DNA of 37,242 nucleotides, taken from contig JALWGC010000010.1 in assembly GCA_027038835.1 (NCBI GenBank), positions 1-37,242 on the forward strand, in the 5' to 3' direction. The stretch is from Helicobacteraceae bacterium. Its GTDB lineage: Bacteria > Campylobacterota > Campylobacteria > Campylobacterales > Sulfurimonadaceae. Positions 1-37,242 of the stretch are shown one piece after another (position 1 is the stretch's first letter; each line of letters starts with the position of its first letter). The notes under the pieces were generated by a model. The model made no database searches, had not been told where the DNA came from, and saw only the letters and a list, made by a program, of their open reading frames with translations. The position numbers and the translations under genes were made by a program.

Positions 1-253
1 ATTCAACTCTTTAACTGTAAGTTGTTTTAGTTCTTGGTAAACAGGTAAAACTTTACCGAAGAAACTAAAAATTTATCAAACTGCTACTCTTTTGGGATGT
101 AGGTTTGATTAAATTTATTATACGAGGGAATGAAAATGGTTTTGCAGTTGTGTGTAGCGTTTCGTTTTTTTCAAAAAAGGATATTTCGAAGCTACGATAA
201 ACGCTTGGGGGAAGTTCCCCTCGTTAAAAAGGGCTATGAAACTTTTACGCGCT
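1..253. other. Intergenic/edge region downstream of wzz-like gene
   Basis: No convincing gene is seen. The stretch holds an imperfectly placed inverted repeat, GGGGAA-G-TTCCCC at 208-220, just beyond the 3' end of the minus-strand wzz-like gene. It has almost no loop and no T tract, so it is a poor intrinsic terminator. A second short inverted repeat (GGTAA/TTACC) lies near 44-57. An AT-rich patch near 108-123 could hold a promoter for something reading right, but the only downstream ORF is about 51 codons long and runs into the antisense of the wzz-like gene. Confidence 0.4.
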
Positions 254-1411
254 TCACGCTTGGTTTGGCGCACCCTCTTCCTCTTCTTTGAACCCTTTTA
301 TAAACTCGATGAAAAAAACCAGAAAAATAGAAAGAACAAGTCCCGTCACGAACGCAACGACGATGATAAGTTTCTTTTTCGGTTTTGCGGGTTTGTCTTT
401 GACGATATACTCTCCAACGACGACAGAGTTTTGAACGTTTTGCTTCGTGATGTCGTATTCCAAAACCGCTATTTTGTCTTTTATAAGCTGTATCTGATTT
501 TTAAGTGAAACATCGAGCTTATATTTCAGTCTTTTAATGCTGTCTTGTATCTGTTGGATTTGTAGCTCTATAGCTTTTATGTTTTCGGTGCGAATCCTTT
601 CAATTTCGGTTTGATAATCTTCTATTTTGTTCTGTGAATTGAGTATAAGATTTTGATAATTCACCATCTGAATCGACGCTATCATCTGCATTGTACTTTC
701 TTTCGATTTTTTTCCAGAACGTACCAGTGAATCGACCGATGCTTGATATTCTTTGAGTTTTTGTTTGTGAAATGCGATCTTCTTACGAAGCACCAAGATT
801 TTTACGTTTTCGTAAAATGAAAGTTTATCTTGAAGCTTTTTGATTTGCCCTCGCTTTTGCTCAATCTGGTCTTTTAAAGATTCGGTATTTAAATTTTTTA
901 TGTCGTTTATTCGATTTTTCAATTCGTCTATTTGCGCTTTTTTATCTACGATATACTGTTTTATCTTCGGTTCGTACATCTTTTGTAAGTAAGCGACAAC
1001 CTCTTTGTTCTTTGTAAGCGCTACTTCATTGTTTGCACCTTCTGTTTTGATAGTTATAAAACCTTTTATTTTCTTACTCGCTTCTATGTTTGCAACGTCA
1101 CTTACGAACTTTTCTTGTTTTATCTTATCTTCTTTATCGACACGAAAAACGACTTTGAGTGTTTTAACTATCGTTCCGATATCATCGACAAGCCGTTTTT
1201 TCCCACTTTTCGCATCTTTTATGTATCCTACACGTACATTGGAGCGAACTTCGTAAACAGGCTGTTTCAAAAATGCGTACGCCCCCGCAAGCAGCGTTAC
1301 CGCCAAAGTGAATACGATAATAAATATTTTATATTTTCCAATCGTTCTAAAAAGCTCTCTGAGGTCTATTTCATCTTCGTCATAACAAACTTGTTGGGGT
1401 TGGTTGTTCAT
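254..1411 (-). CDS. Wzz-type polysaccharide chain-length determinant (polysaccharide co-polymerase)
   Basis: 385 residues with the classic co-polymerase layout. A short acidic cytoplasmic N-terminus is followed by a first membrane helix at about 29-48, a long periplasmic part that is strongly charged and predicted coiled coil from about 150 to 330, a Pro/Lys-rich stretch (KPAKPKKK), and a second membrane helix at about 349-370 with a short cytoplasmic tail. Proteins of this family sit in the inner membrane and set the length of O-antigen, capsule or exopolysaccharide chains made by a Wzy-type polymerase. The start has a good ribosome site (GGAGA six bases upstream). It follows recJ by 36 bases and may be co-transcribed with it. 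No polymerase or flippase gene lies in the window, so the polysaccharide it serves is unknown. Seen: topology. Inferred: role. Confidence 0.85.
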   Translation of the reverse strand: MNNQPQQVCYDEDEIDLRELFRTIGKYKIFIIVFTLAVTLLAGAYAFLKQPVYEVRSNVRVGYIKDAKSGKKRLVDDIGTIVKTLKVVFRVDKEDKIKQEKFVSDVANIEASKKIKGFITIKTEGANNEVALTKNKEVVAYLQKMYEPKIKQYIVDKKAQIDELKNRINDIKNLNTESLKDQIEQKRGQIKKLQDKLSFYENVKILVLRKKIAFHKQKLKEYQASVDSLVRSGKKSKESTMQMIASIQMVNYQNLILNSQNKIEDYQTEIERIRTENIKAIELQIQQIQDSIKRLKYKLDVSLKNQIQLIKDKIAVLEYDITKQNVQNSVVVGEYIVKDKPAKPKKKLIIVVAFVTGLVLSIFLVFFIEFIKGFKEEEEGAPNQA

Positions 1412-1447
1412 CGTTTCTCCATATTTTTTTTGGATTCTATCGAAATT

Positions 1448-3040
1448 TTACTCATAAAGGGTTGAAACAAGTAGCTGCAAAGAAACTCTATTGTTATACT
1501 CGTTTTTCGTCACGCTGTAACTACATGTGAGACGATCGCACTCTTTGGGGTCTATAACCCGCTTGAAAAGTACGAATTCATGTGTTATGTTCGATGCAGG
1601 ATGCAACGCAAGCGTGATGCGCGAATGGGACCCTTCCGCTCCAAAAGTTCTCACATCCACCACGCGCGCATCTTTTGCCAAGAACTTCGGTCTGGCATTG
1701 GCTTCGCCGTAAGGCTCGAACCGCTCCAAAAGCTCCAACAACTCGAAATCTATCGCTTCTGGGTGAAGGATGCCAAGTACCTCTTCTTTTGGAACGAACG
1801 CCTCTCTTGGCAGCGCTTTCGCACTTTGGTTGAGCGCTTGTTTGAACGCTTCGATATTATGCACGTTCAGGCTCAGACCTGCCGCCATTTTATGTCCGCC
1901 GAACTTCTCCAAAAAAGAGCGGTTTTGGTCGATAAGCGCGAAGATATCCACCTCTCCCAAGCTTCTTGCGCTCCCTTTGGCTCTTTCTCCGTCGATGCTC
2001 AGCACGATGGCGGGACGCCCGAGTCTATCGACAAGGCGCGAAGCGATGATGCCGACCACCCCTTCATGCCACCCCTCTTTGGCGACGACTATCACATCGT
2101 CTTCACACTCCCCTACCATTGCCAGCGCCTCTTCGAGCGCTTGAGCTTCGGTAGTTTTTCGAAACTCGTTCAAAGCGCCCAGACGCTCGAACCACTCATA
2201 CGCTTCTTGTGTGGTACGTGAGGTCAAAAACGAAAGCGCGATTGAAGCATCTTCGAGTCTGCCAGCGGAGTTGAGGCGAGGCGCTATCATAAAAGCGATA
2301 TCTTCGGAGGTGATGCGAGACTTGTTCAAAAAGTCGCGTATGATGACGCAAGCAGGACGAGAAGAGCGCATGATACGCCCAAGCCCCTCTTTGACAAGGG
2401 TTCGGTTGATATCCACAAGCGGCATGATATCGGCGATGATGGCGATGGAGAGGATGTCGATAAAACTCGCCATATCGACATCGACACCAAGCTCTTTTTT
2501 TACAAGCGCCAAAACCAGCCAAATAACCTCCGCGCCGCAAATCTCTTTAAAAGGGTAAGAGCAGTCCTCTTGCTTCGGATCGACAACGGCAAAAGCGTCA
2601 GGAAGTTCTTTTGGCGGGGTATGGTGGTCTGTGATGAGCAGATCACACCCTCTTTCTTTACATATCTTCGCCGCTTCGAGCGCGGTTATGCCGTTATCGA
2701 CGGTGATGACGACATCGGCATCGACACGCTCGAGCACACTTGCGCTCACTCCATACCCGTCGTAAAAACGGTTGGGGATCACCGCTTGAAGCGGATAGTC
2801 TATCATGCGGAAAAAATCGACCGTTATAGCGGTCGATACCACACCATCGACGTCGTAATCCCCGACAACGGCTATCTTTTCTTGCCCCTTGATCGCTTTT
2901 GCTATGCGCGCGGCGGCTTTTTGGGCATCTTTTAGCAATGCGGGGTCGGGTATTTCGCTAAGGCGTTTTTCACCTTTGGCAAAACGTTGAGAGAGTATCT
3001 TCTCTATCGCCTCTTTATCAAGAAGCCGCACCCCGCTCAC
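1448..3040 (-). CDS. recJ: Single-stranded-DNA-specific exonuclease RecJ
   Basis: 530 residues. The DHH-family metal-binding motifs are visible: GDYDVDG with Asp61, Asp63 and Asp65, a VDNG motif near 113, the DHH signature near 138, and the DHHA1 motif GGHKMAAG in the C-terminal half. RecJ degrades single-stranded DNA 5' to 3' and works in recombinational repair (RecFOR pathway), mismatch repair and base-excision repair. It is slightly shorter than the E. coli protein (577), as is usual in this phylum. Its start overlaps the pyrG stop by 4 bases (ATGA type), so it is translationally coupled to pyrG. Nothing is missing. Confidence 0.95.
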
Positions 3041-4665
3041 TCCTCTTCCGAAGCATCGAGCGAAGCTTTGACAAACGCCAAGATGGAAGGGTTTGGACCT
3101 TGCAATCTGGAGGTGAACTCAGGGTGGAACTGCACACCCAAAAACCATGGATGGTCTTTGACCTCCACCGCTTCGATAAGCCCATGACTCTCACCCGTAA
3201 CTATCATACCCGCATTTTCAAGCGCTTCTCTATATGCAGGGTTGGCTTCGTAGCGGTGTCTGTGGCGTTCGTAAATCGTTTTTTCACCGTTGTAGGCTTT
3301 GTTAAGAAGCGAGCCTTCTTTTGTATCACATGGGTACTCTCCAAGACGCAGCGTACCCCCCATCGGACTTGTATGGGTGCGTATCTGCTGTTCACCGCTG
3401 TTGTCGATGAAATTTTCTATAAGGTATATCATCGGATACGGTGTATTTTCATCGAACTCTATCGAGTTGGCACCTTCCCAACCAAGGACGTTTCTTGCAT
3501 ACTCCACAAGTGTAAGCTGCATTCCAAGACAAATTCCCAAATACGGCACTTTGTTTTCACGCGCATAGCGGATCGCTTCTATCTTACCTTCGACACCGCG
3601 GCTGCCAAAACCTCCCGCGACCAAAATACCGTCACAATCCCCAAGAAGCGCTTTTGCTCCGCGCTCTTCTATCTCTTCGCTATCGACCCAACATATCTCC
3701 ACTCTTGCATCGAGATGCGCTCCGGAGTGGATAAGCGCTTCGGTGAGTGATTTGTAGCTTTCTTTGAGCGCGAGGTATTTGCCGACAAAACCGATGACCA
3801 CTTTCTCTTTTGGCTGGACGATCTTTTTCACAAGGCTGTCCCACTCGCTCATATCGGGCTCTAGCTCACCAAGCTCGAGCGCTTTTGCAATGGGCTTGAG
3901 GATGTTTTGACGTAAAAAACTCATAGGCACGTCGTATATCGTTTGTGCATCGAGCGCTTCGATAACGCTGTCGGGACTTACGTCACAGCTCATAGCGAGT
4001 TTTTTCTTGAATGTCTTTGGAAGTGCCGTTTCGCTTCGAGCGATGATCATCTGCGGAGTGATACCGATACGGCGAAGCTCTTGAACGGAATGTTGCGTCG
4101 GCTTGGACTTGAGCTCCCCTGCGGCTTTGATGTACGGCACCAAGGTAACGTGGATGAAAAACGCACCGGCAACCTCATCGTCGTGTTTCATCTGACGGAT
4201 CGCCTCCATAAACGGCAACCCTTCGATGTCTCCGACGGTTCCGCCAAGCTCCACCACAAGCACGTCTTTCCCTTCCCCCGCTTTTTTGATGCGATCGACT
4301 ATCTCGCCGACGATGTGGGGAATCACCTGTATCGTCTGACCGAGGTAACCTCCGGCACGCTCACGCTCGATGACGCTTGAGTACACCTGCCCCGTCGTGA
4401 AGTTGCTCGTTTTTAGAAACGAAGTGTTCAAAAACCGCTCGTAGTTCCCTATGTCCAAGTCGGTCTCGGCACCGTCTTTGGTAACGAAAACTTCCCCATG
4501 CTCAAGCGGCGACATCGTTCCCGGATCGACGTTGATGTAAGGGTCGATTTTGAGCATCCCGACATCAAGCCCCGAATGTTTCAAAAGTGTTCCCACACTC
4601 GCAGCCGTTATCCCTTTTCCTAAAGAACTCAGTACTCCGCCCGTTACAAATATATACTTCGTCAT
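3037..4665 (-). CDS. pyrG: CTP synthase (glutamine-hydrolysing)
   Basis: 542 residues, the usual full length. The N-terminal amidoligase domain begins with the conserved [13 protein letters not shown]-binding loop and continues with the [15 protein letters not shown] block. The C-terminal class I glutaminase domain has the nucleophile Cys379 in GICLGMQ and the His514/Glu516 pair in FHPE. The enzyme makes CTP from UTP, ATP and glutamine. It is first in a pyrG-recJ(-wzz) unit, divergent from gap across a 96-base gap; a GGTGG-type ribosome site precedes the ATG. CTP is also the expected nucleotide for the Cj1416-like cytidylyltransferase at 25977-27044, but the two are not linked in an operon. 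Confidence 0.97.
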
Positions 4666-4726
4666 CCACCGCTCCGCTTTTGTTTTTGAAATGATACTTC
4701 AAACTCACTTATAAAGAGTTTTAAGG

Positions 4727-4732
4727 TATAAT
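4727..4732 (+). promoter_or_regulatory. Sigma-70-type -10 element for the gap-luxS operon
   Basis: A perfect TATAAT lies 29 bases before the gap start in the divergent pyrG/gap gap, and no clear -35 is seen, as is common in Campylobacterota promoters. A GAGGA ribosome site follows at 4751-4755. A weaker reverse-strand TATAAG (4708-4713) might serve pyrG. Confidence 0.6.
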
Positions 4733-4761
4733 TCCGTAACTATATTTTTTGAGGATGAAAA

Positions 4762-5757
4762 ATGGCAGTAAAAGTAGCAGTAAACGGAACTGGAAGAATC
4801 GGGCTTATAGCTATCAAGATCGCGATGCGAAGAGAAGACGTCGAGCTTGTCGCGCTCAACACCACCGCAAGTCCGGAAATGCTTGCACACCTTCTCAAAT
4901 ACGACACCGTCCACACCGGTATCGATGCCAAGCCAATCGATGAGAACACAATCGAAATCGATGGGAAAAAAGTGAGAATGTTCAGCGAGCGCGACTTGGA
5001 CAACGTGGACTTCGGCGGTGCGGGCGCCGAAGTGGTTTTAGAGTGTACAGGTGTATTTCTAACAAGCGAAAAAGCGCAAAAATACCTCAAAAACGGCGTG
5101 AAAAAGGTCGTTATGAGCGCTCCGGCAAAAGACGACACACCAACATACGTCATCAACATCAACACCGACGACTACAAAGGGGAAGCGATCATCTCCAACG
5201 CTTCATGTACGACCAACGGGCTTGCTCCCATCGTCAAAGTGCTCGATGACGCGTTTGGGATCGAAAACGGTCTTATGACCACTATCCACTCCTACACAAA
5301 CGACCAGAATCTTCTCGATGTCAAACACAAAAAAGATTTCCGTCGTGCCCGTGCTGCAGCGGTTAATATGATCCCTACAACCACCGGAGCGGCAAAAGCC
5401 ATAGGAAAAGTGATGCCACACCTAAACGGCAAACTAAACGGTTATGCTATGCGTGTTCCAACACCTGATGTCAGCGTAGTTGATCTTACCGTCAATCTCA
5501 AAACCGAAGTGACTAAAGAGCAAGTAAACGAAGCGTTCGAAAAAGCTGCACAAACCAACTTCAAAGGGCTTATCGAAGTTGATCATGACAAACGTGTTTC
5601 AAGCGACTTCATCGGCTCAAGCTATAGCTGTACTTACGTACCCGACATGGTAAGTGTCGTCGATGACAAAACACTCAAAGTGCTTGCTTGGTATGACAAT
5701 GAATGGGGCTATACTGAAAGACTTGTCGATATGGCGGTTTTCGTAGCTAACAAATAA
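4762..5757 (+). CDS. gap: Glyceraldehyde-3-phosphate dehydrogenase, type I
   Basis: 331 residues. The NAD(P)-binding Rossmann fold starts with NGTGRIG at 8-14. The catalytic Cys149 is in SNASCTTN and the assisting His176 in TTIHSYTNDQ, at the canonical positions. The enzyme interconverts glyceraldehyde-3-phosphate and 1,3-bisphosphoglycerate in glycolysis/gluconeogenesis in the cytoplasm. After the second strand of the Rossmann fold the sequence reads ALNTTA, where strictly NAD-dependent enzymes usually carry Asp after the Asn. The loss of Asp suggests NADP can be accepted, which would fit a gluconeogenic or autotrophic lifestyle (inference). It is the first gene of a run that continues with luxS 12 bases downstream. 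Confidence 0.97.
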   Translation: MAVKVAVNGTGRIGLIAIKIAMRREDVELVALNTTASPEMLAHLLKYDTVHTGIDAKPIDENTIEIDGKKVRMFSERDLDNVDFGGAGAEVVLECTGVFLTSEKAQKYLKNGVKKVVMSAPAKDDTPTYVININTDDYKGEAIISNASCTTNGLAPIVKVLDDAFGIENGLMTTIHSYTNDQNLLDVKHKKDFRRARAAAVNMIPTTTGAAKAIGKVMPHLNGKLNGYAMRVPTPDVSVVDLTVNLKTEVTKEQVNEAFEKAAQTNFKGLIEVDHDKRVSSDFIGSSYSCTYVPDMVSVVDDKTLKVLAWYDNEWGYTERLVDMAVFVANK

Positions 5758-5769
5758 AAAGGAAAAAAT

Positions 5770-6288
5770 ATGCCGTTACTCGATAGCTTCACGGTCGATC
5801 ACACAAAGATGCCCGCACCTGCGGTGCGAAAAGCCAAAACCATGCAAACACCGTGCGGCGATACCATCACGGTGTTCGATCTTCGCTTTTGCAAACCGAA
5901 CGCGGAAAAAATGGACGTGCGCGGTCTTCATACGCTCGAGCACCTCTTTGCAGGATTTATGAGAGATCATCTCAACTCCAAAAAAGTGGAGATTATCGAC
6001 ATCTCCCCTATGGGGTGTCGAACCGGATTTTATATGTCGGTTATAGGCACTCCAAGCGAAAAGAAAGTCGCCAAAGCGTGGAAAAAGTCGATGCAAGACG
6101 TCCTTGCGGTCAAAAACGAAAAACAGATTCCCGAACTCAATATCTATCAATGCGGCAGTTACAAGATGCATTCGCTCAAAAATGCCAAAAAAATCGCCAA
6201 GAACGTCCTAAAACGCAAAATCGGCATTATGGACAACGAAGCGTTGAAGCTCACAAAAAAACAACTCAAAAAGCTTGAAGGAAAATAG
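5770..6288 (+). CDS. luxS: S-ribosylhomocysteine lyase LuxS
   Basis: 172 residues, close to the family length. The metal ligands His54 and His58 with catalytic Glu57 lie in HTLEHLF, catalytic Cys83 is in GCRTGFY and the third metal ligand Cys128 is in YQCGSY. LuxS cleaves S-ribosylhomocysteine to homocysteine and DPD, the precursor of autoinducer-2. In this window the homocysteine can be used by MetH (9351-12842). A GGA-type ribosome site sits between the gap stop and this ATG. The C-terminus has a lysine-rich extension of about 15 residues. The next gene starts immediately after its stop codon. Confidence 0.97.
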
Positions 6289-6591
6289 ATGACACTTTTG
6301 GTGCCGATGGATAGTGAAGCAGTAGAAGAAGCGAAACTCGTCGCCATCGACGAAGCGAAGGTCTGGGCGCAGCTCGTCGTCGAAGAGGGGGAACTCGTCG
6401 AAGTCAAACACGCCAAAGATTGGCAAGAGTTCGACTACCCCGGCGAATACGTCGTCGTCAAAGACAGCGGCGAATACGTCTGGCCGTTTATAGAGATGAA
6501 CATGCTCGCCCTTGTCGCTCCTTCACAGCGCTACATAGACGACATTGTCGAAGCGTACCTTTTCAAAGAGCTCCACGAACTCGCATACTAA
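6289..6591 (+). CDS. Small acidic protein of unknown function downstream of luxS
   Basis: 100 residues, very rich in Glu, Asp and Val, with no membrane segment or signal peptide. I do not recognise it. The opening (TLLVPMDS) followed by a strand-rich stretch (AKVWAQLVVEEGELVEV) faintly recalls the NifX/dinitrogenase-cofactor fold, but no diagnostic residue supports that. The ATG directly abuts the luxS stop codon, so translational coupling to luxS is likely. A five-base gap separates it from the next gene. Codon use matches the neighbours, so it is probably real. Confidence 0.7.
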   Translation: MTLLVPMDSEAVEEAKLVAIDEAKVWAQLVVEEGELVEVKHAKDWQEFDYPGEYVVVKDSGEYVWPFIEMNMLALVAPSQRYIDDIVEAYLFKELHELAY

Positions 6592-6595
6592 AATC

Positions 6596-7066
6596 ATGCA
6601 GCAGTTTTTAGAGCTTTTTCACCCAAATCCGGGTAATGCCTATTTGCTTGTAACGACCAAAATCGACCGTATCGCGGACGCACTTTTGGAAAAAACCGCG
6701 AATGTCGATGGAGAGTTCGCCATAGCACTTTACGGCGAGGGTTCCTACCAAAAAGCGAAACTCCAGCAGATAGACTCGCTCCAAAAACCTTTCAAAGCGC
6801 AGCCAAGAGAGTTCGATAGGGTGATTTTTTACGACCTCTTCACTCGCCACGCTTCTCAAAAAATGCTCCTGCGCACCGCTTATAGAGCCCTCTCAAACGC
6901 CGCGGAGATCGTCATCGCCGAACCAAAAGGTAAACTCAAGCCTTACGAAACTTACGCATTACTCGAAGAAAGCGAATTTCGCGCACCCAATCTCATAGAA
7001 GACATCTTACCCGATTACGACGTCTATGTTGCAAAAAAGATGCATATGTGGGGCAATGGATTGTAG
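6596..7066 (+). CDS. Conserved hypothetical protein, possibly methyltransferase-like fold
   Basis: 156 residues from the ATG at 6596. A longer reading from 6545 is possible, but it would overlap the previous gene by about 47 bases with a low-complexity Ser/Thr/Lys leader that looks non-coding. The middle (FDRVIFYDLF, then AYRALSNAAEIVIAEPKG) has the alternating strand/helix pattern of the C-terminal half of class I SAM-dependent methyltransferases. The glycine-rich SAM-binding loop is not evident, so the call is structural and weak. It is the last gene of the gap-luxS run; a separate promoter follows before the esterase gene. Substrate unknown. Confidence 0.6.
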   Translation: MQQFLELFHPNPGNAYLLVTTKIDRIADALLEKTANVDGEFAIALYGEGSYQKAKLQQIDSLQKPFKAQPREFDRVIFYDLFTRHASQKMLLRTAYRALSNAAEIVIAEPKGKLKPYETYALLEESEFRAPNLIEDILPDYDVYVAKKMHMWGNGL

Positions 7067-7116
7067 CAAAAAAGTTGTAGTTGTTACCTGACCCCATTTA
7101 CTACTTTCAAAGTGGA

Positions 7117-7122
7117 TATAAT
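7117..7122 (+). promoter_or_regulatory. Sigma-70-type -10 element for the esterase gene
   Basis: A perfect TATAAT lies 31 bases upstream of the ATG at 7154. It overlaps an alternative GTG start at 7112, which argues that translation begins at 7154. No good -35 is visible. Confidence 0.5.
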
Positions 7123-7153
7123 ACGAAAACAAATAGAACTTCAAGGTTGCTCG

Positions 7154-7705
7154 ATGGTACTCTACATTCACGGTTTTGCAAGTAGCGGTTTGGGTGCGAA
7201 GGCGGAGATTTTTCGCACCTTTTACAAAAACGAAAAAAAAACTTTTTTAGCGCCGAGTTTGAGCTTCATTCCACAGCTTGCTATGCAGACGCTGGAGGAG
7301 ATTGTACAAAACTGTAACGATATCAAGCTTGTCGGTTCTTCACTTGGCGGGTATTACGCTTTGTATCTATCGCACAAATACGACCTCAAAGCGGTTTTGA
7401 TAAACCCAAGCTTGCACCCCCAAGAAACTCTTGCCAAGGTACTTGGGAAAACCTATTCGTTTTACGACAAGAGAAGCGGATTTTTTTGGCAAGAGGAGCA
7501 TGTCAAAGCGCTTGAACGCTACAAAGTGGAAAATCCCCCGACACACAACCTTTTTGTTTTGCTCCAAAAAGGGGACGAAACACTTGATTACCGTGTAGCG
7601 CAAAAAGAGCTCGCAGGTGCGAAAATGACAATCGAAGAAGGGGGCGATCATGGGTTTGTCGGCATAGAGCGCCACTTCGACGCCATAGAGGAGTTCTTTG
7701 CATGA
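7154..7705 (+). CDS. YqiA/YcfP-type alpha/beta-hydrolase (putative esterase)
   Basis: 183 residues from the ATG at 7154, which has an AAGG ribosome site about seven bases upstream. The protein begins with the oxyanion-hole motif IHGFASS. It carries the nucleophile elbow GSSLGG with Ser63 and ends with GGDHGF, which supplies the likely catalytic His; an Asp in QKGDETLD is the likely third member of the triad. This is the compact layout of the YqiA/UPF0227 esterases. The natural substrate is unknown. The stop overlaps the NFACT gene start by 4 bases, so the two are coupled. Confidence 0.85.
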   Translation: MVLYIHGFASSGLGAKAEIFRTFYKNEKKTFLAPSLSFIPQLAMQTLEEIVQNCNDIKLVGSSLGGYYALYLSHKYDLKAVLINPSLHPQETLAKVLGKTYSFYDKRSGFFWQEEHVKALERYKVENPPTHNLFVLLQKGDETLDYRVAQKELAGAKMTIEEGGDHGFVGIERHFDAIEEFFA

Positions 7706-9036
7706 AGCTTTCCCATCTCAAACAAATCGTCGCTTATCTTGAGCGTTTCAAACAAATCGTCGCCGCTCACAGAGTCGATGACAACCTCATCCGTCTAGTT
7801 TTCGACAAAGAGGAAAGTATCTATTTCGATATGAGGAAATCGGCCTCGAAGATTTTCAAAACCAAAAAGGAGATTGCGCGCACCAAAATCTACAACGCTC
7901 CGTTTGACATCCTTTTGGCAAAACACTGCAACCGCGCCAAGATAGAAAATATCGCTCTTGTAAACGGTGATAAGGTACTTCGTTTTAGCTGTCTTTTACA
8001 AAGTGCCTACAAAACCCAAAGAACCTTTTTGCAGTTCGAGTTCACCGGCAAACACACAAACGCCATTTTGCTTGATGAAGAGGAGCGGGTCATAGAAGCA
8101 CTTCGTCATGTCGATCTCTTCAGCTCGTTTCGCGAAGTGAAAGTGGGGCAAAAACTCCTCCCTCTACCCAAGCCGAATTTCACTCCAAAAGAGTACCCCC
8201 TCGAAGATGTAGAGTCTTTTTTGTACGCACAGTACGAAGAAGAAGCGAAAAAAAAGCTTCAATCACTCAAAAAACAAAAAATCGCCTTTTTGGAAAAGAA
8301 ACGAAAAAAGCTTCAAAAACGGCTCGAAGCACTCGAAGATGAACAAGAGCTAAACACCAAAGCCGACCAAGCGGAGCTTTTTGGCAACCTTGTTTTGATG
8401 CACCTACATACCATCAAACCCTACCAAACCAACTTACAACTTACCGACTACGAGGGGAAAGAACGCCAAATTCAGCTTGAAAAACCGTTTGCAAAACCAA
8501 GCGACATTTCGGAGCATTTTTTCAAAACCGCAAAAAAACTGCGCCAAAAAGCCGCTAATTTGCACAAAGAAAAAGACTCCCTTAACTCCAAAATCACTTA
8601 TTACGACAACTTCATAGAAGCGGTGCGAAGTGCCGAATATCTTTCGAAACTCGCCATCCTCTTTCCAAAAAGACAAAACTCGCGCCAAACCAAACAGGAC
8701 GATTCTATTGAGAGTTTCTACATCGAAGGGTACAAAGTGCAACTTGGCAAAAACGAAAGAGGCAACGTCGCTTTGTTACAAAACGCCAAAGCGCGCGACA
8801 TCTGGCTGCATCTCAAAGACCGACCGAGCTGCCATGTCATCATCAGAACCGACAAACAAAACGTTCCCCAAAACGTCATCGAAGCCGCCGCCAAACTCTG
8901 CGTGGAATTCACCACCACTCAAAAAGATCGTTTTTTGGTCGATTATACCCAAAGAAGGGAAGTCAAAATCCAAGAAGGCGCGAACGTCTTGTACAACAAG
9001 TACAAAACCATCGAGGTCGATACCCGCTCACAATAG
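7702..9036 (+). CDS. NFACT-family RNA-binding protein (RqcH/FbpA-like)
   Basis: 444 residues. An NFACT-N-like domain spans about 1-180, a long charged coiled coil about 185-310 and an NFACT-R domain the last 120 residues, marked by DIWLHLKD at 366-373. In bacteria with RqcH this family binds obstructed large ribosomal subunits and adds C-terminal tails to stalled nascent chains; older annotations call it fibronectin-binding protein. It is shorter than Firmicute RqcH (about 570), with a reduced N-terminal half, as seen in Campylobacterota. Whether it still elongates tails is not known. It sits between the esterase (4-base overlap) and a small charged protein. Confidence 0.88.
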   Translation: MKLSHLKQIVAYLERFKQIVAAHRVDDNLIRLVFDKEESIYFDMRKSASKIFKTKKEIARTKIYNAPFDILLAKHCNRAKIENIALVNGDKVLRFSCLLQSAYKTQRTFLQFEFTGKHTNAILLDEEERVIEALRHVDLFSSFREVKVGQKLLPLPKPNFTPKEYPLEDVESFLYAQYEEEAKKKLQSLKKQKIAFLEKKRKKLQKRLEALEDEQELNTKADQAELFGNLVLMHLHTIKPYQTNLQLTDYEGKERQIQLEKPFAKPSDISEHFFKTAKKLRQKAANLHKEKDSLNSKITYYDNFIEAVRSAEYLSKLAILFPKRQNSRQTKQDDSIESFYIEGYKVQLGKNERGNVALLQNAKARDIWLHLKDRPSCHVIIRTDKQNVPQNVIEAAAKLCVEFTTTQKDRFLVDYTQRREVKIQEGANVLYNKYKTIEVDTRSQ

Positions 9037-9045
9037 GAGGTTCCC

Positions 9046-9354
9046 ATGCCGATAGCTCCAATAGGCAACGTCATACTTGTCAACCAACAGTCCCCTTTCG
9101 TCTCCTCGAGTGTTGCGGACACGAACGCTCGCGTCGAACTCCAAAACATCATGGCGCAACATTTGGTCAACGAAGAGGAAAAACAAATCCAAGAGATTCG
9201 CGAACCCGAAGAGAGCCATGCAATCGACCCCGACCGTGAGCATCAGCGCCAAGAAGCGGACGAAGAAGCGAAAAACCGCAAAGAAGCGGCTGAGCACAAA
9301 AGCGAAGAGAAAAACCCACCTTCCCCTTTACACAAACTCGATATAAAAGTCTAA
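9046..9354 (+). CDS. Small charged hypothetical protein
   Basis: 102 residues. It begins with a short hydrophobic stretch (PIGNVILVNQ) and continues with an almost uninterrupted Glu/Lys/Arg/Gln-rich region from about 35 to 95 that should form a single helix or coiled coil. A strong ribosome site (AGGAGG) overlaps the preceding NFACT stop codon, so the start is secure and the gene is probably co-expressed with it. I do not recognise the function. The stop codon overlaps the stop of convergent metH. Confidence 0.7.
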   Translation: MPIAPIGNVILVNQQSPFVSSSVADTNARVELQNIMAQHLVNEEEKQIQEIREPEESHAIDPDREHQRQEADEEAKNRKEAAEHKSEEKNPPSPLHKLDIKV

Positions 9355-12300
9355 ACGTTGTAATAGCTCGCTTCAGGGTGATGTACCACGATGGCGGAGG
9401 TGGATTGCTCAGGATGTATTTGGAACGTCTCGCTTAGCTCTATGCCGAACTCTTCAGGTTTGAGTAGATCAAAAAGGGGGCGATTGAGCTCCAAGTCGGG
9501 ACACGCCGCATACCCAAAAGAGTAGCGACACCCCTGATAGCGGTTCATACGCACATCTGCGAGTGTCGCTTTTTCATCCTCTTTCAAAATCCCCAAATCC
9601 ATCCTTATCTGTTTATGCGCTATCTCCGCAAGCGCTTCGGCAAGTTCCACTCCAAGACCGTGAATCTGGTAATAGGTGTTGTACTCCCCTTTGTCATAGA
9701 ACTGCCGCTCGTAATCGCTTATCTTGCTACCGGCACTCACACACGTAAACGCCACCACATCATGCCTATCGCTTCTGAAGAAGTCGCTCAAAGCTCGGTG
9801 GGGTTGTTTGCGTTGTCTTGGGAAAGTGAACTCCTCTTTGGCTCTGCCTATAACCTCTTCGAGCGGTTCGCGGTTGGCGTCTTTGTCGCTTGCCCACCCT
9901 TCACTTTCGTCAAACACAAGCAAGGTGTTGTCATCACTCCTACAAGGCCAGTAACCGTAAAGAATAGTCGGCTCGAAAAGCTTCTCTTTCAAAAACAGCT
10001 CTTTTAGCTCGTAAAAGCGCGGCCAAAGCACATCGTCCACGAACTTTTTATACTCCTCTTTCTCCATCCCTTTGGAGCCGTACCCCCAGCGCTGTTTGAA
10101 AAGCAGTTTGTGGTTTATCCACGCAAACGCCAATTCCACTTGCTGTGATGTAAGTTCGAGTTTTCTTCTTCCCCAAAACGGCGGGGTGGGAATTTTATTT
10201 TCCCTGCTTGGCATTTTTATCTCCGATACCGGAGGGATGACAACCTCTTCTTTTTCCTCTTTGTCCTCACCACCCGTACCGTCGTTTGGTCGGATGCGGA
10301 TGTCGAAATTGCCAGCTTCTATGCGACTCATCGCCGTTACCCCGTCAAACGCGTCACGGCAGTAAAAAATAGGCCCTTTGTAGATACTCCGGCAAAAATC
10401 ATCCACAAACCCTCGCGTAAGCGCCGCACCCCCAAGGAGGATGGGTACTTCTATCCCCTCTTTTGCCAAAGCCTCCAAGTTCTCTTTCATCACTTGGGTG
10501 GACTTCACAAGCAGACCGCTCATCCCGATAGCGCTTCCCCCTTGTTCTTTGAAAGTTTTTACAAAATCCTCCAACTCCACCTTGATACCGAGATTGACAA
10601 CCTTGTAACCGTTGTTGGATAAGATGATGTCCACCAAGTTTTTTCCAACATCATGTACATCCCCTTTGACCGTCCCTAAAATCAGCGTCGTCTCGGTCGC
10701 TTTTTCCACTTTCGGCAAATACGGGTTGAGGTAATCGACCGTAGCTTTCATCGTCTCGGCAGACTGCAAGACAAACGGCAGCTGCATCTGCCCGCTCCCA
10801 AAAAGCTCACCGATAACTTTCATACCGTCTATAAGGATTTCATTGACGATCTTTTCAGGCGGAATTTTTTGGCGCACCTCCTCTACAAGGGGTATCATGC
10901 GCTCTTTGTCGCCGTCCATTAAAAGTTTTTTTATCTTCTCTTCATCGCTGAGTTTTTTGTACTCCTCGTCTTCGGCTTCACTATCGACCGCTTCTTTTTT
11001 GCTGAAGTGCTCGATAAACTCGAAAAGTGCGTTTTCGGTTTTGTTGAAGATGAGATTGTCGCACACCTCGATATCTTTTTCGCTCATTTTGTTCAGCGGT
11101 ATGATGTGTTTGACATTGATGATAACCGAGCTAAGACCCGCTTCGAGACAATGGTGCAAGAAAACGGAGTTCAGGTAGGGTCTGGCATCTTTGTCAAGAC
11201 CGAAAGAGATGTTAGAAAGCCCAAGCGTCGTCCCCACTTCCGGATGACGATTGGTAAACTCGCGAATAGCTTCGATGGTGTTGATACCGGCGTCTTTATA
11301 CTCCTCGTCCCCGCTTCCAAGGGTGAAAGTAAGCAGGTCAAACACCAAATCTTCCGCATCGATACCGTGTTTTTTGGTCGCAAGTTCGTAGATGCGCTCA
11401 GCCACTTCGAGTTTGCGCTCCAAACTCTTTGCCATCCCTTTTTCATCGATTACCAAACATACCAAACTCGCACCGAACTTCTTTGCCAACGAGCACACCG
11501 CATCGAACTTTTCGATTCCGTCTTCGAGGTTGACGGAGTTGATAATAGGCTTGCCCCCTATTTGCTTCAAGGCTACTTCGAGCGCTTTTACCTGTGTGGA
11601 ATCGGGCATCAAAGGGAGAGGAATCTTCTGCGCGTAACGGCTCATCACTTCGCGCATATCTTTGGTTTCGTCTCGTCCGGCGAACCCTACCGAGACATCG
11701 AGTACATGCGCACCCGCTCGCACTTGCTGTTGTGCGACACTGAGTGTCCCTTCGTAATCTTCCGCTAGCAAAAGTTCCCTAAACGCTTTCGAACCTGTTG
11801 CGTTGCTGCGCTCCCCTATAAGCAGCGGGGCGGGATCTTGTTTGAGTAAAGCTATGTTGAAAAGTGAAGCGAGCGCTTTTGGCTGTTTTCCGCTTGGGGG
11901 TTTTGGAGCGCTCTTACAAATCCTATCTACAAGAGCGCGAATATGCTGTGGCGTTGTACCGCAACATCCACCCAAAAAACTCACACCGTCATAGCGCAAA
12001 AATCCCTCTTGTTTGTCAGCAAACTCTTCCGGCCCCATCGGGTAGTAGGTGTAACCCCCTCTGTTTTGGGGAAGTCCGGCGTTTGCATGTACGCTTATGG
12101 GTTTGTTCCAAAGTTCGCTCAAGGTTTTGACATGCTTTTCAACCTGCTCAGGACCCGTACCGCAGTTGAAACCAAGCGAGAGGATATCAAACGGCTCCAT
12201 AATCGTAGCGATTGTCTGCGCGTCGGTACCTATGAGCATCGTTCCGCTTAGCTCTATGGTAACCGAGACCATTATCGGAATCTGCACACCCCGCTCTTTA

Positions 12301-12842
12301 CTCGCTGCTTCACACGCATGCAAAGCGGCTTTGATTTGCAACGGGTCTTGACACGTCTCGAGCAAAAAGATGTCCACACCCCCGTCAATCAGCCCAAGAC
12401 ACGCTTCTTTGTACCCCTCGTACATTTCGTCGTATTCGATATGACCCAAAGAGGGAAGTTTCGTTCCCGGACCGATGCTGCCAAGGCAAAAACGGGGATG
12501 CTCGGGTGTAGAGAAACGCTCGCACATCTCTTTAACGAGTGTAGCACCCGCCTTTGAAAGCTCGTATGCTCGCTCCCCTATGCCGTACTCGTCAAGCACC
12601 CATGAAAACGACCCGAACGTGTTTGTGGTTATCAAATCGGCTCCGGCGGTCAGGTAGGCTTTGAAAATATCGCGCATAATATCCGGAGCTGTTACGTTTA
12701 GTAACTCGTTGCACCCTTCGTTCCCTTCCCAAGCCTCGGCGGGAATCTGTTCGTGGCGCTGCTGTAGCTGCGTTCCCATCGCACCGTCGATGATGATGGG
12801 GCGTTTTTTTATCGTCTCTAAGATGTAGCTTTTCGTGTCCAT
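9351..12842 (-). CDS. metH: Cobalamin-dependent methionine synthase MetH
   Basis: 1163 residues with all four modules. The homocysteine domain covers about 1-325, with zinc ligands in GFNCGTG and the Cys pair at about 293-294 in GGCCGTT. The folate-binding domain begins at GERSNATGS near 340. The cobalamin region contains DVHDVG, with His730 as the lower cobalt ligand. The C-terminal reactivation domain (about 910-1163) carries the RYSFGYAACPD region. MetH transfers the methyl group of methyltetrahydrofolate to homocysteine. It stands alone, divergent from the lipoprotein gene, and its last codon overlaps the end of the convergent small gene. No obvious Shine-Dalgarno precedes the ATG. It is modestly shorter than E. 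coli MetH (1227). Confidence 0.97.
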   Translation of the reverse strand: MDTKSYILETIKKRPIIIDGAMGTQLQQRHEQIPAEAWEGNEGCNELLNVTAPDIMRDIFKAYLTAGADLITTNTFGSFSWVLDEYGIGERAYELSKAGATLVKEMCERFSTPEHPRFCLGSIGPGTKLPSLGHIEYDEMYEGYKEACLGLIDGGVDIFLLETCQDPLQIKAALHACEAASKERGVQIPIMVSVTIELSGTMLIGTDAQTIATIMEPFDILSLGFNCGTGPEQVEKHVKTLSELWNKPISVHANAGLPQNRGGYTYYPMGPEEFADKQEGFLRYDGVSFLGGCCGTTPQHIRALVDRICKSAPKPPSGKQPKALASLFNIALLKQDPAPLLIGERSNATGSKAFRELLLAEDYEGTLSVAQQQVRAGAHVLDVSVGFAGRDETKDMREVMSRYAQKIPLPLMPDSTQVKALEVALKQIGGKPIINSVNLEDGIEKFDAVCSLAKKFGASLVCLVIDEKGMAKSLERKLEVAERIYELATKKHGIDAEDLVFDLLTFTLGSGDEEYKDAGINTIEAIREFTNRHPEVGTTLGLSNISFGLDKDARPYLNSVFLHHCLEAGLSSVIINVKHIIPLNKMSEKDIEVCDNLIFNKTENALFEFIEHFSKKEAVDSEAEDEEYKKLSDEEKIKKLLMDGDKERMIPLVEEVRQKIPPEKIVNEILIDGMKVIGELFGSGQMQLPFVLQSAETMKATVDYLNPYLPKVEKATETTLILGTVKGDVHDVGKNLVDIILSNNGYKVVNLGIKVELEDFVKTFKEQGGSAIGMSGLLVKSTQVMKENLEALAKEGIEVPILLGGAALTRGFVDDFCRSIYKGPIFYCRDAFDGVTAMSRIEAGNFDIRIRPNDGTGGEDKEEKEEVVIPPVSEIKMPSRENKIPTPPFWGRRKLELTSQQVELAFAWINHKLLFKQRWGYGSKGMEKEEYKKFVDDVLWPRFYELKELFLKEKLFEPTILYGYWPCRSDDNTLLVFDESEGWASDKDANREPLEEVIGRAKEEFTFPRQRKQPHRALSDFFRSDRHDVVAFTCVSAGSKISDYERQFYDKGEYNTYYQIHGLGVELAEALAEIAHKQIRMDLGILKEDEKATLADVRMNRYQGCRYSFGYAACPDLELNRPLFDLLKPEEFGIELSETFQIHPEQSTSAIVVHHPEASYYNV

Positions 12843-12865
12843 AATTTTTTTACTTTTTTAGAGCA

Positions 12866-12871
12866 ATTGTA
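12866..12871 (-). promoter_or_regulatory. Possible -10 element for metH
   Basis: The reverse strand reads TACAAT 24 bases before the metH ATG, one mismatch from TATAAT. No good -35 is seen. The leader is far too short to hold a cobalamin or SAM riboswitch. Confidence 0.3.
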
Positions 12872-12924
12872 GCGAATCTATCATAAAAAACTGTTGTAAA
12901 AGGGAAGTTAGGAAAACGTTATGG

Positions 12925-12930
12925 TATAAT
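12925..12930 (+). promoter_or_regulatory. Sigma-70-type -10 element for the lipoprotein/barrel operon
   Basis: A perfect TATAAT lies 43 bases before the lipoprotein ATG, in the divergent gap with metH. An AGGGG ribosome site follows at 12964-12968. Confidence 0.55.
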
Positions 12931-12973
12931 TAGAATAGCTATAGCAACAAAGAAGAACACAAAAGGGGAAAAA

Positions 12974-14071
12974 ATGAAAAAATTACTGACAATTTCCGCC
13001 GTTATGGCGATGATTTTCTTAAGTGGATGTGGGGAGGAAAGTTCCACTTGTCGCATCGACGTACAAAGAGACATCGACAAAGGAAACTTCCAAAGTGCCA
13101 TTTCGAAACTTGACGGAAGTTGTAAATCGGCATTCACCCCAAGCGATAGATTGTACAATCTCGCAACAGCATATATGGGAGAATCGGGTTATGGTGTAAG
13201 CGATGTCATCAAAATCATGGTCGAAGCGGACGACAACAACGACGATAACGGCTTCACCACCTTTACAAAAAGCGTAAGCAAAAACAGAAAAGAGAATTCT
13301 CTTGACTTACTGGGACAGGCAAAAACACTCTATTTGCGCTCCATAGAGCCGGATTCGAACGATACAAAAGCACTTTTGAGCCAATACTGTAGAAAAGTCA
13401 AACGAACCGATGCGCCTTATAATTCACGAATCCAAAACGCTTGTTTCTATGCCGGCTTTAGCGATATCGTCAAATCGGGGGTTGCACTCACGCAATTGAC
13501 AAACAATATTGACGATGCTCTAAAAGCTATAGAAGACAACAATGTAAACGAAATACCATTAGATATGAAAGCGAATATGGATGCGCTTGCATGGGCAATC
13601 GGCGCTGAGATTCAAAACGGTTCGACTATCGAGGCTAAGGCGATCAGAATCAAAAATATTGCATTCAAACACCTTCAACTTTCTTTAGACGGTGAAACGT
13701 TTTATCGTTTGGCACAAGAAAATGCACCAAATCAAAAAAGCTCTACCATTCTAACTAGTGGGTATTGTGACATTAACGGCTCGAAAACACCGTGTGAGGG
13801 GATCGAAAACGAAGACGGCTCCATCGATACGACCAAACCGGCAGCCGCATCTTGCTACGCTTGTCCTATCAGTTTTGAAAGCAATACAAGCTCAACGGTT
13901 ACCGAAATGCTTGTAGATACGCTCAATAGCGGTCTCGATTCGATTGACGAGCTCACAAACGATGAAGAGATAAAAGACAGCGTCAGAAAATTCAAAAAAG
14001 AGATAACCGGTAGCGAAGACGGAAACGTAACGGTTGATAACATTATCGATTATCTCAATGCGAAAAAATAA
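12974..14071 (+). CDS. Putative lipoprotein, cysteine-rich, partner of the downstream barrel
   Basis: 365 residues. The signal peptide has a Lys-rich start, a hydrophobic core and the lipobox LSGC with Cys19 as the lipidation site, so the mature protein should be anchored to a membrane facing the periplasm or cell surface. It has several further Cys residues, including the closely spaced pair in ASCYACP, which suggests disulfides. The mature part is mostly helical and acidic; residues 30-75 resemble a solitary TPR-like helical pair, but no family is firmly recognised. The gene is 15 bases upstream of the beta-barrel gene with a shared promoter, so the two probably work together at the outer membrane. 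Function unknown. Confidence 0.75.
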   Translation: MKKLLTISAVMAMIFLSGCGEESSTCRIDVQRDIDKGNFQSAISKLDGSCKSAFTPSDRLYNLATAYMGESGYGVSDVIKIMVEADDNNDDNGFTTFTKSVSKNRKENSLDLLGQAKTLYLRSIEPDSNDTKALLSQYCRKVKRTDAPYNSRIQNACFYAGFSDIVKSGVALTQLTNNIDDALKAIEDNNVNEIPLDMKANMDALAWAIGAEIQNGSTIEAKAIRIKNIAFKHLQLSLDGETFYRLAQENAPNQKSSTILTSGYCDINGSKTPCEGIENEDGSIDTTKPAAASCYACPISFESNTSSTVTEMLVDTLNSGLDSIDELTNDEEIKDSVRKFKKEITGSEDGNVTVDNIIDYLNAKK

Positions 14072-14086
14072 AGGGGAGGAAAGATT

Positions 14087-15268
14087 ATGAAAAAAATCGT
14101 TACGCTTTCATTACTAAGTATGGGCGCACTGTTGCAAGCGGATATGACACAACAGGAGTTTTTGTACAAAGATCCCCGCATCATGGGGATGGGTGCGGCA
14201 AATACAGCCGTTGGAGGTTATTCGACGGCTATTTTCTACAACCCTGCAGGGCTTATCAACATCAAAAAAAGCCACGGGGTGGAGGTGGAACTCCTTGGCA
14301 TAAGCGTAAGCGGTTCTAAAGATATCAAAAACTTTATCGACGATATCGATAACGCCGATACCGATCCGGAAGTTATACAAGCAGTCAGAAAATATTCCGG
14401 TGAAGCGTTCAACGTTACCGCTTCGAACTACACTTCGTTTTCCTACCATACACAAAGCGACCTTGCTTACTCCATCGGTTTGTTGGCATCGGTCGATGCC
14501 AACTTCATTCCCCATGACTATGGCGGTGCCAACGGTTTGCTCGAAGTGCATGGACGAGGATACGGCGGTGTGTTTTTAGCAGCGGCACAAAAATACGACA
14601 ATATCTTAGGAGGCAAGCTCACCGTCGGTCTTGGTTTGAAATTTATCTCCCAAAAATCTTACGAAGCGGGATTGGATACAAAAGAAGTGTTGGACCACAA
14701 AGACGACCTTGCAACCTACTTACAAGATACATACGAAGTCTCCAACTCCGGCTTTGCAGCCGATATCGGTGTTTTGTACGAACCAAGCATCTGGCCCTCT
14801 TTGCATCCGGCAGTCGGGGTGAGTTTGATGAACGTCGGTACGCTCAACTTCGACGATGCTTACGGCGCACAGCCGATGACACTCAACGCAGGTGTATCGA
14901 TCTCTCCCGAAGTCGCCTATTTGGACTCCCTCGTCATCTCGCTCGACTATGTCGATATGCTAAACGCGCAACAGATGCGAATCAGAAACTACAATCCAAA
15001 CAGAAGCCAAGACCAATACGACAACGCCGATATCGATTTCGATATCATGCAACATTTGCGCGCAGGGGTTGCAATGGGACTGTTTGACAACAAATGGGTT
15101 ACGACCACATTGATGGCTGGGTGGTACCAAGGAGCCTACACCGCCGGTCTTGATTTTCAGTTAACCCTTATCAAACTGCAAGCCGCAACCTACCAAGAAC
15201 AATTAGGAGCCAAAACCGGTCAACTAGAAGACAGACGTTATGTCGTCGGGCTTGGGATAGGCTGGTAG
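14087..15268 (+). CDS. Outer-membrane beta-barrel protein, TraF_2/FadL-like
   Basis: 393 residues. A signal peptide ends near residue 18 (ALLQADM). It is followed by a conserved block, DPRIMGMGAANTAVGG then STAIFYNPAGL, typical of FadL/OmpP1-like and TraF_2-type barrels, in which an N-terminal segment plugs the pore. The rest is rich in alternating Gly/aromatic strands and ends in GLGIGW; a C-terminal aromatic residue is the usual signal for the barrel assembly machinery. Database names of the type conjugal transfer protein are misleading here, since no conjugation genes are nearby. The likely role is transport of a hydrophobic or small solute. It follows the lipoprotein gene with a GGGGAGG ribosome site and ends at a clear terminator. 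Confidence 0.75.
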   Translation: MKKIVTLSLLSMGALLQADMTQQEFLYKDPRIMGMGAANTAVGGYSTAIFYNPAGLINIKKSHGVEVELLGISVSGSKDIKNFIDDIDNADTDPEVIQAVRKYSGEAFNVTASNYTSFSYHTQSDLAYSIGLLASVDANFIPHDYGGANGLLEVHGRGYGGVFLAAAQKYDNILGGKLTVGLGLKFISQKSYEAGLDTKEVLDHKDDLATYLQDTYEVSNSGFAADIGVLYEPSIWPSLHPAVGVSLMNVGTLNFDDAYGAQPMTLNAGVSISPEVAYLDSLVISLDYVDMLNAQQMRIRNYNPNRSQDQYDNADIDFDIMQHLRAGVAMGLFDNKWVTTTLMAGWYQGAYTAGLDFQLTLIKLQAATYQEQLGAKTGQLEDRRYVVGLGIGW

Positions 15269-15273
15269 GCACT

Positions 15274-15303
15274 ACAAGGGAGTTTTCTCTCTTGTACCTT
15301 TTT
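15274..15303 (+). terminator. Intrinsic terminator after the barrel gene
   Basis: ACAAGGGAG, loop TTTT, CTCTCTTGT forms a 9-pair stem with one G-T pair, followed within three bases by five T. It closes the lipoprotein/barrel operon six bases after the stop and lies only 12 bases before the STAND gene start. Confidence 0.75.
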
Positions 15304-15314
15304 CAAACACTACG

Positions 15315-18300
15315 ATGCGCCAAAAAACGTTCCGCCTTTTTATCAGCTCCACTTTCAACGACCTCAAAGAGGAACGAAACATCCTCCAAAACGAGGTGTT
15401 TCCCGTAGTTAGAGATTTTTGCCGTACCTACGGATACAACTTCGAGCCTATCGATTTGCGCTGGGGAGTCACGAACGAAGCTGGACTCGACCACCAAGCG
15501 ATAGATATCTGCATAAACGAAGTGAAGAAACTCTTCAACTACCCACGTCCCAATTTTCTCGTTATCCTTGCCGATAGATACGGCTGGATACCCGTTCCCA
15601 ACAAAGTGGAATCGACCTATTTCACCAAATTGAATGAACGTATCGACCAAGAGGAGCGCTCTCTTTTACAAAAATGGTACAAAGAAGACACCAACTCCAT
15701 CCCTGCTTACTACATACTTCAACCCGTAGATTCCATCTTGGGTAGCGCAAAAGAAGCTCAAAAGCTTTGGGCTCAAGAAGAAGCCGCCATTCGTGAAATC
15801 TTTCTGCTACATGAAAACCTTTTCCCAGCTTCCATGCTCATTGGAAAATCGGCAACGGAACAAGAAATCATCTACGGTATTTTGGAATCGGCACAGCAGA
15901 TGCAAAACGAAGATGAAACCGTTTTGTGTATCGAGCGTCGAATTTGTAACGAAGAAGAGGTGGAAGATGCGGCGTTTCTTCCAGACAACCCCGAAAAACT
16001 CGACGCACTCAAACGGCGTTTGCGCAGTTGCATGCATCCTAAAGTGATATACGAAAAACTTCAAGCGCGACTTTTACGTAAAGAAGAAGGGTACAGACCC
16101 GATAGAGAATATCTCGAAGATTTCGCCGTTTTAGTCAAGAACTACCTTATAACCCACATCCAAAAAGAGATTTGGCGCCTTTCTTTCGAAGAGGAAAACG
16201 AAGAACAAGCCCATGTGCATTTTCAAAAAGAGCGAGCCGAAATCTTCGTCGGACGAGACGAACAACTTGCAGCCGTACAACACTACATAACAGACGATTC
16301 CCGCTTTACGTTTGTCGTTTACGGGGAATCGGGTGTCGGAAAATCCGCTTTTATGGCGATGGCATCCAAACAAGCACAAAATACACAAGCCGCTTCGAAA
16401 GTGATAACGAGGTTCATCGGTATCAGCGAAATCTCTTCGCAACCCAAAACACTACTTGAAAATATCACAAAGAAGATTTACCAATACATCGGGAAAAAAT
16501 ATGAAAGCTCCCCGAAAGACTACGCCCAAAGCGTCGCTCTTTTCATAAGCGCGCTCCATGAATATGCGCAAAAAAGTGATGAAAAACTCATCCTTTTCAT
16601 CGACGCCCTCGACCAGTTCGAAACGAAAAACGCTTTAGAATGGGTCGAAACGCAACTGCCGAAAAACGTCAAACTTATCCTCTCCACCTTGGAAGCTCCT
16701 TATGGGGACTACTACGATACTCTCAAGACGAAAACCCCAAAAAGCCACTTTGTCAAAGTGGAAAAACTGCAAGCTCTCCAAGGCAAAGAGATACTCCGAG
16801 CTTGGCTTCGAAACGACAACAGAACACTGACAACGGCACAACTTGAGCATGTTCTCGGGCTGTTCAAACAAAACGCCTTGCCGCTGTTTTTGAAAATTCT
16901 TTTCGAGCGAGCGAGAAAATGGCACTCCTACGATACCGATTTCACACAACTTCGCCACAGCGACCTTATAGCTGCCATAAGGGACTATTTTTCCTCTTTG
17001 GTGTATGAAAAGCACCATTCCAAAGCGCTCGTAACACACACTCTGGGTTACATTGGAGCTTCGAAAAACGGTATAGCCGAGAGCGAACTTGTCGAAGTAC
17101 TCAGTACCGACGCCATAGTATTGCACGATATCTCCAACCCTTTTCACAGACTTCCTTTGAGTCAAAACGCAACAAAGCTCCCTTCTGCAGTTTGGTCGAG
17201 GCTGTATTACGATTTGCTGAAATACCTCTCTTTTGTAGAGTTCGATGGTGTTTCCCTGCTAAATTTCTACCATCGTAAAATCAAAGAATGTGTCGGCGAC
17301 TATTATTACTCTACGGACGCTTCTTTCTTTCATGCGAAACTTCTGGAGTTTTTTTGGAATCAACCTTCAGTTTTTACCCAAAATAAAAAACCGAATTTGC
17401 GAAAACTTTCCGAACTGCCCCACCACACTATCTACAGCGAATCGTTTTCGAAGTTTTTAGAGCTTTATAGCGTGGAGTTTATGGAACTCAAAGTGCAAAA
17501 CAACCAAAAAGACGCGATGCTTTTCGAACTCTACACCATAAGCCAATCGCTCCAAAAAAGTCGAACTACCGCTGCGTTCAAAGAGGAATTTTTAAACACC
17601 CTTGTAGAGAACCTGCTTGCTTTTTTACTCCAAAAAGTCCAAAATCCAAGCAGTTCCACTCTCTCCGTCGAGGAACTTCATGCCTACTTCGTGTACAAAT
17701 CCGACAAAAGTTTCTACGCGAAAGTGCTTCAAACCGCTATGGAAACGACCCGTCTTGAAAAAATAGCTCCAAACGCACAAAAAGAGCTTCTCCTTAGCTA
17801 CCTCAGCGCTTTTAGTGCACGCTATGCGAACATGATTCGGCGGGACGCAAAACTCGAAGAAGCTTCGAAAATATACGAAAAGCTCGAAAAAGAAGGGTAT
17901 ATAAAACTTCTTGATTGCTTCGAGCAATCGCGTATCTATTACGATATCGGCTATATCGCCTACCTTGGCGGCAAATTCGACAAAGCGATCCTTTTTTTAC
18001 ATAAAAGCGCTTCTATGTCGAAAGAGTGCGGCGCATCGGTCAGCAGATACATCAGCGAATGTGTCGCTACACGTGTAGAGATGCTGCGCTACGACAAAGT
18101 CGAAAAGTTCGAAAAGACACTTCTTGAAGCTTTGGATGTTTTCGAACAACACAAATTCGACGACCCCGGAGCCAAACGGTGGATAAAAAACGTCCATGCA
18201 CACCTTTTCGAAGTCGCATACGCAAAACACGACATCGAATCGATGCGCCGCTACTTCGACCTGCTCAAAAACGACGAATGGATGTTGGATCACCAACAAA

Positions 18301-18587
18301 TGAAAAAATACTCCAGCTTCACCCCTTACGAAGCTCGTATCGCTTTGGTGGAAAAAGAGTACCAAAAAGCGGTCGAACTCTTCGAAGGCTACATCTACGG
18401 CATCGTCGGCGATGAAGAAAGAAACAAAAAAGAATCGATGGCAAGGGATTATTACGATTATTTGCTCGCTTTGCATTACACAAACAAAAAGAAATTTCAA
18501 CAAAAGAGAGAAGAAGCGATGGCGCTCCCGGACATTCCGGGTAATCATCTTTGGAAAGAGAAAATAGCCAAAATAGGTAAAGAATAA
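15315..18587 (+). CDS. DUF4062-STAND NTPase with helical-repeat C-terminus
   Basis: 1090 residues. The first about 115 residues are a DUF4062 domain (FRLFISSTFNDLKEERN, then PIDLRWGV and ILADRYGWIP), the same module found at the start of eukaryotic TEP1, NPHP3 and NWD1. A STAND/NACHT-type NTPase follows, with P-loop GESGVGKS at 337-344 and Walker B LILFIDALDQ with Asp430 and Asp433. From about 560 onward the protein is helical, and 830-1080 looks like TPR-type repeats (for example IYYDIGYIAYLGGKFDKA). In STAND proteins the repeats usually sense a trigger, the NTPase oligomerises and the N-terminal domain acts. A defence or suicide role is possible but unproven. There is no Shine-Dalgarno before the ATG and no promoter between the upstream terminator and the start. 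Its 3' end carries the fliD promoter. Confidence 0.85.
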   Translation: MRQKTFRLFISSTFNDLKEERNILQNEVFPVVRDFCRTYGYNFEPIDLRWGVTNEAGLDHQAIDICINEVKKLFNYPRPNFLVILADRYGWIPVPNKVESTYFTKLNERIDQEERSLLQKWYKEDTNSIPAYYILQPVDSILGSAKEAQKLWAQEEAAIREIFLLHENLFPASMLIGKSATEQEIIYGILESAQQMQNEDETVLCIERRICNEEEVEDAAFLPDNPEKLDALKRRLRSCMHPKVIYEKLQARLLRKEEGYRPDREYLEDFAVLVKNYLITHIQKEIWRLSFEEENEEQAHVHFQKERAEIFVGRDEQLAAVQHYITDDSRFTFVVYGESGVGKSAFMAMASKQAQNTQAASKVITRFIGISEISSQPKTLLENITKKIYQYIGKKYESSPKDYAQSVALFISALHEYAQKSDEKLILFIDALDQFETKNALEWVETQLPKNVKLILSTLEAPYGDYYDTLKTKTPKSHFVKVEKLQALQGKEILRAWLRNDNRTLTTAQLEHVLGLFKQNALPLFLKILFERARKWHSYDTDFTQLRHSDLIAAIRDYFSSLVYEKHHSKALVTHTLGYIGASKNGIAESELVEVLSTDAIVLHDISNPFHRLPLSQNATKLPSAVWSRLYYDLLKYLSFVEFDGVSLLNFYHRKIKECVGDYYYSTDASFFHAKLLEFFWNQPSVFTQNKKPNLRKLSELPHHTIYSESFSKFLELYSVEFMELKVQNNQKDAMLFELYTISQSLQKSRTTAAFKEEFLNTLVENLLAFLLQKVQNPSSSTLSVEELHAYFVYKSDKSFYAKVLQTAMETTRLEKIAPNAQKELLLSYLSAFSARYANMIRRDAKLEEASKIYEKLEKEGYIKLLDCFEQSRIYYDIGYIAYLGGKFDKAILFLHKSASMSKECGASVSRYISECVATRVEMLRYDKVEKFEKTLLEALDVFEQHKFDDPGAKRWIKNVHAHLFEVAYAKHDIESMRRYFDLLKNDEWMLDHQQMKKYSSFTPYEARIALVEKEYQKAVELFEGYIYGIVGDEERNKKESMARDYYDYLLALHYTNKKKFQQKREEAMALPDIPGNHLWKEKIAKIGKE

Positions 18588-18604
18588 CGAAAAAATGTCG
18601 ATAG
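18578..18604 (+). promoter_or_regulatory. Sigma-28 (FliA)-type promoter for fliD
   Basis: TAAA, 15 bases, then GTCGATAG matches the sigma-28 consensus TAAA-N15-GCCGATAA in the full -35 and six of eight -10 positions with exact spacing. It lies 32 bases before the fliD ATG and overlaps the end of the STAND gene. Late flagellar genes including fliD are FliA-dependent in related bacteria, which supports it. Confidence 0.65.
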
Positions 18605-18635
18605 TTATAGGTAAGAATAGACAAAAGGATGTGTG

Positions 18636-20327
18636 ATGGCAGGGACTATCAATTCTCTTGGTATCGGTTCTGGGGTTTTGACCTCGGACGTTATAGACAA
18701 ACTCAAAAAGAACGAAAAAGACGTCATAGTCAAACCGATAGAAAACAAGATAGAGCTACAAAAACAAAAATCGCAATCGCTCGATTTACTCAAAAGTTTG
18801 CTCACCTCTTTTCGTGCGAACGCCAAAGCGCTCGATGACGATGCGTTGTACCAAAGCAGGACCGTCGATGGCAGCAACGACGGTGTTTCGGTAAGCGCAC
18901 AAGACGGAGTTGCGGTACAATCGTTTAGAATAAGCGATACCCGGCTCGCACTCAAAAACGTTTTTCAATCGGGGCATTTCAACTCCAGAAACGCAACCGT
19001 CGCGCAGGGTGATGGAACGATGAGCATCACCATCGATTCCCAAACGTTCGACATCGACTACACGGCGACAACGACCCTCGATGAGCTCAAAACCAAAATC
19101 AACGATGTAGCGGGTGAAAAAGTCGAAGCGAAAATTCTGCAAGTCGGCGACAACGACTATACGATGGTGCTCACTTCCAAAGAAACGGGCGAATCGCAAA
19201 ACATCACCGTCAGCGATTCCGCGGTCGGCTCGCTCGATGCGGGGCTTTATAGAACCAGAGATTCGATCGAGGGGGGTGCGTTCTCCGCAGCAAGCGACAC
19301 CGTAGCGAGCGGAAGCGGTTCGATGACATTGACCGTAAACGGAACCGACTACACCATCAACTACGACACATCCACCACCCTCCAATCCCTTGTCGATGAT
19401 ATCAACAACACCGTAGGGAGCGATGTCGCCTCTATACACCAAAGCGCAAGCGGTGAGTACAGACTCGTAGTCGAATCGACCTCCCAGTGGGAAGACGACA
19501 CCCTCAAAATCGTCGATAACGACGGCGCGCTCGATAGCAAAATCACATCCTACACCCAAAACGATTTCAACGACGAAATACAAAAAGCAAGCGATGCGAA
19601 ATTCAAATACAACGGTATCGAGATAACAAGAAGCTCCAACACCATCGACGACCTTATCGTCGGTGTTACGATAGAGCTCAAACAAGAAAACGCCAGCAGC
19701 AACATCTCCATCAAACAAGATGTTTCCGCCGTAAGTGAGGAGATGCAGTCGTTTGTCGATAACTACAATTCCCTTATGAGTCAAATCGACAAGATGACCC
19801 TTGCCGATACCGAAGAGAACAAAGTCGGACTCTTCAACGGTGACAACTCCATTCGCGGTATAGGAAGAGAAATAACCAAAATCGTCACTTCGTTTTCCAA
19901 CGACGGTTTTTCCCTTTCCCAATTCGGTATAAACATTTCCCAAGACGGTGTGATGAGCTTCAACTCCGCACAGTTTGAAAAAAAGTTCAACGAAGACCCA
20001 AAAGCGGCGGAGCTTTTCCTAAGCGGCGGTTCGACGGTCAACGAAAGCGGCAACGTAGTTACCCATGACGGTGTTTTTACCAAACTCGCAGATACCATGG
20101 ACAACCTCACCGGTGCAAACGGTACTATCAACACGATTATCACCGGTAACGAAAAAGAAGGGAAAAATCTCGAAGAGTCGCACAAAAGAGCGCTGGCGCT
20201 GCTCAATAGCAGATACGACACGATGACGGCACGCTTCATAGAGTACGACGCTATCATCAGTAAACTCAACAACCAGTTCAGCGTCTTGCAACAGCAAATC
20301 GAAATGGCGATAAACGGGAAAGACTAA
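18636..20327 (+). CDS. fliD: Flagellar filament cap protein FliD
   Basis: 563 residues from the ATG at 18636; an in-frame GTG sits three bases earlier, but the AAGGA site at 18625-18629 is spaced better for the ATG. The start MAGTINSLGIGSGVLTSDVI is the FliD N-terminal signature. The middle holds two flagellin-hook-IN-type repeats (around 125-195 and 225-300, each with a TTTLDEL or STTLQSL core), and the last about 100 residues are an amphipathic coiled coil that binds the filament tip. FliD caps the growing filament and helps fold secreted flagellin. Unusually, no fliS or flaG flanks it; a string of sugar-modification genes starts seven bases after its stop instead. Confidence 0.95.
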   Translation: MAGTINSLGIGSGVLTSDVIDKLKKNEKDVIVKPIENKIELQKQKSQSLDLLKSLLTSFRANAKALDDDALYQSRTVDGSNDGVSVSAQDGVAVQSFRISDTRLALKNVFQSGHFNSRNATVAQGDGTMSITIDSQTFDIDYTATTTLDELKTKINDVAGEKVEAKILQVGDNDYTMVLTSKETGESQNITVSDSAVGSLDAGLYRTRDSIEGGAFSAASDTVASGSGSMTLTVNGTDYTINYDTSTTLQSLVDDINNTVGSDVASIHQSASGEYRLVVESTSQWEDDTLKIVDNDGALDSKITSYTQNDFNDEIQKASDAKFKYNGIEITRSSNTIDDLIVGVTIELKQENASSNISIKQDVSAVSEEMQSFVDNYNSLMSQIDKMTLADTEENKVGLFNGDNSIRGIGREITKIVTSFSNDGFSLSQFGINISQDGVMSFNSAQFEKKFNEDPKAAELFLSGGSTVNESGNVVTHDGVFTKLADTMDNLTGANGTINTIITGNEKEGKNLEESHKRALALLNSRYDTMTARFIEYDAIISKLNNQFSVLQQQIEMAINGKD

Positions 20328-20333
20328 AAACAC

Positions 20334-20747
20334 ATGAATATCGAGCTGATCGATTTTCAAGAGCACGTGAACGAACGGGGTGCTCTTGTAGCTTTGGAAG
20401 AGAGAAAAAACATTCCCTTTGCAATCAAACGGGTGTATTACATATACGACGTACCGCAAGAAAAAAGAAGAGGCTACCATGCCCACAGAGATTTGGAACA
20501 GGTGGCGGTTTGCCTCAAGGGGCGATGTTCTTTTCTTTTGGATGACGGCAAGACCAAAACGACATACACCCTTGAGAATCCCGCAACCGGTTTGTATATC
20601 AAAGGGCTTGTCTGGAGAGAGATATTCGACTTTAGCGATGATTGCGTTTTACTCGTTCTTGCCAATCACTACTACGATACGAAAGACTACATTTTCAGCT
20701 ACCAAGAGTTCCTAAAGGCCGTCGCCGATGATACATCCGCTTGCTGA
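20334..20747 (+). CDS. dTDP-4-oxo-6-deoxyglucose 3,4-ketoisomerase (FdtA/QdtA family)
   Basis: 137 residues, a single cupin (WxcM-like) domain of the usual length. The diagnostic motif is RGYHAH with His49 and His51, the catalytic positions of FdtA-type enzymes, followed by [10 protein letters not shown]. The enzyme shifts the keto group of dTDP-4-oxo-6-deoxy-glucose from C4 to C3, the first step toward dTDP-Fuc3NAc (FdtA) or dTDP-Qui3NAc (QdtA). The overall pattern looks closer to FdtA, but I cannot decide the C4 stereochemistry. It begins seven bases after fliD and overlaps the acetyltransferase by 20 bases. The dTDP-sugar suppliers RmlA and RmlB are not in the window. Confidence 0.87.
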
Positions 20748-21246
20748 CGTTCAGACCGAATCGGTAGGAAAAAATACCGACATATGGCAGTTTTGCGTCG
20801 TTTTACCAAAAGCTCGAATCGGTGAAAACTGCAACATCAACGCCCATGTGTTCATCGAAAACGACGTAATTGTCGGAAACAACGTAACCGTCAAGTCGGG
20901 AGTGCAGCTTTGGGACGGGCTTCGAATCGAAGACAACGTGTTTATCGGTCCAAACGTAACTTTCACGAACGATTTTCTACCCCGCAGCAAGCACTACCCG
21001 AAAAGTTTTCTAAAAACAACTCTCGAACGAGGCGCCTCCATCGGAGCCAATGCCACACTCATAGGAGGAATCGTAATCGGCGAATACGCCATGGTAGGTG
21101 CGGGAAGCGTCGTAACCAAAGATATACCCGCTCAAGAATTGTGGCACGGCAATCCCGCCGTTTTTCACGGTTATGTCTGTCGCTGCGGGAAAAAATGCGA
21201 CGAATCGCTCGTTTGCGAAGATTGCCAAAAAGAAGCTGCTTCATGA
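20728..21246 (+). CDS. Left-handed beta-helix N-acetyltransferase for a 3-amino-3,6-dideoxy sugar
   Basis: 172 residues. Hexapeptide repeats run from about 5 to 150 ([54 protein letters not shown]) and form a left-handed beta-helix that binds acetyl-CoA at trimer interfaces. The family includes FdtC, QdtC and WlbB, which acetylate the C3 amine of dTDP-3-amino-3,6-dideoxyhexose. The C-terminus has six Cys in 19 residues, a small zinc-ribbon-like tail. It overlaps both neighbours, so it is translated as part of a tight operon. An arginine-rich frame reading through its 3' half into the next gene is a shadow. Confidence 0.87.
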
Positions 21247-22346
21247 TCCCTTTTCTCGACCTCAAATCGATAAACGCTCCCTATATCGATGCGTTCGTAT
21301 CGGCAACACAGGAGGTTATGCGAAGCGGATGGTATATCGAGGGGGAGAGCTGCAAAGCATTCGAAAAAAATTTCGCTTCGTATTGCGGCGCTTCTTTTTG
21401 TGCAGGTGTCGGCAACGGTCTTGACGCTCTTACGTTAATCTTCAAAGCTTACGTGGCACTTGGCAAACTCCAAAAAGGGGACGAAGTGCTCGTTCCATCG
21501 AACAGTTTCATAGCATCCGCACTTGCCGTACTCAACGCCGGTTTGACTCCGGTATTCGTCGAACCGGACGAACGAACATACCTTCTCAATTCACAATCGG
21601 TAAAAAACGCTCTTTCAAAAAAAACCAAAGCGATTATGGCGGTACACCTCTATGGACAAACCTGCGAAATGGATACGCTAAAAAAAATCGCTTCTACATC
21701 CGGACTCCTTCTTGTAGAGGATGCCGCACAAGCACACGGAGCGACTTACAAAGGCGAAAAAGCGGGTGCACTCGGCGATGCCGCCGCGTTTAGTTTCTAC
21801 CCCGGGAAAAACCTCGGCGCTCTTGGGGACGGCGGCGCGGTAACGACAAACGATGCCGAACTTTACGAGATGGTTCAAGCGTTGAAAAACTACGGTTCGA
21901 ACGAAAAATACATCCACCCCTATCAAGGTGTCAATTCCCGACTCGACACCCTCCAAGCCGCTTTTTTGAACATCAAACTGCGACAGCTCGACAAAGACAA
22001 CGAAACAAGAAGGCAAATAGCCTCTTTCTATCTTGAAAACATCGACAATCAAAACATCTCCCTACCGACACTACGAACGAACTCCGTCTGGCATCTTTTC
22101 GTCGTTCGAACGAAAAACAGAGACGCACTCCAACACCACCTTTTGCAAAACGGCATAGAAAGCATGATCCACTATCCCATACCGATCCACCTGCAAAAAG
22201 CGTTCGAAGACACCAAAACACACCTGCCCATAAGCGAACAAATCGCCAAAGAGATACTCAGCGTTCCGCTGTATCCCACCCTCTCAAAAGAGCACCAACA
22301 CTTCATAGTAGAAACGCTTAACAGGTTCGAAAGGAACGAAAGATGA
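21243..22346 (+). CDS. PLP-dependent DegT/DnrJ/EryC1 aminotransferase (FdtB/QdtB-like)
   Basis: 367 residues from the ATG at 21243, which overlaps the acetyltransferase stop. An upstream extension of the frame is rejected because the family begins exactly at [11 protein letters not shown]. The PLP-binding Lys189 is in [15 protein letters not shown], and [10 protein letters not shown] at 158-167 contacts the cofactor. Sugar aminotransferases of this group use glutamate to aminate a ketosugar nucleotide. With the ketoisomerase and acetyltransferase it completes a three-step route to dTDP-3-acetamido-3,6-dideoxyhexose. The downstream gene starts inside its last codon (ATGA overlap). Confidence 0.9.
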
Positions 22347-25300
22347 AATACATCATCCTTGCAGCGGGAAAAGGGCTGGAGTCTTTGCAAGAGCACAACA
22401 AACTGCCCCAGACGCTGCATCGATTCAAGGACAAAAATCTTCTCGATTACCATTTGCAAATCGCATCGAATTTCACCGATGAAATTATCGTCGTAGGGGG
22501 ATTCGAAATACTCAAACTCATACAAAGCTACCCAAAACTCCAATACTACTACAACGAAAAATGGGAAGAAACAAGCACCCTTTTTTCACTCTACAAGGCG
22601 ATAGACGAACTCGACACCGACACCATCATAACCTACTCCGACACACTCTATTTCGAAGATTCGATTACACAGATGCTCAAAAACGACTCGAGCATCTCCA
22701 TAGCGTACGATTCCGCTTGGGCGACACGCTACGACGGTAGGGAAATCGATGACGAAAACATCGAAAAGGTTTACGAAAAAGAAAACGGCTTCATCGTAAC
22801 GAAACAAAGACTCAAACACCTCCTAAGGGGTGAATTCGCCGGCATCGTCTATGTACCGAAATCGCAAATCAAGCTGTTTCGAAAAGAGATAGAAACGGCG
22901 ATAACGCGTAATATCGCATCGGCTCTTATAGATATTTTTCAAAATTTCCCCAAAGAGGAGCTCTCTCTTTACGATTTCAAATCGCAATGGGCCGAAGCCG
23001 ATTCGCTCCAAGACCTCGAGCGGTTTCATTTCGGCACCAAAGCCCAAACGCTTCACAATCTAAAAAACGCCCTCACCCTTTCGAAGATATTGCCCCAATA
23101 CAAGTTTTCGGTACAAGAGTTCGACGACGCACCCAAAAACGTTCTCAAAGAGATTTCCCAAAAGTTTCAAGAACGCTACGTCGTCGTTAGAAGCTCCGCA
23201 AAAGGGGAGGACTCCCTCGAAGCCTCTATGGCGGGAAACTTCGAGAGCGTTTTGAACGTGGACAAAGAAAACGGCGACGAACTGCTCGCTGCCATAAAAC
23301 GGGTGATACGAAGCTACACCCTAAAAGGGGCGAACGACCCTTCCAATGAAGTGCTCGTTCAACCCTATTTGCAAAATGTTCGCATCCATGGTGTGTGTTT
23401 GAGTATGGACGTAAAAAACAACGCCCCGTACTACATCGTCAACTATGCGCACACATCCGACACCGAAGCGATTACCGACGGCTCCGCATCACGCCATGAA
23501 ACTTTCGTATGTTACAAAAACTACCAAAGCGCACCCCCTACGAAATACCTCCAAACACTTCTAAACGCCGTCAAAGAGATAGAATCGACGACCCGATTCG
23601 ACGCGCTCGATATAGAGTTCGCTTTTGTCCAAGAACAGCTCTACATCTTGCAAGTTCGCCCCATCGCCATCAAAAAAAACACCCGAACAATAAGCCGTTA
23701 CGACATACAAAAAGAGCTTGACAAACTCAAAAGCTCCTTTGCCAAGCGGCAAAAAGAGCGCTATCTCCTTGGCAGCAAAACCGGCTTTGGAGTGATGCCC
23801 GATTGGAATCCGGCGGAGATTATCGGCATCGACCCAAAACCGCTTGCAAGTGCGCTTTATCGATACATCGTAACCGATACCGTCTGGGCGCAAAGTCGCT
23901 ACCGATTAGGGTACAAAGAGGTCAAAAACGCACCCGGAATGGTGCTTTTTTCCCAAAAAGCCTATATCGATATCCAAATGAGTTTCAACACTTTCTTACC
24001 CCAATCACTTCCGGATGAACTCGGTGCGAAACTTGTCGATTACGCCATGAGCAAACTGCAAAAAAACAGAGAATTAGACGACAAAGTCGAGTTCGAGGTG
24101 ATGCCCACGGCATACGATTTTAATTTCCAAAAAAAGATGCAAGAGCTCCAAGACAACGGTTTTTCCCTTTCCCAAACCGCTACCATAAAAGAGCATTACA
24201 AACAACTCACAAGCGACATTATCACCCAAAAAAATTTCTCTTTTCAAGCAGAGCTTGCAAAACTGAACAAGCTGCAAAAAGAGCGTGAAGAGATTCTGCG
24301 CTCGAACAAAAACGAACTTGAGCAGATTTATCTTCTTTTAGAATCGCTCAAACACAACGGCACACTGCCGTTTGCAAAACTTGCGCGGTGTAGTTTCATC
24401 GGCTCTATCTTACTGCGTTCGCTCGTGCAAAAAGGCTCTTTGGATACGCAGCTGCACAACGATTTCTTCCGCTCCATCAACACAATCACTTCGGAATTCA
24501 TGCACGATTTTCACAAACTGCGCTCCAACGAACTTACAAAAGAGGATTTTTTAGCCAAATACGGCCATTTACGACCGAATACTTACGACATAACTTCGCT
24601 CAACTACAAAGAGGGGTTTTCCATCTACTTCCAAAACACCCAAGAGCGAAACAAAGATGCCACACCCCCAAACACCGACACTTTAAAAAAGCTCGAAACG
24701 GTGCTGAAAAAAGAGCTCAAAAACGAGAACTTCCCTTTTGGGGCATTGGAGCTTCTTGCGTTTATAACCGAGTCTATCAAATTGCGCGAATACGCGAAAT
24801 ATCTCTTTACCAAAAACATCGACACCATCTTCACCCTTTTATGCAACTTTTTCAAAGAGGATTTTTCCAAAGAGGAGCTGCAATTTGTAAACCTACATGA
24901 AATCCTCGATAGCGGTTTCGAACTGGGAGAATACAACCTTGTCGAGCAGGTACGTGCAACTATCAAAACCAACAAACTCAAACATACCCTCTCGCGCACC
25001 ATCAAGCTTCCCGACCTCATCTTCTCGCAAGAGGATTTGGAGTTTTTCTACTACACGCACAAACGCCCCAACTTCATAGGCACAACCGCCATCAGCGCAA
25101 AAGTGCTCCACCTAAGAACCGAAGATGGCGCCGAACTTGATGGGAAAATCGTCTGCATAGAAAACGCCGACCCCGGATTCGACTGGATATTCAACCACGA
25201 TATCAAAGCGCTTGTAACCAAATACGGCGGAGTCGCTTCCCATATGGCGATTCGCTGCGCCGAGCTCGATATCAGCTCCGCCATAGGGTGCGGGGAAGCG

Positions 25301-25375
25301 TTGTTCGAGAAGATATGCAACGCCGACACCGTCTTGATAGACCCCACAAATCAAAAAATAGAGACAATCACATGA
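22343..25375 (+). CDS. Fusion: degenerate nucleotidyltransferase domain plus Cj1418-like glutamine kinase (PEP-synthase-like)
   Basis: 1010 residues in three parts. Residues 1 to about 200 look like a sugar-nucleotide transferase fold (YIILAAGKG start), but the usual GxGxRLxPxT...PK signature is degraded ([14 protein letters not shown]), so it may be inactive. Residues about 210-445 are a PPDK/PEP-synthase-type ATP-binding domain ([11 protein letters not shown] near 279, LYILQVRP near 430). The last about 90 residues are the swivelling phosphohistidine domain, with GGVASH and candidate His967. The kinase part, about 780 residues, has the size and layout of C. jejuni Cj1418, which phosphorylates the amide nitrogen of L-glutamine. 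There is no PEP-binding C-terminal barrel, which argues against PEP synthase. The following two genes match Cj1417 and Cj1416 in the same order. Confidence 0.82.
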
Positions 25376-25980
25376 AAACCTGTTTGATGAGCATGCGCAT
25401 AACCCAAAACGACACCTACAAAGAGATGCGCAACTCCATCGCGTTCGCGTATGTCGAGTTTTTCGAAAAACTGGGATACACCATCGTTTTAGTACCCAAC
25501 GGCACGACGAAACTTTTGGAGTATTTTCGACACTTCGACCCTTCTTTGGTGGTCCTAAGCGGCGGGGACGACATAGACGACAAAGACAAACAGAGCCGTT
25601 TTGCAACCGAAGCGGCTATGGTTGAAGAAGCGCTAAAACGAAACGTTCCCATCATCGGTATTTGCCGAGGGTTGCAAATGATCGCCAAACAACTCTACGA
25701 TGCACCGCTAAAGCGCATAGACGCTCATGTGGCAAAACCGCATACACTCCAAAGCCCTTATCGGTTTCTCGATGCTCATCGAACCAACTCGTTTCACAAT
25801 TTCGGTATTTTTACCGATTCGTTGCCAAAAAGTGTACAGATTGTCGCGACGAAGGACGATATAGTGGAAGCTTTTTACGACAAAGAAAAGGGGGTTTTAG
25901 CCTTGCAATGGCACCCCGAACGTCAAAACGAGCCCTTCGACGTCGAACTTGTCGAAATGTTCCTACAAGGTAGTTTATGA
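25372..25980 (+). CDS. Class I glutamine amidotransferase-like hydrolase, Cj1417-like
   Basis: 202 residues from the ATG at 25372, which overlaps the kinase stop by ATGA. The catalytic triad is visible: Cys98 in GICRGLQ, then His181 and Glu183 in QWHPE; SGGDDI at 63-68 is the typical oxyanion-region motif. The fold is the gamma-glutamyl hydrolase/glutaminase type without a synthetase domain. In C. jejuni the equivalent, Cj1417, hydrolyses gamma-glutamyl-CDP-amidate to glutamate and cytidine diphosphoramidate. Position between a Cj1418-like kinase and a Cj1416-like transferase strongly favours that role over puuD-type gamma-glutamyl hydrolysis. Function is inferred from context, not tested. 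Confidence 0.85.
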   Translation: MKTCLMSMRITQNDTYKEMRNSIAFAYVEFFEKLGYTIVLVPNGTTKLLEYFRHFDPSLVVLSGGDDIDDKDKQSRFATEAAMVEEALKRNVPIIGICRGLQMIAKQLYDAPLKRIDAHVAKPHTLQSPYRFLDAHRTNSFHNFGIFTDSLPKSVQIVATKDDIVEAFYDKEKGVLALQWHPERQNEPFDVELVEMFLQGSL

Positions 25981-27044
25981 AAGTGATAATTCTTTGCGCG
26001 GGTCTTGGTAGCCGCCTCCGCCCCCATACCGACAACCGTCCCAAATGTATGGTCGAAGTTGCCGACAAACCGATCGTACGGCACCAACTCGATCTTTTCG
26101 CCGAATTTGGAATAAAAGAGATAACCCTTGTTACCGGCTACAAAGCCGACGTCATCCCCTACGACGATGTCGCCAAAATCCACAACCAAGACTACGACTC
26201 GACCAATATGCTCCACTCGTTATTCTTGGCAAAAGAGCTCTTTTTGCAAAACGAGGATATCCTCGTATCGTATGGGGATATCATCTACACCAAAGAGGTT
26301 TTACAAAAAATCATCGATGCCGATGGAGCGTGCGACGTCGTCGTCGATAAAGGGTTCAAACCCTATTGGTACGCAAGATCGCAAGAACCGCTTGAGGATT
26401 TGGAAACGTTGCGACTCGATGACAAAGGGTTCATCTGCGATATCGGCAACACTCCGCGAAACATCGAAGAGATACAAGGGCAGTACATCGGTCTTTTCAA
26501 GTTCTCCAAAACCGTTACGAAAGAGGTGTACGACTTCTACGCCTCTTTAAACGACACCAAAAATATGTACGTAACCGCTTTTTTGCAAGCGCTGTCGCAA
26601 AACGGCTTTGAGCTCGCTCCCGTTTTCATCCACAACGGCTGGATAGAAATAGATACGCCCGATGATATGCTCCATACGAACTTTTTACGATACGGCGAGG
26701 AGTACTTCATAACCGAAGAGTTCTTGCACCGCATAAACACTCGTAACGGGTTGGAAAAGGGCGATTTTCCACGTATGGAAAAGCTTTGTAAAAAGATAGA
26801 CGTCGTCAAGAAAATCTATCAGGTTTACGAGCGAGATTTGACACAAGCCGCCACTAGTGTAGAAATCTCCGCCAAGAACTACAACCTTCTGCTTCGAACG
26901 CTTGGCACTTTGGCGATGCGATACAACGATTTGAAGTACCTCAATTCCGCACTGAAACTCCAAGATACGCTCCAAGAGCGGGGTATCCTCTCAAAGCACG
27001 CCAAAGAGGAAGTTACACGTTGCCAAAAGGAGCTTTTGGTATGA
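25977..27044 (+). CDS. Nucleotidyltransferase, Cj1416-like CTP:phosphoglutamine cytidylyltransferase candidate
   Basis: 355 residues. The first about 240 form a nucleotidyltransferase domain with an intact signature, CAGLGSRLRPHT then RPKCMVEV (Lys23), and an acidic metal site (YGDIIY near 100). The final about 110 residues are a helical extension not typical of RmlA-type enzymes. In C. jejuni, Cj1416 couples CTP to L-glutamine phosphate; the order kinase, amidotransferase, nucleotidyltransferase is the same here. A choline- or glycerol-phosphate cytidylyltransferase is the main alternative, since a TagF-like gene follows two genes later. It overlaps the upstream stop (ATGA) and the downstream start. 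Confidence 0.82.
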   Translation: MKVIILCAGLGSRLRPHTDNRPKCMVEVADKPIVRHQLDLFAEFGIKEITLVTGYKADVIPYDDVAKIHNQDYDSTNMLHSLFLAKELFLQNEDILVSYGDIIYTKEVLQKIIDADGACDVVVDKGFKPYWYARSQEPLEDLETLRLDDKGFICDIGNTPRNIEEIQGQYIGLFKFSKTVTKEVYDFYASLNDTKNMYVTAFLQALSQNGFELAPVFIHNGWIEIDTPDDMLHTNFLRYGEEYFITEEFLHRINTRNGLEKGDFPRMEKLCKKIDVVKKIYQVYERDLTQAATSVEISAKNYNLLLRTLGTLAMRYNDLKYLNSALKLQDTLQERGILSKHAKEEVTRCQKELLV

Positions 27045-27811
27045 TCGATTTGACCTTCTTGTACGTTGGTACGATAGAGTCGAAAATCTACCTCGAACTC
27101 CTCGCACAAAACGACCTTCTGCCAAAAAAGATCGTTTTTTTGCGCTTTGGCAACTACGATTCGTTCATAGCCAAACGGGAAAACGTAGAACCGAAACTTC
27201 AAAAGGAGTTGATCGATTTTCTCAACTTGCCGCACACAAAGCTTTCTTGTTTCTCTTTGCGAAACTACGAAACCGAAATAGACGAGATAACCATCGATTC
27301 ACTCGCCGATGCACACTTGGCGCGCTATCTCGCGAACGAACCCATCAAAACGTTTCTCTATACCGGCGGAGGGAAAGTTCCAACTTCCCTGCTTACTATA
27401 AAAAACAGCAAGTTCATACATATCCATCCGGGTATCCTGCCCGATATCAAAGGGGCGGATTGTTTCTTGTGGTCTTTGTCGATACGGAAAAAACTTGGCT
27501 ATAGCTGCTTCTACATGAACGAAGGGATCGACACCGGCGATATCCTCTACACCAAAGAGTACGATATAGCCGATTTTTCCCTTTTTGTCGAAAAATACGA
27601 CATACACCGGCTCTACAAAGCGATACTGCACTACTACGACCCCGTTTTACGCATACGTACGTTTATGGAGATGCTACGCAAAAACTCCTTGGACGCTCTT
27701 TCCTCTCTCCCTTCGCGAAGACAAAACCCAAACGAAGGGAGAACCTACTTTTTCATGCATCCCGTTTTGCGAAACTACGTACTACAAAAATATCTACAAG
27801 GCAACCGATGA
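27041..27811 (+). CDS. Formyltransferase-family protein with altered active site
   Basis: 256 residues from the ATG at 27041 (AAGGAG site upstream, ATGA overlap with the previous stop); an upstream TTG start is less likely. The central block HIHPGILPDIKGADCF and then GIDTGDIL is the formyltransferase hallmark: the His and the Asp of the N-H-D triad are present. The usual Asn of the NxH motif is His here (HIH), so a standard 10-formyl-tetrahydrofolate mechanism is in doubt. Related proteins occur in surface-glycan clusters of other bacteria. Possible roles are N-formylation of an amino sugar or another acyl or phospho-linked modification. It lies between the CDP-phosphoramidate trio and the TagF-like gene. 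Confidence 0.7.
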   Translation: MIDLTFLYVGTIESKIYLELLAQNDLLPKKIVFLRFGNYDSFIAKRENVEPKLQKELIDFLNLPHTKLSCFSLRNYETEIDEITIDSLADAHLARYLANEPIKTFLYTGGGKVPTSLLTIKNSKFIHIHPGILPDIKGADCFLWSLSIRKKLGYSCFYMNEGIDTGDILYTKEYDIADFSLFVEKYDIHRLYKAILHYYDPVLRIRTFMEMLRKNSLDALSSLPSRRQNPNEGRTYFFMHPVLRNYVLQKYLQGNR

Positions 27812-28911
27812 AACGAAACAACGACTATTTCCGCTCCCTTTACAACGTCAAAAAATTCAACGCTCGCTTCGCACGAAAAAAGCCGGTAGTCTTCTACAGC
27901 CGCTACATCGTGCACAACTCTTTCATAGCGCCTATACTCAGCGAGTTGACCAAAAGGGGTGAAGTGGTAGTTTTTTGCGGCGACAAACACGACCCGCAAC
28001 TGCAAAAAAAACAACGCAACCTCCACACTTTTTATCTCGATTTTCGCTACGAATCCCTTTTTCGTTTGCTAAAAACCCCCGTGCTCGCTACTGCCGCCAC
28101 CTCTTTTGCGGCGAAGAACAAACCAAAAGATTCCAAACTCGTTCATATCTTCCACTCCCTTGTGAGCATCAACTATGTCTATACCGAATCGGCTTACGAC
28201 GGATACGACGTTTTTTTCGCAACCGGTGAGCATCACTACAACGAGCTAAGAAGCTACGCGAAGCAGAAAAACTGGAAGAACAAGACTTTTTTCAAAATCG
28301 GCTACCCGAAGATAATCGACGTTACCGCCAACAAACGGCTGCCAAAACCTAAAACGGCGACCGTTTTGCTCGCGCCTTCATGGGGCAAGTACAATCTTCT
28401 AAGGGAGCACGGTTTGGAAATAGTGCGACAACTCCTCGATGCGGGGTATGCCGTTACGGTTCGACCCCATACCCATTCTTATCAAAACGACAAAGATATC
28501 TTGGATGAAATTCGAGCGATAGCACGAACCGACCACCGCTGTATCGTCGAGGAAAAAGAGAGCATCTCCACCGCCTCTTTGGCAAAAGCCGACTTGATGA
28601 TATCGGACTGGTCGGGAGCCGCCTACGAATTCGCCTTTGGATTTTTGAAACCGGTCTTGTTCATAGACGTACCGAAAAAAATCAACAACCAAAACCAAAA
28701 GTTACTGACCCTCTTTACCCCTATGGAGGTGTATTTGCGAGATATCGTCGGCAAAGTGAGCTCCATCGAGCACATGACAGAGGATGTAGAGTCGATGCTC
28801 GCTAACGAAAAAATATATAGAAAAAAAATCGTCCAAGCCAGAAAAAACCATCTTTACAATCTCTCAAACGCCCATAAAAAAGCCGCGCTTTGCTTGGAAA
28901 ACATGCTATAA
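27808..28911 (+). CDS. TagF/TagB-like CDP-alcohol phosphotransferase (glycerophosphotransferase family)
   Basis: 367 residues, a GT-B-like fold. Characteristic motifs are APSWGKYN (about 189-196), RPHTHS (about 218-223) and ISDWSGAAYEFAF (about 265-277), matching the conserved HPH/RPH and SDxSS-x-x-EF blocks of CDP-glycerol:polyglycerophosphate transferases. These enzymes move a phospho-alcohol from a CDP-activated donor to an acceptor at the inner membrane face. No teichoic-acid genes exist here, so the donor may be another CDP compound, possibly the product of the preceding genes (inference). It overlaps the upstream gene by four bases and ends the fliD-glycan run; the promoter of the giant glycosyltransferase spans its stop codon. 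Confidence 0.8.
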   Translation: MKRNNDYFRSLYNVKKFNARFARKKPVVFYSRYIVHNSFIAPILSELTKRGEVVVFCGDKHDPQLQKKQRNLHTFYLDFRYESLFRLLKTPVLATAATSFAAKNKPKDSKLVHIFHSLVSINYVYTESAYDGYDVFFATGEHHYNELRSYAKQKNWKNKTFFKIGYPKIIDVTANKRLPKPKTATVLLAPSWGKYNLLREHGLEIVRQLLDAGYAVTVRPHTHSYQNDKDILDEIRAIARTDHRCIVEEKESISTASLAKADLMISDWSGAAYEFAFGFLKPVLFIDVPKKINNQNQKLLTLFTPMEVYLRDIVGKVSSIEHMTEDVESMLANEKIYRKKIVQARKNHLYNLSNAHKKAALCLENML

Positions 28912-28912
28912 T
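28904..28912 (+). promoter_or_regulatory. Extended -10 promoter for the giant glycosyltransferase
   Basis: TGC-TATAAT is an extended -10 (TGnTATAAT) that straddles the stop codon of the TagF-like gene, 26 bases before the next ATG. No matching -35 is seen at standard spacing. An AAGGTG ribosome site follows. Confidence 0.5.
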
Positions 28913-28938
28913 AATCTATCAATACTTAAGGTGTCCCT

Positions 28939-31900
28939 ATGCCAAACAAAGAACAGCCTCTTGTAACCATCTCTATATTTAGCTATAACCAAGAAAAATA
29001 TCTTCCCGTACTCATAGAATCGATTCTTAATCAAACATACAAAAATATCGAACTTTTCGTAAGCGATGACGCTTCAAGCGACGACACCGCGCAAGTCGTA
29101 CGTCGATACGAAGAAGACAAACGGTTCCATTTTTCACAAAATCCAAAAAACATAGGTTCGAAAAAAAACTACGCAAAAGCGATGGCCGCAGGGAGCGGCA
29201 AATACAAAATGGTTTTCGGGGGTGATGACTACCTCGACCCCCGCTATGTCGAAACCATGGTTAGCTACCTTGAAGAAAATCCCCACTGCAGCGCCGCATA
29301 CTGCCCCGCCACATGGATAGATAAAAACAACGATACCATCAAAGTCGCACACCACATAGGGCATCCAAAACAGCTCCAAATAGGCGGACGCAACGAAGTT
29401 GCCGATTTGCTGGTGTTTGACAACTACATCAACCCTTGTACGTTCATCGTACGCAGCGACGTTCTCGAGCGACTCGAGCCCATCGTCGATACCAACGCAC
29501 CGGCCGCACTCGACTGGGAGCTTTATATCCGTATCGCTTTGGAAAACGACAACTTCATTTTCGTACCCGAACCGCTCTCGTTTTACAGAGTCCATGACCA
29601 GCAGATATCCCAAAAAGAGTTCTACAACTCCATTCGCCCTTTGCAAGCGCACATCTACATCCTCGACAAAGTGCTCAAACACCCAAAAGCCAAAGAGTTG
29701 CTCACCGACAGAAAAGAGGAAATCATCCAGCATCTTCTTCGAAGATACGACAGCTACAAACAGCTCCCCGAAGCCAAAAAACTGGAAAAAGAGGTTATCC
29801 GCATCCAAAACCTGCTCGATAGTTTCGTCAACGAGATGCCAAAGCTACCGGATAAAAAGCCACTCGTATCCGTCGTGCTTACCACCTACAACAGACGGGA
29901 CCTGCTTCCAGACGCGATACGGTCGGTACTGGAGCAAACCTACAAGAACTTCGAACTGCTCGTCGTCAACGACGCCGGCGAAGATGTCGCCGACATCATC
30001 GAGTCTTTTGGCGACAAGCGGATCAAACTACTTACACACAAGTTCAACAGAGGTCTGCCTTTTGCAAGAAATACGGCGCTACGCATCATTCATGGGGAGA
30101 TAGTAACCTACCTTGACGACGATGACTTGTACCTGCCGAAGCACTTGGAAAAACTCGTCGATGCTTTTGTCAAAACCAACGCCGCGGTTGTCTTCACCGG
30201 TTCGGTCTATGTAGATGAAACGATCGAAGAGAACCAAAGAAAAGCGCTTGCCAAAAACAACGTTTTCGCCTCTATCCAGTACTCCAAAGAACGGCTGCAT
30301 ATCCAAAACTTCATCCCCGTCAACGCTTGGGCTCACAGAGCGCAAACGATTCAAGAGGTGGGGTATTTCGACGAATCGCTCACCTCTTTGGAAGACTGGG
30401 ACTACCTTTTGAAACTCAGCCGCAAGTACGACTTCAAGCAACTTTTCGATGTTACCGTAGAGGTAAGACGGCGAGTCGAAAACGCCGACAACATGCTTAG
30501 CCGCGAAAAGGAAAACTTCTACGACCTTTTCAAACTCCTCTACGACAGATACGACAACCTTGGAAACCAACTCGTCGAAGAGGGGCGCAACAAAGCGCTG
30601 CAAGAACTCGCGCCGGCTATCAGCGAAGATTTCAAAGGGAAATTCATCCTTTATCTCAACCACCCTTACGATACGCGGCGAACACTCTATTTCGAAACGC
30701 CCGTCATAGACGGACTGAACTATCTTGACGAGTACAAGATACTCTCCATCTGGAAAAACGACGGGGAGAACTTCGAGTTCGATTACAACCTTGTCAAACG
30801 AAGCGACTATATCCTTGTGCACAATCGCGGAGCACTCTTTAGCGAGGCGATACTCAAACTCAAGGCGTATGGCAAAAAAATCCTCTATCTTCTCGACTTC
30901 AACCCGTTCAAAATCGTCCCTACCCATAGCGCGTACCACTACTACAAAGCGCTCCGTCCTCGGGTCGAAACGGTACTCAATATCGCCGATAGGGTGATCA
31001 CCTCCTCCAAGCTGCTCAAAGAGCAGATAGCCCCTCATGCGCATACGCTACAAATCGGTGCGAACTTAGAGCTATGGATACAAAAGGTTCAAAAGGAAAA
31101 CCACAACAAAATCCGCATAGCGTGTATAGCCGATTACAACCACATAGACCCCCTTCGCCACCTGCGGGTCGTTTTTAACTACCTCAAAGAAAAATACGCC
31201 AAAAAAGTCGAAATCGTACTGTACGGTTTGGGTATAGACGGGTTCGAGTTGGCTGCGTTTGAGGATCTTACGATCGTACGCATAAACGCCCCTTCTTACG
31301 CCAAATGGGTCGAATATCTACGCACGCAAGCGATCGACATCGCGTTGCTCTCAAGCAACAACGACGCGTTTTCCAAGTCGTTAAACGGTTACGAGATGTT
31401 CGAATACGCACTAAGCAACATCACCTTGATAGCTGCAAACACGAAACCTTACAACGACTTCATAGAGCATGGCAAAACGGGCTATCTTTGCGGAAGCGAC
31501 CTAAGCGACTGGAAAAAAGCGCTCGACACCTTGATAAAAGATGAAAAAAAGCGTATAGAGCTCTCCAACAACGCTTTTGAAAAAGTGCTGCAACACTATA
31601 CCGTACAGCATAACGCGGCATCTTGGAGAGAAGTTATCGACTCCTTGAAGGTTGAAAAAACCGCCTCCATTCAACACCAAGAGTTCCACTCTTTGGAGCT
31701 TCGATGGAAAAAGTACGACATCGCGTCGATGGAGCGCTACCCCGCTTGGCTCGAGCAAAAACGTTTCAGAACGCAAGATATCTCCATCTGGGCGAAAGAA
31801 GCCGAAATGTGGGAGAGTCTTCCCCACTTCACCTTTTTCGTTTTCCATACCGGCTCACTCGAACATCTACACAAAACTCTCGAGTCTATCATGCGGCAAA

Positions 31901-34395
31901 TCTACCCGAAATGGCATATCGTCATATTGAGCGATGAAACACTGCAGATGGCGCAAGAGGAGAAAATCGACGTCGTAACGACCGATCTCAACCTTTTCGA
32001 AGCGTTCAACACGCTCGTTCTCGGAAACGAACTCGAGTGGATAGTCCCCCTTCGAAGCGGAGATGTTTTCGAAGCGGATTTCCTTGCTATCATGGTGCAA
32101 CTGCTCAACGAAAAAGAGGATCTCGCTTTTCTCTACTGCGACAACGGACATATCGATTCGCTCGATATTTTCAACGCACCTTTTTTCAAACCCGACCACA
32201 ACATCGATATGCTTCGCTCGTTCAACTATATCGACGACACCTTCGCCATCCACAAAGCGCTCTTCGCTCATGTAGGCGGAGTCGATCCCCTTTTGGCTCA
32301 AAACGAACTCTACGATTTGAGTCTCAAAGCTTTCGAAGTGCTCGACCAAGCGCAAATCTACCATATAGACGAAATACTGTGGCATAGATTCACCCAAAAA
32401 CAAGATATACAAACACAAGAGATAGCTAAAGCCTCCGCACAACTGGCGATTTCCAAACACCTCAAACGGCAAAATATCGCCGCGGAGGTGATAGAAGGAA
32501 ACGCCAAAGGCACGTTTAGAACCCTCTATTATCACGACGCTTCGCCTCTTGTCTCCATCATCATACCGACAAAAGACCAAGTAGCGCTTTTACGAACGTG
32601 CATAAGCTCCCTTATAGAGAAAACGGGGTATGAAAACTATGAAATTTTGATAGTGAACAACCAAAGTAAAGAGGAAGAGACACTTTCTTATTTCGACCAA
32701 TTGCGCAAAGAGTACGATTTTGTACGAATCATCCCTTATTTCGAAGAGTTCAACTACTCCAAAGCCAACAACATCGCCGCCAAAGAAGCAAGTGGAGAGT
32801 ACTTCCTCTTTTTGAACAACGACACCGAAATCACCCAAGAAAACTGGCTCGATGTAATGATGAGCTACGCCCAAAGAGAGGATGTCGGGGTTGTGGGTGC
32901 GCGCTTGCTCTTTAGCGACAACACCATTCAACACGCCGGCGTTTCGCTTGGTCTCAACCTTCCGGCGCAACATGTATTCGCCCATGAAACGCTCTATATC
33001 GGCGGCTACATGAACCGCTTGCAAATCGATCAAAATCTCAGCGCCGTAACGGGAGCGTGTATGCTCGTTCCAAAAACGGTTTTTGAGGATATCGGCGGAT
33101 TCAACCAAACGGACTTCCAAGTGCTCTATAGCGATATCGACCTTTGTCTCAAAGCCATAGAAGCCCAAAAAAAGGTAGTTTGGACACCGTTTGCGACACT
33201 CTACCATCACGAATCCAAAACAATCAACAACATCAAGTCCAAAGAGGTCGAAAAAAGAAAGAAAGTGTACAACAAAGACCTCGAAACTTTCGTTGGGATG
33301 TGGTACGAGTATCTTCTTCACGACCCGGCATACAACAAAAACCTGCTTGTGAACAAAGAGATGCTTCTAATCAATACCGAAGATATCCCTCACTGGAACC
33401 GCTTCACCAAACGCACCGAAAAGTTCTGGGCGCTTCCAAGAGGGCTTGACGGCGGTGGAGAATACAGGGTCATCTCGCCGATGCAAGGACTGGACAAAGC
33501 CTCTTACGTCCAAGCGCACATCGCGTGGAGTTACTACCAATACGACTATATTTTGGAAAGACACGCACCGACACATATCCTTATGCAAACACCTTTGCAT
33601 GATGCGCATATCGGTTTCATCGAAAAAATCGCAAAAAGAACGAAAGCGAAGCTCCTTTTCGAAATAGACGACTTGCTAGACAACATTCCAAAAGACAATC
33701 CGGCATACGACAAACGCTACCCGGACATCACCAAAAGGTTGCAACGAACCATCTCGATGTGCGACAAACTCATCGTCTCGACCAAACCGCTCGAAGACGC
33801 TTACGGCAAATACGCCAAAGAGACCTCCATAGTCGCGAACTATCTACGCAAAGATATCTGGCTACCGCTTAAAGACGTGCCAAAACGTTTCCAAGGGAAA
33901 AAAATCCGTGTCGGATGGGCGGGAGCGATGTTTCATACGGGAGATTTGAGCATAATCGCCGATGTGGTCAAGGAGCTCAAAGACAAGGTCGAATGGGTTT
34001 TCATGGGGCTTGCGCCAAAAGGGTGCGAAGCGTTCATAGAGTACCACGAGAGCGTACCTCTTAGAGACTACCCCCAAAAACTCGCTACGCTCGACCTCGA
34101 CCTTGCCGTCGTTCCGTTGCAGCAACACCCTTTCAACGACGCCAAAAGCAACCTTCGTCTGCTTGAATTCGGTATATTTGGCTGGAGCGTGATAGCTACC
34201 GATGCCTACCCGTACAGAAATGCACCCGTAACGTTGGTCGAAAATACGAAAAAAGCGTGGATAGAAGCGATAGAAGCGAAAATCGCCGATAAAGAAAAAC
34301 TGATTGAAGATGGCGAAAGACTAAGAGAGTGGGTTTTGAAAAATTACATGCTCGAAGACCACTTGGATACAATCTACCAAGGGTATGTTTCATAA
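28939..34395 (+). CDS. Giant multi-domain glycosyltransferase (about six GT modules)
   Basis: 1818 residues with no signal peptide or membrane helix. Modules in order: GT2/GT-A at about 7-230 (ISIFSYNQEKY, GGDDYLDP); a second GT2 at about 307-520 (VVLTTYNRRD, YLDDDDLYLP); a GT-B half or whole at about 567-895; a degenerate GT-A at about 960-1150, where the metal-binding acidic motif is weak (PLRSGD); a rhamnosyltransferase-like GT2 at about 1202-1444 (IIIPTKDQ, FLNNDTEI); and a GT4-like GT-B C-terminus at about 1496-1818 (VGWAGAMFHTGD, LRLLEFGIFGWSVIATDAYPY). Such chains can assemble a whole oligosaccharide. It is convergent with two flagellin genes and downstream of the sugar-nucleotide operon, so flagellin glycosylation is the likely role (inference). 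Its stop codon touches a 13-base-pair palindrome. Confidence 0.88.
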   Translation: MPNKEQPLVTISIFSYNQEKYLPVLIESILNQTYKNIELFVSDDASSDDTAQVVRRYEEDKRFHFSQNPKNIGSKKNYAKAMAAGSGKYKMVFGGDDYLDPRYVETMVSYLEENPHCSAAYCPATWIDKNNDTIKVAHHIGHPKQLQIGGRNEVADLLVFDNYINPCTFIVRSDVLERLEPIVDTNAPAALDWELYIRIALENDNFIFVPEPLSFYRVHDQQISQKEFYNSIRPLQAHIYILDKVLKHPKAKELLTDRKEEIIQHLLRRYDSYKQLPEAKKLEKEVIRIQNLLDSFVNEMPKLPDKKPLVSVVLTTYNRRDLLPDAIRSVLEQTYKNFELLVVNDAGEDVADIIESFGDKRIKLLTHKFNRGLPFARNTALRIIHGEIVTYLDDDDLYLPKHLEKLVDAFVKTNAAVVFTGSVYVDETIEENQRKALAKNNVFASIQYSKERLHIQNFIPVNAWAHRAQTIQEVGYFDESLTSLEDWDYLLKLSRKYDFKQLFDVTVEVRRRVENADNMLSREKENFYDLFKLLYDRYDNLGNQLVEEGRNKALQELAPAISEDFKGKFILYLNHPYDTRRTLYFETPVIDGLNYLDEYKILSIWKNDGENFEFDYNLVKRSDYILVHNRGALFSEAILKLKAYGKKILYLLDFNPFKIVPTHSAYHYYKALRPRVETVLNIADRVITSSKLLKEQIAPHAHTLQIGANLELWIQKVQKENHNKIRIACIADYNHIDPLRHLRVVFNYLKEKYAKKVEIVLYGLGIDGFELAAFEDLTIVRINAPSYAKWVEYLRTQAIDIALLSSNNDAFSKSLNGYEMFEYALSNITLIAANTKPYNDFIEHGKTGYLCGSDLSDWKKALDTLIKDEKKRIELSNNAFEKVLQHYTVQHNAASWREVIDSLKVEKTASIQHQEFHSLELRWKKYDIASMERYPAWLEQKRFRTQDISIWAKEAEMWESLPHFTFFVFHTGSLEHLHKTLESIMRQIYPKWHIVILSDETLQMAQEEKIDVVTTDLNLFEAFNTLVLGNELEWIVPLRSGDVFEADFLAIMVQLLNEKEDLAFLYCDNGHIDSLDIFNAPFFKPDHNIDMLRSFNYIDDTFAIHKALFAHVGGVDPLLAQNELYDLSLKAFEVLDQAQIYHIDEILWHRFTQKQDIQTQEIAKASAQLAISKHLKRQNIAAEVIEGNAKGTFRTLYYHDASPLVSIIIPTKDQVALLRTCISSLIEKTGYENYEILIVNNQSKEEETLSYFDQLRKEYDFVRIIPYFEEFNYSKANNIAAKEASGEYFLFLNNDTEITQENWLDVMMSYAQREDVGVVGARLLFSDNTIQHAGVSLGLNLPAQHVFAHETLYIGGYMNRLQIDQNLSAVTGACMLVPKTVFEDIGGFNQTDFQVLYSDIDLCLKAIEAQKKVVWTPFATLYHHESKTINNIKSKEVEKRKKVYNKDLETFVGMWYEYLLHDPAYNKNLLVNKEMLLINTEDIPHWNRFTKRTEKFWALPRGLDGGGEYRVISPMQGLDKASYVQAHIAWSYYQYDYILERHAPTHILMQTPLHDAHIGFIEKIAKRTKAKLLFEIDDLLDNIPKDNPAYDKRYPDITKRLQRTISMCDKLIVSTKPLEDAYGKYAKETSIVANYLRKDIWLPLKDVPKRFQGKKIRVGWAGAMFHTGDLSIIADVVKELKDKVEWVFMGLAPKGCEAFIEYHESVPLRDYPQKLATLDLDLAVVPLQQHPFNDAKSNLRLLEFGIFGWSVIATDAYPYRNAPVTLVENTKKAWIEAIEAKIADKEKLIEDGERLREWVLKNYMLEDHLDTIYQGYVS

Positions 34396-34423
34396 GTAAT
34401 GAGGCATCTTATGCCTCATTACT
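34395..34423. terminator. Perfect palindrome between convergent genes, possible bidirectional terminator
   Basis: A 13-base perfect inverted repeat (AGTAATGAGGCAT, loop CTT, and its complement) begins at the last base of the giant glycosyltransferase stop. It lacks a T tract on either strand, so it may be a stabilising 3' hairpin rather than a classical terminator. Confidence 0.5.
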
Positions 34424-34427
34424 CAAA

Positions 34428-34446
34428 GCGGCGAAACGCCGCGTTT
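34428..34446 (-). terminator. Hairpin after flagellin gene, probable terminator
   Basis: GCGGCG-AAA-CGCCGC forms a six-pair all-GC stem. On the reverse strand it follows the flagellin stop by 15 bases and is followed by TTT. The T run is short, so the larger palindrome next to it may help. Confidence 0.5.
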
Positions 34447-34457
34447 GTAAGTTGTCG

Positions 34458-35918
34458 CTATTGCAACAACTTCAAGACGTTTTGCTGAACCGCATTTGCC
34501 TGACTCATAGCGTACGAGCCCGATTGCGCCAAGATGTTGAGTTTGGAGAAGTTCGCACTCTCGGCTGCGAAATCGACATCTCTTATCTGACTTTCTGCCG
34601 CTTTGACGTTGACTTGCGTTACGGTGATGTTGTTGATGGTAGCGACCATTTGGTTTTGTACAGACCCAAGGTCCGAGCGCACGACATCGAGCTGTTTTGT
34701 AGCAGCTTCCGCGATGGCCATCATCGCTTGCGCACCCGCGTATGTCGTAACACCCGATCCCAAATCGGTAGTCGCACCGATGACGTTGTCGTTGTTGATA
34801 GCGCCTATGGCTCGCGCTTCGCTATTGGAAAAACCATCGAGCGTCGTTCTTAGATTCACCGTCGCTTCGTTCTTTCCGCCCGCATCCAAAACGGTATCGC
34901 TTACACGGATGTCGCCGCCACCGAGTTTAATCATAGTCAAGTTACCGGAGTATTGACCGTCATCTATACCCGCAATAGAAGAGAGTCCGCTTGTATCGAT
35001 CATTCTACCGTCACGTGAAGTAAGCTCCAACCTACCGCGAGGATCGACCGATGCGGTAACGCCTGTTGTCTCTTTTTCGGCGTTGATAGCTTGAACGAGA
35101 ACACCTGTGTTGTCGTTTGCTTTGACATCGTTAGCGACGATAGTTACGCCGTTGATGGTAAATGTAGCGGCACTGGCCGAAGCTATCGACTTACTACCGG
35201 TTTCGACAACGTTGTAAGAAGCTTTTACGCCGAGCGCATCGGAGTTTTTATTAATAACTTCCGCCAACGCTCCAAAACCTTCACCTGCACCACTACCCAT
35301 AGTGACGCTTTCTAACGTGAGCACTTGATTGGCATCTCCATGAGCGCCGCTGAAAGTAAGACTGATCGTACCTGTTGCGACGCCGCTGTAAGTCTCGAAT
35401 CGGGTATGCCCGATTTTATCCGAACTTGTAGCGCCAATGGAAACACCGACAGTTTCGTTGGAGTAAGCACCGATTTGGAAATTCGCGTTTGTAAAACCGC
35501 CTGAGAGCAATGTTTTACCGTTGTATGACGTAGTTTTAGCGATATTGTCAAGCTCTTGCATCAATCTTGAAATATCCGCTTGAAGCGCTTTTCTCGTATC
35601 GGTTGTTTGACCGTCTTGTGCAGCTTGTGTCGCTTTTGTTTTGATTGTATCGAGGATTTTGATTTGCTCATCCATCGCTTTGTCCGCGATTTGGATCATA
35701 GATACACCGTCGTTGGCGTTGGCTATAGCTTGACCGAGTGCCGAAGCTTGGCTTCTTAGGCTGTCTGCAATCGCCATCCCTGAAGCGTCGTCTGCCGCTT
35801 TGTTGATACGAAGACCTGAAGAAAGTTTTTCAAGTGAGCTTGAAAGACCTCTGTTTGTTACTTGTGCGTTTGCGTGTGCGTTGAGTGCACTTACGTTTGT
35901 GTTTATTCTAAACCCCAT
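34458..35918 (-). CDS. Flagellin, complete copy
   Basis: 486 residues. The conserved D0/D1 N-terminus ([17 protein letters not shown], then [25 protein letters not shown]) and C-terminus ([19 protein letters not shown] to QQNVLKLLQ) flank a variable middle with a flagellin-IN-type motif around 260-310. Residues 88-101 ([13 protein letters not shown]) are of the Campylobacter/Helicobacter type that escapes TLR5. No signal peptide is present, as expected for type III export. A strong ribosome site (AAGGGA) and a sigma-54-type promoter precede it. It lies directly downstream of a near-copy at 36074-37242. The Ser/Thr-rich middle (for example [15 protein letters not shown]) is a plausible glycosylation target for the neighbouring enzymes. 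Confidence 0.96.
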
Positions 35919-35976
35919 GATATTCCCTTATCTTATGGATAGCATCATCCATGTCGTTATAGTACACAAAACATCA

Positions 35977-35992
35977 AGCAAAGTTTATACCA
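35977..35992 (-). promoter_or_regulatory. Sigma-54 (RpoN)-type promoter for the complete flagellin gene
   Basis: On the reverse strand TGGTAT, five bases, then TTGCT matches the -24/-12 consensus TGGCAC-N5-TTGCW with the invariant GG and GC at the right spacing, 59 bases before the ATG. FlaB-type flagellins of Campylobacter and Helicobacter use RpoN, which fits. No sigma-28 element is seen in this gap. Confidence 0.7.
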
Positions 35993-36033
35993 GTTTTGAA
36001 AAGGGAAAGAGGAAAGAAAGATTGTTCGAAGGA

Positions 36034-36055
36034 GCAAGTGGTAAAAACCACTCGC
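36034..36055 (-). terminator. Hairpin after the second flagellin gene
   Basis: On the reverse strand GCGAGTGGT, loop TTTT, ACCACTTGC forms a nine-pair stem (one G-T pair) 19 bases after the stop of the right-hand flagellin gene. There is no clear T tract, so termination may be partial and allow some read-through into the second flagellin gene. Confidence 0.45.
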
Positions 36056-36073
36056 TAAAGAAACAACCTTAGA

Positions 36074-37242
36074 CTACTGGAGTAGTCTAAGAACGTTTTG
36101 TTGAACGGCATTTGCCTGACTCATAGCGTATGAACCGGATTGCGCCAAGATGTTGAGTTTAGAGAAGTTCGCACTTTCAGCTGCGAAATCGACATCTCTG
36201 ATTTGGCTTTCTGCCGCTTTGACGTTAACTTGCGTAACAGAAACGTTGTTGATAGTCGAAACCATCTGATTTTGAACAGAACCGAGGTCTGAGCGGATAG
36301 CATCGAGCTGTTTTGTAGCAGCTTCCGCGATAGCCATCATCGCTTGCGCACCTGCATATGTCGTAACACCAGAACCAAGGTCGTCTGTCGCTCCGATAAC
36401 GTTCGTGTTGGCGAATGCACCCATAGCTTTAGCTTCTGTGTTGCTAAATCCATCGAGAGTCGTTCTAAGGTTTACAGTCGCTTCATCTGTAGTACCTGCA
36501 TCGAAAACGGCATCTGATACACGGATGTCGCCGCCACCGAGTTTAATCATAGTCAAGTTACCGGAGTATTGACCGTCATCTATACCTGCAACAGAAGAGA
36601 GTCCGCTTGTATCGATCATTCTACCGTCACGCGAAGTAAGTTCGAGATGACCTCTTGCATCGACCGATGCGGTAACGCCTGTTGTCTCTTTTTCGGCGTT
36701 GATAGCTTGTACGAGAACACCTGTGTTGTCGTTTGCTTTGACATCGTTAGCGACGATAGTTACGCCGTTGATGCTAAATGTGATGGCACCTGTAGCAGCT
36801 ACTGAAGCAGTACCGGTTTCGACAACGTTGTAAGAAGCTTTTACGCCGAGCGCATCGGAGTTTTTATTAATAACTTCCGCCAACGCTCCAAAACCTTCAC
36901 CTGCACCACTACCCATAGTAACACTTTCAAGTGTAACTACAGCACCTGCATCACCGTTTACACCGCTAAATGTAAGACTAATCGAACCTGTAGCTACATC
37001 ATGTGTAGTTTCAAAGCGGGTATGCCCGATTTTATCCGAACTTGTAGCGCCAATGGAAACACCGACTGTTTCGTTGGAGTATCCACCGATTTGGAAATTC
37101 GCGTTTGTAAAACCGCCTGAGAGCAACGTTTTACCGTTGTATGACGTAGTTTTAGCGATATTGTCAAGCTCTTGCATCAATCTTGAAATATCCGCTTGAA
37201 GCGCTTTTCTCGTATCGGTTGTTTGACCGTCTTGTGCAGCTT
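36074..37242 (-). CDS. Flagellin, second copy, 5' end beyond the window
   Basis: The frame stays open to the right edge; about 389 C-terminal residues are visible and the N-terminal about 95 residues lie outside. It is nearly the same protein as the copy at 34458-35918: by hand count about 40 differences in 368 shared residues, concentrated in the surface-exposed middle (for example [13 protein letters not shown] against TASVAATGAITFS). The ends are almost invariant and it finishes QQNVLRLLQ. DNA identity is patchy, with long near-identical blocks between stretches full of silent changes. Its promoter is not visible. A hairpin follows the stop. Confidence 0.95.
   Translation of the reverse strand, partial: AAQDGQTTDTRKALQADISRLMQELDNIAKTTSYNGKTLLSGGFTNANFQIGGYSNETVGVSIGATSSDKIGHTRFETTHDVATGSISLTFSGVNGDAGAVVTLESVTMGSGAGEGFGALAEVINKNSDALGVKASYNVVETGTASVAATGAITFSINGVTIVANDVKANDNTGVLVQAINAEKETTGVTASVDARGHLELTSRDGRMIDTSGLSSVAGIDDGQYSGNLTMIKLGGGDIRVSDAVFDAGTTDEATVNLRTTLDGFSNTEAKAMGAFANTNVIGATDDLGSGVTTYAGAQAMMAIAEAATKQLDAIRSDLGSVQNQMVSTINNVSVTQVNVKAAESQIRDVDFAAESANFSKLNILAQSGSYAMSQANAVQQNVLRLLQ
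36074..37242 (-). repeat. Tandem gene duplication (flagellin), repeat of 34458-35637
   Basis: The right-hand flagellin gene is a direct repeat of the left-hand one on the same strand, separated by 155 bases. Identical or nearly identical blocks include about 35048-35158 with about 36667-36777, and about 34904-34970 with about 36523-36589. Between them silent differences are dense, the pattern expected of gene conversion. Confidence 0.85.

Follow-up and report, generated by a model that had tools for sequence, protein, structure and literature searches.

Homologues of Campylobacter-type phosphoramidate genes in a probable flagellin-glycosylation locus of a Helicobacteraceae bacterium

The 37,242-nucleotide stretch of Helicobacteraceae DNA analysed here (the window) holds, among flagellar genes, three genes resembling those that supply the O-methyl phosphoramidate group (MeOPN) of the Campylobacter jejuni capsule, which raises the question of whether this organism decorates its flagellar filament with phosphoramidate. 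A phosphoramide group is found in the lipopolysaccharide of Xanthomonas. In the available text of two reviews phosphoramidate sugars are treated as a speciality of the Campylobacter capsule (PMC6429109, PMC9561416), and the scope of a 2014 survey is, in its available portion, the genus Campylobacter (PMC3907429). The roles of Cj1415-Cj1418 in the capsular MeOPN pathway are described in the accessible part of PMC11800397. No published description of flagellar phosphoramidate was found in the literature searched. A paper on a Clostridium botulinum flagellar island was considered as a precedent and rejected, the word 'phosphoramidate' occurring, in its accessible text, solely in the title of a reference (PMC2674064).

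Organization of the locus

Downstream of fliD, the first flagellar gene of an apparent operon, lie amino-sugar genes, the phosphoramidate trio, two more genes, a giant glycosyltransferase gene and then convergent flagellin genes (Table 1). Five FliD models matched the product of fliD (best 368 bits), each below its own cut-off, and the gap to the next gene is 6 bp. The seven genes that run from the hexapeptide gene through to the TagF-like gene form a chain, each of the six junctions being a 4-bp overlap. The DegT/DnrJ aminotransferase scored 224 bits against the PseC model, which is below the cut-off of 423.5, and the giant glycosyltransferase has a homologue (804 bits) in a Pseudomonas flagellar locus (L094). 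In scans for sigma-54 and sigma-28 patterns the region upstream of fliD gave no match; the window has two sigma-54-like matches at other places. The first-pass annotation had placed the trio downstream of fliD, which is correct, and beside flagellin, the flagellin gene being located 7.4 kb beyond the trio and convergent to it.

Table 1. Features of the locus, with positions in the window
Feature	Position	Strand	Evidence or remark
fliD, filament cap	18633..20327	+	NCBIfam FliD models 368 and 264 bits; cut-offs 448 and 500
FdtA-type dTDP-sugar 3,4-ketoisomerase	20334..20747	+	Pfam FdtA 167 bits; cut-off 23
Hexapeptide acyltransferase, probable sugar N-acetyltransferase	20728..21246	+	Pfam Hexapep 82 bits; FdtC-like name from context
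DegT/DnrJ aminotransferase	21243..22346	+	Pfam DegT 364 bits; FdtB-like by context
Cj1418-like glutamine kinase (ATP-grasp and phosphohistidine domain)	22343..25375	+	1010 aa; PRK05849 840 bits
Fused N-terminal nucleotidyltransferase-like domain of the kinase	22343..23008	+	Signature degenerate; 22% identity to the window's stand-alone nucleotidyltransferase
Cj1417-like class I amidotransferase (gamma-glutamyl-CDP-amidate hydrolase family)	25372..25980	+	ATG at 25372; 202 aa
Cj1416-like LicC-type cytidylyltransferase (residues 1-235) with domain X (236-355)	25977..27044	+	355 aa
Domain X of the cytidylyltransferase protein	26682..27041	+	Elsewhere stand-alone or formyltransferase-like-fused
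Formyltransferase-fold protein	27041..27811	+	H-x-H replacing N-x-H; Pfam Formyl_trans_N 36 bits
TagF-like (Glyphos_transf) transferase, candidate phosphoramidate transferase	27808..28911	+	Pfam PF04464 30 bits; cut-off 22
Giant multidomain glycosyltransferase	28939..34395	+	1818 aa; GT2 domains and a GT1-like one; Pfam Glycos_transf_2 274 bits, 3 stretches
Flagellin, convergent	34458..35918	-	Pfam Flagellin_N 160 and Flagellin_C 99 bits
Second flagellin gene, cut by window end	36074..37242	-	Open frame to window end; closely resembles 34458-35918

The trio and its relatives

The trio had been annotated as three consecutive overlapping genes for a kinase without a PEP barrel, an amidotransferase and a nucleotidyltransferase in the order of their C. 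jejuni counterparts, and this description was upheld. There is a 4-bp overlap at each junction, and the order is the same when compared through the Campylobacter-type locus L017, the reference MeOPN locus, in which the hydrolase and the MeOPN transferase pass curated cut-offs. The Pfam matches of the kinase comprise PPDK_N and the PEP-utilising mobile domain, with no PEP-barrel model among them. The amidotransferase triad (Cys98/His181/Glu183; numbered +1 in the alignment, which begins one codon upstream) is intact, and none of its residues varies among six aligned sequences, of which the window's is one; the nucleotidyltransferase signature is likewise intact in its alignment. Absent from that annotation were the nucleotidyltransferase-like domain (about 222 residues) that is fused to the N-terminal side of the kinase, the C-terminal domain X of the nucleotidyltransferase, and the two genes at 27041-27811 and 27808-28911, which extend the trio's chain of 4-bp overlaps. 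The motif GxG(T/S)R...PK is, as read by eye, intact in no row of the long-kinase alignment.

In the comparison with NCBIfam models the kinase, the sole match in the source genome, exceeded the PRK05849 cut-off (840 against 501 bits, residues 224-1009). The hydrolase had the right best family among NCBIfam models (GCDPHdlase) and scored 102 bits, below the equivalog cut-off of 250; this cut-off is passed by the hydrolases of L017 (315) and L018 (324) and not by those of L019 (182) and L020 (122). The kinase histidine within YGGxxSHMAIR is invariant in six aligned sequences, and the core of the enzyme is conserved between the window and the Campylobacter type. The nucleotidyltransferase shares 39-51% identity with five homologues; its best PDB match is a CTP:phosphocholine cytidylyltransferase (2.5e-15), and no NCBIfam model named for cytidylyltransferase function occurs among 25 of its 30 matches listed. 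Searches of solved structures with the trio proteins gave remote relatives only. Taken from sequence comparison, the assignment of the trio as homologues of the Campylobacter-type MeOPN kinase, hydrolase and cytidylyltransferase is well supported. That these proteins are ordinary relatives of PEP synthase and of sugar nucleotidyltransferases, with no part in phosphoramidate synthesis, is highly improbable: PPDK_N and PEP-utiliser domains are common to the kinase and PEP synthase, but the PEP synthase models score at most 58.1 bits, and in 129 of 137 loci of a family spread across bacteria and archaea the kinase gene has both a hydrolase and a cytidylyltransferase gene with it.

Accessory genes were counted per locus with domain-trimmed profiles, because the untrimmed 3'-kinase profile drifted onto the fused kinase proteins. 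The 38 fused-kinase loci contain a 3'-kinase gene in 3 cases, a methyltransferase gene in none and a TagF-like gene in 16, the corresponding figures for the 85 short-kinase loci being 71, 64 and 9. TagF-like and formyltransferase-like genes occur together in 14/38 fused and 0/85 short loci. No gph-type (TagF-like) gene lies within 8 kb in 22 of the fused loci, one of which (L020) carries another Glyphos_transf protein. A single clade of fused kinases, with a gene set peculiar to it, was considered but is not seen in the kinase tree, which splits them into several groups; the fused type is therefore not one clean lineage. In the cytidylyltransferase tree the window falls in a group of 33 sequences, 32 of them from fused loci.

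A different CDP-linked group might be made, either because CDP-glutamine is used intact or because the substrate of the kinase is an amino acid other than glutamine; the result would be a phospho-amino-acid glycan like those proposed for C. difficile type A and PAO1 b-type flagellin. The divergence of the hydrolase and cytidylyltransferase would fit this, as would the model, published for flagellin glycans in the accessible text of PMC10714395 and PMC11833859, of TagF-like transfer from CDP-threonine. Against it are the conserved kinase core and the presence of the hydrolase gene in 38/38 fused loci, so that the amide is probably cleaved, and this alternative is considered decidedly unlikely.

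Missing partners and the genes in their place

The window locus does not reproduce the C. jejuni pathway. A Cj1415-like (APS-kinase-like) 3'-kinase was not found in the source genome, the best score being 20 bits, inside a 1416-aa frame; best scores in four other genomes searched were 83-368 bits. Nor was a Cj1419/1420-like methyltransferase detected there (best 24 bits), the same search giving 389-589 bits in genomes G013, G061 and G076 and 21 bits in G030. The untrimmed profile of the MeOPN transferase (CJJ1420 family) had no match within the window. The locus had also been described as lying outside a capsule locus, and the source genome indeed has no KpsC/S (PF05159) gene. There are four PF05159 matches in G076 and five in G061, both of which have the Campylobacter-type pathway, and G013 matches at 28 bits; the absence is not special, since the short-kinase genome G030 likewise gave no match.

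The gene at 27808-28911 is a candidate for the phosphoramidate transferase. Its family profile finds TagF (3.3e-5) and TarL (8.7e-4), and its predicted model (pLDDT 90.5) superimposes on TagF with Z 22.0 and rmsd 4.4 over 326 aligned residues, a fold comparison that is tied with UDP-GlcNAc 2-epimerases (Z 22.0 versus 21.7). The catalytic triad of sugar N-formyltransferases is Asn-His-Asp. The formyltransferase-like protein (27041-27811) lacks this triad in the 18 sequences compared, HxH being present in 18/18 with His for Asn and with Asp retained, and its fold still matches (predicted model pLDDT 92.8; E. coli FMT, Z 16.8, rmsd 4.0, 210 aligned). Domain X has no Pfam family over cut-off and in other loci is either encoded by a gene of its own or fused with the formyltransferase-like protein. 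All of 17 X loci also have a formyltransferase-like gene, although one X-locus list may include profile drift; the cleaner, domain-trimmed count has X absent in 13/30 formyltransferase-like loci, in some because an X part fused to the formyltransferase-like protein scores low.

The flagellar slot and the proposed pathway

Pseudaminic-acid genes adjoin fliD in seven of the ten relatives whose fliD region was read. The slot downstream of fliD holds them in six, of which five contain PseI itself and the sixth was recognised by PseB/PseC-like proteins; in the seventh relative PseI lies just upstream, and three regions have no sugar island. PseI exceeds its cut-off in 8/8 relatives searched and has no match in the source genome, and no PseD/Maf-like match was found among the operon's proteins. 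The window's island shares its position next to fliD with those of the relatives and ends, like those of L208 and L213 (the two stretches with flagellins read), at convergent flagellins; unlike them, it lacks the pseudaminic-acid genes. It is well supported that the trio occupies the position at which relatives have flagellar sugar genes. Elsewhere, the trio adjoins a flagellin/FlgL gene in 6/23 Pseudomonas loci and lies near flagellins in L093 and L155. Within the source organism's order 3/35 kinase loci are near a flagellin (the window counted, one other weak), a proportion that by itself does not clearly exceed chance where genomes have several flagellin genes; flagellin counts were made without the trimmed flagellin profile, because it missed FlgL-type proteins. 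The comparative support for a flagellar location is independent, and the setting is stronger than the first-pass annotation knew.

The group might instead end on an LPS O-chain or an exopolysaccharide, CDP-NH2 being made and the flagellar position being incidental or shared. No flagellin match lies near the trio in 32 of the 35 kinase loci of the order (three contigs are short), and RmlB is encoded on another contig of the source genome, so that another dTDP-sugar glycan may exist. This alternative is nevertheless rather unlikely, given the relatives' use of the slot, the lack of a PseI match, the 4-bp overlaps of the trio with its neighbours and the lack of KpsC/S.

The reading that we favour, with moderate confidence, is that the locus is a flagellin-glycosylation cassette making a phosphoramidate-decorated glycan. 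Such decoration of a flagellar or other surface glycan had been suggested at the outset; gene family and location agree with it, and the suggestion is borne out only in part, because the hydrolase is under its equivalog cut-off, because the 3'-kinase and methyltransferases (genome) and MeOPN transferase (window) were not found, and because other genes stand in their place. By analogy with the characterised C. jejuni homologues, the kinase would phosphorylate the glutamine amide with ATP, the LicC-like enzyme would couple the product to CTP to give CDP-glutamine, and the hydrolase would free glutamate to leave CDP-NH2. Since no 3'-kinase was found in the source genome, CDP-NH2 itself may be the donor. 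Fold, gene coupling and co-occurrence suggest that the TagF-like protein would transfer phosphoramidate onto a hydroxyl of a sugar, with release of CMP. Operon structure and position point to an acceptor that is probably of the 3-amino-3,6-dideoxyhexose type, formed from dTDP-4-keto-6-deoxyglucose by the fdtA, DegT and hexapeptide gene products; the giant glycosyltransferase would attach it to flagellin. The X/formyltransferase-like pair, judged by mutual exclusion, may further modify either the phosphoramidate or the acceptor, instead of the Campylobacter-type methyltransferases. More tentatively, and with less than even confidence, a second, widespread phosphoramidate branch could be proposed, with direct CDP-NH2 transfer by a TagF-like enzyme without 3'-phosphorylation, capping or modification by the X/formyltransferase-fold pair instead of O-methylation, and the filament as target here and for a related set in some Pseudomonas.

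A kinase family that extends across bacteria and archaea, and is found here in a flagellar sugar island, contrasts with the view of these sugars as a Campylobacter capsule speciality. If the proposal is true, filaments bear a P-N group, phages and immune receptors would meet a chemically unusual surface, and the locus gives a way to assay the X and formyltransferase-like enzyme pair and a CDP-NH2 transferase.

Among known systems, an MeOPN-type cluster in archaeal Borg elements is reported to have a CTP:phosphoglutamine cytidylyltransferase outside Campylobacter, a flagellar context not being stated in the available text (PMC12660748). The flagellin sugars of C. difficile type A (CD0240-CD0244) and P. 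aeruginosa PAO1 b-type (PA1088-PA1091) carry a phosphorus group, and the systems resemble ours in the proposed LicC-like cytidylyltransferase, TagF-like transferase and small CDP-activated donor; they differ in that CDP-(methyl)threonine, derived from phosphothreonine, serves as donor, and neither a glutamine kinase nor an amidotransferase is mentioned in the accessible text (PMC10714395, PMC11833859). The C. jejuni MeOPN pathway (Cj1415-Cj1418, Cj1421/Cj1422) shares with the window, compared through L017, the trio families, their order and the catalytic residues, but it belongs to a capsule locus rather than a flagellar one, whereas the window kinase bears an extra N-terminal domain and is accompanied by TagF-like and X/formyltransferase-like genes instead.

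The trio and its additional domains

The three overlapping ORFs proposed in the first-pass annotation are present in the window, each overlapping its neighbour by 4 bp. The kinase scored 840 bits against NCBIfam PRK05849 (cut-off 501) and at most 58.1 bits against the PEP synthase models; its Pfam matches are an ATP-binding domain and a mobile phosphohistidine domain, with no PEP barrel among them, as had been described. The top NCBIfam match of the amidotransferase is gamma-glutamyl-CDP-amidate hydrolase (102 bits, under the cut-off of 250), while the nucleotidyltransferase is LicC-like, its top PDB match being CTP:phosphocholine cytidylyltransferase. Comparison with the C. jejuni O-methyl phosphoramidate (MeOPN) pathway was indirect, through L017, a locus in a relative (genome G076). 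There the same trio is found in the same order, which bears out the claimed MeOPN gene order; its hydrolase exceeds the curated cut-off (315 against 250) and a neighbour exceeds that for the MeOPN transferase (680 against 600). Identities between the window and L017 are 36% (kinase), 33% (hydrolase) and 39% (cytidylyltransferase). The catalytic residues of the kinase and hydrolase are invariant among the six sequences aligned for each, with the triad of the hydrolase intact, as first stated. The trio would carry out the chemical steps of a CDP-phosphoramidate pathway.

Features of the window discussed here
Feature	Position
DUF4062 protein	15315-18587
kinase	22343-25375
amidotransferase (hydrolase)	25372-25980
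nucleotidyltransferase	25977-27044
formyltransferase-like	27041-27811
TagF-like	27808-28911

Two domains had been missed. The kinase N-terminus (approximately 222 residues) is a nucleotidyltransferase-like domain; kinases carrying it are termed fused, as distinct from the short and the other long kinases. In an alignment of 47 long kinases read by eye, which includes some outside the window's fused type, the GxG(T/S)R...PK signature is intact in no row, while the metal-binding Asp region is largely retained; the domain is therefore unlikely to be a functional transferase. The nucleotidyltransferase bears a C-terminal domain, X, which domain-trimmed profiles found in 17 of the 137 loci compared, all 17 with the formyltransferase-like gene. 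In other loci X is a separate gene immediately upstream of that gene, or is fused to its product, which ties the formyltransferase-like protein to the trio.

Flagellar surroundings

The gap between fliD and fdtA is 6 bp, and fdtA overlaps the hexapeptide gene, from which a chain of 4-bp overlaps runs through the DegT, kinase, hydrolase, cytidylyltransferase-X, formyltransferase-like and TagF-like genes; a giant glycosyltransferase gene starts 27 bp further on. The flagellins are on the opposite strand, facing the operon. A 1090 amino acid protein with DUF4062 and an AAA/NACHT/STAND-type NTPase is encoded 45 bp upstream of fliD. Searches of the window's genome (rated 100% complete; positive controls in other genomes) found no Cj1415-like 3'-kinase, Cj1419/1420-like methyltransferase or PF05159 (KpsC/S) capsule gene, the last being likewise not found in the short-kinase genome G030. 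RmlB was over cut-off in this genome, so that the dTDP-sugar precursor can be made.

FliD matches were found in 21 relatives, and the fliD regions of ten were read, several shortened by contig ends (L209, L211, L212 and L215). Pseudaminic-acid genes lie downstream of fliD in six (L208, L210, L211, L212, L213 and L217), with PseI over cut-off in five; the call for L212 comes from proteins resembling PseB and PseC. In L213 PseB, PseC and PseI each exceed their cut-offs. The PseD-like proteins of L213 (487 bits) and L208 (556 bits) are under the model cut-off of 670, and both islands terminate at convergent flagellins. In a seventh region, L209 of the same-genus genome G001, PseI is immediately upstream of fliD; no pseudaminic-acid genes were found at fliD in the other three (L214, L215 and L216). 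PseI was over cut-off in all eight relatives searched and had no match in the window's genome. Given these genes at the fliD of relatives and the lack of a PseI match here, the flagellar sugar cassette of the window appears to be a replacement, with flagellin, through a predicted acceptor sugar, as its putative target.

Distribution and accessory genes

The kinase was over cut-off in 35 of 398 genomes of the Campylobacterales, the window's being the only one of fused length among these matches; G013, outside those 35, carries two copies, one short and the other fused. A contig profile scan gave at least 535 confirmed relatives; the best 80 of these, from bacteria and archaea, include Legionella septentrionalis, haloarchaea, Pacearchaeota, SAR86 and Prochlorococcus (L024, L028, L030, L035, L040 and L080). 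The family is spread far beyond Campylobacter. The 137 loci compared were the window, 84 from wider searches, 31 from the order and 21 from the same genus as L094, which is a Pseudomonas record; L022 (a duplicate of L020), L191 and L198 (genomes of L094 and L099) were left out, and residual genome overlap is possible.

Accessory genes by type of kinase locus
Locus type	n	Hydrolase	Cytidylyltransferase	3'-kinase	Methyltransferase	Formyltransferase-like	TagF-like
fused kinase	38	38	37	3	0	16	16
short kinase	85	78	80	71	64	7	9
other long kinase	14	14	14	10	4	7	2

Both the formyltransferase-like and the TagF-like gene are present in 14 fused, no short and one other long-kinase locus. The methyltransferase (68 loci) and the formyltransferase-like gene (30 loci) share no locus (Fisher p 3e-11, a value which ignores phylogeny and includes loci cut by contig ends). 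This mutual exclusion suggests that the formyltransferase-like protein may modify the same group in another way. Its fold is that of methionyl-tRNA formyltransferase (Z 16.8, rmsd 4.0, 210 aligned), and in 18 of 18 relatives His replaces the catalytic Asn of the Asn-His-Asp triad.

Several further arrangements were noted. Two genomes of family f9 (G405 and G410; loci L158 and L159) have the trio and a match to the untrimmed formyltransferase-like profile, and are unlisted with the trimmed one. The long kinases of L065, L071, L077 and L087 have an N-terminal P-loop segment and are themselves matched by the trimmed 3'-kinase profile, a fusion that would bring together the functions of Cj1415 and Cj1418. 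Six short-kinase loci (L021, L046, L066, L084, L097 and L101), and none of the long ones, have IMPase/CysQ-like genes, identified by eye, close to the trio; these genes would fit recycling of a 3'-phosphorylated by-product. In G013 a short-kinase locus that has the 3'-kinase and methyltransferase (L019) exists alongside a fused-kinase one with a Glyphos_transf gene (L020), so that a single genome offers both types for direct comparison.

Flagellin-linked loci and the TagF-like candidate

Three of the 35 loci of the order, including the window, are near flagellin (L142 weakly; three contigs are short). An Arcobacteraceae MAG (L093) has four flagellin matches and a Eubacterium MAG (L089) one. 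In the Pseudomonas genus of L094, the kinase occurs in 23 of 298 genomes, and in six of these 23 loci (L185, L187-L191) the closest profile match on one side of the kinase is a flagellin/FlgL-type gene; since L190 with L191, and L188 with L189, are near-alike in scores and spacing, the independent cases are fewer than six. The one such protein tested, that of L187, has a Flagellin_N domain. L094, from the same genome as L191, encodes a protein related to the giant glycosyltransferase of the window (804 bits), and its far end has a flagellin match. The gene set of these Pseudomonas loci is not that of the window: they have the 3'-kinase, accompanied by the formyltransferase-like gene in some and by the methyltransferase in others.

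The TagF-like protein is a Pfam Glyphos_transf member. A profile of 14 relatives matched the solved structures of TagF (3.3e-5) and TarL (8.7e-4), with a TagF-like capsule polymerase next at a non-significant 0.086, and the predicted model (pLDDT 90.5) resembled TagF (Z 22.0), tied with UDP-GlcNAc 2-epimerases (Z 21.7). In L020, the sister fused locus, the trio is immediately followed by the gene of another Glyphos_transf protein, which matches the family more strongly (187.5 bits). Together with the published pairing below, these matches suggest that CDP-NH2 would be used directly as donor. The flagellin models published for C. difficile and PAO1 (PMC10714395, PMC11833859) describe a LicC-like cytidylyltransferase paired with a TagF-like transferase, a pairing which the window shares.

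Follow-up and report, generated by a model that had tools for sequence, protein, structure and literature searches.

A giant FgtA-related glycosyltransferase encoded beside flagellin in a Sulfurimonadaceae genome and its proposed role in flagellin glycosylation

Introduction

Flagellin glycosylation in the Campylobacterota is usually thought of in terms of pseudaminic acid and Maf, as in Campylobacter and Helicobacter. This study focused on a stretch of DNA (the window; 37,242 nt of contig JALWGC010000010.1, assembly GCA_027038835.1) from a Sulfurimonadaceae bacterium in which flagellin genes lie beside a gene for a giant, uncharacterised protein composed of several glycosyltransferase modules. 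What does such a protein do at this site, and how many sugars might it add? A preliminary description of the window had proposed that it builds a complete oligosaccharide on flagellin in the cytoplasm, and not on a lipid carrier.

Results

The gene and its surroundings

The gene occupies positions 28939–34395 (+ strand) as an uninterrupted open reading frame of 1818 residues, so that the protein is indeed a single polypeptide, and it faces flagellin as originally described, its stop codon being separated by 62 bp from a convergent gene (34458–35918, − strand) for a flagellin of 486 aa, the presumed acceptor. Beyond this lies a second flagellin copy (36074–37242, − strand) that is cut by the contig end. 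Another contig of the genome, C4, continues the broken flagellin; the first 53 residues encoded there (G000:C4:1-160) are 98% identical to the first flagellin of the window, and duplication of the gene is the probable cause of the break in the assembly. From fliD (18633–20327, +, recognized by family match) through to the glycosyltransferase, the genes of the + strand abut or overlap with gaps never above about 30 bases, and GC content is level throughout the island, which therefore carries no sign of recent foreign origin. The gene directly upstream of fliD (15315–18587) is possibly one for defence: its product, 1090 residues long, combines DUF4062 with a STAND/NACHT-type ATPase domain.

An AAGG stands about 8 nt ahead of the ATG of the glycosyltransferase gene. 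The gene had also been credited with its own extended −10 promoter, and the sequence in question, TGCTATAAT, is present at 28904–28912 (+), but the genes here are closely spaced and it overlaps the last bases of the one before, and its frequency is at chance level (2 exact matches observed against 0.73 expected per shuffled window, with 18% of shuffles reaching 2). A promoter scan likewise found fewer sigma-70-like sites in the region than by chance, and a separate promoter is unproven.

Module architecture

Pfam, PDB sequence matches, profile searches of aligned regions, profile–profile comparison and two AlphaFold2 models together uphold the earlier count of about six modules: three GT-A modules bearing motifs, one degenerate GT-A module and two GT-B regions. 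Above cut-off, Pfam recognizes three Glycos_transf_2 stretches and one Glyco_trans_1_2 stretch. From the N-terminus, A1 (residues ~8–230; 28960–29628, +) is a GT-A module of family 2 with GDD at 95–97 and DWE at 192, and A2 (residues ~309–530; 29863–30528, +) is another, with DDDD from 393 and EDWD at 485; both were assigned by Pfam, PDB sequence matches and motifs, and the nearest PDB sequence to A2 is a PglI-type glucosyltransferase. These are followed by B1 (residues ~568–910; 30640–31668, +), a GT-B module placed by Pfam, profiles, hhalign and a model, and by A3 (residues ~950–1190; 31786–32508, +), which has a GT-A fold according to profile, AlphaFold2 and alignment. The degeneracy ascribed to A3 is real: at residue 1040 it has SGD, as against DNDD in a relative from outside the flagellin-linked group, the DxD motif is lost in every core homologue and is absent in all nine proteins of the motif alignment, and a profile search returned a chondroitin synthase match. 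A4 (residues ~1203–1470; 32545–33348, +; Pfam, AlphaFold2, alignment) is again a GT-A module of family 2, with NND at 1293–1295 and SDID at 1398. The C-terminal B2 (residues ~1490–1818; 33406–34392, +; alignment, AlphaFold2) is a GT4-like GT-B module with a KSNLRLLE motif, and is the proposed flagellin-priming transferase.

The second of the two GT-B regions (B2) has no Pfam match in the window protein, but four of the seven aligned relatives match Glyco_trans_1_2; together with a GT4-like AlphaFold2 fold and the homology of B1 to B2 (hhalign probability 99.4%, E 1.8e-21), this confirms that there is a second GT-B region. Structure prediction, which had been suggested for settling the module borders, was run on residues 925–1818 and on B1. 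In the first model (mean pLDDT 71), B2 is nearest to GT4-type GT-B structures (Z 21–24 over about 300 residues), A4 falls among GT-A enzymes (Z about 22), and for A3 the match is chondroitin polymerase. The B1 model is weaker (mean pLDDT 62), giving solid GT-B matches from its C-terminal half alone (Z about 17), and it leans towards a GT-B outcome because B2 paralogues served as alignment rows. An alignment of residues 1–915 was discarded, since it had misplaced GT-B rows onto A2. Polypeptide GalNAc-transferases supply many of the PDB rows for A4; at 14–18% identity in a common fold, they were not taken as evidence of protein glycosylation.

By their motifs, A1, A2, A4 and B2 look clearly intact and A3 does not, while B1 is uncertain; its catalytic glutamate is not retained in the two relatives described below, and its activity appears doubtful. 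No membrane segment was found in the protein, the mean hydropathy of 19-residue windows never rising above 1.21, in agreement with the reported lack of a membrane anchor.

A conserved core beside flagellin

Searches covered samples of 80 relatives, 228 genomes of the family, 397 of the phylum and 44 of the family of one core homologue (overlapping sets), and yielded no full-length relative. The long core (about residues 568–1818, ~1250 residues) was found in two other Campylobacterota genomes among those searched, G095 (43% identity, on a contig that starts inside the gene) and G421 (37%), which belongs to another family. It is rare, then, occurring in three genomes of the several hundred searched in the phylum; in both other genomes a flagellin gene lies directly downstream on the opposite strand, as in the window, so that the core in its entirety, both GT-B modules included, adjoins flagellin in three of three Campylobacterales cases. 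Beyond flagellin, topA- and bioB-like genes (names assigned by reading translations) occur in both G421 and the present genome. The G421 protein, of 1825 residues, has an N-terminal methyltransferase and a single GT-A module in place of A1 and A2, and the N-terminal part is therefore exchangeable. No homologue with the A1–A2 pair was found in the genomes searched, and the enlarged form is known from this one genome. Both modules resemble generic GT2 proteins found elsewhere as single genes. An origin of A1–A2 by fusion is suggested by a further genome, G099, where a free-standing GT2 gene is followed by an independent A2-like frame (44% identical) truncated at the end of the contig.

A scan of genome contigs gave matches in Pantoea ananatis, P. 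stewartii and Pectobacterium polonicum; apart from these, its matches to A1/A2 were all to generic GT2 proteins. At both Pantoea loci, the core protein adjoins fliC and fliD, and such inserts have been described as flagellin glycosylation islands (PMC4875605). The giant GT2 proteins of Pantoea (frames of 1230 and 1239 aa) and Pectobacterium share A3-A4-B2 with the window protein but have no A1–A2 extension, their region ahead of A3 aligns only weakly with B1, and the other sugar genes of the islands differ. The Pantoea islands also encode a second giant protein (L033 13075-16530; L035 12405-15878) in which the motifs of A3, A4 and B2 are lost, and which may be a non-catalytic partner. Three loci sharing A3–A4 alone had no flagellin within the stretch read. 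Viral contigs gave three GT2 matches and one relative of B2, a 346-residue GT-B protein on an IMG/VR contig (L159 2761-3798) with ~31% identity and KSNLRLLE present.

Relationship to FgtA

Among plasmid records, a search turned up a 1694-residue Pseudomonas aeruginosa protein encoded directly upstream of b-type fliC and preceded by genes for a methyltransferase, a HAD phosphatase and an NTP-transferase, which is the order of pa1088–pa1091. From this order and the annotation, we take the protein as FgtA (PA1091). In a record whose label is that of an 847-kb P. aeruginosa plasmid (L165; NZ_CP131792.1 392208-418028), flagellar genes extend in a long run from flgG to fliG, with fgtA and b-type fliC among them. 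Residues 977–1811 of the window protein align with FgtA, along the whole of its C-terminal half, at 30% identity over 841 residues (E 1e-105), with B2 37% identical, which would make FgtA its closest CHARACTERISED relative. The two share a C-terminal core of degenerate GT-A, GT-A and GT-B (A3-A4-B2), and the window protein keeps the FgtA-type GT-B2 motifs GWAG...GDL and KSNLRLLE. Both genes lie beside flagellin, and both loci have a cytidylyltransferase gene and a Glyphos_transf domain. They differ in that A4 is intact in the window protein, whereas in FgtA it has SLGAG in place of LNND and B2 is the sole module with its motifs kept; in that B1, A1 and A2 are added in the window protein; and in that the phosphotransferase is the N-terminal domain of FgtA itself but here a separate neighbouring gene (27808–28911). 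This fusion is not treated as defining for the FgtA family at large, separate genes being found in Clostridioides difficile as well.

FgtA has been attributed to family GT2. In PAO1, a pa1091 mutant has nonglycosylated flagellin and mutants in pa1088–pa1090 retain a single deoxyhexose, the full glycan being one deoxyhexose with phospho-N,N-dimethylthreonine (PMC11833859). Because FgtA attaches one sugar and B2 is its one motif-intact module, B2 is most simply read as the primer of flagellin, which differs from the published GT2 attribution.

Neighbouring genes

Downstream of fliD, the + strand run begins with genes for an FdtA-like dTDP-4-keto-6-deoxyglucose ketoisomerase (20334–20747, Pfam), a hexapeptide-repeat, FdtC-like N-acetyltransferase (20728–21246, Pfam) and a DegT-family, FdtB-like aminotransferase (21243–22346, family match), which presumably form a 3-acetamido-3,6-dideoxyhexose pathway. 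Then comes a 1010-residue fusion (22343–25375) of an N-terminal nucleotidyltransferase to a PEP-synthase-like, candidate glutamine kinase similar to Cj1418, with a conserved GGxxSHMA motif. The profile that it matches, NF004508 (840 bits, cut-off 501), is named 'hypothetical protein', and the kinase assignment draws on synteny and on the role of Cj1418. The next gene (25372–25980; family match, gene order) encodes a C26 amidotransferase-type protein, likely a Cj1417-like gamma-glutamyl-CDP-amidate hydrolase; its best NCBIfam match, NF045546 for that hydrolase, scores 101 bits, below the cut-off of 250, and it has the WHxER signature and gene order of kinase-linked homologues, unlike unlinked ones. 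It is followed by a nucleotidyltransferase (25977–27044; Pfam, gene order), likely a Cj1416-like CTP:phosphoglutamine cytidylyltransferase, a formyltransferase-like protein (27041–27811, Pfam; start at 27020 or 27041) and a 367-aa phosphotransferase of the Glyphos_transf family (27808–28911) that matches both Pfam and residues 298–426 of FgtA (BLASTP, E 3e-9).

The order kinase, hydrolase, cytidylyltransferase recurs in nine other Campylobacterales loci, in which the kinase match begins near residue 220–230 of the window protein, whereas the window kinase is fused to the extra N-terminal nucleotidyltransferase. In Campylobacter, Cj1415–Cj1418 make the CDP-phosphoramidate donor of the capsule (PMC11800397). 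The window set would share, in the same order, the first three steps of that O-methyl phosphoramidate pathway (Cj1415–Cj1422), but it lies beside flagellin and not in a capsule locus, and its kinase carries a second nucleotidyltransferase domain. We have not filed it as the O-methyl phosphoramidate pathway because no Cj1415-like CDP-amidate kinase (PF01583) was found in the genome, the one match (19.5 bits, below the 21.1 cut-off) lying away from the island; the phosphorus group would therefore come from CDP-amidate itself. One of the nine loci (L145; G345:C1:1579000-1598000) has kinase, hydrolase, cytidylyltransferase, APS-kinase-like and methyltransferase genes beside two flagellins, PseB-like and Maf, and is a second flagellin-linked case of a phosphoramidate-type gene set, in this instance methyl-phosphoramidate-like.

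The role counterpart of the Glyphos_transf protein is CD0244 of C. difficile (PMC10714395). The type A flagellar glycan locus of that species (CD0240–CD0244) similarly combines a glycosyltransferase, CTP-dependent activation of a phospho-amino acid and a separate Glyphos-type transferase, but its product is one sugar with phospho-N-methylthreonine, whereas the kinase and C26 hydrolase genes of the window point to a phosphoramidate donor. Since the Glyphos_transf protein matches the phosphotransferase domain of FgtA and corresponds to CD0244, a phosphorus group is to be expected on the glycan.

Other glycosylation routes in the genome

There is no match to the Maf/MptE-like domain (PF01973) in the genome and NeuB was not found in it. 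The genome thus lacks the flagellin pathway usual in campylobacteria, and differs in this from the Maf/pseudaminic acid system of Campylobacter and Helicobacter. Genes of lipopolysaccharide type, including RmlB and a Wzy_C protein, form a separate cluster on another contig, C12.

Discussion

The modules, the FgtA homology, the locus and the gene order can be read from the DNA itself. Because of that homology, the repeated adjacency to flagellin, the absence of Maf and NeuB and the separate lipopolysaccharide cluster, the flagellin glycosylation role first proposed is well supported, and it is likely that the 1818-residue protein glycosylates flagellin in the manner of FgtA, as a variant with an enlarged set of modules. 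A glycosylated flagellin in this organism is a prediction from sequences and models.

The protein might instead build a surface polysaccharide, either lipopolysaccharide or capsule, its position next to flagellin being incidental. GT2 modules such as A1 and A2, and the A3–A4 pair, are common in polysaccharide clusters, and the loci with A3–A4 alone sit away from flagellin, but the full core is next to flagellin in every Campylobacterales case, as is the A3-A4-B2 part in Pantoea and Pseudomonas, and the island has no recognisable flippase or polymerase. A polysaccharide role is improbable, given the lack of Maf and NeuB and a lipopolysaccharide-type cluster elsewhere in the genome. Slightly more improbable still is pre-assembly of the oligosaccharide, whether on a lipid carrier or on a free acceptor, with transfer to flagellin by a separate ligase. 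Multi-module synthases like chondroitin polymerase, which A3 resembles, do elongate free chains; against this, the protein has no membrane segment, the island shows neither an initiator of lipid-linked sugars nor a ligase that could be recognised, and flagellin needs the homologue FgtA itself for its first sugar.

The strongest rival agrees with the preferred explanation on flagellin and differs in glycan length: several modules would be scaffolding, with one or two sugars added as by FgtA, and the N-terminal modules would be recent fusions of low effect. The loss of A3 motifs in all core homologues, the poor conservation of B1, the degeneracy of A4 in FgtA and in the second Pantoea protein, and the generic character of A1 and A2 all favour it, but A1, A2, A4 and B2 retain their motifs in the window protein, and we regard it as unlikely, though clearly less so than the two preceding alternatives.

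Returning to FgtA-type glycosylation with an enlarged module set, the module steps, the sugars, the phosphoramidate and a direct rather than lipid-borne assembly are what we infer from these comparisons. The enzyme would act in the cytoplasm on flagellin that has yet to be exported. B2 would attach the first sugar to a serine or threonine, probably a deoxyhexose from a dTDP-sugar, after which A4, A2 and A1 (and B1, if active) would add one sugar each, A3 being a structural remnant; the neighbouring Fdt enzymes would supply dTDP-3-acetamido-3,6-dideoxyhexose. The phosphotransferase would move a phosphorus group onto the sugar chain from a CDP donor. Three enzymes of the gene run (glutamine kinase, cytidylyltransferase and hydrolase) would make this donor, which is most likely one for phosphoramidate. 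The lack of a membrane segment fits cytoplasmic assembly free of a lipid carrier, as do the FgtA mutants. Applying the FgtA count (one intact site, one sugar) to the intact modules predicts a flagellin glycan of four sugars, perhaps five if B1 works; the complete oligosaccharide proposed at the outset is in keeping with several intact sites but is scaled down from six by the degenerate A3 and the doubtful B1. The module-by-module assignment of steps is about evenly balanced between right and wrong, and the presence of phosphoramidate on the flagellin glycan could equally go either way. The full picture, in which a single polypeptide assembles four or five sugars on flagellin itself and the chain is capped from a CDP donor with phosphoramidate (P–N), is offered tentatively, at somewhat below even chances.

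No report of phosphoramidate on flagellin was found among open-licence papers and, if true, this would to our knowledge be the first case of a glycan on protein that bears phosphoramidate. It is predicted here for flagellin in bacteria where pseudaminic acid and Maf would be expected. The preliminary description had brought in neither FgtA nor the conserved core with its variable N-terminal part, nor the phosphoramidate-type genes just upstream. A giant uncharacterised protein is now tied to a known flagellin glycosyltransferase, FgtA, whose family can be seen as a fixed core with exchangeable N-terminal modules and in which the C-terminal GT-B module, and not the GT2 module, is pointed to as the flagellin primer. 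The rule proposed is that intact sites equal sugars, with FgtA as its first data point; if true, these proteins would be modular assembly lines, with glycan length fixed by how many active sites are intact.
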